DNA of 64,000 nt from Dactylococcopsis salina PCC 8305 (lineage in GTDB: Bacteria > Cyanobacteriota > Cyanobacteriia > Cyanobacteriales > Rubidibacteraceae), in NCBI RefSeq assembly GCF_000317615.1, contig NC_019780.1:2253840-2317839 (forward strand). The letters run 5' to 3'. Below are positions 1-64,000 of this stretch, in pieces; the first letter of the stretch is position 1; each line of letters begins with the position of its first letter. Below the pieces are notes generated by a model. That model ran no database searches. It saw only the letters and a list, made by a program, of their open reading frames with translations, and had not been told where the DNA came from. Made by a program: the position numbers and the translations under genes.

Positions 1-1062
1 TGGACACTTATGCACCCGTTCAGAAAGAGTTTTCTTACCACAGTTAACACCACATTCAGGACAAATTTGACTGGTTCCATTAGCGTTAACTTTGGCGAAA
101 TATACTCCTCTTTTCCAACAGACATAAGACAGAATGCTAACAAATGTTCCCCAAGCAGCATCAAGACACGCTTTTCTTAACGCTGATCGTCCTAATGCTT
201 TGAGATTAAGGTCTTCAACAAATATCATTCCTGCTTGATCACAAAGGTGATGAGCGGTTTTATAGAAGAAATCCTTGCGACAGTTAGTTATTTTTTCATA
301 GAGTCGTGCGATACGGCGACTGATGTTTTTCCAGCGACGAGAACCCTTCTTCTTATTCTTGAGTTGACCTTGCAGCAATTTAAGCTCGCCTTCGGACTCT
401 TTCAAGAACTTATGACCTTTAATCAGTTCCCCTTCGCTGGTCGCTAAAAATTCCTCCAATCCTAAATCAATTCCAATAGGGTAGCCGTGAGCAGGAACAT
501 CAGGAACATTAACATCTAATTGAAGGATGATATTAGCATAGTACCCACTAGCTTTCTTAATCACCCTGACCTGTTTAGGAACAAATCCTTCAGGAATTGG
601 ACGAGAAAGAACTAACTTCAGTTTTCCTAATTTCGGAAGAGTGATCGTTTTCCCTTGAATACAGTCTGGTTTAACTTGGGGAAAGACAAAAGAACGCATC
701 TTTTTCTTGAATCTAGGAAAACCAAATCCTCGATTCCACATATTTACAAAAGCCTCTTCTAAACCTTTTAGAGTTTGTTGGAGGACTTGAGATTGAGGAA
801 TGGATAATCGAGGAAACTTTTTCTTCGCCATTCCTAGACTTTTACACTGTCTTGCATAAGTTGGTCTAGGAGCATCGGGAGGAATGATATACTCGGATTC
901 TAGGGAACAGCGATCAATTGGACATTTTCTAGAATTCACCCAGTCTTTGCGCTCTCTCAAGGCAAAATTATAAACAGACTTACAAATATCTAGCCATTCA
1001 TCAATGGTAGAAGCCTGTTGTTTATTGACTTTGAGCTTATACTGGTAGTTAAGACTGAGCAT
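1..1062 (-). CDS. tnpB: TnpB (IS200/IS605-type RNA-guided nuclease), 3' end cut by the window edge
   Basis: On the complement an ATG at 1062 opens a frame of about 354 codons that runs off the left edge. It encodes a TnpB/OrfB protein, the RNA-guided DNA nuclease of IS200/IS605-type elements. Visible marks are a basic N-terminal helix-turn-helix region, the RuvC-I motif GIDLG with Asp near residue 199, the RuvC-II motif VEDLN with Glu near residue 283, and the first half of the zinc ribbon (CPEC). The third RuvC aspartate and the right end of the element lie outside the window. No tnpA is seen upstream, so this is probably a tnpB-only element. No internal stop is present in the visible part. 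Confidence 0.93.
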   Translation of the reverse strand, partial: MLSLNYQYKLKVNKQQASTIDEWLDICKSVYNFALRERKDWVNSRKCPIDRCSLESEYIIPPDAPRPTYARQCKSLGMAKKKFPRLSIPQSQVLQQTLKGLEEAFVNMWNRGFGFPRFKKKMRSFVFPQVKPDCIQGKTITLPKLGKLKLVLSRPIPEGFVPKQVRVIKKASGYYANIILQLDVNVPDVPAHGYPIGIDLGLEEFLATSEGELIKGHKFLKESEGELKLLQGQLKNKKKGSRRWKNISRRIARLYEKITNCRKDFFYKTAHHLCDQAGMIFVEDLNLKALGRSALRKACLDAAWGTFVSILSYVCWKRGVYFAKVNANGTSQICPECGVNCGKKTLSERVHKCP

Positions 1063-1151
1063 TTTAAGAAATCGACCTTTGTTTTCTAAAGTTTAGCATA
1101 ATATGATTGAGGATGTCCTGTCGGACTTTTGTTTGTTTGGTGACGATTCAT

Positions 1152-1180
1152 CCCTCATTAACCTAACGGTATAATGAGGG
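1152..1180. repeat. Perfect hairpin upstream of tnpB, possible IS left-end structure
   Basis: A 9-bp perfect inverted repeat, CCCTCATTA and TAATGAGGG, encloses an 11-nt loop about 90 bp upstream of the tnpB start. IS200/IS605 elements carry subterminal hairpins recognised by TnpA, so this is a candidate left-end hairpin. The element boundary itself cannot be set without its other end. Confidence 0.5.
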
Positions 1181-1208
1181 CATTCTCGTCACATTCTCGG
1201 TAAAGACC

Positions 1209-1512
1209 GTTATTCGTTATTCGTTATTTGTCAGCACTAATGGGGAATCGGGAGAAATAATCAAGGGGGCTGTAATCTTCGTTTACAAAGCCTGAAAAAA
1301 ATTGCTCTCAACTCTTACCTGGTTTGATCGATGCTTGGGGAGAGATAACAACGAAACGACGGGATTTTTCCGAGACGTTTGGAATTTTGACAAACAAGTT
1401 CCCACCCTTGCACGACATCTTAAAACAGAAAAAGTCGAAAGTCAAATTTTGTCAGCTACGATCGCGCAATTTCGTTAATTATTAAGCCAACTTAATATAA
1501 GCAACTTTCATC
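1209..1512. repeat. First copy of a 304-bp direct duplication (period 315 bp)
   Basis: The block from the GTTATTCGTT microsatellite to GCAACTTTCATC recurs exactly 315 bp downstream with only scattered substitutions and no indel. One frame near its end (about 1343-1480) reads like the C-terminal tail of a protein, but no start is present, so I do not call a gene. The rest has no feature I can name. Confidence 0.9.
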
Positions 1513-1523
1513 ATTCGTTATTC

Positions 1524-1827
1524 GTTATTCGTTATTCGTTATTTGTCAGCACTAATGGGGAATCGGGAGAAATAATCAAGGGGGCTGTAATTTTCGTTTA
1601 CAAAGCCTGAAAAAAATTGCTCTCAACTCTTACCTGGTTCGATCGATGCTTGAGGAGAGATAACAACGAAACGACGGGATTTTTCCGAGACGTTTGGAAT
1701 TTTGACAAACAAGTTCCCACCGTTGCACGACATCTTAAAATAGAAAAAGTCGAAAGTCAAATTTTGTCAGCTACGATTGCGCAATTTCGTTAATTATTAA
1801 GGCAACTTAATATAAGCAACTTTCATC
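1524..1827. repeat. Second copy of the 304-bp direct duplication
   Basis: Tandem partner of the block at 1209-1512. The copies differ at a few positions (for example CTTGGGGAG against CTTGAGGAG, and CCCTTGCACG against CCGTTGCACG), so the duplication is old enough to have drifted or was itself copied in from elsewhere. Confidence 0.9.
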
Positions 1828-2007
1828 GAGTTTCCGTCATCCTTAAAACCTTCTTATACTGAACATCCAACCCTTCAGCAGATCAGAAAGGAAGAATGAT
1901 CTCACCTAAGAATGAAGAAACAATCGTATGTTAAAGTTAATATAAATACATAAACATAAGAAAAGCTAGAAACTAACTATTAGTTTTGTTCGCTAAGATG
2001 AAAATAG

Positions 2008-2068
2008 GAACGGTTAGCCATATCCGTTCTCACGCTAGGAAGGGGCTTTCACGCCAAAACCTTTCTAG
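2008..2068 (+). other. Two consecutive hairpins in the leader of the 2111 gene
   Basis: GAACGG (2008-2013) pairs with CCGTTC (2024-2029). Immediately after, CTAGGAAGG (2035-2043) pairs with CCTTTCTAG (2060-2068), with one G-U pair. They lie 40-100 nt before the small gene at 2111. They could be a structured 5' leader or an attenuator. I do not recognise a named riboswitch. Confidence 0.35.
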
Positions 2069-2110
2069 GGGTCGTTTAGAATAAGGTCTCATACAGGAGC
2101 CATTTGTTCA

Positions 2111-2254
2111 ATGGAATATATCGAAGAAGCACTAGAAAAACTCAAGGAATGGAGTCGTAAACTAATTGAGCTTTTACTCGGTCCAGAAATGGAACCAGAG
2201 GCAGAGCCAATCCCGATTCCAGTAGAAGAGCGTGGTTCCGGTCAGTACCGTTAA
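2111..2254 (+). CDS. Small acidic amphipathic protein, 47 aa, function unknown
   Basis: ATG at 2111 follows a Shine-Dalgarno-like AGGAG (2095-2099) and the frame closes at TAA 2252-2254. The product has an amphipathic helix ([20 protein letters not shown]) followed by a Pro/Glu-rich tail (EPIPIPVEE). It sits 20 bp upstream of aroQ in the same direction. From memory, similar short proteins occur in other cyanobacteria, but I cannot verify that here. No function is assigned. Confidence 0.7.
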
Positions 2255-2274
2255 CGGAACGCAATGAGAAAACA

Positions 2275-2724
2275 GTGCAGAAACTACAGATTTTAGTGTT
2301 ACACGGTCCCAACTTGAACCTACTTGGGATTCGTGAACGCTCCGTTTACGGGGATTTATCTTTAGACCAAATCAATGCAGCCCTAGCAGATCAAATGGCG
2401 GGGCTGCATGGTCTTATTGAGTGTCAACAGCACAACTCCGAAGGTGCGATCGTAGAGGCGATTCATAGCGCATTAGGAAACAAAGATGGAATTTTGATCA
2501 ACGCGGGAGCATACACTCACACCAGCGTTGCGATTCGGGATGCTTTATCAGGAGTCAACTTACCTGTGGTCGAAGTTCATCTGAGCAACATCTATCAAAG
2601 AGAGTCTTTCCGTCATCATTCTTATATCGCACCGATCGCAATTGGTCAAATTAGCGGTTTTGGTCTGGATAGCTATTTGTTAGGGTTAAAGGCTTTGATT
2701 CGTCATCTCAGAAAAACACAATAA
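2275..2724 (+). CDS. aroQ: 3-dehydroquinate dehydratase, type II
   Basis: AroQ catalyses the dehydration of 3-dehydroquinate to 3-dehydroshikimate in the cytosolic shikimate pathway. The 149-residue length matches the type II dodecameric family. Visible signatures are the N-terminal HGPNLNLLG, the catalytic Tyr25 in ERSVYG, the NAGAYTHTS loop, and VEVHLSN with its active-site His. The start is GTG at 2275; the nearby ATG at 2264 is out of frame. The next gene begins 2 bp after its stop, so the two are probably co-transcribed and translationally coupled. Confidence 0.96.
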
Positions 2725-2726
2725 AG

Positions 2727-3527
2727 ATGCGTCAAACTTTGTTATCCCGTTGGGAAGGTGCTTTGTTGGGTTGCTCTTTAGAGGTAGGAAAAGAGTTTCA
2801 GGAAGACTCATCTGTTCCATTTTGGCGACAGATACAAGAGGAGGGAGTCAAGAGTTTAGCAACGACGGGACAATGGAAACCTAGTTTTTCGTTGGGGGAA
2901 TATCCTGTTGCTGAGGTGGTTTTGTTGGGTTTACCTCTGATGTTGTTTTTCAGTGATCAACCGCAGGAATGGCAGGAAGGTTTAAACCTTCAAAATCGAT
3001 CGAAGCGAGAACAAGCGGCGATCGTTGCTTATGGTACGGTGATTAAATGGAGCATTGAGGAAACACTCACTGAGAAAACATTGTTTTCTGATTTACAAAC
3101 CGCAGTGGGGGACAAAAGCAGTAATGAAGTGTTACAAATGCTACAAAGTCACGCTAACAAGGGGAAAACGCTACAGGAAACCAAAGCGGTTTTAGCTCCC
3201 ACTTGCCAAGACCTTTGGTTGGCTTTATACTGTTTGGGAACAAGTTTAGAAGATTTACCCCTGAGTGTGGGGAGAGCGAAAAGAATTAAACAGTGGCATC
3301 CGTTAGTTTTACCTCTGGTGGGTGCTTTATCGGGAGTCCATAATAGCATCAATGCAATTCCTATCCCCTGGCGTTGTCGGTTACAGGAGGAAAAGCATCA
3401 ATGGAAACAAGAATTACTCCTAATGTTAGCCACTTGGTCGGGGAGTTATGAATTTGCTATGATGAACCAGCATTTAAAACAAAGCGCGATCGCGCCAGCA
3501 AAAGTGATTCAACCTCGGAATTATTGA
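2727..3527 (+). CDS. ADP-ribosylglycohydrolase-like protein, degenerate
   Basis: A 266-aa protein. Its start (RWEGALLGCSLEVG) and end (GALSGVHNSINAIPIPWR) resemble the two ends of the ADP-ribosylglycohydrolase (DraG-like) fold. The Asp-rich metal-binding motifs expected in an active hydrolase are not evident, so it is probably a catalytically altered relative. It begins 2 bp after aroQ, which suggests an operon without revealing a function. The family call rests on motif memory. Confidence 0.6.
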   Translation: MRQTLLSRWEGALLGCSLEVGKEFQEDSSVPFWRQIQEEGVKSLATTGQWKPSFSLGEYPVAEVVLLGLPLMLFFSDQPQEWQEGLNLQNRSKREQAAIVAYGTVIKWSIEETLTEKTLFSDLQTAVGDKSSNEVLQMLQSHANKGKTLQETKAVLAPTCQDLWLALYCLGTSLEDLPLSVGRAKRIKQWHPLVLPLVGALSGVHNSINAIPIPWRCRLQEEKHQWKQELLLMLATWSGSYEFAMMNQHLKQSAIAPAKVIQPRNY

Positions 3528-3595
3528 AAAAAGAACTCACAATTTATAACTGATCGATCGATCAGGAATTGGACTTGGTAAGGCGATTAAAGCTG

Positions 3596-5938
3596 ATGAA
3601 ACATTCTTCCAGTATTACTCATCCAGTCTCTCACCATCGAGGAAAAGGAGACTCCTTCAGTCAGTGGGTGGAAAAACACATCTTTTCCGCCTTAACCTCC
3701 GGTTCCTGGCTGATTTTCCTATTGGCAGTGTTAACCTTGACAGGAGTCGCAGGGAATCGTCTTTATAACCAACCGCAGTTAGGAATTGGCACTCGCTCAC
3801 CACAGACAATTGTTGCGCCTTCCGACTTGGAAATTAAGGACGAACTGAAAACCGCACAAAAACAAGAAGCGGCTCGATCGCGCTTAACCCCCGTCCTGAA
3901 AATAGACGACTCACAAACTCAAGAAATTGTCAATACTCTCCAAGAGAGATTAAACACTTTATCCACCCTACGACGACAAGCCGCAGCGGATTTATTCGTA
4001 TCCACCGCGCAACTCTCAGAATCGGTACAAGTTCATCTTCGCACTTGTTCCCCGCAACAGTGGGAAACAATTCGAGAGGGAAGCAAAAATTCTCAACCAT
4101 CTCAAGTGGAAAGCGAACTCAATCAACTGTCACAACGTCTTTCTGAATCCGAGTTTTCCCAACTGATCACAACTATTGAGCAAGTTCGTCAGCAATATTT
4201 TTATTCCTTACATCACCGAGAAACCGAGGTGATCAATTTTCAAGGGAAAAAGATTTTATTACAACTGTCTCCCTCCACTTGGGAAAATACCAGAAAAGGA
4301 ATTGAAAACACCGCCGAACCAATGCTAACTCAGGGAATCTCTCCTGGACTTCCGACTTTCCTTTTAAGCCGCGCGATCGATCTACAATTACAAGGGAAAG
4401 TTCCTCCCATGAGTCTTCCTCTCGCCAAAGAGATTCTAGAGGAGACTTTAGCCCCGAATCTAGTAGAAGATACCCCACAAACTCAACGTCGCGCAGCAGA
4501 AGCAGCGGAAGCTGTCTCGCCAGTGATGTTAACCGTAGAAGCAGGAGAAGTGATTGTCAACGCGGGAGAGGTGATTCGTCGAGAAGAGTTTCTGTTACTG
4601 GATGCGTTTGATCTCAGTCAAAGAGGGGTTAACTGGATTGGGTTAGGAGGTTGTGGGTTATTGGTGACAATTTCGATTGTTCTGTTTTGGCGAGTGAAAC
4701 AAGTGGTCGATCGAAAATTACGGCGACGAGATCAGCTATTATTAATTTTGCTCAGTGTTTCCAGTCCTTTATTGCTGATGTTGGGGGTAGAATACTCCTG
4801 TTTTCCCGCCGTCGGATTATTGGTAAGTAGCTTTTATGGCCCAACTTTAGCCCTCACCCAAGTCAGTTTAGTGACAGGATTAGAAATTTATACGTTGCTG
4901 AGTGGACTGGAGATTTCCATCGCACCCGAAGCGTTTGTGACGGGAACAGTGGGAGGATTGTTAGCGGCGGCTGTCGCGGGAAGACTTCGATCGCGGGAAG
5001 AATTAGCCCTTTTAGGTGGCGCGATTGGGTTAATTCAAGGCGCAGTTTATCTTCTCCTTAGCCTCATCTTAAACACAACTGGGGAAACGATTTGGTATGC
5101 AATGTTACCAGATGCCGTTATTTATGGGTTGTCGGGTTTAGTGTGGAGTATCATCGCCTTTGGCGTATCTCCCTACTTAGAACGTTTCTTTGATTTAGTG
5201 ACACCGATTCGTTTAGCAGAATTAGCCAACCCCAATCGTCCTTTATTACAACGATTAGCCATTGAAGCGCCTGGCACATTTCAACACACCTTATTTGTCT
5301 CCTCTTTAGCCGAAGCCGCCGCCAGAGAATTAAACTGTAATGTGGAATTAGTACGAGCGGGTACACTTTACCATGATATTGGAAAAATGCACGACCCATT
5401 AGGATTTATCGAGAACCAAATGGGATGTAAAAATAAGCATGATGAAATCAATGATCCCTATGAAAGTGCCAGGATTATTAAGAAGCACGTCAGCGAAGGA
5501 TTAGTGATGGCGAAACGCTGCGGTTTGCCAAAAGCCATTCAAGATTTTATTCCAGAACATCAAGGCACACTTTTGATTTCCTATTTCTATTTCCAAGCAC
5601 AAAAAGAGGGGAAAGGAGTTGTTTCCGAAATGGATTTTCGCTATGATGGACCGATTCCTCAATCTAGAGAAACTGGAATTGTTATGTTAGCAGATGGTTG
5701 TGAAGCGGCGCTTCGATCGTTAAATGATGTTTCCCCCGAAAAAGCCTTAGTCATGGTGAATAAAATCATCCGTTCGCGTTGGCAAGATCAACAATTAAAA
5801 GATGCCAATTTAACTCGCACAGAGTTAAAAAAAATCGCTCAAGTGTTTGTCAGAGTTTGGCAGCAAAGTAATCATAAACGCATTGCTTACCCGAAAGCGG
5901 CGTTAGATGCTAAGTATGCTTCTTCTCTTAAAAAATAA
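3596..5938 (+). CDS. 7TM-HD family membrane phosphodiesterase (PgpH/YqfF-like)
   Basis: A polytopic membrane protein with, in order, one N-terminal membrane helix, an extracytoplasmic 7TMR-HDED region of about 280 residues, a cluster of about seven membrane helices, and a C-terminal HD domain with the motif LYHDIGKM (His/Asp near residue 593). Characterised relatives (PgpH) hydrolyse cyclic di-AMP, so turnover of that messenger at the inner membrane is the likely role. The start could also be a TTG at 3569, which adds nine residues; I prefer the ATG at 3596. It follows the aroQ pair by about 70 bp. Confidence 0.88.
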   Translation: MKHSSSITHPVSHHRGKGDSFSQWVEKHIFSALTSGSWLIFLLAVLTLTGVAGNRLYNQPQLGIGTRSPQTIVAPSDLEIKDELKTAQKQEAARSRLTPVLKIDDSQTQEIVNTLQERLNTLSTLRRQAAADLFVSTAQLSESVQVHLRTCSPQQWETIREGSKNSQPSQVESELNQLSQRLSESEFSQLITTIEQVRQQYFYSLHHRETEVINFQGKKILLQLSPSTWENTRKGIENTAEPMLTQGISPGLPTFLLSRAIDLQLQGKVPPMSLPLAKEILEETLAPNLVEDTPQTQRRAAEAAEAVSPVMLTVEAGEVIVNAGEVIRREEFLLLDAFDLSQRGVNWIGLGGCGLLVTISIVLFWRVKQVVDRKLRRRDQLLLILLSVSSPLLLMLGVEYSCFPAVGLLVSSFYGPTLALTQVSLVTGLEIYTLLSGLEISIAPEAFVTGTVGGLLAAAVAGRLRSREELALLGGAIGLIQGAVYLLLSLILNTTGETIWYAMLPDAVIYGLSGLVWSIIAFGVSPYLERFFDLVTPIRLAELANPNRPLLQRLAIEAPGTFQHTLFVSSLAEAAARELNCNVELVRAGTLYHDIGKMHDPLGFIENQMGCKNKHDEINDPYESARIIKKHVSEGLVMAKRCGLPKAIQDFIPEHQGTLLISYFYFQAQKEGKGVVSEMDFRYDGPIPQSRETGIVMLADGCEAALRSLNDVSPEKALVMVNKIIRSRWQDQQLKDANLTRTELKKIAQVFVRVWQQSNHKRIAYPKAALDAKYASSLKK

Positions 5939-5981
5939 ACCTATGGCAATCTTATTTTATTGTTGATAGCCCCTTCTAATT

Positions 5982-5997
5982 CCCCCAAGATTGGGGG
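5982..5997. terminator. Hairpin between convergent genes
   Basis: CCCCCAA and TTGGGGG form a perfect 7-bp stem with a 2-nt loop between the stops of the HD gene and thioredoxin. The same CCCCCAAG...TTGGGGG core recurs at 29.4 kb and 48.4 kb, so it is also a member of a dispersed repeat. It may serve as a bidirectional terminator. Confidence 0.45.
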
Positions 5998-6016
5998 TTA
6001 GGGGGCGATTAGGGGG

Positions 6017-6334
6017 CTAAATTAAGGTTTCTAACTGAGAAATTAATTGTTCACTACTACTCATTCCCTCAAAGCGTTTTGCTGGTTTACCCTCTTTAAA
6101 TAAGATTAGCGTTGGTAATGCTAAGATATGATGTTCTGAGGCGATTTCAGGATATTTATCAGTATCAATTTTGACGACAGTTAAACGGTTTTGAAACTGC
6201 TTTTTTACGGTGTCTAAAACAGGAGACATCATTTGACACGGACCACACCAAACGGCATAAAAATCAACTAACACAGGATTTGTCGATTCCGCTAATAAAT
6301 CAGAAAAGCTATTATATTGTTTTTTCGTTGCCAT
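6017..6334 (-). CDS. trxA: Thioredoxin
   Basis: A 105-aa cytosolic thiol-disulfide oxidoreductase with the classical active site WCGPC (Cys30, Cys33), the cis-proline segment ALPTLILF and the usual single-domain length. It reduces target disulfides with electrons from a thioredoxin reductase. The gene stands alone on the complement, with 72 bp to the UPF0175 gene. Which thioredoxin type (m, x or y) it is cannot be decided by eye. Confidence 0.95.
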   Translation of the reverse strand: MATKKQYNSFSDLLAESTNPVLVDFYAVWCGPCQMMSPVLDTVKKQFQNRLTVVKIDTDKYPEIASEHHILALPTLILFKEGKPAKRFEGMSSSEQLISQLETLI

Positions 6335-6406
6335 AACAGTTACACTCGTAAAACAGTTCCTTAAACGATTCTATAGCAATCCTCAATTAGTTGTAAATTC
6401 TATTTC

Positions 6407-6658
6407 CTAACCCTCACGTAGGGTTTCACGATCTCTGCTTAAATCAGTTTCATCGTAATGTAAGTCCGCGTTGTGCTTGGAAAGAAAAGCATCGACAGCC
6501 CAACGGCTAGATAACCCTAAGATTCGTCCAACTTCTGCATGAGTAATTTTTTCGCTTTGGTAAGCCTGTATAACTAGGGCTTCTAAAATGTCGCGACTTA
6601 ATTTGTCACGATTGAAATGTTGAACTAATTCATCGGGAAGATTGAGAGTAATTTGCAT
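6407..6658 (-). CDS. UPF0175 family small protein (antitoxin-like)
   Basis: 83 residues: an N-terminal strand (MQITLNLPDEL) of the kind used for dimerisation and DNA binding, then a helical part containing ALVIQAYQSEKITHAEVG and a winged-helix-like GLSSRWAVDAFL. UPF0175 proteins usually pair with a PIN/DUF3368 toxin encoded directly downstream, but here the downstream neighbour is thioredoxin. It is therefore an orphan, perhaps a leftover antitoxin or a stand-alone regulator. Confidence 0.82.
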   Translation of the reverse strand: MQITLNLPDELVQHFNRDKLSRDILEALVIQAYQSEKITHAEVGRILGLSSRWAVDAFLSKHNADLHYDETDLSRDRETLREG

Positions 6659-6800
6659 GGTCTAGACTCGGATGATATCGCTTAAGCTAGAGTTTGGGAG
6701 TTATTTCTTAGCATTTACATTGTGACACAGTTGGAAATTATCATTGGTGATTCATTCAACTTAATGTTACTTTTTGGTTAAGACTTTGGAACGAAAAAAG

Positions 6801-8537
6801 ATGGAAATCAACATAAAAGTTGGAAGTCTCGTCATCTTATCTGGCCCCTCTGGATCAGGAAAATCTACGGTTTGCGAACAGGTGGCGAAACAGTATCACC
6901 CTTCGATGATTCTCTCTTCGGATACGATCAGAGAACAGTTTTTTGGATCGCGACCCACTTTAGAGGGGATAAAACCGCAACCAGTGGACGATCGATTAAT
7001 CTTTCAATTACTGGAACAAATCACTGAATCTCGACTAAGAGAAGGGTTAACGACGTTTATTGATGCGACAATGCTTAGTGATAAAGTACGGGAAGACTTT
7101 GTAAAAATTGCACAAAAAACTGATTCTCCCTATCTAGTTTTAATTTTTGATGTTGATAAAGATATCTTACACCAACGCAATCGATCGCGCGAAAAAGTTG
7201 TCCCAACAGAGGTTTTAAACAAACAGATTCGCCGACATCAAAAACAGTCTCGTTACCCTTATTTCACCAGTGATGATTTTAAGATTACCCTTGATGTTTA
7301 TCGCATTCCTGATGAGACAGAATTAGATGTCATTGGGGATATTCATGGGATGAAACAGGAGTTAGAACAACTGTTAACTTTAATGGGATATCAATGGGAA
7401 GAAGGGAAACTCATTCACTCCGAAAATCCCCAACGGAAAGTTTTATTTTTAGGGGATTTAGTCGATCGCGGTTATGATTCTCCTGGTGTCTTGGAATTAG
7501 TTAGAAAAGCGGTTTCTTGTGGTCATTATTGTGTAATGGGAAACCATGATCTTAATCTGTTGCGAGGATTAGAAACAGGAACGAAGCCGCGATCGCTTTC
7601 TACTCAAAAAACCCTACATGAAATTCTCACCCAATGGGACAAAAAAGACATCAAAATCAGCATTGGTTTCCTGAAACATCTTCCCCCTTACTACATTCAT
7701 AAAAACACCGCTTATGTTCATGCTGATATTGAGTGGTTTCATCCTTTTTTAACCCCAAAACAAGATTTAATTCGAGGGTTTTCTAAGCTCGATCGACCTC
7801 ACAATACCGATCAAGTTTATGAAACCTTGTTTGAAAAAGGAGAAAACTCCTACCATTTAGTCAGAGGTCATATTCCCCCAACTGGTGAACGTCAAACCTT
7901 AATCAATCCTATTGTATCAGCATTAGAAGCGGGTCAGGCTTTCGGCGGAAAATTAGTGGGATTAAACGCAAATCGGGAGTTAACCACCGTTGATTGTTCT
8001 CATTACAACGGGTTCTCTGAGTGGGATTCATCTAGAAATGGGAAAAAGGAGGTAAAAAAATCAACGATGTCTAAATTGTACGATCGCGATCTAAATTTAT
8101 GGATTGAACAAACCATTCAGCAACTCAAAAACAAAGACTTTCAATCTCTAGATATTGATGCTTTAATCGAGGAATTAGAAGACTTGGGAAAATCAGAAAA
8201 ACGTGCGTTAGAAAGTAATTTAATGATTTTATGCGCCCATCTCCTAAAATTAACCATTCAAAAAGACGCACCAGAAACCATGAAGCGAAGTTGGTATAAC
8301 TCAGTCATTGAACATCGAAAGCGCATCGAAAAACAGTTAAAAAATACCCCTTCTCTTAAATCTTACCTAGCTTCTATCCTTGAATCTGCTTATAATGATG
8401 GTCGGGATATTGCAATTCAAGAAGGAAAATTTGCCTCCTTTGGCGTTGAGACACCTTCGGAAACCGACTATCCGAAAACTTGTCCCTTTACGGTAGAAGA
8501 AGTTTTAGATCAAGACTTTTTCGGAAAACAAGGATAG
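6801..8537 (+). CDS. Polynucleotide kinase-phosphatase-like protein fused to DUF29
   Basis: Three parts are visible (numbering from ATG 6801). Residues 10-160 are an AAA_33-type kinase with P-loop GPSGSGKST. Residues 175-420 are a calcineurin-like phosphatase with GDIHG (Asp180), GDLVDRG, GNHD and RGHIPP. Residues 423-578 are a complete DUF29 domain (LYDRDLNLW...IEELEDLGKSE). The first two parts match the kinase-phosphatase of bacterial Pnkp, which heals broken RNA ends; the ligase domain is absent. A strong AAGGAGG (8046-8052) precedes an internal ATG at 8067 exactly where DUF29 begins, so DUF29 may also be made separately. A TTG at 6774 is an alternative start. Confidence 0.85.
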   Translation: MEINIKVGSLVILSGPSGSGKSTVCEQVAKQYHPSMILSSDTIREQFFGSRPTLEGIKPQPVDDRLIFQLLEQITESRLREGLTTFIDATMLSDKVREDFVKIAQKTDSPYLVLIFDVDKDILHQRNRSREKVVPTEVLNKQIRRHQKQSRYPYFTSDDFKITLDVYRIPDETELDVIGDIHGMKQELEQLLTLMGYQWEEGKLIHSENPQRKVLFLGDLVDRGYDSPGVLELVRKAVSCGHYCVMGNHDLNLLRGLETGTKPRSLSTQKTLHEILTQWDKKDIKISIGFLKHLPPYYIHKNTAYVHADIEWFHPFLTPKQDLIRGFSKLDRPHNTDQVYETLFEKGENSYHLVRGHIPPTGERQTLINPIVSALEAGQAFGGKLVGLNANRELTTVDCSHYNGFSEWDSSRNGKKEVKKSTMSKLYDRDLNLWIEQTIQQLKNKDFQSLDIDALIEELEDLGKSEKRALESNLMILCAHLLKLTIQKDAPETMKRSWYNSVIEHRKRIEKQLKNTPSLKSYLASILESAYNDGRDIAIQEGKFASFGVETPSETDYPKTCPFTVEEVLDQDFFGKQG

Positions 8538-8565
8538 ATTTTGAATAAATTTTGGAGAGTAAAAA

Positions 8566-8663
8566 GTAGGTTGGGTGAAGAGAAGCGAAACCCAACACCA
8601 ATCAGTAAAAAGTAGGTTGGGTAGAGACGTTCCATAGAACGTCTCCACGGGAAACCCAACACA
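8566..8663. repeat. Two TAGGTTGGGT...AACCCAAC repeats, the second with a nested palindrome
   Basis: Copy one is 8566-8598. Copy two (8611-8663) has its centre replaced by a perfect 9-bp palindrome, GAGACGTTC (8624-8632) and GAACGTCTC (8637-8645). Both outer arms (GGTTGGGT and AACCCAAC) are inverted repeats. Further copies of this family occur at 24.2, 31.1, 35.7, 39.2, 39.4, 58.2 and 63.0 kb. Confidence 0.85.
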
Positions 8664-8755
8664 AATGATAAGCAACTATATAAACCTGATCTAACAGGAA
8701 ACAAAAGCCTAGATTCTTGTTAGAATCACAACAAGTTAGCGTAAATAAATTTCTT

Positions 8756-10471
8756 ATGGAAGAACAATTGTCTTCTCCTCTCGGTTCAGTTGTGGGTGGT
8801 TCTCTTACTGAAGGATTAGAAATCAGACTTCACCCTGATGTATCTGTAGAAGAGATGCGAGTTGGAAAATTTTTAGTTGTCCAAGGCAGACGATCGAAGT
8901 TTTTTTGTCTTCTTACTGATGTTTCATTAGGAACATCTAGCAGCCGCATTGTTTCTGATCCTCCTTCCCCAGAAGATGACTTATTACAGGAAGTTTTAGC
9001 AGGAAGCAGCACTTATGGCACGATCGAGCTTTCTCCCATGTTAATGTTGATTTATGCCGATCGAAAAAAAACTCTTCCCGCAGAACAAAATGGGAAAAGT
9101 CCTCTCGCATCATTTGAGGCGCAAACTAGCACTGATCTGGAATTGTTACCCGTAAAAACCATTCCCTCTCATTTTAGCCAAGTGTATGAAGCCAGCGAAA
9201 TTGATTTTCGATCGGTTTTCGGGTGGGAAGATGATCCAATGCGGAAAAACTTTTCTGTCGGACAACCCCTTGATATGGATGTTCCCGTCTGTTTGAACTT
9301 AGAAAGTTTTGTAGAACGCAGCAACGGCATTTTTGGTAAATCGGGAACGGGGAAATCATTTCTCACTCGCTTGTTACTATCTGGAATTATCCGCAAACAA
9401 GCGGCGGTGAATTTAATCTTTGATATGCACTCAGAATACGGCTGGGAAGCTATGCAAGAAGGGAAAGGCTTTAGTACCGTCAAAGGCTTAAGACAACTGT
9501 TTCCAGGACAGGTGGAAATCTATACTCTTGATGAACAATCAACCAAAGATAGAGGAGTCAGCAATGCCCAAGAACTGTATTTAAGTCACGATCAAATTAC
9601 GATCGAAGACTTGCGTTTAGTGGGACAAGAATTAGGGTTATCGGAAGCGGCGTTAGACAACGCACAGATTTTATATTCCGAGTTTGGCAAATACTGGATT
9701 ACGCAACTGATGACGATGAGTAACGATGATATTCAACAGTTTTGCGAAGAAAGACAAGGACACAAAGGATCAATCAGTGCGCTACAACGGAAGCTGATGC
9801 GGTTAAATAATTTGAAGTACATTAAATCCGCTTGTCCCTTTAACTACATTGATCAAATTTTAGAATCCTTAGACGCGGGAAAGCACGTCGTCATCGAGTT
9901 TGGATCGCAGTCTAATATGTTGTCCTATATGTTAGCAACTAACATGATTACTCGCCGCATCCATCAATCTTATGTGAAAAAATCCGAGGCATTTCTACAG
10001 TCGAAAAATCCCACTTTGCGTCCTCAGCAGTTAGTGATTACCATCGAAGAAGCACACCGTTTCTTAGATTCGGCGACGGTACAACAAACCATTTTCGGGA
10101 CAATTGCGCGGGAAATGCGGAAATACTTTGTCACCCTTTTAGTGGTGGATCAACGTCCGTCTGGGATTGATCCAGAAGTAATGTCGCAAGTGGGAACTCG
10201 TGTCACTTGTTTGTTAAACGATGAAAAAGATATTGATGCAATTTTCACTGGCGTTTCTGGCGGATCAAATTTGCGATCGGTGCTTGCTAAACTAGATTCT
10301 AAACAACAGGCTTTAATTCTCGGTCATGCTGTTCCGATGCCCGTTGTTGTGCGAACGCGACCCTTTGATCAGACATTTTACGGGGAAATTGCTGATCCAG
10401 ACTGGCAAGAAATGGACGATCAAGAATTATTTGAAGCCGCCGACGCAGCGAAAGCCGATTTAGGATTTTAG
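8756..10471 (+). CDS. HerA/DUF87-type ATPase
   Basis: A 571-aa FtsK/HerA-like ATPase. It has an N-terminal beta-rich HAS-barrel-like region (about 1-170), Walker A GKSGTGKSF near residue 194, Walker B VITIEEAHRF near residue 427, and DQRPSGIDPEV followed by a region resembling the arginine-finger part of the family. HerA-type translocases pump DNA and usually pair with the nuclease NurA, but no nurA is adjacent. TTG at 8717 is an alternative start. It follows the kinase-phosphatase gene, separated by a repeat-filled spacer. Confidence 0.85.
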   Translation: MEEQLSSPLGSVVGGSLTEGLEIRLHPDVSVEEMRVGKFLVVQGRRSKFFCLLTDVSLGTSSSRIVSDPPSPEDDLLQEVLAGSSTYGTIELSPMLMLIYADRKKTLPAEQNGKSPLASFEAQTSTDLELLPVKTIPSHFSQVYEASEIDFRSVFGWEDDPMRKNFSVGQPLDMDVPVCLNLESFVERSNGIFGKSGTGKSFLTRLLLSGIIRKQAAVNLIFDMHSEYGWEAMQEGKGFSTVKGLRQLFPGQVEIYTLDEQSTKDRGVSNAQELYLSHDQITIEDLRLVGQELGLSEAALDNAQILYSEFGKYWITQLMTMSNDDIQQFCEERQGHKGSISALQRKLMRLNNLKYIKSACPFNYIDQILESLDAGKHVVIEFGSQSNMLSYMLATNMITRRIHQSYVKKSEAFLQSKNPTLRPQQLVITIEEAHRFLDSATVQQTIFGTIAREMRKYFVTLLVVDQRPSGIDPEVMSQVGTRVTCLLNDEKDIDAIFTGVSGGSNLRSVLAKLDSKQQALILGHAVPMPVVVRTRPFDQTFYGEIADPDWQEMDDQELFEAADAAKADLGF

Positions 10472-10474
10472 AGG

Positions 10475-10875
10475 ATGAATCAAGCCTATTCGCAACTGAG
10501 AAAGCAGACTTTTTTAGAAAAAAATGACTTTGATTTTGAGTTAATCGAATTAGTCAAAGATTACCCCAGTCATCAGTTTTTAGTGAACCGATCAGGACAA
10601 TTAATTTACCTGTACCTAACGCAATATGTGAAAAAACTCTCGGAATTTTATTTTAGAAAAAACTTGAGTGAATTAATGATTTTAGACTGGGGATGTGGCA
10701 AAGGTCAAGTCACTTTTCTCCTGAAAAAACTAGGGGCTAACCTCATCAGTCTAAAAACCGCTTTCAGTATCCCAACCCCTATTTTTTTGAAAGCTGTGAC
10801 CAATTCCTAACCAATCACACTCCCTTAAAATCGATCGCTACCAATATGGAGTTTGTCGCTTACAAAAATTGTTAA
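10475..10875 (+). pseudogene. Class I SAM methyltransferase pseudogene with internal deletion
   Basis: The frame from ATG 10475 contains a normal N-terminus and SAM motif I (ILDWGCGKGQ), then stops at 10810. From about 10750 a different frame carries what looks like the end of such an enzyme (DQFLTNHTPLKSIATNMEF, closing at TAA 10873-10875). About 150 central residues, including motifs II-III, are missing. The simplest reading is an internal deletion that also shifted the frame. It starts 3 bp after the HerA gene and was presumably part of its operon. Confidence 0.72.
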
Positions 10876-10899
10876 AATAATTGGGGTGGGATAACTGGT

Positions 10900-11262
10900 T
10901 TAATTTCGGACTAAATTAAAGCTAGAAAGCTGACTAAATGATTCCGCACGCTCTTGAAATTCGTTACTAATTGTCCCACAAACTAACTCGCATAATTCAA
11001 AAATCATCGGGTCTTTAATGCGATAATAAACACTAACTCCCTGTTGTTCTCGTTTGAGAACTCCTGCTTGAGTTAATACTTTTAAATGTTTAGAAAGATT
11101 CGCTTGTCCTAAACCTGTCTCTTCTGCAATTTGTTTGCCGTTCATGGGTTTTTCTCGCAGACAATTCAGAATTTGTAAGCGACTCACTTCTGATAACACT
11201 TTAAAGTAATCTGCAACTAGACTTAGAGTTTCGGGAGAGGTTTGATCGAAATTGGACATCAT
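10900..11262 (-). CDS. ArsR/SmtB family transcriptional regulator
   Basis: A 120-aa winged-helix repressor. It has the ArsR recognition region (GQANLSKHLKVLTQAGVL), wing QGVSVYYRI and a C-terminal dimerisation helix. The metal motif ELCVCDL is absent. Cysteines sit at 34, 91 and 95, an arrangement compatible with a thiol-based sensor (as in SqrR/BigR proteins) but not proof of one. Upstream lies an AT-rich region (11263-11336); no adjacent target gene is evident. Confidence 0.88.
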   Translation of the reverse strand: MMSNFDQTSPETLSLVADYFKVLSEVSRLQILNCLREKPMNGKQIAEETGLGQANLSKHLKVLTQAGVLKREQQGVSVYYRIKDPMIFELCELVCGTISNEFQERAESFSQLSSFNLVRN

Positions 11263-11403
11263 AATAAGTAAGTAAGGTTTCTCAATTAGAACTAGAATCT
11301 TAACATTTGTTTTATTTTATCTGATTTTCTTTAACTATGCAGTCATGTTGTCATAATAAAAGTCGCTTCACCTATGGAGATCGCGATCGCCTGCTAAGAA
11401 GAC

Positions 11404-11533
11404 AAGGGAGCAATGGGAGACAAGGGAGCAATGGGAGACAAGGGAGACAAGGGAGACAAGGGAGACAAGGGAGCGATTTTTCTTCCCCATCTTCCCCATC
11501 TTCCCCATCTTCCCCATCTCCCCCATCTTCCCC
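11404..11533. repeat. Low-complexity tandem repeats (GGGAGACAA)n and (CTTCCCCAT)n
   Basis: Purine-rich 9-mers (GGGAGACAA with AATGGGAGA variants) run to about 11470 and are followed by pyrimidine-rich CTTCCCCAT units. The two halves are partly complementary and could fold back. Open frames across them are artefacts of the repeat. Confidence 0.9.
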
Positions 11534-11546
11534 GCGCTTATTACTG

Positions 11547-11571
11547 TAACTTTACTTTTCCAAAATGGTAT
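11547..11571. repeat. Half of the 101-bp ATACCATTTT palindromic element
   Basis: TAACTTTACTTTTCC followed by AAAATGGTAT matches, with one substitution, one outer arm of the elements at 48408, 49514 and 52447. The match ends where the IS1634-type terminal repeat starts (11575), suggesting that the IS landed in such an element. Confidence 0.6.
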
Positions 11572-11574
11572 TGC

Positions 11575-11905
11575 AACCCACATTCCGCACCCTCAACTGT
11601 CACATTGTCCGTTTGGCGACCGTGACTCGTCCTAATCGATCATCATTTAAGTATTCTGCTTGAATTCCTTCTCCAATTAAATGTTCGGTTGGGAGCGCTT
11701 CAAAGAATTTGGGAAATAGGTATAAGGGAGACGAAAATAGTCCTAAGCCATTGAGAATCATCGCTTTCACTGCATGACCTGGGCTTACTTTTTCCCATGG
11801 TTGTTCTACCACTAATTCATTAATTTGTTCCACCAGTCCGATTTCATCAATTAACCCTGCCACAATTCCTAAATGGTTTAGAAATAGCAGGGGTTTTACC
11901 GCTTT
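11575..11905 (-). pseudogene. IS1634-family transposase remnant
   Basis: On the complement, about 90 residues match the N-terminus of IS1634-family transposases (HLGIVAGLIDEIGLVEQINE, then PLYLFPKFFE, EHLIGEG and YLNDDRLGR). The frame then jumps directly into a terminal inverted repeat (AACCCACATTCCGCACCC, from 11575) that also bounds the MITE at 20908-21280. The catalytic DDE part is deleted, and no proper start codon is seen upstream of the GTG at 11863. Confidence 0.85.
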
Positions 11906-12094
11906 TTTCTTATGAATAAGTCAAATCAGAAGAAATATGCGCGATCGCGCCACTCTGTAAGAGGTTCAGGCGATCGCTGCCAATTTTGACCCCGATAATG
12001 AAACAGCCCTGCCCTTACTCCCCCTACCTGCCAAACGGCTTATTATTGCACACTCTACGAAGCGCGATCGCGCTGCCCAATTCGGTTAAACGAA

Positions 12095-14611
12095 CTAAAG
12101 CCAGTTACCAAGAAGCACAAAAGCACTCCAGTAGTAAGGATGACTGAATTTTTCATTGTTTAATAGGCTTAGTTGAGACTGACGCAAGGCTTCTGCTTTC
12201 GTGGTTGACTTTTGTTCCAATTGCTGATAAAGCTCTCTCATTAGTTGAGAGGTTCCTTGATCGCTTACTTTCCAAAGTGTCCCGAGGGTGCTTCGCGCTC
12301 CAGCACGGATAGCAACTCCTGCTAAACCTAGGGCAGCGCGATCGTCTCCTTTCACCGTTTCGCAAGCACTGAGAATTAACAGTTCAATTGGGGTGTTTCT
12401 GCTTGCTTCTCCTGATTGTAAGAGTTGAGGAAACTCATTAATTGTAATTCGATCATCCCAAGTGAGAATAAAAGTATCTTCTAGATTGGAACTAAACTGC
12501 CCATGAGTAGCTAAATGAACGACAGGAAAGCCTTTCTCTTCTAGGGTTAATTCGAGAGTGTTTTCTTGAAAGCGATCATTGAGTAAAACGGTACTGGGAA
12601 CTTTATTTTCGATGCTTTCCACTTCTTCTCGTACCGCAGGCAGCGAGGAAAACCCCTGACGAGATTCACTGAGTCCTCCGATTAAGGCTTGTAAAGACTG
12701 GCGCGGTAAGGCTTGGGGACTCGCTAAACGTAAACTGGGAGAAAGCGCGATCGCGTAGTTTTCTAATAAATATTCTTCTCCATCATAAAGGGCAGACATG
12801 GGAATATTTCTTAATGTCCCATCAAGGACAAAGACTAAGTTTTCCACTTCATTAGCGACTAAATCTGTTTTTAGAGGTCGGATTAGCCAATCATAAAGCT
12901 GTTGTGCTGGGGTGAGGTAGGTTTGGAAGCGCTTAGGTGCATTCACCAGTTGGTTTTGGAACGATCGGGCTGTGCTTTCCACTTCTTCCCCCGAAACAGA
13001 AATGGTATAGTGCTTTAGTGGTTGCTCGGCAATACTAACAATAATTTCAAGGCGATCAGGAAGTAAAATCGGATAAATCACCGCAGCATTTTGATCGACT
13101 TGATCAATCTCCACGGCTTCAGTCACCTCACAGTCAATGCGGAGGAAGTTCACAAGCTCTGCTAAACGAAGAGATTCCATGGCATCCCGCGCTTGCTTCA
13201 GTTTGTCTTGCTTGGTTTTGGGACTCTGATTTGCCGATTTCAGCAACAAACTAACATATTCCCGATAAACGGGTTCGACCTTTTCCCGAAAAGAAAAGCG
13301 AGCATCCTTATTAACTGCAATCAAATCACTGCGTAATGATTGTAAATGATTCACTGCTTCAGCATAAGCAGCGATCGCGCTGTCTAAATCTCCTTGACGT
13401 TCTAACAGTCGTCCCAGTTGCCATTGCCATTGATAGCTTAGATCAGGGGCTGCGAGAGCTTGACTCAAGAAGAGGGCTTGTTGGGTTAAACTCAGGGCGG
13501 ATCTGATTTGATGACGCTGCTCTAATAATCTTCCCTGTTCTCCAAGCGCATAAGAGTGAGCGCGTTGATCACCGATAATTTCTGCTGTCTGGGCTGCGTC
13601 TTTGAGGAGAGCAGTTTTTTGGGAGATTTGATCCCTTGGAAGTAAACGGGCAAAGCGAATCTGGGCATAAAGGAGAGGACGAGAAGGTGCAAGGGATTGT
13701 AAGTTTTGCTGGATTTGTGCTGACAGCGATCGCGCTTTTTGGAGATCATTTCCTTGTTGGGCTAACTCAAACGCATTAACCTGAGCTTGTAAAGCAATAA
13801 TTGGATCGAGAGTCGTTGCTGCTGCTTGCTCATAGAATCTCAGACCTTCTTCTAGGGCTTGGTTTGAGCCTGCTTGTTCGTAGCGAGAATAGGCGATATT
13901 GCCCAACGCCATCAAGGTTGTACTGATTGCGGAGGGTGTGTTCAGAGTTTGACTCACAGCGAGACTTTGTTCGAGCAGTTCTTGTCCGCGATCGAGATTG
14001 CCGACTAATTGTAAAAGATTACCGAACTCAGAGAGAGCTTGCGCTTTAAGCAGAGAATCAGGCTGAGATTGCAGGGTTTGATTCACTTCTGCAAGGATTT
14101 GTCCCGCTTCATAGTAGCGACCTTGCTCTTTTAAGACTTGCACTTGATTGAGTTGGGCGCGGAGTTTTTTGTTCTCCTCTCCAGCGCGATTATAAGCAGC
14201 GATCGCGCTTTGAAAAGTTTTATTTGCGGATGCTGTGTTTCCCTGAAGCATTTCTAAATGTCCTCGGGTGTTGAGGATTTGTCCAAGGACGGCTGCGCGA
14301 TCGGCATTCGGAGCAAGATTATCCAACACCTCTAAACTTGTGCCAATCATGCGGTTCGCTAAGTCTAATTCTCCCACTTGTTCATAAGCTAGAGCAAGAT
14401 TACTGAGTGCTTTTGCTTGTTGGAGCAGATTTCCTTCTTTTTGATAATCTTCAACTGCTTCTTGCCACCGTTCAACTGCTTCTGCAAAGTTTCCCTGACG
14501 ATAGGCGCTTTCTCCTGCTTGGAGAGGGTTAGCTTGCACGGGATCTACAGCAAGAAGAAGACTGGTGAGGGAAAGAGTTAAGGTAAGTAATGAGTGTTTC
14601 CGAGTTTTCAT
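12095..14611 (-). CDS. Exported CHAT-domain protein with TPR repeats
   Basis: 838 residues. A signal peptide (hydrophobic SLLLAV, likely cleavage after VQA, near residue 27) implies a periplasmic location. TPR-type repeats fill about 30-430. The C-terminal CHAT caspase-like protease domain (about 560-838) carries the catalytic His in HLATHGQF and Cys in LSACETVKG. It follows the TPS adhesin gene on the same strand with a 120-bp gap containing a hairpin. CHAT-TPR proteins often accompany haemagglutinin-type exoproteins in cyanobacteria, so processing or control of the neighbouring exoprotein is a reasonable inference. It has not been shown. Confidence 0.9.
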   Translation of the reverse strand: MKTRKHSLLTLTLSLTSLLLAVDPVQANPLQAGESAYRQGNFAEAVERWQEAVEDYQKEGNLLQQAKALSNLALAYEQVGELDLANRMIGTSLEVLDNLAPNADRAAVLGQILNTRGHLEMLQGNTASANKTFQSAIAAYNRAGEENKKLRAQLNQVQVLKEQGRYYEAGQILAEVNQTLQSQPDSLLKAQALSEFGNLLQLVGNLDRGQELLEQSLAVSQTLNTPSAISTTLMALGNIAYSRYEQAGSNQALEEGLRFYEQAAATTLDPIIALQAQVNAFELAQQGNDLQKARSLSAQIQQNLQSLAPSRPLLYAQIRFARLLPRDQISQKTALLKDAAQTAEIIGDQRAHSYALGEQGRLLEQRHQIRSALSLTQQALFLSQALAAPDLSYQWQWQLGRLLERQGDLDSAIAAYAEAVNHLQSLRSDLIAVNKDARFSFREKVEPVYREYVSLLLKSANQSPKTKQDKLKQARDAMESLRLAELVNFLRIDCEVTEAVEIDQVDQNAAVIYPILLPDRLEIIVSIAEQPLKHYTISVSGEEVESTARSFQNQLVNAPKRFQTYLTPAQQLYDWLIRPLKTDLVANEVENLVFVLDGTLRNIPMSALYDGEEYLLENYAIALSPSLRLASPQALPRQSLQALIGGLSESRQGFSSLPAVREEVESIENKVPSTVLLNDRFQENTLELTLEEKGFPVVHLATHGQFSSNLEDTFILTWDDRITINEFPQLLQSGEASRNTPIELLILSACETVKGDDRAALGLAGVAIRAGARSTLGTLWKVSDQGTSQLMRELYQQLEQKSTTKAEALRQSQLSLLNNEKFSHPYYWSAFVLLGNWL

Positions 14612-14693
14612 GGTTTCAATTTCCCATTATCTAGGAGTGAATAGAGTTTTGTTATTTCAAGATTTAAAGTAAGTCTGAATGTGTTCCTGAGTA

Positions 14694-14712
14694 GGGTGGG
14701 CATCGCCCACCC
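14694..14712. repeat. GGGTGGGC hairpin downstream of tpsA
   Basis: A perfect 8-bp stem, GGGTGGGC and GCCCACCC, with loop ATC lies just past the tpsA stop. A related imperfect hairpin (GGTGGGC/GCTCACC, 21334-21350) lies just past the stop of the nucleotidyltransferase gene at 21353. On the transcribed strand no T-run follows it, so a factor-independent terminator is uncertain. Confidence 0.5.
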
Positions 14713-14731
14713 AATTTTAAGTTCACGATTT

Positions 14732-17700
14732 CTACTGTTGCGTCAAAGGACAAATAATCGGCACTGCTTCGAGTCGAGAAGCGGGATCAATTGGTAATTC
14801 TCCCGCTTGATTGAAGTCCCATCCTTGGGAAATGTGCGAGAAGTTCGGAAGGTTTGATTGATTTTCAAATTCTATTTCAGGAGAAGGAGTTCCCATTTCC
14901 ACTGTGCCAAAATCAGGGATAAAATCACGGCTCATCAGGGGGCGGTTTGGGCTGGCAGGTAAACCCCCTCGTCCAATGACCACAAAACTGCTTTGTTTGC
15001 CACTGCCACGGGCTTGACAACGGCGATCAATTAAACTCGCTGCATCAATCGGAGTCTCAGGAAGAGAGAGAAGTCCTTGACTGGGATCGACATCAGGATC
15101 GTTAAGGACAAATTCTCCTGCTGCCCCAAATTCGGAAGTAACGGTAAAGTCATTGTTGGGGGTGGGTTGGTCGCGAAATTCGATGCCAAAAATGCCCTCA
15201 CTGCTGACATCAATTCTTCCGCCATCTCCTTGTTCAGCGTTGGCGCTAATATCGCTGCCGTTCGCCCCTTTTGGGGGAAATCCAACGATAAACTGGCTAT
15301 TGAGGTTAATGTTACCGCCGTTTGCTTCTTGAAAAGCACTAGCGGAAATTTTGCTTTCATTGCTGAGAGACATTAGATCGCGATTTGTAATGATGATATT
15401 GGCACTATCTTCACCAGTAGAAAGGCTTTCGGCGGTTTCGGCGGAAACGGTGGCGCGATCGAGCTTGATCGTTTCTGCATTAACAAAAATACTTCCTGCT
15501 GGACCATTTTCAGGATTGCTCACTTGTACACTGCCACCCTCTTCTAAGATGAGTTGATCGGCGTTTAAGGTGATGCTTCCAGCACGGGCTTGAGTGGTAG
15601 ATTCTGCAGTGATTTGGCTAGCTTTGCCTGTCGAATTAACCCCCTGAACCGTAATTGAATCAGCGTCTAAAATTTCAATGCTGCCAGCATTGCCGAGTCC
15701 TGTGGTACGAGTGCTAATTTCTCCCCCACGAGTCAGTAAGACAGAGTTAGCATTAATGGCGATCGCGCCAGAAGAACCCATTGCGTCTGTTTCCACTGCA
15801 CTTAAAATGGCACTCCCTAACCCCGCTTCACTTTCACCATCTATTCTGAGAGTGTCGCTAATGTTGAGGCGAATTGCGCCAGCATTGCCATCGCTAAAGG
15901 TACTGGCAAAAATGGCAGCCCCATCCTGAATTGAAACTTTAGGACTAACAATCAATAAACTGCCAGCGTTCCCTGAACCAGTAGTTGCCACGTTAACAAG
16001 GCTAGACAGAGTTTGAGGGGAATCTTGCCCAATCAGTTCTACTAATTCTGAGGCTCGAATTTCAATGCGTCCCCCTTCTCCTTCTCCTGAAGTCGCTGAG
16101 GAGATTATTGCGCCCTCTTTTAGGCTCAACACGGGGGAAACTGCTAGAATACTGCCAGCATTTCCCAGACCAGTGGTTTGAGTTGTCACTTGACTCCCCT
16201 CTCCCAGAGAACTTCTTCCCAACACTTCAACGGAATCAGACGCATCAATTTCTATTCTTCCTCCTTGTCCTGCTGCTGAGGTAGAAGCTAAGATTTCTCC
16301 GCCTTGGCTAACTTGTAACTGAGGAGTCTTAATCGCGATCCTTCCCGCATCTCCAGACCCCTCTGTCTCAGTGGTTAAGCCGCTACGGGCTACGCCAAAG
16401 ACGGGATCGGTACCAGTGATTTCCACTGACTCTTGGGCGGTTATATCAATGATTCCTCCTTCTCCTGTATCAGAAGTAGAAGCTGAAATCAGTCCTCCCT
16501 CCCGAACGCTTAACTGGTCTGCGATAATTTCAACATCGCCAGCGTTTCCTGTGCCACTACTCCCTGTTTCCACACCTGTAGGAAATGTAACTGAGCCTCG
16601 AATTCCAATCACTTCAATTTCATCCGCTTCAATCTCGATCTTTCCTCCTGCCCCACTACTGGAAAGCGTTGCTAAAGAAGACACTCTCGCCCCGTCGCGG
16701 AGACTGAAATGACCCGTGTTAATGCTGATTGTGCCTGCGTTGCCTTCATCACCTGTGTCAGTGGTAATTTGACTGGCGTTTAAGGTATCGGGAGTGATTC
16801 CGCTTAACTCAATAGACTCAGAAGCATTAAGGATAATGGTTCCGCCAGCACCAGTTCCTCCTAAGGTAGAAGTTGAAATTTCACCGCCATTCTCAAGGAT
16901 TAAATTTTTAGTGTTAATCGTTAGGTTGCCAGCATCTCCATCGCCAGTGGTATCAATAGATAAATTACTTGAACCACTCACCTCCACTGACTCTGAAGCA
17001 TTGATAAGAATACTCCCTGCTGAACCGCTACCTGTCACAGAAGCAAATAGAGTCGAACCATTGAGGACATTTAATTCCTGTGTATTGATTTCAATCTTCC
17101 CACCAGTACCAGCACCGCTACTAAACGCATTGATATTGCTGCCTTGATCAAGCGTCACCGACTCAGCTTCTCGTATCGTTACATTAGCACTGGCACCTCC
17201 CAAGCTGGAGTCCTGCGATAAAGAAATTGATCGCGCTTCAATCAGAATGTCTCCTCCCACTCCACTCGAAGCATTGGTCAAAATATCGCTGCTAACAAGA
17301 GAAATATCTCCCTCATTAACTAAAAGTTTGACATCACCTGCGTTTCCTTGGCTATTATTGCCAGTCTGAAACCCTGACTCGCCACTGAAAGCCAGTGATC
17401 CTGCTGAAATCTCGATCGCGCCTCCATTTCCTACTCCTGTTCCTCTGATATCTGTAAAGAAGTTAGACTCTTGTGTCAGGGTAACTCCTTCCGTGGCATT
17501 AATCGTAATTTTGCCAGCATTTCCCGTTCCTTCATTAGTTGTCTTTAGAGTAGAATCTACAATGGAAACCGATCGCGCTGAGAGTTCAATATCACTACCG
17601 TTTCCCACTGCACCCGCTTCCACATCGGCAAAAAAGGAACTACCACTAATTGTTATCAAGTCATTAGCATCGAGGACAATGCGTCCCCCTTCTCCTTGTC

Positions 17701-18904
17701 CGCCCGACAAGAATCCCGCTTGCAGTTGCGAACTGTCTGTGATTGAGATTGATTCTGCTTCTAGGGAGATTTCTCCCACCTTACCGACACCAGCAGGGCC
17801 AATATTAGTCAGTAATCCACTCCCAATGATCGAAATGTCGCCCTCTGTTTGCAAAGAGATCGTATTTGCATCGCCGATCCCAAAGCTGCTGCTATCAAGA
17901 ATACTGACTTCAGAAAGGGTAATCTGATCCGTAGAAAGGGTAATCTGATCCGTTGCCTCAAGTTGGATCACTCCCGCTTGTGCGCCAGTTTCTCCTTCAT
18001 TAATTCTTGTGCTGATTTGACTTGCGCCAGAAAGTTCAATGCTGTTTCCATACAGTTCAACGCCTTGACTAGCACTACCTCTGGTGAAGACTGTCGCGCC
18101 ATTGCTAAGAATAATATCCGATCGCGCTACATTTTCAGGAAAAACCAACCGAAGCTGATTCCCATCCCGCACTAACTCCACTGTTCCCGCTTCTGCGACA
18201 CCCGCAATGCCAATGTATCCTCCCGATGCGGTGAGAGAACCGCCATCAACAGATACACCGCCAGACCCCCCCATTAAAAGGATACTTTCTCCTTGGGGAA
18301 CTTCTAACACGCCTTGTTGTTTAATAATAGAGCCTCTCTGCGCTGCTAATTGATTATGTAAAAGTGCTGATGGATTAACAGTTAAAGTTGGGACAGGTTG
18401 AGGATTGGATGCACTAAAAATTCCCTGCTCGTCAAATTGAATGGCATCAGCATTGCTGGCAGTAAAAGAGCCATTAATATCTAATGTTGCTCCTTCTCCA
18501 AACACAATACCATTGGGATTCAACAGAAACAAATTTGCTGCCCCATCAACTCCCAATGTTCCCAAAATATTAGAAACATTATCTCCTGTCACTCGCGTGA
18601 GGATATTTTCAATAGCACTGGGATTGTTAAAGTAAACCCGTTGCAATTCCTCAACATTAAATTCGCTAAAACTATGAAATAAATTGCTTCCTCTAGTTGC
18701 ACCTCCTTCGATTAATTCGGCGGGTGTTCCTTGCACTTCTACATCTGAATTGACAACTGAACTTTCTGCCCCTAAAGTGTTATCGGGGGTCAGTTGCGCG
18801 ATCGCGCAGTTTTGCCAAAAAATCCCGATTACGGTGATTGTACTAATTTTTCCTAGTAAAGACGAACACTGGCTTAAAGAATGTTTGCTGATTTTAGGTT
18901 TCAT
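14732..18904 (-). CDS. Two-partner secretion exoprotein (TpsA, filamentous haemagglutinin type)
   Basis: 1390 residues. It has a signal peptide (about 1-36, ending NCAIAQ), then a TPS/FHA N-terminal domain with hallmark motifs NPNGIVFG and an N-rich turn. A long right-handed beta-helix of about 20-30-residue repeats follows (GNAGSI, GTGGKI, GAGGTI and similar), then a short C-terminal region rich in Pro. It would be secreted across the outer membrane by the TpsB encoded immediately upstream. A good ribosome-binding site (AAGGAG) precedes the ATG. The repeats are Asp/Glu-rich, in keeping with a saline habitat. Adhesion is the usual role; its target is unknown. Confidence 0.93.
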   Translation of the reverse strand: MKPKISKHSLSQCSSLLGKISTITVIGIFWQNCAIAQLTPDNTLGAESSVVNSDVEVQGTPAELIEGGATRGSNLFHSFSEFNVEELQRVYFNNPSAIENILTRVTGDNVSNILGTLGVDGAANLFLLNPNGIVFGEGATLDINGSFTASNADAIQFDEQGIFSASNPQPVPTLTVNPSALLHNQLAAQRGSIIKQQGVLEVPQGESILLMGGSGGVSVDGGSLTASGGYIGIAGVAEAGTVELVRDGNQLRLVFPENVARSDIILSNGATVFTRGSASQGVELYGNSIELSGASQISTRINEGETGAQAGVIQLEATDQITLSTDQITLSEVSILDSSSFGIGDANTISLQTEGDISIIGSGLLTNIGPAGVGKVGEISLEAESISITDSSQLQAGFLSGGQGEGGRIVLDANDLITISGSSFFADVEAGAVGNGSDIELSARSVSIVDSTLKTTNEGTGNAGKITINATEGVTLTQESNFFTDIRGTGVGNGGAIEISAGSLAFSGESGFQTGNNSQGNAGDVKLLVNEGDISLVSSDILTNASSGVGGDILIEARSISLSQDSSLGGASANVTIREAESVTLDQGSNINAFSSGAGTGGKIEINTQELNVLNGSTLFASVTGSGSAGSILINASESVEVSGSSNLSIDTTGDGDAGNLTINTKNLILENGGEISTSTLGGTGAGGTIILNASESIELSGITPDTLNASQITTDTGDEGNAGTISINTGHFSLRDGARVSSLATLSSSGAGGKIEIEADEIEVIGIRGSVTFPTGVETGSSGTGNAGDVEIIADQLSVREGGLISASTSDTGEGGIIDITAQESVEITGTDPVFGVARSGLTTETEGSGDAGRIAIKTPQLQVSQGGEILASTSAAGQGGRIEIDASDSVEVLGRSSLGEGSQVTTQTTGLGNAGSILAVSPVLSLKEGAIISSATSGEGEGGRIEIRASELVELIGQDSPQTLSSLVNVATTGSGNAGSLLIVSPKVSIQDGAAIFASTFSDGNAGAIRLNISDTLRIDGESEAGLGSAILSAVETDAMGSSGAIAINANSVLLTRGGEISTRTTGLGNAGSIEILDADSITVQGVNSTGKASQITAESTTQARAGSITLNADQLILEEGGSVQVSNPENGPAGSIFVNAETIKLDRATVSAETAESLSTGEDSANIIITNRDLMSLSNESKISASAFQEANGGNINLNSQFIVGFPPKGANGSDISANAEQGDGGRIDVSSEGIFGIEFRDQPTPNNDFTVTSEFGAAGEFVLNDPDVDPSQGLLSLPETPIDAASLIDRRCQARGSGKQSSFVVIGRGGLPASPNRPLMSRDFIPDFGTVEMGTPSPEIEFENQSNLPNFSHISQGWDFNQAGELPIDPASRLEAVPIICPLTQQ

Positions 18905-18924
18905 TTTTTTCTCCTTAATATTTG

Positions 18925-18953
18925 AACCACAGAGTCACAGAGAACACAGAGGG
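18925..18953. repeat. CACAGAG-type dispersed repeat
   Basis: GAACCACAGAGTCACAGAG and the following ACACAGAGG form a self-similar block in the tpsB-tpsA spacer. From memory, the same motif is scattered through many cyanobacterial genomes. It may affect the relative expression of the two partners. Confidence 0.5.
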
Positions 18954-19041
18954 TTGAAAAACTTTGAGCGTCACTGAAAATTTGAGAAGTGGTCTTATTG
19001 TTGATGTCATTACGATTGCGTTAAATTCCCCCTTGTTTAGG

Positions 19042-20820
19042 CTAGAAAAGTTGATAGTTTATGCTAAAATGAAGTCCATTTTCTTGTAAAGAATCTTCCT
19101 CGATATCTACATCGTTTAACGGAATTCCCCAATCTAATTCCGCAATAAAATTCTCGCCAATGAGCAACTCTAACCCTAAGCCCAAAGACGATAAACTATC
19201 CCGTGGTGTTACTTCTTCCTCGCCACGATTCCAAACGGTGCCAAAATCAAAAAATGGGGTTAGTCGCACAGTTGCATCCCATTCAGGAATACGGAGAATG
19301 GGGGTGCGAATCTCTGCTGAGGCTAAAAAGCCGTTATCTCCCAGTAATAAATCCTGACGATATCCCCGCACGGTTAACGCCCCACCGAGGCTAAACTCTT
19401 CTAAAGATAACAAGGTTCGATCCGCCAGTTGCAGTTCTGATCGTAATAAGAATGTTGTATCGGGTGTCAGTCGTCTCACATATTGGGCTTGACCCCGCCA
19501 AGCAAAAAACTCGCTTTCTAATGCTTCGCCATTGAGATTTACTTGTGATCCTTCTAAACCGAAGCTAAACTGCGATCGCGCTGCTAAAACTTCTTGAGCG
19601 TTACGATTGGTGTATTCTTGGAAAAACCGCAATGCAAATAGTCTGGTTTCTCCTTCTAGTTCATCCAACAGCGAACTGTCTGACTCTTGGCGATCAATTG
19701 TCAATCCGAAGCTCAATTCTTCCCGAGGCGTGCGAATCACAGGCTGGCGGTAGGTCAAGACATACTGGCGATAGTCGGATTCAATATCTAAAGTATCAAA
19801 GGGGTCTTCGATAATGTCATTCTCGGTTCGGCGATAACGGAAGTTCAGAGTGCCGTTTTTGGCATTGATGGGAACAGTATAACTCAGGTCATCGAGAGAG
19901 TTACTGCCATCGGTATTAAAATAGCGAATATTAGCGCGATCGCCAAAACCCAAAAGGTTGTTATGAGTGACTTCAATGAGGCGACGATCCGTTCCAACAA
20001 CGGGTGAACGTTGATTATCCAAAGTTAATTCCGTGGAAAAAGCAGGAGCTTCCGTTGCATTGACCACAAGACGGCTGAAACCAGGGCGTGAACCTGCACT
20101 CAATTGGGCGGTAAGATTGGCAATTAAAGGATTCAGTTGCAGGAGTTGTAAGGCTTCCAGTAATGCTTGTTGATTTAAGGGGGTGTCAGTCCCTCGTTGG
20201 ATTCTGCTGCGAATATAACTTTCATTAAGTCGGTTTAACCCCTCGATGACAATGGTTTCAATCGCACCTTCTACCACTTGTATTCTCACCACGCCATCCC
20301 TGAAGGTTTGCGAGGGAATATAAGCACCAGAGGTAATATAGCCTTCTTGAATATATAAATTTGTGAGAGTTCTTTGCGCTTCTAGTAACTCTGTAAAAGA
20401 GAGGGGACGATTGGTAAATGGAGCTAAAACTTTTGTCAGTTCTGTAGAAGTGAAAACCGTATTCCCGACTACCTCAAATGCTTCAACTGTAATTGTTTCA
20501 GGAATATCTAAATTAGGGGGTTGTGGTTCTTCTGAAGGGGCTTCTTGTTCTGGGAGAAGATCATCAGTGGGAGGGAGCGGTGTGGATTCAGGAGGGGGTT
20601 CTCGTTCTCGCGGGGGTAAAACGGGTTGAGGACGAGTTTGGGCGAAAACAGGTGTTGTAACGAACAGATGGGATAAAACGTAGAGAACAATCGGAAGATG
20701 AATGGAAAAAAACTGTAAGTTGTCTTGACGCTTATTTTTCCCTTGTCTAGTTAAAGGTTCTACGATGTCTCTTTCAGCATTTGTTGTTAGATCATTGGGA
20801 TTCGAGTGATGTTGATTCAT
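19042..20820 (-). CDS. TpsB outer-membrane transporter (ShlB/FhaC/HecB family)
   Basis: 592 residues. A long N-terminal extension precedes a signal-peptide-like hydrophobic stretch (about 40-61, ending VFA). Next come a Pro/Glu-rich linker, POTRA domains (FEVVGNTVFT near 115, then VVEGAIETIVIEG) and a beta-barrel ending in INYQLF with the terminal aromatic expected for BamA-dependent insertion. It exports the TpsA encoded 137 bp downstream. Gene order tpsB-tpsA is the usual operon order. Confidence 0.93.
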   Translation of the reverse strand: MNQHHSNPNDLTTNAERDIVEPLTRQGKNKRQDNLQFFSIHLPIVLYVLSHLFVTTPVFAQTRPQPVLPPREREPPPESTPLPPTDDLLPEQEAPSEEPQPPNLDIPETITVEAFEVVGNTVFTSTELTKVLAPFTNRPLSFTELLEAQRTLTNLYIQEGYITSGAYIPSQTFRDGVVRIQVVEGAIETIVIEGLNRLNESYIRSRIQRGTDTPLNQQALLEALQLLQLNPLIANLTAQLSAGSRPGFSRLVVNATEAPAFSTELTLDNQRSPVVGTDRRLIEVTHNNLLGFGDRANIRYFNTDGSNSLDDLSYTVPINAKNGTLNFRYRRTENDIIEDPFDTLDIESDYRQYVLTYRQPVIRTPREELSFGLTIDRQESDSSLLDELEGETRLFALRFFQEYTNRNAQEVLAARSQFSFGLEGSQVNLNGEALESEFFAWRGQAQYVRRLTPDTTFLLRSELQLADRTLLSLEEFSLGGALTVRGYRQDLLLGDNGFLASAEIRTPILRIPEWDATVRLTPFFDFGTVWNRGEEEVTPRDSLSSLGLGLELLIGENFIAELDWGIPLNDVDIEEDSLQENGLHFSINYQLF

Positions 20821-20907
20821 CTTGAGGAAAGTATGATTGTTCTACTTTTTAAATTCTCACTCTCCTCAGATGTGATAGATCAGGGCACGTATCATTTCTT
20901 AACTATT

Positions 20908-21280
20908 AACCCACATTCCGCACCCTCAACTGTCACATTGTCCGTTTGGCGACCGTATCAAGGGAAATTGATTGACTCCACCATCAAACTTAGGGGGAGA
21001 ATCAGGGTGAATTCTTCTCCCGTCTCATTAACTAAGATTAATTGAGAATACATAACCCTAAAATTACAGCAGCTCTTAACTGACTTCATCTTTGATTTTC
21101 ACTCCTTCGGGGAAACTTCCCTTACACTAATAAATAATATTGTTGACAAGGTTTGGGAAATAATAGTCTGTGAGAAGCAGTCACTTTTTAAATGTGACTA
21201 ATGAACAGACCAAGAGCAACTCTTCTCATTTCAGCTAGGGGGAACGGACGATGTGACAGTTGGGGTGCGGAATGTGGGTT
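20908..21280. mobile_element. 373-bp MITE with IS1634-type terminal inverted repeats
   Basis: Left end AACCCACATTCCGCACCC...TTGTCCGTT (20908-20946) and right end AACGGACGATGTGACAG...GAATGTGGGTT (21243-21280) are near-perfect inverted repeats of about 38 bp. The same terminal sequence bounds the transposase remnant at 11575. The interior codes for nothing recognisable. No clear target-site duplication could be seen. Confidence 0.82.
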
Positions 21281-21352
21281 GCAACTTATGATTTAGCAGT
21301 TCATGGATCAAGAAGGATTAAAATGTTTCGATGGTGGGCGCTGCTCACCCTA

Positions 21353-24175
21353 CTATGAGTACCATCGCTGGAGAAATTGTTTCGCTTCTTCTGGGTTTTG
21401 AATAATGCCATCCAGTGTCGCATCGAAAAGACTTTCTAAAATTTCTCGATATTGAGGTCCAGGTTTATAACCTAATGCTTTGAGATCATTTCCGTTCAGA
21501 GGGGCGCTAAGGTGTGACCAATGGGTGAGATATTGCCATAAGCGTCTTCTTACTTGACGAGAGGTTTTAACGGCTAATAAAACCAACATCGGTTGTTTAT
21601 AGTTCCTTAAAACATTGACAACGGTTTGAGGACGATAGTTTTCCTGAAACAGGATGTTTTCGATCGAGATTTTTGTGTCCTGTAATGGTAAATTAAGAAG
21701 GCGCGATCGAGCCGCTTTTAACGTTTCATAAATCTGAAGTTTCGCCTCTTCAGATAAATCAGAAGACAAATGCTTTTCTACAGTCAATTGCGCGGTTTCC
21801 AACTGTTCCAGACGTTTAACACTATCATTACTGAGTTCCAACTGTTTCGCCACAAAAACCCGTTCTTCAGTCGTCGGTAAAGCAGCGATCATCAGTTCTA
21901 ACCGCATTTGCCAATGGGTGAGGGTTTGCTTAGGATCAAATCGGTTTAAACTCCGTCCTAACAATCGCACTTCCCACCACAATTGCTCATTTAATTCTAG
22001 CTTCGGATGCAGACATTTGAGCGCCGATAAATCCGATAATAATTTTAACGCAGGTTTCCAATAGGGTGCTTCTAGAATATACTTAAGTTCTGCTTTGAGA
22101 CGAGTTTGTAATGCTGGCGCTTTCCGATTTTCTGCTCTCGATCGATCATACACCCCACTCGCAATGGCATAACGAATATAATCTTCGGTTTGCGCTTCAA
22201 TTTGAAACCCTAAACGCACCGCAAATTTAACCGCGCGGTAAATGCGAGTCGGGTCTTCAATAAAACTGTTAGCATGAAGAACACGGATTAACCTCGATCG
22301 AAGATCAACCAATCCCCCAAAAAAGTCTAACAGTTCGCCGCTTTTCGGAGAAGTCAACCGTATCGCTAAAGCATTAATCGTAAAATCACGGCGATATAAA
22401 TCTTGACGAATCGAACTGGCTTCCACTTCGGGATTCGCTGCTGGATAGGGATAAAACTCCGTTCTCGCTGTGGCAATATCCACCCACAAAGAACCGAATT
22501 CAGGGTGATTGTGCCACAATAACGCTGCGGTTTGAAACTCCCCATGAACCTCTAAACGGACTGGTGGATACGCTTTTTGTAATGCTTTTGCTAATTCTAC
22601 TCCCGCGCCAACCGTCGCCGTCTGATGAAACCCATCCACGACTAAATCAATATCGGGTAAAAACAAAGGAGAATCCTGATCGATTTTACTCCCTAAAATA
22701 ATATCTCGCACCGCACCGCCAACAATGTATAAAGACAAGCCTCGTTTTTCCGCTTCTGTTGCTGCTTGCGATAGTAACTTCCACAATACAGGATTCAGCT
22801 TTCGTTTAAAGTTAGGCAGTAAACAAGCGGCAATGAGAGATTGTTGATCTTGATCTTTGTTGTCTATCCCTCTGTCTTGATGAAGTTGTCTTAAAACATC
22901 CGTTCGCGTCACAATGCCAAGCAGTTGATTGTTTTCTAAAACGGGTAATCTTCCCACATCATACGTCACCATCAAGGTTTCGATATCGGGTAACAGTGTC
23001 TCAGGGGTGATGGTTTTAAGGTTGCGACTCATGTATCCTTTTACGGGTGCATGACCAAAGCCATGATGTAACGCTAAATCCAGATCACGACGGGAGATAA
23101 TTCCTACTAATTGATGGGTTTCATCCACTACAGACAAGCCAGAATGTCCATAACGGAACAGGATACGTTGTGCTTCCTTAATGCTGGTTTCAGGGGGAAT
23201 TGTTCGCACTGGAGATGACATCAACTCTCGCGCGGTGAGAGGATGGGGAAGTTGGGTTTTGATGGTTGCTAGTAATTCCCTCAGCGTTGCTTGTGGTTGC
23301 GCTGTTTTTAAGTTCGCAGAAGCTGCGTTTTTGTGACCACCGCCACCATAAGCAGTTAATAAGTGATTTAAGTCAAGGCGATCGAGGCGCGATCGGGCAA
23401 TCAAGCTCGATCGATGCTCGTTATGATGAGAATAATTATGGAGGAATAAAAGAACATCGATTTCCATCATCCCCATTAAACGTTCAGCGACAGTGGATAA
23501 CCCCGCCGCAAAGGTGTTACCTTCCAGATAAACTGAAGCAAGAGTATAACCTTGTACCGTCTCAGTTTGAATCTTTTCTAATGCCTCTGAGAGTATCTGT
23601 CGCAGCGTTGAAGATAAAGTTGGTTCGACATATTCTGCAACAATATCAACCTTAGCTTCCTGTTCCATTAACCAAGTCAATGCTTTCGCATCACGGGAAG
23701 TGGTTTCGGGAAATGTCAGCGAACCCGTATCCGTATGGATTCCCAACGCCATAATCGTTGCTTCAATAGGCGTTAAGGAAACCCCTTCCGAGATTAATGC
23801 TTCCACAATCAGGGTGCTAGTCGCGCCAACTCTGTCAATATGAGTAACCGTTGCTGGAATATCCCCAGCAAAGGGATGATGATCGTAGAGAATCACTTGT
23901 TTAATCTGTGGCAGATCAAGCCAAGTTTGTATTGTTCCTAAGCGATCGCGCTGTTGGGTATCTACCACCAGTAAGGTTTTAATGGCTTCAGGATGAACAC
24001 TACGCTGTTCAATGACATTAATCTCATCCCGATATAACCCTAAAAACGATTTTACCCCTGGATGCGCTCCACCCGTTAAAACCAACTTAGCACCTGTGTA
24101 GAGACGGGTTAGCCCCACAGCAGCCCCTAAAGCATCGAAATCGGCGGTTTGGTGGCATAAAATCAGAGTCGTCAT
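21353..24175 (-). CDS. tRNA nucleotidyltransferase (CCA/A-adding type) with DHH and CBS domains
   Basis: 940 residues. The N-terminal DHH phosphoesterase has HQTADFDALGAA and DHHPFAGD. A DHHA1-type region contains GGGGHKNAAS, then come two CBS domains (about 315-435). The C-terminal class II nucleotidyltransferase has GGAVRD, the metal motif DIDLVVDG, RRDFTINALA and EDPTRIYRAVKF. It adds nucleotides to tRNA 3' ends. In Aquifex, Synechocystis and Deinococcus the CC- and A-adding activities are split between two enzymes, and this long architecture belongs to that class. Which activity it has cannot be told by eye. The start abuts the repeats before hicB. Confidence 0.9.
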   Translation of the reverse strand: MTTLILCHQTADFDALGAAVGLTRLYTGAKLVLTGGAHPGVKSFLGLYRDEINVIEQRSVHPEAIKTLLVVDTQQRDRLGTIQTWLDLPQIKQVILYDHHPFAGDIPATVTHIDRVGATSTLIVEALISEGVSLTPIEATIMALGIHTDTGSLTFPETTSRDAKALTWLMEQEAKVDIVAEYVEPTLSSTLRQILSEALEKIQTETVQGYTLASVYLEGNTFAAGLSTVAERLMGMMEIDVLLFLHNYSHHNEHRSSLIARSRLDRLDLNHLLTAYGGGGHKNAASANLKTAQPQATLRELLATIKTQLPHPLTARELMSSPVRTIPPETSIKEAQRILFRYGHSGLSVVDETHQLVGIISRRDLDLALHHGFGHAPVKGYMSRNLKTITPETLLPDIETLMVTYDVGRLPVLENNQLLGIVTRTDVLRQLHQDRGIDNKDQDQQSLIAACLLPNFKRKLNPVLWKLLSQAATEAEKRGLSLYIVGGAVRDIILGSKIDQDSPLFLPDIDLVVDGFHQTATVGAGVELAKALQKAYPPVRLEVHGEFQTAALLWHNHPEFGSLWVDIATARTEFYPYPAANPEVEASSIRQDLYRRDFTINALAIRLTSPKSGELLDFFGGLVDLRSRLIRVLHANSFIEDPTRIYRAVKFAVRLGFQIEAQTEDYIRYAIASGVYDRSRAENRKAPALQTRLKAELKYILEAPYWKPALKLLSDLSALKCLHPKLELNEQLWWEVRLLGRSLNRFDPKQTLTHWQMRLELMIAALPTTEERVFVAKQLELSNDSVKRLEQLETAQLTVEKHLSSDLSEEAKLQIYETLKAARSRLLNLPLQDTKISIENILFQENYRPQTVVNVLRNYKQPMLVLLAVKTSRQVRRRLWQYLTHWSHLSAPLNGNDLKALGYKPGPQYREILESLFDATLDGIIQNPEEAKQFLQRWYS

Positions 24176-24332
24176 TAATTGTATCTTTCGCCCCCTAAGA
24201 TGTAGGTTGGGTGAAGAGAAGCGAAACCCAACATTAATTTAATTGTATCTTTCGCCCCCTAAGATGTAGGTTGGGTGAAGAGAAGCGAAACCCAACACCA
24301 ACATTAATTGTATCTTTACGCCCCCTAAGATA
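24174..24332. repeat. Tandem 64-65-bp repeats between divergent genes
   Basis: The block TTAATTGTATCTTTCGCC plus CCCCTAAGAT is followed by a TAGGTTGGGT palindromic repeat (24202-24232 and 24266-24298). A third, partial copy reaches the hicB start. The expansion separates the divergent starts of the nucleotidyltransferase and hicB genes and probably carries both promoters. Confidence 0.85.
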
Positions 24333-24339
24333 AAGACTT

Positions 24340-24576
24340 ATGAAAACTGTAACGGACTATAAAATCATTTTACGTCCCGATGATAATGGAACTTATGTTG
24401 CTTATCTTCCCGCAATTCAAGGATGTCATGCGTGGGGAGAATCTCCTGAAGCGGCTCGATCGGAATTAAATCATGTTTTCGCCATGATTCAGGAAGAATA
24501 TTTAGAACTAGGAAAAACGCTACCTAATGATGTTGAAATAACTATTTCTAAGGCTCAGCTAAAGCAAGAACATTAG
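24340..24576 (+). CDS. hicB: HicB-type antitoxin
   Basis: 78 residues with the HicB fold: DYKIILRPDDNGTYVAYLPA, GCHAWGESPEAA, then a helix and an acidic end. HicB proteins neutralise the HicA mRNA interferase and repress their own operon. The last seven residues (QLKQEH) look like read-through into the start of the damaged downstream hicA. Confidence 0.85.
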   Translation: MKTVTDYKIILRPDDNGTYVAYLPAIQGCHAWGESPEAARSELNHVFAMIQEEYLELGKTLPNDVEITISKAQLKQEH

Positions 24577-24764
24577 TTAAAGTAGCGAAGAAATTAGGTT
24601 TTCAAAAAGCCCGCCAAAGAGGTAGCCATGCTCGTTGGAAGCATCCAGATGGTCGTTCTACTACAATTCCAGTTCATGGCAACGCTGAAATTGGGGGTTG
24701 GTTATTCCAAGAAATTATTAAACAACTAGGAATAACAGAAGAAGAATTTAACAATTTAAAATAG
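24552..24764 (+). pseudogene. hicA: HicA toxin frame lacking a start codon
   Basis: The open stretch after a stop at 24551 reads LVKVAKKLGF, RQRGSHARWKHPDG (catalytic His in GSHARW), TTIPVHGN and LFQEIIKQLGI, a nearly complete HicA. There is no ATG, GTG or TTG before the conserved region, and the first 8-10 residues usual in the family are missing. It overlaps the end of hicB. Probably the 5' end was lost by a small deletion, disarming the toxin. Translation by coupling from a non-standard codon cannot be excluded. Confidence 0.7.
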
Positions 24765-24805
24765 CAAGAACCTATTATTTTGCGAGCAAATTTTCACCAC
24801 TAATA

Positions 24806-26989
24806 TCATTTTGCTGTTGTCTCATCCATTAATCTTTGAATCTGGGGATTATACAACCGTAAATAATTCCAATAATTTCCAAAAACCGCTTCTACATAAC
24901 CTTTTGTTTCTGGAAAAGGAATCTTTTCAACAAATTCATCCGCATCTTTTAAGCTATAGCGATCGACCCATTTTGCCACATTGCCAGGGCCGGCGTTATA
25001 ACTCGCCACTGCTAACATTGAGTTATTATTATATCGGCTGTGCGTATAATCCAAATACCAAGTTCCCAACTGAATATTATCTTCTGGATCGGATAAAGAA
25101 TAATCACTTAAATTAATCTTACCTGCGACCCATTTTCCCGTTGCTGGCATAATTTGCATTAATCCTCTTGCCCCAGCCACCGAACTAATATCCTTTTCAA
25201 ACCGTGATTCTTGGCGGATTAAACTAATCGTTAACAAGGGATTTAATTCCCGTTTTTCTGACCAATTCAGGATGCTTTCATTATAAGGAAAGGGAAACAA
25301 AGAATGCCAATACATCGGTTTTTCTCGCAGACTTTGCCAACGAGAATAATCTTCAGGTTGATCTCGAAATTGTAGCGATGAAATTTGACTAATTCCTTTT
25401 AAGTATCGCCCTTGAGTTAACTTAATTACTCCTTCTGTAAATTGTTCTTCTACTGATAAAGCCGTTTGATTTGCGGTTTCTGTTTGCCATAATTTCCAAA
25501 CCCAATTATCTTCCCCTAGCTGATATAATTCCTTCAGTTGATCTGATCCAGATGGAAGTAAAGGACGCGCCGCTGGTTTCACTACTCTTGGGGATTGATT
25601 GCGAATACTCTCAAAATCGCCGACGGGTAAGCCCAGATGAACCGCCGATCGCCACGCATAATAAGATTGAGGATGTTGGGAGAAAGTTTGTCGAAACTGC
25701 TTTTCGGCTGCTGCTGTGTCTCCTTGCTGTTGTAACCATTTTCCCGCCCAGAAACCAGCTTTTGCGGCTAAAGAACTGTTATTATTTTCTTGGGTGATGG
25801 TTTGCGCCCACTCGATCGCCTCGTCCAATTCTCCTTGTTGAGCGTATTTTTCCACCCTTTCCCAACGATACGCCGCCGCTGCATCGGATTGGGAATAGTT
25901 TTCTAAAAGGCTGTCTCGCGCTTGTTGGGCGGCTTGAGGACTTCTGGCGGCTTCTAAGAGTTTAGCTTTGCTGATTAGTGCTTCTGGTGCTTCCTTTGGA
26001 AACTCATCGATCGCTCGATCGAGGTAAAATAAAGCATCATTACGAGAGACCATTCCCGCGAGACGACGTAACCCTAACCCCGTTATTTCCGCATCTGGAA
26101 AACTGTTCAAAAGTTCTAAATAAATCGTTTTCGCGCGACGAGTTTCCCCACTCACCTGTAACCCTCTCCCATACCGATAAACATTTTCTGGGGTTTTAGG
26201 GGCGTTTCCATAGGCGTTCCCTGCTTTCCTGTATTCCCATGTTTCCCAATATCCGACTGCGATCGCTTCCCAATCTTCTGGACTGAGTTGGCTACGATAG
26301 TTATTAACCAGTCGATCGCGCCATTCCCCCATTCCTTCCGCCTCTGGCGTCTGATCGATCAATATCTTCATCAAATCTGGTTGATCAGGATTTTCTTTTA
26401 AGCGCTCTCTAATCACTTCATGGGTGCGAGGATGCGCTGGAAACTGCTTGACCAGTGTTTCCCATTCTTGGGAATTATATCGTCCTAAGTGATAAACCGC
26501 CTCACCAACAATGGCAGGATTAGACTGTTCTTGGGTTAGGTTATACCAAATTTCTCGCGCTTGGGCGGTTTTTCCCTTCATTTCGTAGGCTTTCGCCCGT
26601 TTCAGAAGGATTTGCCCCTCTAACAAAGAATAGTCTGTTTCCAGCCCTTTTAATGCAGACAGGGCGCTGTCTGGTTTTTTTGCTTCTAAGGCGGTTGTTG
26701 CTAACAAATAACGAGCGCGGTTTTGATCCAACTGATGACCCCTTTCCGCGATCGTTTCCAGTTGCTTTTGTCTTTCCAATGGGGATAAAGCAATTAAAGG
26801 AAAGACCTCAGAAGGGCGATCCTTGTCTGTCTCAACGACTTTCTTTCTGGTTTCAATAGCGAAGGGAAGAATCTCCTCTCGACTTTGCGCCACCCAAACT
26901 GTTGTCACTCCCACCAAAGTGAGGGAGATTAACCCAAATACGACTTGCCTCGATCGCGCTTTCATACCATATTTTCCTATTTTTGTCAA
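24806..26989 (-). CDS. Soluble lytic murein transglycosylase (Slt-like)
   Basis: 727 residues. It has an N-terminal membrane anchor or signal (FGLISLTLVGVTTVW), a long helical TPR-like superhelix (about 60-560) and a C-terminal SLT domain with LIRQESRF (catalytic Glu near 590), GLMQIMPATG and ASYNAGPGNV. It cleaves peptidoglycan glycan strands in the periplasm to 1,6-anhydro products. The gene begins 8 bp after the LON-domain gene and is probably translated from the same mRNA. ATG at residue 9 is an alternative start. Confidence 0.93.
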   Translation of the reverse strand: MTKIGKYGMKARSRQVVFGLISLTLVGVTTVWVAQSREEILPFAIETRKKVVETDKDRPSEVFPLIALSPLERQKQLETIAERGHQLDQNRARYLLATTALEAKKPDSALSALKGLETDYSLLEGQILLKRAKAYEMKGKTAQAREIWYNLTQEQSNPAIVGEAVYHLGRYNSQEWETLVKQFPAHPRTHEVIRERLKENPDQPDLMKILIDQTPEAEGMGEWRDRLVNNYRSQLSPEDWEAIAVGYWETWEYRKAGNAYGNAPKTPENVYRYGRGLQVSGETRRAKTIYLELLNSFPDAEITGLGLRRLAGMVSRNDALFYLDRAIDEFPKEAPEALISKAKLLEAARSPQAAQQARDSLLENYSQSDAAAAYRWERVEKYAQQGELDEAIEWAQTITQENNNSSLAAKAGFWAGKWLQQQGDTAAAEKQFRQTFSQHPQSYYAWRSAVHLGLPVGDFESIRNQSPRVVKPAARPLLPSGSDQLKELYQLGEDNWVWKLWQTETANQTALSVEEQFTEGVIKLTQGRYLKGISQISSLQFRDQPEDYSRWQSLREKPMYWHSLFPFPYNESILNWSEKRELNPLLTISLIRQESRFEKDISSVAGARGLMQIMPATGKWVAGKINLSDYSLSDPEDNIQLGTWYLDYTHSRYNNNSMLAVASYNAGPGNVAKWVDRYSLKDADEFVEKIPFPETKGYVEAVFGNYWNYLRLYNPQIQRLMDETTAK

Positions 26990-26997
26990 GATTTTTC

Positions 26998-27639
26998 TTA
27001 CCTTAAAGCATCTTTAAGGGCGGTACGGGCGGCGAGATGATTGCGAGTTGAACCGAGAATTTCCGCTTCTCGATCGAGACGGGCTTTTGTATCCTGCATT
27101 TCTAAAAGGCTTTGTTGTTCGGAGGCGACTCCATACAAATTGCTGGCGATCCAAAATGATAATTCACGAGGGAGATCAGGAACATCGTCGGGAAGTTCAA
27201 TTTTTTGGTCGGTTAACTTTGCCGAGAGTTTCACCACATCGTTTAATAATGCTTCCACATCTTGGGCGAGGGGACGTAAATCGGTGTCTGGGGTTTCGTC
27301 TTCGATCCATTCCACCAAACCCACGCGGTAAGGCTTTTCTCGTACCCAGTTTAAGACACGAAAACGTTGTTGTCCGAGAGTCAGCATTTTGATGCGATCG
27401 TCAGGGAGACGTTGAAATTGGGAGATTTCCGCACAACAGCCTACTGGTGCGATTTCTCCTTTCACTGGATCAAACATTAAAACCCCAAAGCGTCGATCGG
27501 TTTCTAAAATGGTGTTCATCATCATCCGATAGCGAAACTCGAAAATATGAAGGGGAAGGGGACGACCAGGGAATAATACTACATCAGGTAGCGGAAAAAG
27601 GGGAAGTTCTCTTACAGCCATAGAAGTTGAAGATGCCAT
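26998..27639 (-). CDS. LON substrate-binding (Lon N-terminal) domain protein
   Basis: 213 residues forming a stand-alone Lon N-domain: ELPLFPLPDVVLFPG, LHIFEFRYRMM, FGVLMFDP and GCCAEI, followed by a helical tail. The ATPase and protease domains of Lon are absent. Such proteins are widespread in cyanobacteria and their function is not settled. It forms an apparent operon with the downstream transglycosylase. Confidence 0.9.
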   Translation of the reverse strand: MASSTSMAVRELPLFPLPDVVLFPGRPLPLHIFEFRYRMMMNTILETDRRFGVLMFDPVKGEIAPVGCCAEISQFQRLPDDRIKMLTLGQQRFRVLNWVREKPYRVGLVEWIEDETPDTDLRPLAQDVEALLNDVVKLSAKLTDQKIELPDDVPDLPRELSFWIASNLYGVASEQQSLLEMQDTKARLDREAEILGSTRNHLAARTALKDALR

Positions 27640-27704
27640 CGTGTCTTACAATTGCTTTGAGAGTGACGTTTCTCTCTACTTTAACGAATTTTTACAATTA
27701 ACCG

Positions 27705-28526
27705 ATGAATCAATCTCAATCCTCATGGCAAGTCGATTTTTATCGGCTTCCTCAACCGACGACCAAGGGCGAATCGCAATGGGAATTAGTTATCTGTGAT
27801 CAATCCACGAAGGAAGTAAAAACCCGATCTTGTTTGCAAAAGGAAGCGACAGTTGATTGGTTAGTGGAAAGTTTACAGGGGTTAGCGACAGAGGAATTAC
27901 CGTTAAAGATGCGAGTATTTCGTCCCGAATCCTTACAGTTATTACAGTTAGCTGGGGAAAGGTTGGGGGTGATTGTAGAAGGAACACGACACACTTATTT
28001 ATTAAAGCAGGTGTTGCGCGATCGCGGCGGAGAAGAGAGAATCAAAGTGGAATCACCGCCACCGCAACCGCTACCTGAGTTTATCTGGGGAGAACAATGG
28101 CAATTTGCCCGTCTCAATGCGGATGAAATTGAGTATCGAATGCCAGAACGTCCGATTCCCTTTTGTGAAATGCCCACCGAATTAACCCCTTTTCAGTTGA
28201 ATTTAGGATCAACAACGCTAGTGCCTGGGATTATTATCTACGGGGGGCGACAATCTCGACAACTTGCCCAGTGGTTTATGGAAGCCCAACCCATGGCAGT
28301 TAATTATATGCCAACAACGGTGGGAGAGTCTGGGGGATTAGTGTTAGAAGCGGGGTTGCGCGATCGATGGGTGATTATTACCTTTGAAGATACGGAAGTC
28401 GCTACGGCGGGGGAAAAGTATGAACAACGGAAACAGGAGAGTAACGGACTACATTTTCTTTTGCTTCAACCTGATGATTCGGGAATGACAGATACAGGGT
28501 TTTGGTTATTGCGTAATGAAATTTGA
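27705..28526 (+). CDS. Tab2/Atab2-type RNA-binding protein
   Basis: 273 residues. It has the family opening WQVDFYRLPQP, a segment WELVICDQ, KMRVFRPESLQL, and a C-terminal GLVLEAGLRDRWVIITFEDT. Plant and algal Tab2/Atab2 bind RNA and are needed for translation or stability of photosystem transcripts; cyanobacterial members are presumed similar. It is divergent from the LON-domain gene, with 65 bp between the starts. Confidence 0.88.
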   Translation: MNQSQSSWQVDFYRLPQPTTKGESQWELVICDQSTKEVKTRSCLQKEATVDWLVESLQGLATEELPLKMRVFRPESLQLLQLAGERLGVIVEGTRHTYLLKQVLRDRGGEERIKVESPPPQPLPEFIWGEQWQFARLNADEIEYRMPERPIPFCEMPTELTPFQLNLGSTTLVPGIIIYGGRQSRQLAQWFMEAQPMAVNYMPTTVGESGGLVLEAGLRDRWVIITFEDTEVATAGEKYEQRKQESNGLHFLLLQPDDSGMTDTGFWLLRNEI

Positions 28527-28764
28527 CGGATGGGACAGAGGTAAGTATTATGGGCTTGTCTGGTGGTTCACCAGTAGCAAAGATGTCAGGGGTTATTTCT
28601 GCATCACGTAATACCGCGTTTTCAACGTCTATTCACAAAAGAATTTAAGACAATTGTAAAAAGGTAGTATCGCGCGATGACACGATCGGTTTAATCAGTG
28701 GGATTAGACATCGTTAGTCAGAAAGGTCGCTGCATCTTTGCGTTGATCAATCAATTGAGGATTA

Positions 28765-29433
28765 ATGATGACTCAGACTTATAATAACGAGGCTGACAGT
28801 TTTAACGCGATTAAAGGCGCCCATCACTTGTCTGGTGATGCGTCTAAATTAAAAGACTATTACGAAGAGTGGGCAGAGGCTTATGATAAAGATGTGTCTA
28901 ACGAAGCCTATGCTGGCCCTCGCGCTATTTCTGAATTTTACGATCGAGTTCGTCAAGAATACACGACTATCTCACGGGAAGATTCTAAAGTGATGGATGC
29001 GGGTTGTGGCACTGGTTTAGTCGGTGTCATTCTCAAAGATATGGGCTACCGCGCGATCGATGGCTTTGATCTTTCGGAGAAAATGGTCGAGGTGGCTAAA
29101 GACACCAACAGCTACCAAGAATTACTCGGTGGGATTGATATGAATTATAAAATCGAAGCCTACCAAGATAACCAGTATGATGCGAGTTTGGCTTGTGGGG
29201 TTTTTACTCTCGGTCATGTTCCCCCAGAATCAATTAACGAGATGATTCGGTTTACTCGTACTGATGGGTTAATTATTGTCAGCACTCGCAAGAGTTATTA
29301 CAACGGTACAAACTTCCAAGAAGTAGTGGATCAGTTACAAACTGATGGCAAGGTGAAACTTCTTGAACACTGGAAAGATGGTCCTTATATCACGGAAGAA
29401 GGGGCGCACTACTGGGCGTTACAAGTTTGTTAA
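28765..29433 (+). CDS. Class I SAM-dependent methyltransferase
   Basis: 222 residues. SAM motif I is VMDAGCGTGLVG, followed by GFDLSEKMVEVAKD and a motif II/III region YDASLACGVFTLGHVPPE. The N-terminal YYEEWAEAYDKDV resembles the Williams-Beuren methyltransferase-like group. The substrate is unknown. The protein is acidic. A second ATG three bases in is equally possible as start. The upstream 240 bp contain no gene I trust. A repeat array follows the stop. Confidence 0.82.
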   Translation: MMTQTYNNEADSFNAIKGAHHLSGDASKLKDYYEEWAEAYDKDVSNEAYAGPRAISEFYDRVRQEYTTISREDSKVMDAGCGTGLVGVILKDMGYRAIDGFDLSEKMVEVAKDTNSYQELLGGIDMNYKIEAYQDNQYDASLACGVFTLGHVPPESINEMIRFTRTDGLIIVSTRKSYYNGTNFQEVVDQLQTDGKVKLLEHWKDGPYITEEGAHYWALQVC

Positions 29434-29448
29434 TCTTTCTAGTTAGGA

Positions 29449-29603
29449 ATTGCCCCCTCAGTCCCCCAAGTCTGGGGGAATTGCCCCCTCAGTCCCCCAA
29501 GTCTGGGGGAATTGCCCCCTCAGTCCCCCAAGTCTGGGGGAATTGCCCCCTCAGTCCCCCAAGTCTGGGGGAATTGCCCCCTCAGTCCCCCAAGTCTGGG
29601 GGA
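29449..29603. repeat. Five tandem 31-bp repeats with a CCCCCAAG...CTTGGGGG-type core
   Basis: Five uniform copies starting at 29449, 29480, 29511, 29542 and 29573 of ATTGCCCCCTCAGTCCCCC plus AAGTCTGGGGGA. Each can fold as CCCCCA/TGGGGG. They sit between convergent genes and could terminate transcription from both sides. There are no spacers, so this is not a CRISPR array. Confidence 0.95.
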
Positions 29604-29653
29604 AGTCTCTCTTTTCCATCTCCCCAAAGTTGGGGTTGGGGGCGGAAAAGGAA

Positions 29654-31042
29654 TTAACGACCCATTCCCACATAGCGGAAACCGATCGACTGTAATGCGT
29701 CTCGATCGAGGAAATTCCGTCCATCAATCATCACCCGACTATTCATCAAACCCGCCATTTTCTCGTAATCTAGAGAGAGAAACTGTTGCCAGTCGGTCAC
29801 TAAAACTAACGCATCACAATGATCCGCGAGACGTTCCGCGTCTGTTTCCACAATCACATCGGATAACCCATCTCGAATCCCCGATTGAGAAATGATCGGA
29901 TCATACGCCTTGACTTTTGCCCCTAAACGTGATAGTTCTTGAATGATGTTAAGGGCGGGTGCGTCGCGCATATCGTCGGTATTGGGCTTAAATGTCAATC
30001 CCAGTAAGCCAATGACTTTTCCTTTCAGAATTTTCAGTTCTTTTTGCAGTTTTTCGACAATTAAAAGCCGTTGACGTTTATTAACGCTAACTGCGGATTT
30101 TAGAAGTTGCGCTTCATAGTTATAATCATCAGCAGTGTGAACCAATGCGGAAACATCTTTCGGGAAACATGATCCCCCCCAACCGATTCCCGCTTGGAGA
30201 AACTTGTGTCCGATGCGAGAATCTAAACCGATTCCTTTCGCAACCTGAGTGACATCAGCGCCGACGCGATCGCAAATATTTGCCACCTCATTAATAAAAC
30301 TAATTTTAGTCGCTAAAAAGGCATTGGCAGCATATTTAATCATTTCCGCAGAACTTAAATCCGTCACCACCAAATCCACTGGTGGAAGCGACTGATCTTC
30401 GGCGAATTGACGGTTAACAATCGGAGAGTATAACTCCTGCATCATTTCCAATGCCTTGTCGCTATTTCCCCCCAAAACGATGCGATCGGGGTTAAAGGTA
30501 TCATATACCGCCGAACCTTCCCGTAAAAACTCAGGATTACTCACCACATCAAATTGTGCTTTCATCCCTTCCAGTTGGGAAACGCCTCCCCCACCACTGG
30601 TGACTAATTCCTTCTGACGTTCAGCGACTCCATCGAGAACAATCATCCGTACCCAATCACCAGAACCGATGGGAACAGTGGATTTATTCACAATCACCTT
30701 ATAACCGCCATTGAGATGATTTCCGATTCCCTTTGCGACCGCTTCCACATAACGAGTATCACTTTCACCAGTGGGGAGTGCGGGTGTTCCCACCGCGATA
30801 AAGAGAATCTCCCCATGATCAACGCCTTTTGCTAAGTCAGTGGTAAACTCTAAACGTCCAGCTTCAGTGGAAGCCTGCATTAATTCTGAAAGTTGCGGTT
30901 CATAAATGGGAGGCTGTCCATTTTGCATCAACTTAACTTTTTCGGCGTTGTTATCGACACAAATCACTTCATGTCCTGCATAGGATAAACAAACGCCTGT
31001 AACTAAACCGACATATCCCGTTCCAATGACACATACACGCAT
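29654..31042 (-). CDS. ugd: UDP-glucose 6-dehydrogenase
   Basis: 462 residues. It has an N-terminal NAD-binding fold (VCVIGTGYVGLVTG), a central domain with the catalytic Cys in GWGGSCFPKD, and a C-terminal UDP-binding domain (GLTFKPNTDDMRDAP). It oxidises UDP-glucose to UDP-glucuronate in the cytosol. The product is the substrate of the enzyme encoded just upstream on the same strand, so the pair supplies UDP-glucuronate and UDP-xylose for exopolysaccharide or glycan synthesis. A dispersed repeat lies between the two genes. Confidence 0.96.
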   Translation of the reverse strand: MRVCVIGTGYVGLVTGVCLSYAGHEVICVDNNAEKVKLMQNGQPPIYEPQLSELMQASTEAGRLEFTTDLAKGVDHGEILFIAVGTPALPTGESDTRYVEAVAKGIGNHLNGGYKVIVNKSTVPIGSGDWVRMIVLDGVAERQKELVTSGGGGVSQLEGMKAQFDVVSNPEFLREGSAVYDTFNPDRIVLGGNSDKALEMMQELYSPIVNRQFAEDQSLPPVDLVVTDLSSAEMIKYAANAFLATKISFINEVANICDRVGADVTQVAKGIGLDSRIGHKFLQAGIGWGGSCFPKDVSALVHTADDYNYEAQLLKSAVSVNKRQRLLIVEKLQKELKILKGKVIGLLGLTFKPNTDDMRDAPALNIIQELSRLGAKVKAYDPIISQSGIRDGLSDVIVETDAERLADHCDALVLVTDWQQFLSLDYEKMAGLMNSRVMIDGRNFLDRDALQSIGFRYVGMGR

Positions 31043-31118
31043 AGGTATAAGTCCTTAATCAATTTCTTCTGACTGTCTAAATGAAGTAATATCAGGTTCG
31101 CTCAATCAATGATAAAAA

Positions 31119-31153
31119 GTAGGTTGGGTGTAGCGAAGCGAAACCCAACACCA
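31119..31153. repeat. TAGGTTGGGT palindromic repeat, single copy
   Basis: GTAGGTTGGGTGTAGCGAAG followed by CGAAACCCAACACC in the 158-bp gap between the uxs and ugd genes. The arms GGTTGGGT and ACCCAAC are inverted. Confidence 0.85.
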
Positions 31154-31200
31154 ATTATAAACAATTACCCGAACCTGATATAAGAGAATGTTCCCATTTG

Positions 31201-34200
31201 CTATTCTTTAGTAACGGTTTGGAATTGATAGGAATATCGATCGCGAAAATCCTCAATCAAAAATTCTAATCCCGCTTGTAAGGGAACGCGAGGTTCCCAT
31301 CCTAAAAAATTTCTGGCTTTAGTGATGTCTGGTTGACGTTTTCTGGGGTCATCTTGAGGGAGGGGTTTATAGGCAATTTCCAGATCAGGATTAATCAGAT
31401 TTTGAATCATCTGTGCGAGTTCCAGAATTGTATATTCCCCGGGATTTCCTAAGTTGACTGGTCCAATATAATCGCCATTCATCAAGCGAATCAGTCCATC
31501 AACCAAATCGGAAACGTAACAGAAACTGCGAGTTTGCGATCCATCGCCGTAAACAGTGATCGGTTCATTTCGCAAGGATTGGGCGACAAAATTACTGACC
31601 ACGCGACCATCATTTTCCAACATCCTCGGTCCATAGGTATTATGACAACAGATGCCATAAGTTCCGCCAATAAAGTTTTCATACTCAGGAACAGAAAAGT
31701 CATAGACATAATCATCAATTTCAAATTCTTCGATTTGTTTGACGATTCCCCAAGCAAGATTTCCGATCGTTTTTGCTTGTAAAGTCTGTTTGGTGTTTGC
31801 TAGATCAAGTAAAGAATATTGATCTAAACCTTGTACAGTCAAACGATAGGATTTGTATTGTTTAGTATCTCCTTTTTTAACCGTCGTATAAAATTCAGAA
31901 ACACTCCCCAAAATACCAAACTTAGCTAAGATGAGAACCAATTTTTCAATAATTTGCTGACTGGAACTATTAAAAACTAATCTGAATCCAGTTGTTTTAG
32001 CATCATGGTTGCCATCTCCTTCCCAAAAACCTTGTAAAAAGTGAACTAATTGTGATTTAGGAAGTTGTAAAATCCAATTGGGAATATCTTTCTGGGTACT
32101 CAGTTTGTTGCCAAATTCAAAGGTATTAATGACTAAATCGACAATCAGTTTCGATCGAATCTTAACCTCTGGCGATCGGTTTCCTGTTTTATCCCATTGA
32201 ATTTTAGCTTCTACGCCAAACAACTGATCAGTAATTTCGATTAATTTTTCTAGATATTTGACATTAGAACTAAAAATCAGTTGGTAATCTTTAGCGACTA
32301 AACAGCCTTCAGCCAAATAAAATCCTAAGAACCACAGTAAACTGGAAGTATCTTCCAGATAATTATTAATGGCTTTTACCGAATAAGGAGGAACCAGCTT
32401 CTCTTTTTCGGTAAATTGTAAATCCAGATCATTCCAAAGTTCTAAAGGGAGTTTATTTGCAGTTTCATACCGTTTAATTTTGACATAAAATTGTCGCGGT
32501 GCAATCCCTTTTTTTGATAAGTATTGTCGAATCTGTTGCGGGAACTGTTCGAGGATAGAAATTACTCGATCGCTAATTACACCAATTCCTGATTTTTGAG
32601 TAAGTTTATCACTTAAATAAAACGGTTCTAATGGTTGTTCTAAAAACGGGATAGAATGAGGAACAGCGATCGGATTTCCGAGTTTTAAATCTTTGCCAAA
32701 CACCGCTTTCGGATTACCGTTTTCATCCCGTGTAAACAGGCTATGATCTGCGGTAACTTTCACCTGTTTTCCCCAAGTTGTGGTGATTTTATAGCCTTTT
32801 TTAGTGACTTTGTGTTTCCAAATTGCGGAAATCGGTTTAATGACTAAGTTTGAATTTTGATCAAAACAGGGAACAGAAACATCAGAAATATCTTGATGAA
32901 TGCGATCGTAACATTCAGCAAAACTTTCGTAGTACAGTTGATTTCCCTTGTAGTAAATCACCTTTTGATCACCAGTTAAACTGTTAAAAATTCGTGCGAC
33001 TCGAATATCAACCCCATTGTCGCGGTGATAGTCAAACGCTAAGGTTTCCGCAATGCGCTTCCCTTCATCGTAGCAATTGCCACACAGGGCAACTTTACCA
33101 TTGCGACGGACAAAAATCACATGATTTGTCACATTGACACAATAGACATTTCCCGTGTAACTTACTTTTTCTGGAGGAGTCAGGGCTGCCTCGATCGGGT
33201 TGCGGATATTGACACAGTAGAGATCGCGGTTATATTTAGCATGAGACGAAATATTAGCAGCAAAACCGCAGCGCAATGCTAATTCTTGCACATCATCGGC
33301 AAGCTGTTTAGACTTGCTGTAATAGCAGTAACCTTCTCCCCGTTTTGAACCGTCTCCCAATACTAGCGCATCCAGTAGAATTCGAGACTGACGAGGAGAT
33401 AAACTGAAAAATTCGCGAGGAATATATTTATCTCCAGACTTTCCGAGGGGTAACAGGATATTTGCCAACTGTTTAGAACAAATCCGAAACTGATGATGAT
33501 CGGATTGGAAGAATTTAAAGCCCATTTTTTGCAAGCATTGGGCGATTATTTCTCGTTTTTCGGGATTTTCTTGGGCAATCAGGATATTATAATCTGCTAC
33601 CTCATAATTGCGACCATTAACAACCCGATCGCGTTGACGAATATGAACACATCCTTCTGAAATATAATAACCGAGAAATTCCAACCAAGTATCCATAGCC
33701 ACTTGGGTAGCATTCACTTTTGCATTACGTGGGGGTGATTCTAGAGTAAACCATTCCTGTTCTTTCCCGCTAAATGTTCCACCTGTCAAAACTTTCCAAG
33801 AATGCCAATGTCGAGACTCATCTGCTTGCAGAAATCTTAACTTTCCAGTTTTGCTGCGGACATACATTTGATGATTAGGAGTGACACAGAAATCATATTT
33901 CCCATTAGCAAACCGCAGCAGATGTCCCACATAAGGCTGTACAATGTATTCGTCAGGGACATGGTATTCTACCTGATTTTCAGGATTCAGCGTCGCCACA
34001 GGAACATCAGGAGATAATTCAGGAAAAGGAGTCCAACCCTTAGCGGTTAAAATTTCCGTTTCTGCATCGTAGCAGCTACGGATTCCAATACAATTGACAT
34101 TACCGCGATATTCTTCTGGTTGGGGATGAACATCAGGATCGCCATAAACTTCGGAGGTGGAAGCCAGCAAAAACCGTGCTTTTACCCGTTTCGCTAATCC

Positions 34201-34509
34201 CAGCATATGTAGGGTTCCCATGACATTGGTTTTAACCGTCTTGACGGGATTAAACTGATAATGAACGGGAGAAGCGGGACAAGCCAGATGATAAACTTGA
34301 TCCACTTCTAAACGGATCGGTTCGGTGATATCGTGACGGATAGCTTCAAAATGCGGATTGTTCAGCCAACGTTTGATGTTGTCTTTTCGTCCCGTGTAGA
34401 AGTTATCGAGACAGATGACTTCATGTCCTTCTGACATTAATCGATCGATGAGGTGAGACCCAATGAATCCCGCACCTCCTGTTACTAAAATTCTCATATT
34501 GTCCGTCAA
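31201..34509 (-). CDS. UDP-glucuronate decarboxylase (UDP-xylose synthase) precursor with two inteins
   Basis: The 1102-codon frame encodes an extended-SDR enzyme interrupted twice. Extein residues 1-145, 479-509 and 958-1102 join to 321 residues, the normal length for UXS. Visible are the NAD motif [19 protein letters not shown], the catalytic segment STSEVYGDP, the catalytic Tyr and Lys in CYDEGKR, and ARIFN plus TYGPRM. UXS makes UDP-xylose from UDP-glucuronate, linking it to ugd downstream. Splicing is required for activity because intein 1 sits beside the catalytic Tyr/Lys and intein 2 splits a conserved loop. Confidence 0.95.
31639..32982 (-). other. Intein 2 (448 aa) with LAGLIDADG endonuclease
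   Basis: Residues 510-957 of the UXS precursor. It begins with Ser ([11 protein letters not shown]). Block B is [11 protein letters not shown]. The endonuclease blocks are [11 protein letters not shown] and [12 protein letters not shown]. The C-terminal part has [15 protein letters not shown] and ends GICCHN, with canonical His-Asn, before extein Thr958. It shares no obvious similarity with intein 1 outside the motifs, so the two probably arrived independently. Confidence 0.93.
33076..34074 (-). other. Intein 1 (333 aa) with LAGLIDADG endonuclease
   Basis: Residues 146-478 of the UXS precursor. Block A starts [14 protein letters not shown]. Block B is [10 protein letters not shown]. The homing-endonuclease blocks are [11 protein letters not shown] and [12 protein letters not shown]. 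The C-terminal splicing region is [18 protein letters not shown] and then LCGN, followed by extein Cys479. The nucleophiles are Cys1 and Cys+1. The penultimate residue is Gly rather than the usual His. The insertion site is immediately before the extein CYDEGKR motif. Confidence 0.93.
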
Positions 34510-34527
34510 ACTACAATAAATTTAAGT

Positions 34528-34710
34528 TTATAGTATCCTTGAATGGTCAAAATGTCTAGGCTTTACGCGATCAAGAATTTGTTTCCCTAGTATTTGTTCC
34601 CATAACTGACTATCAATGATCAAATCACCGCGCGATCGGATTCCCTTCACCGTTGGTAAAGGCGCTACAATTAAATCCAAAAAATGGGAAATCAAGACGC
34701 GATCGATCAC
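34528..34710 (-). CDS. Short uncharacterised frame, possibly a gene fragment
   Basis: 60 codons on the complement, directly upstream of the UXS gene and overlapping the first 27 bp of the opposing Rpn-type gene. The stretch LDLIVAPLPTVKGIRSRGD has protein-like composition, but I do not recognise it. It may be the 3' end of a gene whose front was displaced, or chance. Confidence 0.25.
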   Translation of the reverse strand: MIDRVLISHFLDLIVAPLPTVKGIRSRGDLIIDSQLWEQILGKQILDRVKPRHFDHSRIL

Positions 34711-35622
34711 GATCGTCTATTCAAAGAATTAATATCAACCTTTTTTCTCGAATTTCTAGAACTGTTCTTTCCGCAAGTTTTAGACGATCTCGAACCCGAA
34801 TCAGTCAGCTTTCGGGATAAAGAAGTCTTTACCGATGTGACAAGGGGAGAACGTTACGAAACCGACTTATTAGCAGAAGTTCAATTTCGAGGAGAAGACT
34901 CTTATTTTCTCATTCATCTGGAAAACCAAGCCTCATCGGAAAGTGACTTTAATAAAAGAATGTTCCGCTACTTTGCGCGGTTACATGAAAAGTTCAACTT
35001 ACCGATTTATCCCATTGTCATTTTCTCTTATGACCAACCGCAAAAACAAGCGATTAATTATTACCAAGTTGAATTTCCTGATTTCCAAGTCTTACAATTT
35101 AATTATCGGGTGATCCAGTTGAACCGCTTAAACTGGCGAGACTTTCTGAATCAAGCCAACCCAGTCGCTTGTGCGTTAATGGCAAAAATGAAAATCGCAC
35201 CCGTAGAACGTCCGCGAGTCAAATTAGAATGTCTGCGCTTATTAACTACTTTACGCTTAGACCCAGCACGAATGCAACTCATTTCTGGGTTTGTTGATAC
35301 TTATTTACGTCTCAATACTCAAGAGTTAGAAGTTTTTAATCAAGAGTTTGAACAACTGGAATCAAATACAGTTAAGGAGGAAATTATGGAAATTACAACT
35401 AGCTGGAAGGAAGAAGGAAAACGGGAAGGAAAACAGGAAGGAAAACAGGAAGGAAAACAGGAATTAATCCTTAGTTTACTGAGTTATCGTCTGGGAAATT
35501 TATCATCAGAAACGCAAGCAGAAATCATGGGCTTAAATAGTTCTCAGTTAGAGGAGTTAGGGGTGGCAATGTTTACTTTAGAAAATGAGGAAAGTTTAAA
35601 GCGTTGGTTAGCTGATTCTTGA
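34684..35622 (+). CDS. Rpn-family PD-(D/E)XK nuclease/putative transposase with DUF4351 tail
   Basis: 312 residues. The N-terminal nuclease-like region contains DHDRLFKELISTFF, YETDLLAEVQF (Asp and Glu of the fold) and HLENQASSES with a catalytic-type Glu-x-Gln. A linker has four-residue repeats (EGKQ x3, encoded by 12-bp units at about 35416-35463), and a DUF4351-type end contains LLSYRLGNLSSE and LKRWLADS. Related Rpn proteins promote RecA-independent recombination. The gene lies between intein-bearing UXS and ackA, with a dispersed repeat after it. Confidence 0.85.
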   Translation: MGNQDAIDHDRLFKELISTFFLEFLELFFPQVLDDLEPESVSFRDKEVFTDVTRGERYETDLLAEVQFRGEDSYFLIHLENQASSESDFNKRMFRYFARLHEKFNLPIYPIVIFSYDQPQKQAINYYQVEFPDFQVLQFNYRVIQLNRLNWRDFLNQANPVACALMAKMKIAPVERPRVKLECLRLLTTLRLDPARMQLISGFVDTYLRLNTQELEVFNQEFEQLESNTVKEEIMEITTSWKEEGKREGKQEGKQEGKQELILSLLSYRLGNLSSETQAEIMGLNSSQLEELGVAMFTLENEESLKRWLADS

Positions 35623-35716
35623 TCGAGAAAGTAACTTCTTTATCAATTTTGTATCGGGATCAAACAGTATAGGAAGATAATCCAATACTAGGTTTAGGTA
35701 ATTGCTTATAATTGGT

Positions 35717-35747
35717 GTTGGGTTTCGTAAACTCCACCCAACCTACT
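35717..35747. repeat. TAGGTTGGGT palindromic repeat, inverted orientation
   Basis: GTTGGGTTTCGTAAACTCC followed by ACCCAACCTAC. This is the reverse complement of the common repeat form and lies between the convergent Rpn and ackA genes. Confidence 0.85.
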
Positions 35748-35764
35748 TTTGATCATTGATTGAT

Positions 35765-36970
35765 CTATGCGATTTGCGACACGGTTTGAGCGATCGCGCT
35801 ATCTTCGTCAGTATGAATTACTAAAACCCTTACCTGAGAATTATTGCTGGCGATATCTTCGTTTTTCGGGGAATTCTTATTTTTCTCAACATCAAGATCA
35901 ACACCAAGATACCCTAACCGTTGACAGGTTTCTTGACGCACAATTGCCGAATTTTCCCCGACACCAGCGGTAAAAACGATCGCGTCTAATCCTTCCAAAC
36001 TTGCTACCATTGCGCCAATTTGACGACAAAGATGATGGATATAAGTCTCAAAAGCAAGTTTCGCTCGATCGTTGTTTTCCATCTCGGTAGTAATTGATCG
36101 CATATCTGCGGAGATTCCAGAAAGCCCTTTTAATCCCGATTCCTTGTTGAGCATAACATCAACTTGATCGAGGGTTAAGTCTTTTTCTCGTAACAGATGA
36201 ATCACAATGCCAGGGTCGATCGAACCGCATCGGGTTCCCATCATTAACCCTTCGAGAGGAGTAAATCCCATTGTGGTGTCGATACTGTGTCCATTTTTAA
36301 TCGCGGCTAAAGATGCGCCATTTCCTAAATGACAGGTGACTAATTTTAAGTTTGCTAAGTCTTGATTCAGGAGTTTTGCGGTTTTTTCAGCACAGTATTG
36401 ATGACTAATTCCATGAAACCCGTAGCGACAAATTCCTTGTTCATACCATTGATAAGGAAGAGGATAAATGGCGGATGTCGTGGGAATTTTGCTATGAAAA
36501 GCAGTATCAAAAACGGCGACTTGTGGAGTTTCTGGTAACAATTTTTCCATCAGTTTAATCCCTTCTAGATTCGCTGGGTTATGATTAGGGGCAAGAGGAA
36601 TTAACTGCTCGATCGTGCGTTTTACATCTTCTGTAATCCAAGTGGGTTGCTGATAAGTTCTCCCCCCATGAACAATTCGATGTCCGACGAAATCAACTTC
36701 TGCTAAAGTTTCTAAAACCGCCGTATCCCCTTCGCAGAGAGTTTCAAAACAACGTTTCATTACTGCTAATTGATCATTCGTTGCTTGCGTTTCTTCTACA
36801 ACTAAACCATTACTTTCTACTTTTAAGTTTGCCATTCCTTCCTGTTTTGTCCAATCAATACTTGCTGACCATAATTCGGTACTGATATGTTGCGATCGAG
36901 CATCATCAGGAATATAATAGAGGCAACTTTTCTGACTACTTGAACCCGCATTTAAAACTAAGATTTTCAT
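35765..36970 (-). CDS. ackA: Acetate kinase
   Basis: 401 residues from the ATG at 36970 (a TTG three codons upstream is less likely). It has the ASKHA-fold signature MKILVLNAGSSSQK, the catalytic region VVAHRIVHGG-like (VGHRIVHGG), and FDTAFH, RYGFHG, CHLGNGASLAA and FTAGVGEN. It interconverts acetyl phosphate plus ADP with acetate plus ATP, typically during dark fermentation in cyanobacteria. A phosphotransacetylase gene is not next to it. The promoter region upstream now holds the tail of an IS-split methyltransferase and an IS630 copy. Confidence 0.96.
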   Translation of the reverse strand: MKILVLNAGSSSQKSCLYYIPDDARSQHISTELWSASIDWTKQEGMANLKVESNGLVVEETQATNDQLAVMKRCFETLCEGDTAVLETLAEVDFVGHRIVHGGRTYQQPTWITEDVKRTIEQLIPLAPNHNPANLEGIKLMEKLLPETPQVAVFDTAFHSKIPTTSAIYPLPYQWYEQGICRYGFHGISHQYCAEKTAKLLNQDLANLKLVTCHLGNGASLAAIKNGHSIDTTMGFTPLEGLMMGTRCGSIDPGIVIHLLREKDLTLDQVDVMLNKESGLKGLSGISADMRSITTEMENNDRAKLAFETYIHHLCRQIGAMVASLEGLDAIVFTAGVGENSAIVRQETCQRLGYLGVDLDVEKNKNSPKNEDIASNNSQVRVLVIHTDEDSAIAQTVSQIA

Positions 36971-36986
36971 AATTAACAACTATCAT

Positions 36987-37109
36987 TTATTTTTCTAGTA
37001 AGAATAAAAACTCTCGGTTAGGCTTTTCTGCATCCTGTAACCATTGGTTTGTCCATTTCATGCTGGACATAACATTTTTTTGATAATCTAACTCGATAAT
37101 ATCTAAGCA
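36987..37109 (-). pseudogene. Detached C-terminal tail of the adenine methyltransferase
   Basis: Forty codons on the complement ending at TAA 36987-36989 read CLDIIELDYQKNVMSSMKW, TNQWLQDAEKP and NREFLFLLEK. This looks like the conserved C-terminus of the DNA adenine methylase family to which the 38220 gene belongs. The IS630 element lies exactly between them. The tail has no start codon of its own. Confidence 0.75.
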
Positions 37110-37110
37110 C

Positions 37111-38109
37111 CTATGCAAAATGAATTGCATACTCAGCTCCAAAATTATCCAACACTTTTTCTAGGTATTTAATAAGATTCTTCCAACTGTCGTAAGCTGA
37201 AACTTCAATCCACTCATATTTGATAAATCTCCAGAGAATTTCGATTAAGTTATATTTAGGAGAATAAGGGGGTAACCAGAAAATTTCCAATTTTTTTGCT
37301 CTCCATTCTTCCAGTTTTTCTACAAATTCATCGCTCGTGTGAATTGATGCTTGATCGAGAACTACTACGGTAACTTTCGTTAAGTTTTCACTAATTTTAT
37401 CTAAAAACTTAATAACGGTATCACTTTTAATTGTCCCTTGATATATTTCGTAATCTAAATGATAATCACAATCCATTAACCCCAAGACACTTATTCTCTT
37501 ACTTTGACAGCTTTTCAAAGTTATTCTTTCTCCTTTCTCCTGCCACGCATAGGGAACATCAGGCTTGAGAGAAAATCCACTTTCATCTAAGTATTTGATT
37601 GCAATATCTCCTTTTTGAGCTTGCTTTTTTAATTCTTCCAACCGAGGTAGTTTTACCTCTAATTCCCATTCATATGGGCTTTTACTGATTCCTCTCTTCA
37701 TCCTTTTCCAGAGCATATTCAACTTCTTTATAATTCTTTTTATCGTATCTTTACTAATCTCAATCCCCCATTCTTTTTGAATTTTATTTTGAACTTGATT
37801 GAGAGACTTTGGATTTTCCTTTACCCAAGTTTTGACTTGTTCTTTTTGCTCTTGACTTAATTTGGGTTTTCTCCCCACACCTTTTTGATTATATAGGCCC
37901 TTAAGATTTTGATCTTCCCATCGCGTTAACCAGTTATATATGGTTTTTCGATCGACGTTAAAGATTACCTTTAACTGGTCAATTGTAAATTTCTGGGAAC
38001 TCAACAAAATACATTTAGCCCGATTTCTTACTTGAAGGGATTTACTTTGACAACTAATTCTTGTAAGAAGGCTCTGTGTTTCTGGATTTAAGTCTCTAAT
38101 AAATCTCAT
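37111..38109 (-). CDS. IS630-family transposase
   Basis: 332 residues from ATG 38109 (a TTG at 38157 is an alternative). It has two N-terminal helix-turn-helix segments (QLKVIFNVDRKTIYNWLTRW and a second near SKDTIKRIIKKL). The DDE domain has YLDESGF, VVLDQASIH and WLPPYSPKYNLIE. No interruption is visible, so it is probably active. Its TAG stop codon uses the TA of the target site: the reading frame ends at the IS boundary. Confidence 0.95.
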   Translation of the reverse strand: MRFIRDLNPETQSLLTRISCQSKSLQVRNRAKCILLSSQKFTIDQLKVIFNVDRKTIYNWLTRWEDQNLKGLYNQKGVGRKPKLSQEQKEQVKTWVKENPKSLNQVQNKIQKEWGIEISKDTIKRIIKKLNMLWKRMKRGISKSPYEWELEVKLPRLEELKKQAQKGDIAIKYLDESGFSLKPDVPYAWQEKGERITLKSCQSKRISVLGLMDCDYHLDYEIYQGTIKSDTVIKFLDKISENLTKVTVVVLDQASIHTSDEFVEKLEEWRAKKLEIFWLPPYSPKYNLIEILWRFIKYEWIEVSAYDSWKNLIKYLEKVLDNFGAEYAIHFA

Positions 38110-38220
38110 AATTTTCGATCGAGGCAACCCCAATTTGCTAAAATGCACTAAGCGCAATCTATTTTACTTGGTCTCTTTAATCCTACATAAATTATACTAT
38201 ATTAGGAAATTCATTTTGCC
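37114..38220. mobile_element. Complete IS630-family insertion sequence
   Basis: Terminal inverted repeats TGCAAAATGAATT (37114-37126) and AATTCATTTTGC (38208-38219, plus a C at 38220) are flanked by TA on both sides (37112-37113 and 38221-38222), the target duplication typical of IS630. One intact transposase gene fills the element. Confidence 0.88.
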
Positions 38221-39200
38221 TAACTGCTTAAAATTTTGCCATTACTTTGTAACATTTCGTTTAATTCCGCCGCCGTTGCTCGACCACCAGAGCTATAAGA
38301 TAGGATAACCCAATGAACAGGGATTTTCTGTATCAATTTTTCGATCGCTTCCACCACTAAAAAACGTCCTTCTTCATTGCGCCGAAAATCCTCAAACACC
38401 GATCCAGACAATTGATCTGATGTATCGAGACGGCGTTTTGCTTTGCCAAAGAGTTGGGGTTGATCAAATAAACAAATTGTCTTCCATAAGTGATAATAGG
38501 AGGCATAACGAACCCGAGAGGGAGGCATTTTTTCGTTGTTTGATCCATAGGGAGGATCAAGATAGGCTAAATCAGCAGATAAATGAGGGATTAAGTCAAA
38601 GATATCACAGCAAAAGACTTGATGTTCTACTTCTGAAATAAACAGATTGGGGAGTTTTAATTGTAGGGAATTATAGGAACGTGGCGACCATTTTTTGAGA
38701 TAGGAAACAAAATGCCCGATCGTATTATCGACGCGATCGAGCGCTAAAATCAAGCTAGTTAAAGCAACAGCTTTCTCCACTGGTTGAAGCTGTAAGTTTT
38801 CTATTTCTTTACGAATCGCATCGAGTTTTCTGGTATTATGAATTTGCCAGGGCTTTTTATATCCATCCTTTTGGATCGCGCAACCTTGATTTGCTTCTCC
38901 ACCATAATTTTGAGTAAACCAGCCGTCGATCGGTGTTAAATTATTAAGATGATCAATCAATTCTTGATAAGTAGTGGGTTGTTGTTGATTAAGAAGATAA
39001 CATTGCGCGAATACTTTTGACCAAATTGCAACATCATTACTAATCACTTGATAGCCTAATTTCGCAAATGCTTGTGAGACTCTCGTTGTTCCAGAAAAGC
39101 CATCTAATATGGTATGAGCATTAACTTTTTTTGCTAACATAATAATATGGGGGAGTAATTTGAATTTCGATCCTGCATATTTAATTCCCTGTGTTTCCAT
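38220..39200 (-). CDS. DNA adenine methyltransferase, C-terminus lost to IS630
   Basis: 326 residues of an N6-adenine DNA methyltransferase (D12/MT-A70-like fold). The start is GIKYAGSKFKLLP, the SAM motif is ILDGFSGTTRVSQAF, and the catalytic motif is LDPPYG. PPSRVRYASYYHLWKTIC and a C-terminal HWVILSYSSGGRATAAEL are also visible. It flips and methylates adenine in a DNA site not predictable here, and no restriction gene is adjacent. It stops at TAG 38220-38222 at the IS630 edge, while about 40 residues of the family's C-terminus lie across the IS at 36987-37109. The catalytic core is complete, so residual activity is possible. Confidence 0.88.
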   Translation of the reverse strand: METQGIKYAGSKFKLLPHIIMLAKKVNAHTILDGFSGTTRVSQAFAKLGYQVISNDVAIWSKVFAQCYLLNQQQPTTYQELIDHLNNLTPIDGWFTQNYGGEANQGCAIQKDGYKKPWQIHNTRKLDAIRKEIENLQLQPVEKAVALTSLILALDRVDNTIGHFVSYLKKWSPRSYNSLQLKLPNLFISEVEHQVFCCDIFDLIPHLSADLAYLDPPYGSNNEKMPPSRVRYASYYHLWKTICLFDQPQLFGKAKRRLDTSDQLSGSVFEDFRRNEEGRFLVVEAIEKLIQKIPVHWVILSYSSGGRATAAELNEMLQSNGKILSS

Positions 39201-39229
39201 TTTCTATTACTTGAATCCTAGTCGTAATC

Positions 39230-39436
39230 GTAGGTTGGGTGAAGCATAAGCGTAACCCAACTTTTTACAGTGATCAGTGATCAGTGATCAGTGATCAGTG
39301 ATCAGTAAGCAGTGAATTAATAATCAATCAATCTTTCACTTTTACTTACTAATTAAGTTTGAGAACTACTGGTAACTGGTCACTGCTTAACTGCTAACTG
39401 TTTGATGTTGGGTTTCGTGTTCTCCACCCAACCTAC
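39230..39436. repeat. Inverted pair of TAGGTTGGGT repeats around GTGATCA microsatellite
   Basis: Copy 39230-39261 and its reversed partner 39407-39436 flank about 145 bp that include five tandem 7-bp units (CAGTGATCAGTGATCAGTG, about 39269-39305). The whole could form a long cruciform. It lies between the methyltransferase start and the ldhA remnant. Confidence 0.85.
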
Positions 39437-39447
39437 ATTCTAGGTTA

Positions 39448-39783
39448 CTAAATTGTTACAGTCATTTTTGGTTTCAATTTCACTGAAGTTTTATTTTTCA
39501 ACCCATCAATCACCGCTTGAGTATCAATTAAGCCACCGCGACTGGTATTAATCAACATTACTCCTGGTTTCATTTTCGCGATCGAATCTTGATTACGGCT
39601 AAAGTTTCTTGATCAACTTGGTCATTAACAAAGATACAAACTGCTTCTGAATCTTTCGCTAAAAGTGCGATTTTTGTTTCTAAATGAGGTTCTAAAAACG
39701 TTAACTCATGGTAATAGGATTCATTCGCTATTTCAAAAAAAGCGACGGTCATAAGGTTTACTTCCAAACAGTGCAACTTTCAT
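39448..39783 (-). pseudogene. ldhA: D-lactate dehydrogenase (2-hydroxyacid dehydrogenase) pseudogene
   Basis: From ATG 39783 the frame reads MKVALFGSKPYDRR, typical of D-LDH, then shifts at a run of seven T (complement of 39735-39741). It continues FFEIANESYYHELTFLEPHL and [16 protein letters not shown]. Next comes a deletion to [19 protein letters not shown], the distal NAD-domain motif, and a premature end after DGLKNK. The catalytic Arg/Glu/His segments are gone. At least one frameshift and two deletions mean it is non-functional. Confidence 0.85.
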
Positions 39784-39873
39784 ATTTCTCCCGATGATCT
39801 TCAGTGATAATTTAATTGTTCGATCGACGCGATCGCTTTAAACTTAAACCTCTTTTAAGAAAGCAGAGTAAAA

Positions 39874-40437
39874 CTAATTCTCAAACTGTAACCAATTAAA
39901 TAAATTATCGGGAGTTAAATCGAAGTTAATTCCTCTTAAAATAGGAAGAATTGTTTGTCCTCTAAATAACTGAATGCGTTGGTCACTAAACACAACTAAA
40001 ACCGTTTCTTCTTCTGGATCAATTAACCAGCCTAACTCAGTTCCCTGTTGTGAACAATGAAGCAGATTATCTAAAACTTTAGTCTGATTTTGATGCGGTG
40101 ATAAAATCTCAATTGACCAATCGGGAAAAGTCTCAATCCGATTAGCAATTTTTCGAGAAGGGGTTAAGGGAATTCTCTCCCAACGAAAAACTACGAGATC
40201 AGGAACAATCGATCGCCCTCCAAACGTACAACGTAACTCTGGAAAACTATAAGCAATTTTATCAGGAGTTGCCGCTTGATTAATGCTTTGACATAGCTTT
40301 CCTTGTAATAAACTATGTTCTCCTTGTGGCATTGGTTTCTGTCTAATTTCCCCGTTAATATATTCGCAAGCGGGTTTCGTTTCAGGACGATTTAAAAATT
40401 GTTCTAAAGTTAATGATTGCGCGATCGAGTTTCTCAT
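39874..40437 (-). CDS. Uma2 family (DUF820) PD-(D/E)XK endonuclease-like protein
   Basis: 187 residues starting at ATG 40437, chosen because an excellent AAAGGAGGG lies 5-6 bp upstream; the frame is open for a further 35 codons. Visible are LTLEQFLNRPETKPACEYIN, ELRCTFGGRSIVPDLVVF (Asp) and DWSIEILSP (Glu), with a C-terminal LGWLIDPEEETV. Uma2 proteins are highly amplified in cyanobacteria and their substrate is unknown. Confidence 0.88.
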   Translation of the reverse strand: MRNSIAQSLTLEQFLNRPETKPACEYINGEIRQKPMPQGEHSLLQGKLCQSINQAATPDKIAYSFPELRCTFGGRSIVPDLVVFRWERIPLTPSRKIANRIETFPDWSIEILSPHQNQTKVLDNLLHCSQQGTELGWLIDPEEETVLVVFSDQRIQLFRGQTILPILRGINFDLTPDNLFNWLQFEN

Positions 40438-40476
40438 AATTTCCCTCCTTTCAAAAAAATAAAACAACCCTGTGTG

Positions 40477-40842
40477 GAGGTTAGGGATGATGCTTGATTC
40501 AACATGAGAATCCATTCGCATACCATATTTTCTTGATTTCACCCACTGCTTTTCCTTATGGTTAGTCTTCGTTCATTTTTGAAAATCTAATGCTCGATCG
40601 ACGCTTGTCAATACGGGGAGGGGGATATGAGAAACGATTTTCCTTGCTTTCAGGGGCGTTTTCTAAAATTGGCAACACTTCCCATTGTATAAGGATATTT
40701 TATCAGGAAACTCGATCGAGCGCAACCCCTGAAAAAAAAATTTTGCTTTTAATGGCTTCTCTGGGTGTGGGAGTTGGAGATGATGTTTAATTCAACTTAA
40801 AATCTGCTTGCATACCATATTTTTAGAATTTTGCCTACGGTT
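40477..40842. repeat. Diverged direct repeats in non-coding DNA
   Basis: The blocks 40477-40550 and 40768-40842 share GGATGATG/GAGATGATG, TTCAAC and GCATACCATATTTT with scattered differences. A second pair, around 40668-40710 and 40960-41000, shares ATTGGCA, ACTTCCCAT and ATTTTAT. These look like an old imperfect duplication of a roughly 290-bp unit upstream of the Uma2 gene. Confidence 0.55.
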
Positions 40843-41424
40843 AATGATTTTTTTGTCGTCAGCTTAATCTAACTTAATGTTCATTTCTACCCCTAAGAAG
40901 AGAAGAGGAAATCGCAAGCAATAAACGAAACCATAGGGATTTGATGGCAATAATTTTTAACATTGGCACTACTTCCCATCATGGTACGGTCATTTTATAA
41001 CGGAACACGCCATTTGGCAAGATCAACGCCCTGAAATGGCGAAAATTCGTAAAATGTTAAGAATGATGTAGCAAAGGAATAAATAGTGCCTCCTGAAAAA
41101 GTCCATTGGTTGGTTTAGTAAGGCAAAAGGCAAAAGGCAAGAGGCAAGAGGGTTGATTGATCGGTATGAGTTTAAGGTTTTGATGCAAGGTGCGTGACGA
41201 TTGAACAATCAATGAACTTGCATTTTTACTCATATCTTAATCGTATCAAATCGTTATTTGGTAAAACTTTCAGCTTCCCAACAGCAAACCCTAAATAACA
41301 ATTAATCGTCAAAAAAATCTAGCAACATCTCTCCCCATTTCCCCAGAGCGGAGTTGATTTCATTCATAATAAAACCACCCTGCCTTTCAAAGAGGGAGAG
41401 AATTATAGGAGGGCGATCGTTTCT
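40843..41424. other. Non-coding stretch with heptamer repeat
   Basis: No gene is supportable between the Uma2 upstream repeats and bvdR. It contains a short tandem repeat of AGGCAAA/AGGCAAG units at 41121-41151, a type common in cyanobacterial intergenic DNA. The rest is AT-rich and unremarkable. Confidence 0.7.
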
Positions 41425-42405
41425 TTAATTGTCAATAAATATTGTTTTCTCCGTTTCTGCTGCCACTCTTGCTGCTTCTGCGATTCTAGTGGCATAATAA
41501 CTCGATTCGGGTTTGACATATAGCGGTTTTTGTTCCGTCAAATAATCTAAAACATAAGTCGTATCTTTGGCAAATAAGCCACGCCGACTTCCCACCTCGA
41601 TCGAAGTTTCTTCCTCACCGCGCAATAATTTTCCCTCACTTCCTTCAAAAACTAATATTCCTTTTTCCCCTTGTAATTCAAAGCGACGATCGGGCTGCGA
41701 AAAGACTTCTCCTTTCCCATAAATTACATCAGCAAGCAAACCATTCTCAAAGCGTAATTGAGCATTATTCAAGCAAGCAAAATACTGATCTGAGTTTTCT
41801 CTTTCCCAGTAGCGACTATGGCAATTAACGGTTGTTACTTTGCCAAATAAATCAGTAAACCGATGGAAACGAGATAACGCACCACTGAACGGAAACCCAA
41901 ATAATTGTTTGTTATACGTCCATTTTTTCGGTGCGGGATTTTGAGGATTGATGGTACTATAACGGGCATAAAAAACGTTGCCAATTTCAGGAAGCCATTG
42001 ACGAATTGCGTTGTGCAATCCCCCTAAAAGTTCGATGTGTTCTACATGAAGGAGGAGATTTTTCTGTTTAGCTAAATTAATTAAATATCGAGCTTTTTCT
42101 GGATTTAAAGCAAGAGGATATTCAACCACAACGTGCTTCCCCGCTTCTAACGCCGCTTGAGCTAAATTACTATGTTCCGAGTTAATATTGCAGATGACAA
42201 TCAGATTAATTTCAGAAGCCGCAATGAGGTTTTCTGTAGAGTCATACTTGCTGATCGAATGAGATTCACAGAAGGATTTTAAGCTGTCTAGACTATGCCC
42301 AGAAACACCGATCACTTCCGCGCGATCGTCCGCTGTCAATGCTTCAGCGCGTCGTTGGGCTACGAAACCTGTGCCAATAATACCAATCCGAATCAATTTT
42401 GTCAT
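41425..42405 (-). CDS. bvdR: Biliverdin reductase (Gfo/Idh/MocA fold)
   Basis: 326 residues. The Rossmann start is IRIGIIGTGFVAQRRAEAL. The core has EAGKHVVVEYPLAL, LLLHVEHIELLGGLHNAIRQ, VFYARYSTINPQNPAP, ADVIYGKGEVF and VGSRRGLF. These segments closely resemble cyanobacterial BvdR (about 328 aa), which reduces biliverdin IXalpha to bilirubin with NAD(P)H and is reported to be needed for normal phycobilisome formation in Synechocystis. It is divergent from sufE with 64 bp between starts. Confidence 0.9.
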   Translation of the reverse strand: MTKLIRIGIIGTGFVAQRRAEALTADDRAEVIGVSGHSLDSLKSFCESHSISKYDSTENLIAASEINLIVICNINSEHSNLAQAALEAGKHVVVEYPLALNPEKARYLINLAKQKNLLLHVEHIELLGGLHNAIRQWLPEIGNVFYARYSTINPQNPAPKKWTYNKQLFGFPFSGALSRFHRFTDLFGKVTTVNCHSRYWERENSDQYFACLNNAQLRFENGLLADVIYGKGEVFSQPDRRFELQGEKGILVFEGSEGKLLRGEEETSIEVGSRRGLFAKDTTYVLDYLTEQKPLYVKPESSYYATRIAEAARVAAETEKTIFIDN

Positions 42406-42469
42406 AAGTGTTAGAGGATGTAATTGTTAAAATGAGGGAAGTTTGAAGCGTAAATAGAAAATTAAACGG

Positions 42470-42904
42470 ATGTCTGCTAATACTTTACCTCCCAAGTTAG
42501 ATAAGATTGTACAACGTTTTAAACGTCGTAGCGATCCCAAACAAAAATATCAACAGTTACTTTGGTATGCTAAAAAACTGGAAGCAATGCCAGAAGAGGC
42601 AAAAAATCCAGAGAATAAAGTCTCTGGTTGCGTTTCTCAAGTGTATATTACAGCAAGTTTAGAAGACGGGAAGGTGCATTATTTAGGCGATTCTGATGCC
42701 CAATTAGTTAAGGGGTTAGTCGCTTTTTTAATTGATGGTTTGAATGATTTACCCCCAGAAGAAATTTTAAATGTCTCTCCTGATTTTATTGAAGAAACAG
42801 GTTTAAAAGTGAGCTTAACTCCTTCTCGCGCCAACGGGTTTTATAATATCTTCCAAACCATGAAAAAGAAAGCATTAGGATTTAATGTGGCTCAACAAAG
42901 CTAA
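42470..42904 (+). CDS. sufE: SufE, sulfur acceptor for cysteine desulfurase
   Basis: 144 residues. The acceptor Cys54 lies in KVSGCVSQVY. Other family marks are LPPKLDKIVQRF, YAKKLEAMPEE and FLIDGLNDLPPEEI. It takes persulfide sulfur from SufS and passes it to the SufBCD scaffold during Fe-S cluster assembly in the cytosol. It stands apart from the suf operon here. Confidence 0.95.
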   Translation: MSANTLPPKLDKIVQRFKRRSDPKQKYQQLLWYAKKLEAMPEEAKNPENKVSGCVSQVYITASLEDGKVHYLGDSDAQLVKGLVAFLIDGLNDLPPEEILNVSPDFIEETGLKVSLTPSRANGFYNIFQTMKKKALGFNVAQQS

Positions 42905-43002
42905 GTATTTATTGGTGGTGCTGAATCAAAGATTGTACTGTATAATAGGCTCGAATTCGTTTATAACTTGTAACTATAGGCTGAGTCATTACTGTGTTTA
43001 GC

Positions 43003-44208
43003 ATGACCAATAACTCTCATTCTTTCCTTTTACCTTCCCTGTTTTCCGAGGTTGATCCCTCTTCTTTGGAGGATGCAGAATCAATACTAAATTTGGTTGA
43101 TCAAATGGATCGATTGATTTCTGAGGAGTCCATATCGATCGATCCACTTTATCTGGCTTTAGGGGGATTGACAATTTTAATTATCACCCTAATTTTTGTC
43201 ATTCCCAGTCTTCTGCGCTTTCTTGCTTCCCGTTTTCTCCCGTTGGAATTACGAGAAGCCTATCAACAGATTTTTGTTCCTTATCAACGTTGGATTATCC
43301 TCTCGATCGGGTTTTCGGTTATAGACATAATCCTGTTATTAAACCCAGATAAACCCACTTGGTTATACATTAGTGAGTTTTTCTTAGGAGGGGCGATCGC
43401 GATTAATATTTGTCTTCTCGCTTTCACTCTTTTTGATCAATTTTTTGGCGGTTATCTCCTCGATTTAGCTTTAAGAAGTCGCAACAATGTTAACAGTGAA
43501 TTGTTAGCATTTATCAAATTTGTTGCCAATGCGTTGATTATTCTCATTGTTATTTTTATCTTTGCCGAATCCCATCGTCTCAGCGTTACTGGCTTGATTG
43601 CGAGTGTTGGTGTTGGCGGTTTAGCGATCGCGTTTGCGTCTCAAAAAGTTCTCGAACAAGTATTATGGACAATTCTACTTTATGTCGATCGCCCGTTTGT
43701 GGTTGATGACTATATTCACCTCCAAGATGGAACATTTGGTCGTGTCGAAGGAATCGGCTGGCGATCGAGCAAAATTCGCCTTTCTGGTAAAGGAACATTA
43801 GTGGTAATTCCGAATAGTATGCTAACCCAAATGTCCGTTGAAAACCTTTCTGGGGCGCAGAAAATTATTACCCTGCTTAATATCTTATTCGATCGAGGAA
43901 TTCCCGAACAAGAAAAGGCGTTAGTGCGTCAAATTATTCTTGATAGTACCAGAGATATTTATGGCATTGATCATCGTTTAACCGAAGTTAAATTTGAGGA
44001 AGTAGGAAACAGTAGTAATGGAACATCAGGAAAAGTGAAAGCGCAAGTCACCTTCTTTATCCTTGGTTCTGGTTCTCTCGCTTTAGAAATTCGGACCCAA
44101 TTATTAGAAGCTGCGCGACGCAATATCAGCAAACGCTTAAAAGATTATGGAATTGGTTTCAGTATTGATGAAAAACCAATCAACATTGATTCTCCCATGA
44201 ATATTTAG
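43003..44208 (+). CDS. MscS-family mechanosensitive channel, copy 1
   Basis: 401 residues from ATG 43003 (GTG at 42994 is an alternative). Four or five membrane helices come first. The pore-lining helix motif is GLIASVGVGGLAIAFASQK, then the beta domain with DRPFVVDDYIHLQDGTFGRV and VVIPNSMLTQ, and a C-terminal alpha/beta domain. It opens under membrane tension to release solutes on osmotic downshock. A TATAAT at 42941-42946 may be its -10 box. It is first of three tandem paralogs. Confidence 0.92.
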   Translation: MTNNSHSFLLPSLFSEVDPSSLEDAESILNLVDQMDRLISEESISIDPLYLALGGLTILIITLIFVIPSLLRFLASRFLPLELREAYQQIFVPYQRWIILSIGFSVIDIILLLNPDKPTWLYISEFFLGGAIAINICLLAFTLFDQFFGGYLLDLALRSRNNVNSELLAFIKFVANALIILIVIFIFAESHRLSVTGLIASVGVGGLAIAFASQKVLEQVLWTILLYVDRPFVVDDYIHLQDGTFGRVEGIGWRSSKIRLSGKGTLVVIPNSMLTQMSVENLSGAQKIITLLNILFDRGIPEQEKALVRQIILDSTRDIYGIDHRLTEVKFEEVGNSSNGTSGKVKAQVTFFILGSGSLALEIRTQLLEAARRNISKRLKDYGIGFSIDEKPINIDSPMNI

Positions 44209-44234
44209 TCCCAATTAAATGAAGTTTGCCAACC

Positions 44235-45401
44235 ATGAACCAATTATTTGCCTTTGAACCCCTTGAATTTATTTCTGATAACTGGATGTTCTGGGAGAAT
44301 TGGAAACTCGACCAAGAATTTCTCATTCTACTGGGAACTCGATTAGGAATATTGCTTGTTCTCATTATTTTAGCTTCCCTTATTAGTCGAATTATCCCTT
44401 CTATACTATTGTGGTTTACAGCGCGATCTTTACCCCCAGAAAAATTCCAGCAATATAAGTCTTTTAGTGACCCATTTCGTCCTGCTTTTGTTACTACTCT
44501 AACTCTAATTCTTGTTAATATTAGTATCAATATTCTGCAACCTTACCGCAGTTTTTTTGAAGTGATTAATTTTATTGCTGACTTTGCTGTTGCGGTTAGT
44601 GCCGCTTGGTTAGTTTCCAAAGTGGCAAAGCAGGTAATTCGCACCTATGGAGTTAGTTTAATTAAATTAGTGAGTCAAGATGTTAATGATTTAATCCTAA
44701 TTTTTGAAAATACAATCAATGTCATTATTGGTTTTTTTACCGTCCTTATCTTTGCACAAAGCAAAAACTTTGATTTAGTTGCACTCTTGACAGGTTTAGG
44801 AATTGGTGGGATTGCGGTTGCTTTTGCCGCCCAAGAAGCCTTATCTCAAATTCTCGCCACAGTGGTCATTTATCTCGATCGTCCTTATCTTCCAGGGGAG
44901 TATGTTCGTATTAATTTCGTTGTTCCTCAAGAGGATGTTTATGGCAGAATTGAATCCATTGGACTGCGTTCGACAAAACTAAGAATTACAGTTAGTAACA
45001 CTCTCTTAATTGTTCCTAACTCTTTGATGGTAACAAAAGACATTGAAAACATCTCACGGGGCAAAAAAGTGATGGTGTTATTCTTCTTAGATTTCGCCAA
45101 TGTTTTAAGCCAGTCCGAACGAGCATTAGTAGAACAAGCGATTAAAGATAGTGTAAATAAAGAACTCTTTGGTCTTGATCCAGGTAGTACAAAAGTTCTG
45201 CTTTTTGAACCAGAAAATAAATCAGGAACACAAGCACGAATTAGTTTATTTGTAATGGGGTCTAATGAAGAATCTATGATTATCCGTAAACGATTATTAG
45301 AAATTGCCAACAAGTCAATTACAGAAAAACTGCAAGCTCAAGGTTTGCAATTTAATTTTTCTGAACCAACAATTTATGTGGATTCTCCCGTTACTCTCTA
45401 G
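44235..45401 (+). CDS. MscS-family mechanosensitive channel, copy 2
   Basis: 388 residues from ATG 44235; an in-frame TTG lies 9 bp upstream. It shows the MscS pore helix (LLTGLGIGGIAVAFAAQEA), DRPYLPGEYVRINF, a Gly-Arg-x-Glu-Ser-Ile-Gly-Leu-Arg-Ser-Thr core (GRIESIGLRSTKLRI) and LIVPNSLMVT. It begins 26 bp after copy 1 and is much closer in sequence to copy 3. Confidence 0.92.
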   Translation: MNQLFAFEPLEFISDNWMFWENWKLDQEFLILLGTRLGILLVLIILASLISRIIPSILLWFTARSLPPEKFQQYKSFSDPFRPAFVTTLTLILVNISINILQPYRSFFEVINFIADFAVAVSAAWLVSKVAKQVIRTYGVSLIKLVSQDVNDLILIFENTINVIIGFFTVLIFAQSKNFDLVALLTGLGIGGIAVAFAAQEALSQILATVVIYLDRPYLPGEYVRINFVVPQEDVYGRIESIGLRSTKLRITVSNTLLIVPNSLMVTKDIENISRGKKVMVLFFLDFANVLSQSERALVEQAIKDSVNKELFGLDPGSTKVLLFEPENKSGTQARISLFVMGSNEESMIIRKRLLEIANKSITEKLQAQGLQFNFSEPTIYVDSPVTL

Positions 45402-45443
45402 AAGAACTGACCCCAGATTAACGATTAACAATTAACTGAACTT

Positions 45444-46583
45444 ATGGATATTTCTGAAATTTTTCAAAAACTATTTTTTGAAATTGATGCTAACTTTCAA
45501 GAAGAACTATTCGGTTTTTTAACGCGATTAGGTTGGTTTATTCTTTTTACCTTAATCGCAATTTTAGCCGCGCGGCTTTTGCCCGCTTTTTTCCAATGGG
45601 GGGTCGATCGATTTGCACCGAAATTTTTAGCAGAACCTCACGATCGGATCATTACTCCCTTAAGAAATTTAATGGTGCGTTCAGGTTTCCTCATTTTTAT
45701 CGCCATTAATATCAACTTATTTCGTCCTTATACAGCCTTCTTTAACTTTTTACAATTTTTTAGTTACTTAAGCGTAACCATTACTCTCGCTTGGTTTTTA
45801 TCTCGTTTAGTGCGACAAATTATCCGCGTCTATGGCATTACCTTAATTCAAAATTTGAGTCGAGAAGGTGACGATATTCTTGTCGCTGGAGAAACCGTTG
45901 CGAATGTTATTATTGGCTTTTTGGGGGCGATTTTCTTTGCTCAAAGTCAAGATTTAAACTTAGTCAGTGTCCTCACAGGATTTGGAATTGGGGGGATTGC
46001 GGTGGCTTTTGCGGCGAAGGAAGTGTTATCTCAAATCATTGGTACAGTGGTTCTTTATCTCGATCGACCTTATGTGCCAGGAGAGTATATCCGCGCTAAC
46101 TTTAACCCCGTTGCTGAGGATATTTATGGGCGTGTGGAGTCGATTGGGATTCGTTCCACAAAAGTTCGTTTGGTGGTGACGAATACGTTACTAATTGTTC
46201 CCAATTCCATAATGGCGAGTACCGATGTCGAGAATGTCTCACGGGGAAAAAAGGTAATGGCGTTGTTATATTTAGATTTTCCGCAGGTGTTAGCGTCTAG
46301 TGAACGAGCATTAGTAGAACAAACGTTACAAGATAGTTTGGGTGGCTTATTTGGGGTGGAACAGGGAAGTGTTCGCATTGCAACCTTTGAACCCGAAGAT
46401 AAACCTGGAACTCGCGCCCGCGTCAGTTTTTTCCTTTTGAGTTCGAGTAGTACTTCTCTCAATATTCGTAAGCGATTAGTGGAAATGGCGAATCAAGAAA
46501 TCGCCCAGCGCTTACAGAAAAACCAGTTGCAATTTTCGATGGAAGAACCGATGATTTATGTGGATTCGCCTATAACCAAATAA
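45444..46583 (+). CDS. MscS-family mechanosensitive channel, copy 3
   Basis: 379 residues. The pore helix is VLTGFGIGGIAVAFAAKEV, followed by DRPYVPGEYIRANF, GRVESIGIRSTKVRL and LIVPNSIMAS. It ends in MIYVDSPITK, matching the end of copy 2 (IYVDSPVTL), which shows a recent duplication. Three channels in one operon suggest graded responses to osmotic shock, an inference consistent with a saline habitat. Confidence 0.92.
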   Translation: MDISEIFQKLFFEIDANFQEELFGFLTRLGWFILFTLIAILAARLLPAFFQWGVDRFAPKFLAEPHDRIITPLRNLMVRSGFLIFIAININLFRPYTAFFNFLQFFSYLSVTITLAWFLSRLVRQIIRVYGITLIQNLSREGDDILVAGETVANVIIGFLGAIFFAQSQDLNLVSVLTGFGIGGIAVAFAAKEVLSQIIGTVVLYLDRPYVPGEYIRANFNPVAEDIYGRVESIGIRSTKVRLVVTNTLLIVPNSIMASTDVENVSRGKKVMALLYLDFPQVLASSERALVEQTLQDSLGGLFGVEQGSVRIATFEPEDKPGTRARVSFFLLSSSSTSLNIRKRLVEMANQEIAQRLQKNQLQFSMEEPMIYVDSPITK

Positions 46584-46639
46584 GCAATTACAAATTAATT
46601 TTTGTGGCGAACTGGGGTTCGCCTGTAGCCAAGTTTTGG

Positions 46640-47212
46640 TTATTGTTTATCCTTAGAATTGGATTCACTTTCGGCAATTTCTTGTTCTATATGTTCAATG
46701 CTTTCTTGTTGATCACTTTCGGAAATTGCGCGAGTACAAGCCCAATTACTGGGAAGTGCCGAGGGCCATCCCATCCGAATCGCTTCGGGACAAATGGTCA
46801 TAATAGTTAACTGACAGTCGATGAGTTGTAATCCCTCTTTTTCCGCTTGTTTGAGGCTTTGTTTGAGAATGGAATCGTTATTAAACTCGATCGTGCGGTT
46901 ACATTGAATACAAACAATGTGATGATGGTGATGGGGATGAGGACGATGAAGTTCATAATGTTTATGTCCTTCGGCAAGTTCTAACTCTCGTAAAATCCCC
47001 ATGCGAGTCATTAGTTTCACACTACGATAAATTGTAGAGAGGCTGATCTCTTCGCCGCGCTTTTCTAGGAGATGGAATAGTTCTTCTGCGCTGAGATGAT
47101 GTCCTCTCGGTAGGTTTTGGAAAACATGGAGGATTGTCTCTCGCTGGGGAGTGAGTCGCCAACCACGAGAGTTTAACTCGGCTTTGAGGGAGGATGAGGT
47201 ATAAGGTTGCAT
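46640..47212 (-). CDS. fur: FurA-type ferric uptake regulator
   Basis: 190 residues from ATG 47212, chosen because cyanobacterial FurA starts at this point (MQPYTSSSLKAELNSRGWRL); the frame is open further upstream from a TTG. It has the winged helix RLTPQRETILHVFQNLPRG and ISLSTIYRSVKLMTRMGIL, the metal region HPHHHHHIVCIQCNRTIEF and DCQLTIMTICPEA. It represses iron-uptake genes with Fe(II). The second CxxC is incomplete (CPEA instead of CPxC) and the acidic tail is extended by about 40 residues. Confidence 0.92.
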   Translation of the reverse strand: MQPYTSSSLKAELNSRGWRLTPQRETILHVFQNLPRGHHLSAEELFHLLEKRGEEISLSTIYRSVKLMTRMGILRELELAEGHKHYELHRPHPHHHHHIVCIQCNRTIEFNNDSILKQSLKQAEKEGLQLIDCQLTIMTICPEAIRMGWPSALPSNWACTRAISESDQQESIEHIEQEIAESESNSKDKQ

Positions 47213-47315
47213 TACCATAAGTTTTTGTTGGCAATAAATGCGATATATTGACAATCTTACTCGCTAATGAGAATATTTGCAACAAGTTTCAATTATTGAT
47301 AATATCTTGTAATAA

Positions 47316-48305
47316 TTAACCGCCAATTTGGGACATAGTGCGACTGTAGTTTCCCGTTAAAGTCCCGTTTTCTCGCTGTTTGAAGTTGATATCGGGTTTA
47401 ATGTCGAGAAGATGTTGCACTCGATCGCGCAGTTGTTGATAGTCTCGATCGTGCCGTAGTGCGGTTTTCAGGTCAATTTGTCCCGTTTCATTCAGTAAAC
47501 AAGGACGTAATAAACCGTCTGCACTCAACCGCATTCGGTTACATCGATCGCAGAAACATTCTGACATTTGAGAAATAAAGCCCAGTGTTCCTTTCGCCCC
47601 TGGAATTTGGAAGACATCCGCCGGTCCATTTCCTAAGACTTCTGAGGTTTCTAAGCCCCATTTTTGACGGATATTTTGCCGAATTTCTTCTGAGGGAATC
47701 CAAGCTCGATCGGCGTATAATTCAGGATTGCCAATTGGCATAAATTCAATAAAACGCACGTGCCAATTTTTGTCAAAAGTTAGAGCCGCTAAATCTAAAA
47801 TTTCTTGATCATTCACTCCTGGAATCACTACCACATTCAGTTTAAGGGGATCAAAACCCACCTGATGCGCCGCTAAAATTCCGTTCCAAGTTTGTTCCCA
47901 ACGACTGCGACCATGATTGCCAATAATACTATCAAAATTGTCAGGTTGGAGAGAATCTAAACTGATATTAATTCGTCTCAAACCTGCTTCATAAAGAGGC
48001 TTTGCGAATTTTTCCAAAAGAAAAGCATTGGTACTAATCGCTAAATCTTTAGTTTCAGGAAGACAGGTAATTGCTGCTACAATTTCTACTAAATCAGGAC
48101 GTAATAAAGGCTCACCTCCCGTTAAACGAAATTTATTAAAGCCGAGGGGAATAAAGACTTCTTTTAAGAGGGTAATAATTTCCTCTTTGGTGAGGAGACT
48201 TTCTCGCAGAAGATAATTTAATTCCTCATCACTGGGCATACAATAATGACAGCGAAAATTGCATCGATCGATTAAACTAATCCGAAGATAATCAATAGTT
48301 TGCAT
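47316..48305 (-). CDS. moaA: GTP 3',8-cyclase (molybdenum cofactor synthesis)
   Basis: 329 residues of a radical-SAM enzyme. The N-terminal 4Fe-4S motif CNFRCHYC (Cys15, 19, 22) is followed by [13 protein letters not shown]. The C-terminal second cluster motif is [20 protein letters not shown], and the essential C-terminal Gly-Gly (QIGG) is intact. It converts GTP to 3',8-cyclo-dihydro-GTP, the first step to molybdopterin. No other moa genes are adjacent. Confidence 0.96.
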
Positions 48306-48407
48306 AAAGATTTTATATGGAATTTAACCATTTCTCTGGGTTCGGTTTTGGGCTAGTTTAACACTTCATTAAAATCGAGAGCGGGATTGAGTATAGAGCT
48401 TGAATTA

Positions 48408-48509
48408 ATACCATTTTAGAAAAGTCAAGTTACCTTAAAGCCCCCCAACCCCCCAAGTTTGGGGGGCTTAAGTAGTCGATACTGTAGCGCCAATTCTCCA
48501 AAATGGTAT
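48408..48509. repeat. 102-bp nested palindrome (ATACCATTTT element), copy 1
   Basis: Outer arms ATACCATTTT and AAAATGGTAT enclose an inner hairpin (AAGCCCCCCAA with TTGGGGGGCTT-type complement). It lies just past the stop of the first Rpn-like paralog and probably ends its transcript. It has MITE-like structure: small, palindromic, multi-copy. Confidence 0.88.
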
Positions 48510-48532
48510 AAATATAAAATCGCGCTACTAAA

Positions 48533-49384
48533 CTACTGCTCTTGATTAATGAATTGAGTTACTTCTTCTGGGGAAAGTTCAGTAAGTTCAGCAATTTCCT
48601 CAATTGCCATGCCTCGACTTAAAAGGTTGCGGATGAATCTTCGCTGCGCGATCGTGATGCCTCGTTGTTCAGCTTCTTGAAGACGTTGTGTATAAACTGT
48701 TGATAACTGCATAAGAAATTCCCTCTCTTCACTTTCTAAACCTTGTTGCTCTTGCTGTCTTACTTCTAAGATAGCAACCATATTCGCTACAATTTCGAGC
48801 ATTCTATCCCGAAAGGGGTTGCTTGGCGGCAACTGCTGTAACTCTTCGATCGCCTGCATTTGTACTTTACCGCGACCAAAAATCCTTAAGAATAAGGTGT
48901 CGGGAGTGCGAGGGAGTTGGTGTATGGCAACGAGAACGGTTCTCAATCCTTCTACACAAAAGTAAAAGCCCTCCACCCAGTTATCTAAGTCTGGTTTCGC
49001 CCCAAATGCTTCAATTACTGAGTTGGAAATGGTCGGTGAGAGAATCCAGAGGGTAGGCGTTTCTTGTTCCGAGAATGGGGTTTGTTCTCTTCGGTAGCGT
49101 CGTTGTTGGCTTGCTTCTAAATCCAGTAATTTTTTCAAGCACTTCCGCACTTCTTTAACATCAATGGGATTACGATACGGTTCAATGACAGCAGGAGTTA
49201 ACGCCAATTTTCCCAAGAAACCTAATGCGGTTAAGTTAGCTTTCTTGTCGGGATCAGGAGTGAAAAAGAAATCAATTTCGCGAACTTCGGAAGCCACCTT
49301 AGAATCTACCTCGCTTTTTCCAAAAGAATAGAGCAATTCTTCAAGAGAATCTTTACTAAATTGGTCGTGAAGGTTTCGAGTCAA
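48533..49384 (-). CDS. Rpn-like PD-(D/E)XK family protein, paralog 1
   Basis: 283 residues. A nuclease-like N-terminal part begins LHDQFSKDSLEELLYSFG with SEVREIDFFFTPDPDKK (conserved acidic residue). A helical centre (FRDRMLEIVANMVAILEVRQ) follows. A C-terminal helix-turn-helix-like end reads RNLLSRGMAIEEIAELTELS. It belongs to a large cyanobacterial group often labelled flagellar assembly protein H or hypothetical. The start is a TTG without a clear ribosome-binding site. It is the shortest paralog, with one tetrapeptide unit (EQRG) before ITIAQRRF. Confidence 0.72.
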   Translation of the reverse strand: MTRNLHDQFSKDSLEELLYSFGKSEVDSKVASEVREIDFFFTPDPDKKANLTALGFLGKLALTPAVIEPYRNPIDVKEVRKCLKKLLDLEASQQRRYRREQTPFSEQETPTLWILSPTISNSVIEAFGAKPDLDNWVEGFYFCVEGLRTVLVAIHQLPRTPDTLFLRIFGRGKVQMQAIEELQQLPPSNPFRDRMLEIVANMVAILEVRQQEQQGLESEEREFLMQLSTVYTQRLQEAEQRGITIAQRRFIRNLLSRGMAIEEIAELTELSPEEVTQFINQEQ

Positions 49385-49513
49385 AAGAAAGAATCAGGGA
49401 TGAGTTTTTTTTATTATCTCATCTTGGGGTCTCAATTGTTGGTAACAATGGAAGCGCGATCGAATCTTGGATTCGGTGACCCTTCCGGTCAATCGAGCAT
49501 AGACCTTGAATTC

Positions 49514-49614
49514 ATACCATTTTGGAAAAGTCAAGTTACCTTAAAGCCCCCAACCCCCCAAGTTTGGGGGGCTTAAGTCGTCGATACTGTAGCGCCAATT
49601 CTCCAAAATGGTAT
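49514..49614. repeat. 101-bp ATACCATTTT element, copy 2
   Basis: Nearly identical to the copy at 48408, with arms ATACCATTTTGG and CCAAAATGGTAT. It follows the stop of paralog 2. The flanking TATAAAATCGCGCTACTAAA is also shared, so the copies moved together with the genes. Confidence 0.88.
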
Positions 49615-49637
49615 AAATATAAAATCGCGCTACTAAA

Positions 49638-50549
49638 CTACTGCTCTTGATTAATGAATTGAGTCACTTCTTCTGGGGAAAGTTCAGTGAGTTCAGCAAT
49701 TTCCTCAATTGCCATGCCTCGACTTAAGAGGTTACGGATGAATCTTCGTTGCGCGATCGCAATGCCACGCTCTTCACCGCGTTGTTCACCTCGTTGTTCA
49801 CCGCGTTGTTCACCGCGTTGTTCACCGCGTTGTTCAGCCTCTTGAAGACGTTGGGTATAAACTGTTGATAGTTGCATGAGAAATTCCCTCTCTTCACTTT
49901 CTAAACCTTGTTGCTCTTGCTGTCTTACTTCTAAGATAGCAACCATATTCGCTACAATTTCGAGCATTCTATCCCGAAAGGGGTTGCTTGGTGGCAACTG
50001 CTGTAACTCTTCGATCGCCTGCATTTGCACCTTACCGCGACCAAAAATCCTTAAAAATAAGGTATCCCGAGTGCGAGGGAGTTGGTGAATAGCTACCAAA
50101 ACGGTTCTGAATCCTTCGCCACAAAAATAGAAGCCCTCCACCCAGTTTTCTAAATCTGGTTCAGCTTTAAATGCTTCCAGCACTGAGTCAGAAATGGTCG
50201 GTGAGAGAATCCAGAGAGTCGGCGCTTCTTGTTCCGATAAAGGAGTTTGTTCTCTTCGGTAGCGTCGTTGTTGGCTTGCTTCTAAATCCAGTAACTTTTT
50301 TAAGCACTTCCGCACTTCCTTAACATCAATGGGATTACGATACGGTTCGATCATCGCTGGGGTTAACGCTAATTTCCCCAAGAAGCCTAATGCGGTTAAG
50401 TTAGCTTTCTTGTCGGGATCAGGAGTGAAAAAGAAATCAATTTCGCGAACTTCGGAAGCCACCTTAGAATCTACCTCGCTTTTTCCAAAAGAATAGAGCA
50501 ATTCTTCAAGAGAATCTTTACTAAATTGGTCGTGAAGGTTTCGAGTCAA
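49638..50549 (-). CDS. Rpn-like PD-(D/E)XK family protein, paralog 2
   Basis: 303 residues, almost identical to paralog 1 apart from a linker of tandem EQRG units (five or six, last EERG) encoded by 12-bp repeats at about 49771-49845. The 5' flank, including a GATGAG...CTCATC hairpin and GTTGGCAAC, is shared with the other copies. The start is again TTG. Function is inferred only at family level. Confidence 0.72.
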   Translation of the reverse strand: MTRNLHDQFSKDSLEELLYSFGKSEVDSKVASEVREIDFFFTPDPDKKANLTALGFLGKLALTPAMIEPYRNPIDVKEVRKCLKKLLDLEASQQRRYRREQTPLSEQEAPTLWILSPTISDSVLEAFKAEPDLENWVEGFYFCGEGFRTVLVAIHQLPRTRDTLFLRIFGRGKVQMQAIEELQQLPPSNPFRDRMLEIVANMVAILEVRQQEQQGLESEEREFLMQLSTVYTQRLQEAEQRGEQRGEQRGEQRGEQRGEERGIAIAQRRFIRNLLSRGMAIEEIAELTELSPEEVTQFINQEQ

Positions 50550-50728
50550 AAGAAAGAATCAGGGATGAGTTTTTTTTATTATCTCATCTTGAGTTCCCTA
50601 ATTGTTGGCAACAATGGAAGCGCGATCGCGCTTCTTTAGCTTACTTTACCCATGTTTTGCCCCTCACCCAACACCGCTCTAACCAACCTTGTAAAATTAA
50701 TTTCAGAACCTTCCAGCAGTTAACCCTT

Positions 50729-51307
50729 ATGACGACTACCACCCTCAACCTCAATCCCATCATTCAATTAAGCAAAGAACAATTTTACACCCTATGTGCA
50801 ATCAACCCCGACACCAAGCTAGAGCTCAACGCTAACGGAGAATTAATTGTTATGTCGCCCACAGGTGGAGAAACCAGTGCTTGGAATGCTGAACTCATTA
50901 TTGATTTAGGTGTATGGAATCGCCAAACGGGGTTGGGAAAAACCTTTGATTCTTCTGGGGGATTTGCTTTACCCAATGGCGCACAGCGATCGCCTGATGT
51001 CGCCTGGATTCCGTTAGAAAAATGGAACGCACTAACAACAGAGGAAAAGAAGGGCTTTCTCCCCCTGTGTCCTGATTTTGTCATGGAACTGCTATCTCCC
51101 TCAGATTCTTGGAAGCCAGGAACTGAGAAAATGGAAGAATATAAAGAAAATGGCTGTCGCTTAGGTTGGCTAATTGAACCACGAAATAAGCGAGTTGCGA
51201 TCTACCGCGCCAAACAAGCGGTAGAAATTTTAGAAGCTCCCAAGTTTCTTTCTGGGGAAGATGTTTTGAAGGGATTTCACTTAAATCTTGCCAAAATCTG
51301 GCGGTAA
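50729..51307 (+). CDS. Uma2 family (DUF820) endonuclease-like protein
   Basis: 192 residues from ATG 50729, where the family normally starts (MTTTTLNLNPIIQLSKEQF); the frame is open for 24 more codons upstream. Visible are LELNANGELIVMSPTGGETS, RSPDVAWIPLEKW (Asp), PDFVMELLSPSD (Glu) and GCRLGWLIEPRNKRV. It sits between paralogs 2 and 3 on the opposite strand. It is only distantly similar to the Uma2 at 39874. Confidence 0.9.
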   Translation: MTTTTLNLNPIIQLSKEQFYTLCAINPDTKLELNANGELIVMSPTGGETSAWNAELIIDLGVWNRQTGLGKTFDSSGGFALPNGAQRSPDVAWIPLEKWNALTTEEKKGFLPLCPDFVMELLSPSDSWKPGTEKMEEYKENGCRLGWLIEPRNKRVAIYRAKQAVEILEAPKFLSGEDVLKGFHLNLAKIWR

Positions 51308-51320
51308 AAGTTCTTATTGT

Positions 51321-51347
51321 TTGTCCTTCGACAGGCTCAGGAACACC
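51321..51347. repeat. TTCGACAGGCTCAGGAACA dispersed motif
   Basis: A short sequence just after the Uma2 stop with a CCTTCGACAGGCTCAGG foldback. The same string is scattered in many bacterial genomes, as I recall. It may act as a terminator or transposon footprint. Confidence 0.4.
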
Positions 51348-51393
51348 TTCGTCCTTTGTTGACTAATAACAAATAACAAATAACAAAAATAGA

Positions 51394-52320
51394 CTAAGAA
51401 ACGCTATACTGTTCATCTTGATTAATCAGTTGAGTGACTTCTTCCGGGGAAAGTTCGGTGAGTTCAGCAATTTCCTCAATTGTCATGCCTCGACTTAAAA
51501 GGTTGCGGATGAATCTTCGCTGCGCCAGTTTCACCCCTTGTTCAATACCTTGTTCAATACCTTGTTCAATACCTTGTTCAACGCCACGCTCTTCACCTCG
51601 TTGTTCAGCCTCTTGAAGGCGTTGAGTATAAACCGTTGATAACTGCATCAGAAATTCCCTCTCTTCACTTTCTAAACCTTGTTGCTCTTGCTGTCTTACT
51701 TCTAAGATAGCAACCATATTCGCTACAATTTCGAGCATTCTATCCCGAAAGGGATTGCTTGGCGGCAACTGCTGTAACTCTTCGAGCGCCTGCATTTGTA
51801 CTTTACCGCGACCAAAAATCCTTAAAAATAAGGTGTCGGGAGTGCGAGGAAGTTGGTGTACGGCAACGAGAACGGTTCTCAATCCTTCTCCACAAAAGTA
51901 AAAGCCCTCCACCCAGTTTTCTAAGTCTGGTTTCGCCCCGAATGCTTCAATTACTGAGTTGGAAATGGTCGGTGAGAGAATCCAGAGAGTCGGCGCTTCT
52001 TGTTCCGATAAAGGAGTTTGTTCTCTTCGGTAGCGTCGTTGTTGGCTTGCTTCCAAATCCAGTAATTTTTTCAAGCACTTTCGCACTTCTTTAACATCAA
52101 TGGGATTACGATACGGTTCGATCATCGCTGGGGTTAATGCTAATTTTCCCAAGAAACCTAATGCGGTTAAGTTAGCTTTCTTGTCGGGATCAGGAGTAAA
52201 AAAGAAATCAATTTCGCGAACTTCGGAAGCCACCTTAGAATCTACCTCGCTTTTTCCAAAGGAATAGAGCAATTCTTCGAGAGAATCTTTGCTAAATTGG
52301 TCGTGAAGGTTTCGAGTCAA
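51394..52320 (-). CDS. Rpn-like PD-(D/E)XK family protein, paralog 3
   Basis: 308 residues, the longest copy. The linker combines EQRG, EERG and four EQGI/EQGV units, so both repeat types seen in the other paralogs meet here. The C-terminus differs slightly (LINQDEQYSVS). The 101-bp element normally found after the stop is missing in this copy. Confidence 0.72.
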   Translation of the reverse strand: MTRNLHDQFSKDSLEELLYSFGKSEVDSKVASEVREIDFFFTPDPDKKANLTALGFLGKLALTPAMIEPYRNPIDVKEVRKCLKKLLDLEASQQRRYRREQTPLSEQEAPTLWILSPTISNSVIEAFGAKPDLENWVEGFYFCGEGLRTVLVAVHQLPRTPDTLFLRIFGRGKVQMQALEELQQLPPSNPFRDRMLEIVANMVAILEVRQQEQQGLESEEREFLMQLSTVYTQRLQEAEQRGEERGVEQGIEQGIEQGIEQGVKLAQRRFIRNLLSRGMTIEEIAELTELSPEEVTQLINQDEQYSVS

Positions 52321-52382
52321 AAGAATTAGGGATGAGTTTTTCCTATTATCTCATCTTGAGTTCCCTAATTGTTGGCAACAAT

Positions 52383-52419
52383 GGAAGCGCGATCGAATCT
52401 TGGATTCGATCGCGCTTCC
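52383..52419. repeat. Perfect 17-bp-stem hairpin built on HIP1-like sequence
   Basis: GGAAGCGCGATCGAATC and its exact reverse complement are separated by TTG. It lies between paralogs 3 and 4. The related sequence at about 49450-49488 keeps the left arm but has lost part of the right arm. Confidence 0.85.
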
Positions 52420-52446
52420 GGTCAATCGAGCATAGACCTTGAATTC

Positions 52447-52547
52447 ATACCATTTTGGAAAAGTCAAGTTACCTTAAAGCCCCCAACCCCCCAAGTTTGG
52501 GGGGCTTAAGTCGTCGATACTGTAGCGCCAATTCTCCAAAATGGTAT
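52447..52547. repeat. 101-bp ATACCATTTT element, copy 3
   Basis: Same size and arms as the copy at 49514, following the stop of paralog 4. The internal CCCCCC/GGGGGG hairpin is intact. Confidence 0.88.
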
Positions 52548-52570
52548 AAATCTAAAATCGCGCTACTAAA

Positions 52571-53434
52571 CTACTGCTCTTGATTAATGAGTTGAGTTAC
52601 TTCTTCTGGAGAAAGTTCAGTGAGTTCAGCAATTTCCTCAATTGTCATGCCTCGACTTAAAAGGTTACGGATCAATCTTTTTTGTGCAAGTTTAACCCCT
52701 TGTTCAATGCCTTGTTGAGTTGCCTCTTCTAGACGTTGGGTATAAACCGTTGATAACTGCATAAGAAATTCCCTCTCTTCACTTTCTAAACCTTGTTGCT
52801 CTTGCTGTCTTACTTCTAAGATAGCAACCATATTCGCTACAATTTCGAGCATTCTATCCCGAAAGGGATTGCTTGGTGGCAACTGCTGTAACTCTTCGAT
52901 CGCCTGCATTTGTACCTTACCGCGACCAAATATTCTTAAGAATAAGGTATCGGAAGTGCGAGGGAGTTGGTGTATGGCAACGAGAATCGTTCTCAATCCT
53001 TCTCCACAAAAGTAAAAGCCCTCCACCCAGTTTTCTAAATCTGGTTTCGCTCGAAATGCTTCCAGCACTGAGTCAGAAATGGTCGGTGAGAGAATCCAGA
53101 GAGTGGGCGCTTCTTGTTCCGATAAAGGAGTTTGTTCTCTTCGGTAGCGTCGTTGTTGGCTTGCTTCTAAATCCAGTAATTTTTTCAAGCACTTCCGCAC
53201 TTCTTTAACATCAATGGGATTACGATACGGTTCAATGACAGCAGGAGTTAACGCCAATTTTCCCAAGAAACCTAATGCGGTTAAGTTAGCTTTCTTGTCG
53301 GGATCAGGAGTGAAAAAGAAATCAATTTCGCGAACTTCGGAAGCCACCTTAGAATCTACCTCGCTTTTTCCAAAAGAATAGAGCAATTCTTCGAGAGAAT
53401 CTTTACTAAATTGGTCGTGAAGGTTTCGAGTCAA
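52571..53434 (-). CDS. Rpn-like PD-(D/E)XK family protein, paralog 4
   Basis: 287 residues. The linker is short and of the EQG type (QQGIEQGVKLAQKRL). The nuclease-like part and the C-terminal helix-turn-helix-like end match the other copies with a few substitutions. TTG start. Confidence 0.72.
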   Translation of the reverse strand: MTRNLHDQFSKDSLEELLYSFGKSEVDSKVASEVREIDFFFTPDPDKKANLTALGFLGKLALTPAVIEPYRNPIDVKEVRKCLKKLLDLEASQQRRYRREQTPLSEQEAPTLWILSPTISDSVLEAFRAKPDLENWVEGFYFCGEGLRTILVAIHQLPRTSDTLFLRIFGRGKVQMQAIEELQQLPPSNPFRDRMLEIVANMVAILEVRQQEQQGLESEEREFLMQLSTVYTQRLEEATQQGIEQGVKLAQKRLIRNLLSRGMTIEEIAELTELSPEEVTQLINQEQ

Positions 53435-53815
53435 AAGAAAGAATCAGGGATGAGTTTTACCTATTATCTCATCTTGAGTTCCCTAATTGTTGGCAACAAT
53501 GGAAGCGCGATCGGGCTACTGATTCATTGCATCGCGCTTTAGACTGATTACCATAGCCAAATCGTGCCAATGGTTATGATAACTGATTACTGATTTAGAG
53601 GTAAGGCGAGAGAAACCAGAAAACTTAGAACTAGAACTCTCTTAAAGATTGTGAGAGCAGTCTAGGTAAGTATTGCAAGCATCTATCCCACTTCAATTAA
53701 AGATTTTACATTGTGATCGGAAAATGCTAAGTTGCTCATAAATAACGTTTTTGTTTGTGATTTAACTTTCTTGACAAAAAAATAAATAGTCTCACAGTGA
53801 GGAGTAAATAAACCA
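53435..53815. other. Non-coding upstream region of the RTX adhesin
   Basis: No gene is supportable here. The left part repeats the paralog 5' flank (GTTGGCAACAATGGAAGCGC). The right part is AT-rich and ends in GAGGAG (about 53799), the ribosome-binding site of the next gene, so the promoter should lie in about 53680-53790. Confidence 0.6.
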
Positions 53816-56800
53816 ATGGCAGATTTTAACGGAGATGACAACGACAATAATCTTGTTGGTAACGACAATGAAGATGATGTGATTCAGGGGTTTGATGGCA
53901 ATGATTCTCTAGTTGGTTTAGGCGGTAATGATCGTTTGATCGGTGGATTTGGCAACGACACTCTCGACGGTGGATTTGGCAACGACACTCTCAACGGTGG
54001 CAATGGTGATGATATTTACCAGATTAGCCGTGATTTGAGCGGTGTTAACACCATCAATGATGTTGCTGGGAATGATACGCTAGAAATTTTTGACACCGAA
54101 GGGACTGCCTTCCAAGTTTCCTTAGAAGCACCCACGGTAGGATTAATCGGAATTGAAAGAGATGGGGCTAACGTTTTAGTTGATATCGTTGCTGATGGCA
54201 TTGCCGATGACCTAATCGTTGAAGATTTCTTTGCTTCTGCCAATAGCAATACTCCAGGTGCAGGATTTATTGAAACTTTTGGCGTTACCTCTGGCAGAGA
54301 TGTCCAAGATTTCTTGGCGGTTAATGTCCCTCCCGAAAATCAGCCTCCTGTGGTTGGTATCGGTAACTTTGAGATTGATGAATTTGCTGCCAACGGAACA
54401 CAATTCGGTCAGCTAGACATTAGCGACCCAGATGGGGATGATTTAACGGTTAGCTTGAGTGAAGCCTCTCAAGTCCGTCTGATCAATACATTTACAGGGG
54501 GAGAAACAGAAGACCCCGATGTTGATGGTGATGGTGATGCGCCCTTTGCGATTGACAATGAAGGGGTAATTACTGTTAACGATACCGATGATCTCGGACC
54601 TTTATTTGAAGTGGTTTCGTTTGGTAATTTCTTCGCATTTACTCGGACTGTTCCTTCCTTTGACTTAACAGTAGAAGTAAGCGACGGTGAAGCAACAACT
54701 GAGGGAGCCTCCAGTATTGATGTCAACCTTGGTCGTCCCGCCTTTGGCTTTGGTGATCCTCACGTTACCACCTTTGACCGTAATAGCTTCGGCTTCCAAG
54801 TGGTGGGTGAGTTCACTCTCATTGAGTCCACTGATGAAAATAACCCGTTAAACATTCAGGCTCGCACCGCCCCTGCTATTCAGGAAAACGGAGAACCTTC
54901 AGATCGACTGTCCAACTACACCGCCATTGGAACTGAAATTGATGGCAATACCGTTGCGATTTATGCAGGAGAAGAAAATCCTGTGTTTGTCGATGGTGAA
55001 GCCGTAACCGATTTTGGTGTAGCTGGAATCGAAGTGGGAGATGGCGGTCGCATTGTTAACTTGGGTAATGGCTTCTTTAACATTAGCCTCGGCGGTGAAG
55101 CCCAAGAACGGATCGTTGTACAAGTTTTTGAAAACCGCATTGATCCTCGTTTCTTCCTTTCTGAGGAACGTAATGGCAACATTACAGGTGTCATGGGGAA
55201 TAAAGATGGCGATCCCAGTAATGACATCGTTGACAGCAACGGTGATGTGATTCAAGAGGCAACCTTTGAACAAATTAACGGTGAGTTTGCTGAGGCCTTC
55301 CGTATTACTGACGGTGCCAATTCTTTACTCTTACGGGATGGAGAAGATATTGAAAACATCAACAATCCTGATTTCCCTGCCGAAGAAGTGACCCTCGCCA
55401 GCTTAGAAGCGGAGTTAGGCACAGAAGCCTTCAATGAAATTGTTGCCCAAGTCGAAGAAGCGGGTGTTCCCGAAGGATTCTTACGGACTTCAGCGATTAT
55501 CGACTTTGCCACCACAGGGGATGATACCTTTATTGGTTCCGCTCTCAATGTGGCTGGTGGTAATGCGACACCAGAAGTAGATAATGCTGTCTTCACTATT
55601 GAAGAAGATTTAGCCGATGGTGAAGTGGTCGGAACTGTCTCAATCCAAGACGGTGATGATGGTTTAGAAAACCTCGAAGTCAGCATCAGTGCTGGAAATG
55701 AAGATATTGATGGTGATGGGGAAGCTCCGTTTGCGATCGATGGACAGGGACAAATCACAATCAATGATAGCGGTGATTTAGATGCTTTCGGTTTTACCTT
55801 AAGCGTCACGGCAACTGACCCTCTAGGTGCAACAGCTACGGGTTCGGTTACTATTGCTTTTAATCCTCCTGATGTTGATCAGCCCCCAAGCGTAGCAGCA
55901 AATGTCAATGAGATTCGTGAAAACAGCGTTGAGGGAACGATCGTCGGTCAGGCGATCGCCGTTGATGCCGAAGGCGATGACTTCACCTTTGGTCTCGATG
56001 GTGAGTTAGACCCCAACGGTAATGGCACAGATGCCTTCACCATTGCTCCTGAAAACGGTTTAATTACCGTTGCTGACCCTGGCGATTTAGACTTTGAAAC
56101 CACACCGAGTTTTGGGTTTGATATTACTGCAACTCAGACCAATGATGATACGATTATTGGCACAAGTACAGTTACCGTCAACTTAATTGATAATGATGAT
56201 GAGACAGCAACCCCAACGTTTAATCTCGATGTGGATGAGAACGGCGTTGCCAACGGTTCAGTCGATGGCTTAAATATCTTGAATTTCCTATTCGGCTTAG
56301 GGGCCCAAACCATGGATACCAGTCAAGCCCCCGACGAAGTTGGTCAGCAAAACATCTTTGATAACATCCAGGAGGGACTCGACATCGACAATCCGGCCCT
56401 TGATGTGGATCGAAGTGGAGTTGCTAACGGTTCGGTAGATGGCTTGAACATCCTGCGAGTTTTGGCAAACTTGGGACCCGAACAAATGGATATTAGCCAA
56501 ACCGACCTTGGTCAGCAAAATGTGTTTGATAACGTTCAAGCCTTAGACATACCAGGTGATGATATCCTTGTCGAACCAATTCAACCAGAAGATGGGATTC
56601 CCAATCATGTTGTTGAGGCAAACTTAACCTCTCCTGTAGAAGCAGGTTCGGAAGTTGAGATCAATCTCTCTTACCGTACAGAAGACCCAGAAGCCGCTAA
56701 TGCAGAATTTTTAAGTTTTTCAGTAGCTGTGGATTCTTCAGTGTTGCAACTAGAAGATACTAACCCTGATTTGTCAGGCATTCAGCTACCAGAAGGAACA

Positions 56801-58159
56801 TTTGTTGATCGCTTTGAGTTTGGTTCATTGTTATCGAATGGCATTCCCAGTGCTTTTGAAGATACGAATAATCTAGATAACGACCCCAATACTGATGTTC
56901 TTATTAGTTTCGCTTATTCCCGCGGTTTTGATGAAGACTGGCCCTTTGGCGCTGATGAAATTCCAGAAGGAGAAACATCGGTTGATTTAGGAAAATTACG
57001 GCTTCCCTTAGCAGATAGTTTTGATCCAGCTACTGACACCACAACCGCTAACATTATCCTGCGTGATCCAGATTCAAGTTTTCAAGCGAACCCAGAAGAA
57101 AATCTGGATGAGTTAGTAATCAGTGCTGAACAAGGAATTAATGAATCGCCAGTGGCTACAGACGATAGCAATCAGACTGACGAAGATACGGTTCTCAATG
57201 TTGATGCTGCCAATGGAGTCCTTACCAATGATAGCGACCCCGATGGGGACAATCTCACAGTTAGCGCGGTCAATGGAGAAGAAGCTAATGTTGGCACGAC
57301 GTTTGAGTTAGATTCAGGAACTTTACTGACTCTCAATGCTGATGGAAGTTATGAATATGACCCCAATGGTGCATTTGAAGACCTCAACGACGGAGACACT
57401 GCTACTGATACCTTTACCTACACTGTAGCTGACGGGAATGGTGGTACAAATACCGCAGAGATAACAGTTACCATCGACGGAATTACCGATGGTTTTGATG
57501 AACCTGTTCTTAGTGCTGTCGATGATTTGGTCTTCGGAACTTCTAATAACGACACCCTCAATGCCGCTGATCAAAATGATCCTTACACAGGGAATAACCA
57601 AATCACCTTCACTGGCGCTGGGGAAGACCTTGTTGATGGTTCGATCGGGGGAGATGGTTCTAACCGTAATTATGGTGGCAGCAATGCTGATGAATTATTT
57701 GCAGGGAACAACGATCGTCTTTTTGGAGAAGGCGGTAACGATACCCTAGATGCTTCTCAAGGAACGGGTAATAACCGACTTTATGGAGGCGACGACAATG
57801 ATGATCTCATTGCAGGAAATGATGATTTACTAACAGGTGGGAATGGAGACGATCGTCTTTTCGTGCGACAAGGCGGAAACAATCTTCTGATTGGCAATAG
57901 CGGCGCTGATCAATTCTGGATTGCTACTGATGAAATTCCCAACTCTCCTAACATCATTACCGATTTTACATCAGGAGAAGACGCGATCGGTTTCGGTGGT
58001 TTCCCAGACCTGAGTTTTAGTGATTTGAGTTTGAGTCAAGAAGGGTCAAACACTCTCATTGGTTTGGATGCTAACGACCCGATCGCTGAATTACAAGGGG
58101 TACAAGCCAATACCTTAACCGAAAATGACTTTGTTTTTGCAGCACAGTCTCCCCAGTAG
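53816..58159 (+). CDS. Large RTX exoprotein with vWD, cadherin-like, dockerin-like and cohesin-like regions
   Basis: 1447 very acidic residues without a signal peptide. Order: RTX nonapeptides (about 28-66, GGNDRLIGG); a cadherin-like stretch; a vWD-type domain from about 310 (GDPHVTTFDRNSFGFQVVG); more cadherin-like repeats (about 580-790); two EF-hand/dockerin-like loops (about 800-905, DVDENGVANGSVDGLNIL and DVDRSGVANGSVDGLNIL); a cohesin-like region (about 925-1100); a VCBS-like domain (about 1105-1225); and a C-terminal RTX module. It is probably exported by a type I system (genes not in the window) and folded by Ca2+ outside. Adhesion or matrix function is inferred. Confidence 0.88.
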   Translation: MADFNGDDNDNNLVGNDNEDDVIQGFDGNDSLVGLGGNDRLIGGFGNDTLDGGFGNDTLNGGNGDDIYQISRDLSGVNTINDVAGNDTLEIFDTEGTAFQVSLEAPTVGLIGIERDGANVLVDIVADGIADDLIVEDFFASANSNTPGAGFIETFGVTSGRDVQDFLAVNVPPENQPPVVGIGNFEIDEFAANGTQFGQLDISDPDGDDLTVSLSEASQVRLINTFTGGETEDPDVDGDGDAPFAIDNEGVITVNDTDDLGPLFEVVSFGNFFAFTRTVPSFDLTVEVSDGEATTEGASSIDVNLGRPAFGFGDPHVTTFDRNSFGFQVVGEFTLIESTDENNPLNIQARTAPAIQENGEPSDRLSNYTAIGTEIDGNTVAIYAGEENPVFVDGEAVTDFGVAGIEVGDGGRIVNLGNGFFNISLGGEAQERIVVQVFENRIDPRFFLSEERNGNITGVMGNKDGDPSNDIVDSNGDVIQEATFEQINGEFAEAFRITDGANSLLLRDGEDIENINNPDFPAEEVTLASLEAELGTEAFNEIVAQVEEAGVPEGFLRTSAIIDFATTGDDTFIGSALNVAGGNATPEVDNAVFTIEEDLADGEVVGTVSIQDGDDGLENLEVSISAGNEDIDGDGEAPFAIDGQGQITINDSGDLDAFGFTLSVTATDPLGATATGSVTIAFNPPDVDQPPSVAANVNEIRENSVEGTIVGQAIAVDAEGDDFTFGLDGELDPNGNGTDAFTIAPENGLITVADPGDLDFETTPSFGFDITATQTNDDTIIGTSTVTVNLIDNDDETATPTFNLDVDENGVANGSVDGLNILNFLFGLGAQTMDTSQAPDEVGQQNIFDNIQEGLDIDNPALDVDRSGVANGSVDGLNILRVLANLGPEQMDISQTDLGQQNVFDNVQALDIPGDDILVEPIQPEDGIPNHVVEANLTSPVEAGSEVEINLSYRTEDPEAANAEFLSFSVAVDSSVLQLEDTNPDLSGIQLPEGTFVDRFEFGSLLSNGIPSAFEDTNNLDNDPNTDVLISFAYSRGFDEDWPFGADEIPEGETSVDLGKLRLPLADSFDPATDTTTANIILRDPDSSFQANPEENLDELVISAEQGINESPVATDDSNQTDEDTVLNVDAANGVLTNDSDPDGDNLTVSAVNGEEANVGTTFELDSGTLLTLNADGSYEYDPNGAFEDLNDGDTATDTFTYTVADGNGGTNTAEITVTIDGITDGFDEPVLSAVDDLVFGTSNNDTLNAADQNDPYTGNNQITFTGAGEDLVDGSIGGDGSNRNYGGSNADELFAGNNDRLFGEGGNDTLDASQGTGNNRLYGGDDNDDLIAGNDDLLTGGNGDDRLFVRQGGNNLLIGNSGADQFWIATDEIPNSPNIITDFTSGEDAIGFGGFPDLSFSDLSLSQEGSNTLIGLDANDPIAELQGVQANTLTENDFVFAAQSPQ
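57509..58149 (+). repeat. 641-bp C-terminal RTX cassette, copy A
   Basis: This segment recurs at 62317-62957 with constant offset 4808, that is, without a single net indel. It encodes about 213 residues from LSAVDDLVFGTSNNDTLN to the end. Differences cluster at the 3' end (GGFPDLSFSDLSLSQ against GSFPDLSFNDLIVNQ). Confidence 0.93.
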
Positions 58160-58285
58160 GTTGGGTGGAGAGTAGCGAAACCCAACCTTAATCAGTCTCC
58201 CCAGTAGGTTGGGTGGAGAGTAGCGAAACCCAACCTTAATCAGTCTCCCCAGTAGGTTGGGTGGAGAGTCGCGAAACCCAACATT
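58151..58285. repeat. Three tandem 48-bp TAGGTTGGGT repeats
   Basis: Copies start at 58151, 58199 and 58247, each CCCCAGTAGGTTGGGTGG plus AGAGTAGCG or AGAGTCGCG and AAACCCAACC. The first overlaps the stop region of the RTX gene. Confidence 0.95.
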
Positions 58286-58323
58286 ATTGTTGGCAACAAT
58301 GGAAGCGCGATCGCGCTACTAAG

Positions 58324-59226
58324 CTACTGTTCATCTTGATTAATGAGTTGAGTCACTTCTTCTGGGGAAAGTTCAGTGAGTTCAGCAATTTCCTCAATTG
58401 TCATGCCTCGACTTAAAAGGTTGCGGATGAATCTTCGCTGCGCGATCGCAATGCCACGCTGTTCACCTCGTTGTTCACCTCGCTGTTCACCGCGTTGTTC
58501 ACCGCGTTGTTCAGCCTCTTCTAGACGTTGGGTATAAACCGTTGATAGTTGCATGAGAAATTCCCTCTCTTCAGTTTCTAAACCTTGTTGCTCTTGCTGT
58601 CTTACTTCTAAGATAGCAACCATATTCGCTACAATTTCGAGCATTCTATCCCGAAAGGGGTTGGTTTCTGGTAGTTGCTGTAACTCTTCAATTGCCTGCA
58701 TTTGCACCTTACCGCGACCAAAAATCCTTAAGAATAAGGTGTCGGGAGTGCGAGGAAGTTGGTGTATGGCAACCAAAACAGTTCTGAATCCTTCCCCACA
58801 AAAATAGAAACCTTCCACCCAGTTTTCTAAGTCTGGTTCAGCTTTAAATGCTTCCAGCACTGAGTCAGAAATGGTCGGTGAGAGAATCCAGAGAGTCGGC
58901 GCTTCTTGTTCCGAGAATGGGGTTTGTTCTCTTCGGTAGCGTCGTTGTTGGCTTGCTTCTAAATCCAGTAATTTTTTCAAGCACTTTCGCACTTCTTGGG
59001 CATTAATGGGATTACGATACGGTTCAATGACAGCAGGAGTTAACGCTAATTTCCCCAAGAAGCCTAATGCGGTTAAGTTAGCTTTCTTGTCGGGATCAGG
59101 AGTGAAAAAGAAATCAATTTCGCGAACTTCGGAAGCCACTTTAGAATCTACCTCGCTTTTTCCAAAAGAATAGAGCAATTCTTCAAGAGAATCTTTACTA
59201 AATTGATCGTGAAGGTTTCGAGTCAA
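58324..59226 (-). CDS. Rpn-like PD-(D/E)XK family protein, paralog 5
   Basis: 300 residues, separated from the other four by the 4.3-kb RTX gene. The linker has five EQRG units (12-bp repeats, about 58459-58512). Small differences (NPINAQEVRKC, LPETNPFRD) make it the most divergent copy, though still nearly identical over most of its length. TTG start with the shared 5' flank. Confidence 0.72.
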   Translation of the reverse strand: MTRNLHDQFSKDSLEELLYSFGKSEVDSKVASEVREIDFFFTPDPDKKANLTALGFLGKLALTPAVIEPYRNPINAQEVRKCLKKLLDLEASQQRRYRREQTPFSEQEAPTLWILSPTISDSVLEAFKAEPDLENWVEGFYFCGEGFRTVLVAIHQLPRTPDTLFLRIFGRGKVQMQAIEELQQLPETNPFRDRMLEIVANMVAILEVRQQEQQGLETEEREFLMQLSTVYTQRLEEAEQRGEQRGEQRGEQRGEQRGIAIAQRRFIRNLLSRGMTIEEIAELTELSPEEVTQLINQDEQ

Positions 59227-59336
59227 AAGAAAGAATCAAGGATGAGTTTTTTTTATTATCTCATCTTGAGGTCTCAATTGATTCCTTACCTTAAGCAGCG
59301 ATCGCGCCAAATTTCAGGAGACCCTAATCAGAGGAA

Positions 59337-59675
59337 TCATTGTTCTGTTCCTCTTGCATCAAGCAACCAACGCTTAAGATCAGCGATCGAGGTAAAATCC
59401 AAGAGAGCTTCAGCCAGGGCTTCAGTTTGCTCAATCTCTAATTTCTCAATCTGGGTTTGAATTGGGGAAGGAATGTCTCCAAAACGCCGTGAGAGCAGTC
59501 GCCAGACTAGTGATCGCGCTTCTGTTTTTTTCCCGCGCTGTTCAACTTGTTGTTCCCATTCTATAAAGGCTTGTGGCAAGGGCCTAGTCACCTCCTCCCC
59601 TTCTGGGAGTTCTGGATTGGCTTCGACAATGATTTTCCATCCCTCCCCCAAACCGCGATCGCGCCTTACCCTCAA
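59337..59675 (-). pseudogene. C-terminal fragment of an Rpn/DUF4351 protein
   Basis: About 112 codons read LPQAFIEWEQQVEQRGKKTE, SLVWRLLSRRFGDIPSP and IADLKRWLLDARG. This is the linker and DUF4351 end of Rpn-type proteins such as the one at 34684. The nuclease domain is absent and the first residues (MRVRRDRGLGEGWK) look unrelated, so this is a truncated remnant. Confidence 0.7.
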
Positions 59676-59868
59676 AGTGTGTGAACTTTTGTTAATTTGC
59701 AGTCTTAGGGTGATCTCTATGCTAATCTAGTGAGGTTGTTTATTTCAACAATTTCATATTTAACTATGTCATTGTTAATTATCTTTGACGCTTAAATCTT
59801 TAAATGGATTGTTTGAAGTAAATAGAAAGAGTGAGAGTTTTAAGGAACAATATGAGGAGTAATGTATT

Positions 59869-62800
59869 ATGACTAGCTCTAGTTTTGAAACTGCTGAGCG
59901 CATCGATTCCACCGACATTATTGACGATTCGGTAGAAGCAGGATTCGACGATTCCGACTACTATGTCTTCAACTTGGCTCAGGAGAGTACCGCTGAAGTG
60001 ACTCTCGATGTTTCCGAAGACGATGCTGACCTGTACTTATACGATAGCGCTCAAAATTTCATCGCCTTGTCGATGAATGGAGGCTTGGATTCAGAATTTA
60101 TTGTCGAGGAGTTAGCAGCTGGAGATTATTACTTAGAAGTTGAGGCTTGGTCTGGTTTCACTGACTATACCTTAGACCTGTTGAGTTTCTCAGAACCAAT
60201 CATTGATGATAACGACAGCTTCGACACAGCGAATCGCCTTGATGCCACCGACATTATTTCCAGTGATGTTGAGGTGGATGTTGATGATTCTGACTACTAT
60301 GTCTTCAACTTAGCTCAGGAGAGTACCGTTAATGTTATTCTCAATGTTGATCTAGATGATGCTGACCTGTTCTTATATGATAGCAGTCAAAACGTCATCG
60401 CTTCTTCAGCTAACGCAGGACTCAGTTCGGAATCTATTGTCGAGGAGTTAGCAGCCGGAGATTATTACTTAGAAGTTGAGGCTTGGTCTGGTTTCACTGA
60501 CTACACCTTAGACCTATTGAGTGTCTCAGAAGAACCGACCTATGATGACGGTAATAATACTTTCGAGTCTGCTATGGCGATCGAGATTGGCGAAACCAAG
60601 ACAGAAAGAGTGAGTTCTAGCGATCCAGAGGACTACTACTCTTTTAACTTAGTCAACGACACGATGATCGAACTCAACTTGACAGGAATTGGAGGGGATG
60701 CCGATCTCGAACTGTATGATGCTAATGAAGAGTATGTAGATGGGTCTTCCAGTTTTGACTCTTCTGAGACGATCGAGACATTTTTGGCTAGTGGCGAGTA
60801 TTTCATCAAAATCGATGCTTACAGCGGAGAGATAGACTATGAGCTATCTCTCGCCTCAAGTGACAGTCCTTCAATTCCCGACGATTCTGCGGGCAATAGT
60901 CTTGACGAAGCATTATCAATCGGCATCAATGATACTCATTCTGAAGGAGTCGGACAAGACGGCGACGAGCTAGACTACTTCCGCTTTGAATTAGATAGCT
61001 TGAGTGAAGTAACAATTGGACTCAGTGGCCTGTCAGCAGACTTAGATCTAGAACTCCTTAATGTCGAGGGCGGTATTATCAGTTCCTCAGAAAAAGGCGG
61101 TTTCCAAGATGAAAGTATTTCTGCTCTACTAGAGGCTGGAACGTATTTCATCAAAGTAGATCCCTTTGGGCCTGCAATCAGTAGCTATGAGTTGGAGATT
61201 GCCTCTGAAACAGCGTCGATTTCTCCCGAACCAAATCCCTTTGATGCTCGAACTGGTTATGGTTTCTTGGATGCATCTGTTGCTGTCGCATCAGTACTGA
61301 ATCAAGATCCTTTTCCCATCGTTGATCTGTTTGGTGATGGCGATGAGTGGGCAGTGAATATGGTTAACGCACCGGAAGTTTGGGAGCAAGGCTATACAGG
61401 GGAAGGTATGGTTGTTGCAGTTCTCGATACAGGTATTGACAGAAATCATCCCGATTTATTCGACAACATTTGGGAAAATTCTGGGGAAATACCAAACAAT
61501 GGAGAGGATGATGACGGAAATGGCTTCGTCGATGATGTTTACGGGTGGAACTTTGCGGGGAATAAAAACGATACCTCAGACCTACAAGGACACGGAACCC
61601 ACGTTGCAGGAACAATCGCCGGTCGTGATGATGGTGTAGGTGTCACTGGTGTTGCCCATAACGCCCAAATCATGCCTGTTAAAGTTTTAGGGGATGATGG
61701 CTTTGGAACCTATCAAGGGATAGCCAACGGGATCGTATATGCCACTCAAAATGGGGCAGATGTGATCAATATGAGTTTAGGCGGTCCCAATCCATCTCCT
61801 ATAATAGAGGATGCCATTGAATATGCTGTTGATCAAGGAGTCATAGTCATTTCTGCTGCAGGCAATGAGGCTCAGGAGGAGCCAGCTGCTCCAGGTGTTT
61901 TTGCCGATGAATTTGGCGTGGTGGTAGGTTCTGTTAACCGCAGTAACCAGCAATCCAGTTTTTCCAACGAAGCAGGGGAAGATCCATCAATGATTTACGT
62001 AACAGCCCCTGGAGAAGACATTTATTCTTCTATTCCAGGAGGAGATTATGATTCTTGGAATGGCACTTCCATGGCAACTCCTCACGTTGCAGGAATAGTG
62101 ACGCTAATGTTGGAAGCGAACCCTGACTTAAGTGATCAGGAAGTTCGTGAAATTATCTCTTCAAGCACAACCAATTCTCCTACTATAACTACCAATTCTG
62201 ATTTGAGCGGTTTTGGCATTCAGAGTGCCAAAAGTAGCGAAATTGCACCTTCTTTCGAATTTCAAAATGACGACTCAATTCCTGTTGAAATTCCCGAGTC
62301 AGCAGACATCACAGATCTTAGTGCTGTCGATGATTTGGTCTTCGGAACTTCTAATAACGACACCCTCAATGCCGCTGATCAAAATGATCCTTATACAGGG
62401 AATAACCAAATCACCTTCACTGGCGCTGGGGAAGACCTTGTTGATGGTTCGATCGCGGGAGATGGTTCTAACCGTAATTATGGTGGCAGCAATGCTGATG
62501 AATTATTTGCAGGGAACAACGATCGTCTTTTTGGAGAAGGCGGTAACGACACCCTAGATGCTTCTCAAGGAACAGGTAATAACCGACTTTATGGAGGCGA
62601 CGACAATGATGATCTCATTGCTGGAAATGATGATTTACTAACAGGTGGGAATGGAGACGATCGTCTTTTCGTGCGACAAGGCGGAAACAATCTTCTGATT
62701 GGCAATAGCGGCGCTGATCAATTCTGGATTGCTACTGATGAAATTCCCAACTCTCCTAACATCATTACCGATTTTACATCAGGAGAAGACGCGATCGGTT

Positions 62801-62967
62801 TCGGTAGTTTCCCAGACCTTTCTTTTAATGATCTCATTGTGAATCAAAATGGAGAAAACACTCTCATTGGTTTAGAGGCTAACAACCCGATCGCTGAATT
62901 ACAAGGGGTACAAGCCAATACCTTAACCGAAAATGACTTTGTTTTTGCAGCACAGTCCCCTGTTTAG
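59869..62967 (+). CDS. Subtilisin-like (S8) serine protease with N-terminal PPC domains and RTX tail
   Basis: 1032 acidic residues, no signal peptide, start preceded by GAGGAG. Four pre-peptidase C-terminal (PPC) type beta-domains fill about 1-450 (for example DSDYYVFNLAQEST, ELAAGDYYLEVEAWSG twice). The S8 catalytic domain (about 500-785) has Asp520 (VLDTGID), His575 (GHGTHVAG) and Ser734 (NGTSMATPH). The rest is the C-terminal RTX cassette shared with the 53816 gene. It is likely secreted by a type I system and active outside the cell in Ca2+. PPC domains usually follow the protease, so their position here is unusual. Confidence 0.94.
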   Translation: MTSSSFETAERIDSTDIIDDSVEAGFDDSDYYVFNLAQESTAEVTLDVSEDDADLYLYDSAQNFIALSMNGGLDSEFIVEELAAGDYYLEVEAWSGFTDYTLDLLSFSEPIIDDNDSFDTANRLDATDIISSDVEVDVDDSDYYVFNLAQESTVNVILNVDLDDADLFLYDSSQNVIASSANAGLSSESIVEELAAGDYYLEVEAWSGFTDYTLDLLSVSEEPTYDDGNNTFESAMAIEIGETKTERVSSSDPEDYYSFNLVNDTMIELNLTGIGGDADLELYDANEEYVDGSSSFDSSETIETFLASGEYFIKIDAYSGEIDYELSLASSDSPSIPDDSAGNSLDEALSIGINDTHSEGVGQDGDELDYFRFELDSLSEVTIGLSGLSADLDLELLNVEGGIISSSEKGGFQDESISALLEAGTYFIKVDPFGPAISSYELEIASETASISPEPNPFDARTGYGFLDASVAVASVLNQDPFPIVDLFGDGDEWAVNMVNAPEVWEQGYTGEGMVVAVLDTGIDRNHPDLFDNIWENSGEIPNNGEDDDGNGFVDDVYGWNFAGNKNDTSDLQGHGTHVAGTIAGRDDGVGVTGVAHNAQIMPVKVLGDDGFGTYQGIANGIVYATQNGADVINMSLGGPNPSPIIEDAIEYAVDQGVIVISAAGNEAQEEPAAPGVFADEFGVVVGSVNRSNQQSSFSNEAGEDPSMIYVTAPGEDIYSSIPGGDYDSWNGTSMATPHVAGIVTLMLEANPDLSDQEVREIISSSTTNSPTITTNSDLSGFGIQSAKSSEIAPSFEFQNDDSIPVEIPESADITDLSAVDDLVFGTSNNDTLNAADQNDPYTGNNQITFTGAGEDLVDGSIAGDGSNRNYGGSNADELFAGNNDRLFGEGGNDTLDASQGTGNNRLYGGDDNDDLIAGNDDLLTGGNGDDRLFVRQGGNNLLIGNSGADQFWIATDEIPNSPNIITDFTSGEDAIGFGSFPDLSFNDLIVNQNGENTLIGLEANNPIAELQGVQANTLTENDFVFAAQSPV
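62317..62957 (+). repeat. 641-bp C-terminal RTX cassette, copy B
   Basis: Partner of 57509-58149. Near-identity at silent positions over the first 450 bp indicates recent duplication or gene conversion rather than selection alone. Confidence 0.93.
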
Positions 62968-62970
62968 TTT

Positions 62971-63152
62971 CCCCAGTAGGTTGGGTGGAGAGTCGCGAAA
63001 CCCAACCTTAAGCAGTCTCCCCAGTAGGTTGGGTGGAGAGTCGCGAAACCCAACCTTAAGCAGTCTCCCCAGTAGGTTGGGTGGAGAGTCGCGAAACCCA
63101 ACCTTAAGCAGTCTCCCCAGTAGGTTGGGTGGAGAGTCGCGAAACCCAACAT
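62971..63152. repeat. Four tandem 48-bp TAGGTTGGGT repeats
   Basis: Copies start at 62971, 63019, 63067 and 63115, uniform and with the same period and sequence as the array at 58151. A degenerate inverted copy follows at about 63174-63200. The array lies between convergent genes. Confidence 0.95.
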
Positions 63153-63210
63153 TTAGCAGTTATTACGTGGGAAGTGTTGGGTTTCATTTCGCCCAATCGA
63201 CATGAGGGTT

Positions 63211-64000
63211 TCACGAGTTACGAGACAATGATTCCGTTGCAGGAGTGAGAGCAGTTTTCACACTAGAGGCAAAAGCAAACACAGCTACGACACCTAAAAT
63301 CCCACTGGCAAGAGCATAAGTGCCGCCAGCGCCAACCCACTGCACCGCCGTTTGACTGGCAAAAGGAGAAAGAAACTCACCGATATAGAAGGCTGTGGTT
63401 AAGCCCCCTAATGCTCTTCCCCTAATTTCAGCGTTAACCGTCTTTGTCACCCAAACCTTACAATTGGGAAACAGTAAGCCAAATCCTAAGCCACTTACCC
63501 CCAAACCCAAAACGATAAATTTAATGCTGGGAGCAACCGCGACAATGATATGTCCGACACAAGCAAGACTAAACGCCATTGCCAAAACATTAATAAAGGT
63601 AAATCTTGCTTTTAGCCAACCGTAACCGAGAGACGAACCTGCTTGACAAAAAGTCATGGTTGCAATGGCAACGCCGCTTAAAGACGCAGACGCATCAAAG
63701 GAAGAGCGCAAGTAAAACGGTAGCTGTACTGGCGTAAGATAAAACAGAAACATATGTAAGAGTTCTACTCCATAAATTACCCCAATGGTTAATAAGGGTA
63801 ACTGCGCCCAAGACAATCCTCGGTTTTCTCCTTCTTGTTCAATCACTTCATGGATGGGTTCTCGCAACCAGAGGATCATAAATGGCACTAATATCAAAGG
63901 CGCAAGATAAATGAGAAACGGAACACGCCAACTGATATCTGCTAACACCCCACTGACTGATAACACCACAACTCCTACCAGTGCGATACAAGTCGATTGT
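63211..64000 (-). CDS. MFS transporter, N-terminus beyond the right edge
   Basis: About 263 residues are visible; the frame is open to the window edge (STCIALVGVVVLSVSG before the first possible GTG at 63969). It contains about eight membrane helices (for example LPLLTIGVIYGVELLHMFLF and FIVLGLGVSGLGFGLLF), a cytoplasmic loop WLREPIHEV, and the repeat-2 motif GRALGGLTTAFYIGEFLSPF typical of AraJ-like drug or sugar efflux proteins. The substrate is unknown. Confidence 0.88.
   Translation of the reverse strand, partial: QSTCIALVGVVVLSVSGVLADISWRVPFLIYLAPLILVPFMILWLREPIHEVIEQEGENRGLSWAQLPLLTIGVIYGVELLHMFLFYLTPVQLPFYLRSSFDASASLSGVAIATMTFCQAGSSLGYGWLKARFTFINVLAMAFSLACVGHIIVAVAPSIKFIVLGLGVSGLGFGLLFPNCKVWVTKTVNAEIRGRALGGLTTAFYIGEFLSPFASQTAVQWVGAGGTYALASGILGVVAVFAFASSVKTALTPATESLSRNS

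What the first reader, a model, noticed from the sequence alone, without database searches (positions are those of the whole stretch)
48533..53434. Recently amplified array of Rpn-like genes with variable tetrapeptide linkers
Four tandem copies plus one at 58324 are almost identical in the nuclease-like and C-terminal parts. They differ in the number and type of 4-residue (12-bp) repeats (EQRG, EERG, EQGI), giving 283-308 residues. Flanks are copied as well. A variable-length linker between a nuclease-like domain and a helix-turn-helix end suggests slippage-driven variation, perhaps altering dimer geometry or target choice. The unrelated Rpn at 34684 has the same design (EGKQ repeats).
Basis: partly seen in the sequence, partly recalled or inferred. 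Interest (0 to 1): 0.78.

Follow-up and report, generated by a model that had tools for sequence, protein, structure and literature searches.

The report
Nuclease genes hiding their own antidotes
A cyanobacterium carries five copies of a gene that probably encodes a DNA-cutting toxin and, from a second ribosome start inside the same gene, the small protein that restrains it; the copies differ mainly in a fast-changing four-amino-acid repeat that, in E. coli relatives, decides which antidote fits which toxin.

Summary
In detail: five paralogues (48533-53434 and 58324-59226, minus strand), 283-308 aa, differ by whole 12-bp/4-aa units. "Almost identical" is too strong (dS 0.12-0.35, mosaic by gene conversion), and an opposing Uma2 gene splits copies 2 and 3.

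Each gene contains an internal ATG with a Shine-Dalgarno (SD) sequence, 17 residues before the repeats. In 50 homologues below 70% identity the codons before that Met are chosen to form the SD (mean dG -8.0 against -4.1 for synonymous shuffles; 50/50 below their null); 22 further homologues agree. The long-form start has essentially no SD. Six stand-alone ORFs elsewhere in the genome begin exactly at this Met. This is the RpnL/RpnS gene-within-a-gene toxin-antitoxin design of E. coli rpn (PMC10327210), in the same codon register ([K/R]-E-x-x-M).

The N-domain is not recognised as Rpn by Pfam, NCBIfam or profile-profile comparison. It is a cyanobacterial family with a PD-(D/E)XK-like predicted fold and invariant D38/E68. 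In another array of this genome neighbours with dS=0 already differ in repeat number. Verdict: new variant of a known kind. Toxicity, nuclease activity and antitoxin action are untested.

The parts
48533..49384 (-). Copy 1, long form (RpnL-like), 283 aa, TTG start, 1 tetrad
48533..48712 (-). Copy 1 predicted internal small protein (RpnS-like), 59 aa, ATG with SD GAGAGGGA just upstream (48719-48730)
49638..50549 (-). Copy 2, long form, 303 aa, TTG start, 6 tetrads
49638..49877 (-). Copy 2 predicted internal small protein, 79 aa
50657..51307 (+). Uma2-family gene between copies 2 and 3 (not part of the repeat unit)
   Evidence: PF05685 E 3e-44
51394..52320 (-). Copy 3, long form, 308 aa, TTG start, 6 tetrads of other sequence
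51394..51648 (-). Copy 3 predicted internal small protein, 84 aa
52571..53434 (-). Copy 4, long form, 287 aa, TTG start, 2 tetrads
52571..52762 (-). Copy 4 predicted internal small protein, 63 aa
58324..59226 (-). Copy 5, long form, 300 aa, TTG start, 5 tetrads
58324..58554 (-). Copy 5 predicted internal small protein, 76 aa
48430..48540 (.). MITE-like inverted-repeat element after copy 1, also after copies 2 and 4; part of the duplicated unit
59337..59675 (-). Orphan DUF4351 (RpnS-like) fragment next to copy 5; the internal Met is AGG although its SD is intact
34684..35622 (+). Separate Rpn-type gene with EGKQ repeats and DUF4351 end, same design
35386..35622 (+). Its predicted internal small protein, 78 aa, 'aaggaggaaatt ATG'

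Best explanation
Each gene is an Rpn-type gene within a gene. A weak, SD-less start (TTG here) makes a long protein: a PD-(D/E)XK-like nuclease domain plus a C-terminal RpnS module. A strong internal SD-ATG makes the RpnS module (59-84 aa) on its own, probably in excess. RpnS should bind the identical module at the end of the long protein through the repeat-bearing helix and keep the nuclease off. Because toxin and antitoxin share the same DNA, gaining or losing 12-bp units changes both partners at once and makes a new self-matching specificity. Tandem duplication, repeat change and gene conversion would thus give several insulated toxin-antitoxin pairs in one cell, probably for phage defence. 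Shown here: genes, repeats, internal SD-ATG and selection on it at synonymous sites, stand-alone RpnS ORFs starting at that Met, fast repeat change, mosaicism, and a nuclease-like predicted fold. Inferred from E. coli Rpn (PMC10327210): RpnS expression, binding, inhibition, repeat-coded specificity, phage defence.
For: Internal SD: 50 homologues below 70% identity, dG -8.04 vs -4.12 synonymous null, 50/50 below null, site-specific among 294 offsets; long start has none, -0.64; repeated in 22 further homologues, -6.97 vs -3.73, long start +0.43. Arg at -4 uses NGG codons 23/27 vs 249/1166, 32/41 vs 80/272 for Arg before Glu/Asp. Met invariant in the seed alignments. Same [K/R]-E-x-x-M register and SD in E. 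coli rpnA and in the 34684 gene. Six stand-alone ORFs start at this Met, dN/dS about 0.36. Repeats start at residue 18 after the Met in 127/140; the preprint gives 8-20. C-end matches TIGR01784 end; 27/54 relatives carry DUF4351 instead, the family that PMC10327210 names for separately encoded RpnS. Fold; invariant D7, K11, E33, D38, E68. Repeat number changes at dS 0.000.
Against: No expression, toxicity, binding or nuclease data for these genes. Fold matches are weak (best E 0.1) and motif III reads E-P-[F/Y]-R instead of E-x-K/Q. N-domain has no sequence link to canonical Rpn. No clear internal promoter. Stand-alone ORFs lack the SD and may stem from one or two events. The array neighbourhood contains no recognised defence genes apart from the Uma2 gene.
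Confidence: 0.72

Rival explanations
1. One reading: a single protein whose variable linker changes the spacing between nuclease and DNA-binding end, altering dimer geometry or DNA target, as TAEL repeats do in EcoR124I/II.
For: Repeat lengths vary in whole helical tetrads between a nuclease-like domain and an HTH-like end. EcoR124 precedent is cited in PMC10327210.
Against: Does not explain selection for an SD and Met just before the repeats nor stand-alone ORFs that hold repeats and HTH end without any nuclease domain.
Confidence: 0.12
2. Neutral expansion: tandem duplication helped by the MITE-like flanks, with 12-bp slippage tolerated because it keeps frame and helix; no functional meaning of repeat number.
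For: MITE-like element follows copies 1, 2 and 4 and is abundant in the genome. Slippage is expected in perfect 12-bp repeats. Truncated and decayed copies exist.
Against: Long forms are under purifying selection, dN/dS about 0.1. Frame is kept in all five. Within all seven groups compared, neighbours have different RpnS sequences. It explains origin, not maintenance.
Confidence: 0.2
3. The internal start is real, but the small protein is a partner subunit (as Cas11d is for Cas10d) or a DNA-binding autorepressor rather than an antitoxin.
For: HTH-like C-end; intragenic subunits such as Cas11d are known (cited).
Against: In the closest studied relatives the small protein inhibits the nuclease directly; half of the family has a DUF4351 end instead of the HTH-like one.
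Confidence: 0.12

Closest known systems
E. coli Rpn (RpnA-E, RpnP2): RpnL/RpnS intragenic toxin-antitoxin (PMC10327210; RpnAS structure PDB 7TH0)
   Same: Internal start with SD in the same [K/R]-E-x-x-M codon register; 4-aa repeats shortly after it; HTH-like or DUF4351 C-end; tandem arrays; free-standing RpnS genes next to long ones.
   Different: N-domain without detectable sequence relation, other motif III, SD-less and TTG/ATG long start, far larger and more varied within-genome set, cyanobacteria only among the 80 best hits.
PF14261 DUF4351 proteins (RpnS-like module)
   Same: 27 of 54 members of the same family end in it.
   Different: The window copies have the HTH-like end instead.
EndoMS/NucS, Card1, Can2 and other PD-(D/E)XK nucleases
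   Same: Best structural matches of the N-domain model, with a-b-b-a-b-a-b order and D on strand 2, E on strand 3.
   Different: E-values 0.1-0.5 only; no E-x-K; a conserved Lys lies in the following helix.
EcoR124I/II TAEL repeats
   Same: Change in number of four-residue (12-bp) repeats alters specificity.
   Different: There the repeats set DNA-site spacing; here they lie in the putative dimerisation helix of an antitoxin module.

Membership tests
Rpn family (TIGR01784 / PF04754 / COG5464) | N-terminal Rpn nuclease domain recognisable by sequence | tested here: not met
   No Pfam hit to the N-domain; TIGR01784 only over the C-end and below cut-off; hhalign to canonical Rpn of relatives Prob 0.4, E 0.15. 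COG5464 itself was not available.
Rpn family (TIGR01784 / PF04754 / COG5464) | PD-(D/E)XK fold and catalytic residues | tested here: inconclusive
   AF2 pLDDT 90; the first nine PDB matches are PD-(D/E)XK enzymes but E >= 0.097; D38, E68 invariant, no E-x-K/Q.
RpnL/RpnS intragenic toxin-antitoxin | Internal start with SD that gives the C-terminal module | tested here: met
   Synonymous-site selection for the SD; register as in rpnA. This is sequence evidence; expression was not tested.
RpnL/RpnS intragenic toxin-antitoxin | 4-aa repeats beginning 8-20 residues after the internal Met, number variable | tested here: met
   Residue 18 in 127/140 proteins, 1-14 tetrads.
RpnL/RpnS intragenic toxin-antitoxin | C-terminal module related to RpnS (TIGR01784 end or DUF4351) | tested here: met
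   TIGR01784 C-end E 2e-8 to 6e-7; DUF4351 in 27/54 relatives. Direct pairwise match to RpnA is weak, E 0.037.
RpnL/RpnS intragenic toxin-antitoxin | Free-standing RpnS copies | tested here: met
   Six ORFs starting at the internal Met.
RpnL/RpnS intragenic toxin-antitoxin | Long form toxic nuclease, blocked by cognate short form; phage protection | not testable with these tools
   Needs expression, growth, cleavage and plaque assays.
Uma2 (PF05685) nuclease-like family | Sequence relation of the N-domain | tested here: not met
   hhalign Prob 0.1, E 0.51.

The most novel reading that the evidence does not exclude
A separate cyanobacterial PD-(D/E)XK-like toxin lineage uses the RpnS antitoxin module with its internal start, and tandem duplication plus tetrapeptide change acts as a lock-and-key generator: one cell holds many toxin-antitoxin pairs kept apart by repeat number and sequence, with a pool of free-standing RpnS ORFs that serve as spare antitoxins or recombination donors.
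Probability: 0.4. Interest if true: 0.78.

Novelty: new variant of a known kind. Interest (0 to 1): 0.62.

Why it matters
It extends the intragenic toxin-antitoxin principle, shown so far in E. coli and for one C. difficile gene, to a large cyanobacterial family mostly annotated as hypothetical or DUF4351 protein, with codon-level evidence that the internal start is under selection. The near-identical array at 629-635 kb of the genome (two copies with dS 0.000 but 3 and 5 tetrads) is a natural experiment for the open question of how the 12-bp repeats change and whether each change makes an insulated pair. It also warns that expressing such a gene as one ORF would co-express its inhibitor.

Tried and rejected
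Canonical Rpn membership of the N-domain by sequence: rejected. Uma2 relation: rejected. FliH-like NCBIfam matches: taken as an effect of the charged repeats. PADLOC: no hit for the window copy. PDB sequence search with the family profile: nothing; the 8vd6 match to RpnS (annotated 'CAP REPEAT') covers only the HTH-like part. Internal promoter: scattered synonymous-site signals, no clear -10/-35 pair; the depletion of synonymous change in codons 197-224 is not explained by the SD alone. Relatives in viral contigs: none. Same-locus comparison: copies in same-genus genomes G001 and G002 lie at other loci, so strain-level repeat polymorphism could not be measured.

Full report
WHAT IS THERE. The window is part of a 3.78-Mb single-contig genome; the family's closest named relatives are cyanobacterial. 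Five minus-strand ORFs of 283, 303, 308, 287 and 300 aa lie at 48533-49384, 49638-50549, 51394-52320, 52571-53434 and 58324-59226. They are 91-95% identical as proteins to copy 2. They differ by whole 4-residue units after 'EAEQRG', giving chains of 1, 6, 6, 2 and 5 Gly-spaced tetrads. TRF finds the 12-bp units independently. Flanks are shared: about 90 bp upstream and, after copies 1, 2 and 4, a ~110-bp inverted-repeat element with 56 matches in the genome. The array is not purely tandem: a Uma2-family gene (50657-51307, plus strand) lies between copies 2 and 3. The start is TTG in all five; most homologues have ATG-MTRFIHDQFAKD or similar at the same place.

HOW RECENT. Over the first 224 codons pairwise dS is 0.12-0.35 and dN 0.014-0.037, so 'almost identical' and 'recent' are overstated. 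dS to the single copy in same-genus genome G002 is 0.38-0.45 and to the two copies in G001 0.47-0.76, so most of the amplification happened in this lineage. Sites are mosaic among copies (60% of informative site pairs incompatible; PHI-like permutation p=0.0005), which points to gene conversion. A much more recent array lies elsewhere in the genome, at 629-635 kb. There two copies differ by 2 of 639 bases before the internal start (dS 0.000) yet carry 3 and 5 tetrads. In all seven groups compared (six in this genome, one in G001) every pair differs in its RpnS sequence. Repeat number can therefore change faster than synonymous sites.

THE HIDDEN FEATURE. Seventeen residues before the repeats every copy has 'GAAGAGAGGGAATTTCTN-ATG', an in-frame ATG with an SD-like GAGAGGGA. 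The published work on E. coli Rpn shows that such an internal start makes a small antitoxin, RpnS, that blocks the long nuclease, RpnL (PMC10327210). I tested whether the feature is selected. In 50 homologues below 70% identity the anti-SD pairing energy before this Met averages -8.04 kcal/mol, against -4.12 when synonymous codons are permuted within each gene. All 50 lie below their own null mean. Across 294 codon offsets the observed-minus-null mean is 0.00 with sd 0.59, and only offsets whose windows overlap the site depart strongly. Arg four codons before the Met uses AGG/CGG in 23 of 27 cases against 249 of 1166 elsewhere, and Glu three codons before uses GAG in 30 of 38 against 386 of 1606. 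Limiting the comparison to Arg followed by Glu/Asp leaves 32/41 against 80/272, p=6e-9. The result repeats in 22 homologues from another collection that are below 70% identity to the first set: -6.97 against -3.73. The start of the long form has no such SD (mean -0.64 and +0.43 in the two sets). E. coli rpnA has K240-E241-x-x-M244 with 'aaggagagttta ATG', and the separate Rpn-type gene at 34684 has 'aaggaggaaatt ATG': the same register.

INDEPENDENT SUPPORT. Six ORFs elsewhere in the genome begin exactly at this Met with a stop two codons upstream, downstream of full or truncated copies (genome 851627, 851861, 852105, 2877550, 2888698, 2888918). Their dN/dS is near 0.36. They share one type of leader and may come from one or two founding events, and they lack the SD. 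Several 5'-truncated copies keep both SD and ATG. In 127 of 140 proteins with a chain of two or more tetrads the repeats begin at residue 18 after the Met; the preprint gives 8-20.

THE TWO DOMAINS. The C-terminal part is RpnS-like: TIGR01784 matches its end at E 2e-8 to 6e-7, below the curated cut-off, and relatives of the same N-domain end in DUF4351 in 27 of 54 cases. In this genome the 629-635 kb and 3226 kb arrays share 162 of 216 N-part residues but have DUF4351-type and HTH-type ends respectively, so the module can be exchanged. The N-domain is not recognised by Pfam and shows no profile link to canonical Rpn of related genomes. AF2 gives pLDDT 90 and the order a-b-b-a-b-a-b. The first nine PDB matches are Card1, EndoMS, NucS (two chains), Can2, three R2 proteins and Nt.BspD6I. 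To my knowledge all hold PD-(D/E)XK domains, but E-values are 0.1-0.5. D7, K11, E33, D38 and E68 are invariant in 87 sequences and K85 holds in 84. Motif III reads E-P-[F/Y]-R, so the lysine may have moved to the next helix, or activity may differ. I call it PD-(D/E)XK-like, not proven.

DISTRIBUTION. 27 of 40 genomes among relatives, own genome included, and at least 65 of 291 genomes of the phylum carry the family (a lower bound because only ten candidates per genome were scored). The 80 best hits in a GTDB-wide collection are all cyanobacteria. It occurs on some cyanobacterial plasmids, annotated as hypothetical or DUF4351 proteins. It was not found in viral contigs.

MECHANISM. Inferred from the E. 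coli precedent: excess RpnS pairs with the identical module on the long protein through the repeat helix and keeps the nuclease off; adding one repeat to only one partner abolishes inhibition in RpnC. With both partners read from the same DNA, each repeat change is matched within a gene and mismatched between copies, so the five copies should form insulated pairs. Copies 2 and 3, equal in number but different in sequence, are the key test. None of this has been shown for these genes.

VERDICT. Real feature, re-interpreted: a new variant of the Rpn intragenic toxin-antitoxin kind, with a distinct N-domain and unusual within-genome expansion.

Noticed in passing
31201-34509 (-): A sugar-nucleotide epimerase/decarboxylase-like ORF of 1102 aa appears to carry two intein-like inserts (two C...HN-type blocks interrupting the enzyme sequence). 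Read by eye only.
   Followed up: no
48430-48540 and genome-wide: The inverted-repeat element TACCATTTTGGA...TCCAAAATGGTA has 56 matches in the genome: a likely MITE.
   Followed up: partly
59337-59675 (-): Orphan DUF4351 fragment keeps the SD but its internal Met codon is AGG; the Val codon three upstream is GTG instead of GTA and might serve as start.
   Followed up: partly
genome 2175137-2177277 and 2876179-2877482 (loci L057, L056): Five 5'-truncated copies share an identical fusion junction ('GGTAACTGGTAACTGGTCAC...') and keep the internal SD-ATG, as if one truncated cassette had been multiplied.
   Followed up: partly
53816-58159 and 59869-62967 (+): Two large RTX-like proteins share nearly the same C-terminal domain and are each followed by 48-bp tandem repeats (58145-58286, 62966-63160). 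The copies in same-genus genome G001 also lie beside an RTX-like gene.
   Followed up: no
L246-L263 (canonical Rpn genes of related cyanobacteria): Many show an in-frame 'agg-gag-gag-att-gcn-nnn ATG' block near the C-terminal third, suggesting that canonical cyanobacterial Rpn genes also have an internal start.
   Followed up: partly
genome-wide: The Uma2 family has 70 matches in this genome and similarly many in relatives.
   Followed up: no
29446-29604; 1208-1827: A perfect 31-bp x 5.1 tandem repeat, and a 315-bp tandem duplication with CGTTATT heptamers.
   Followed up: no
codons 197-224 of the five copies (e.g. 48713-48796 in copy 1): Synonymous change is depleted over ~85 bp before the internal start (p=0.0066 in the five copies, 2e-4 with orthologues), more than the SD alone needs; an internal promoter or other signal is possible.
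   Followed up: partly
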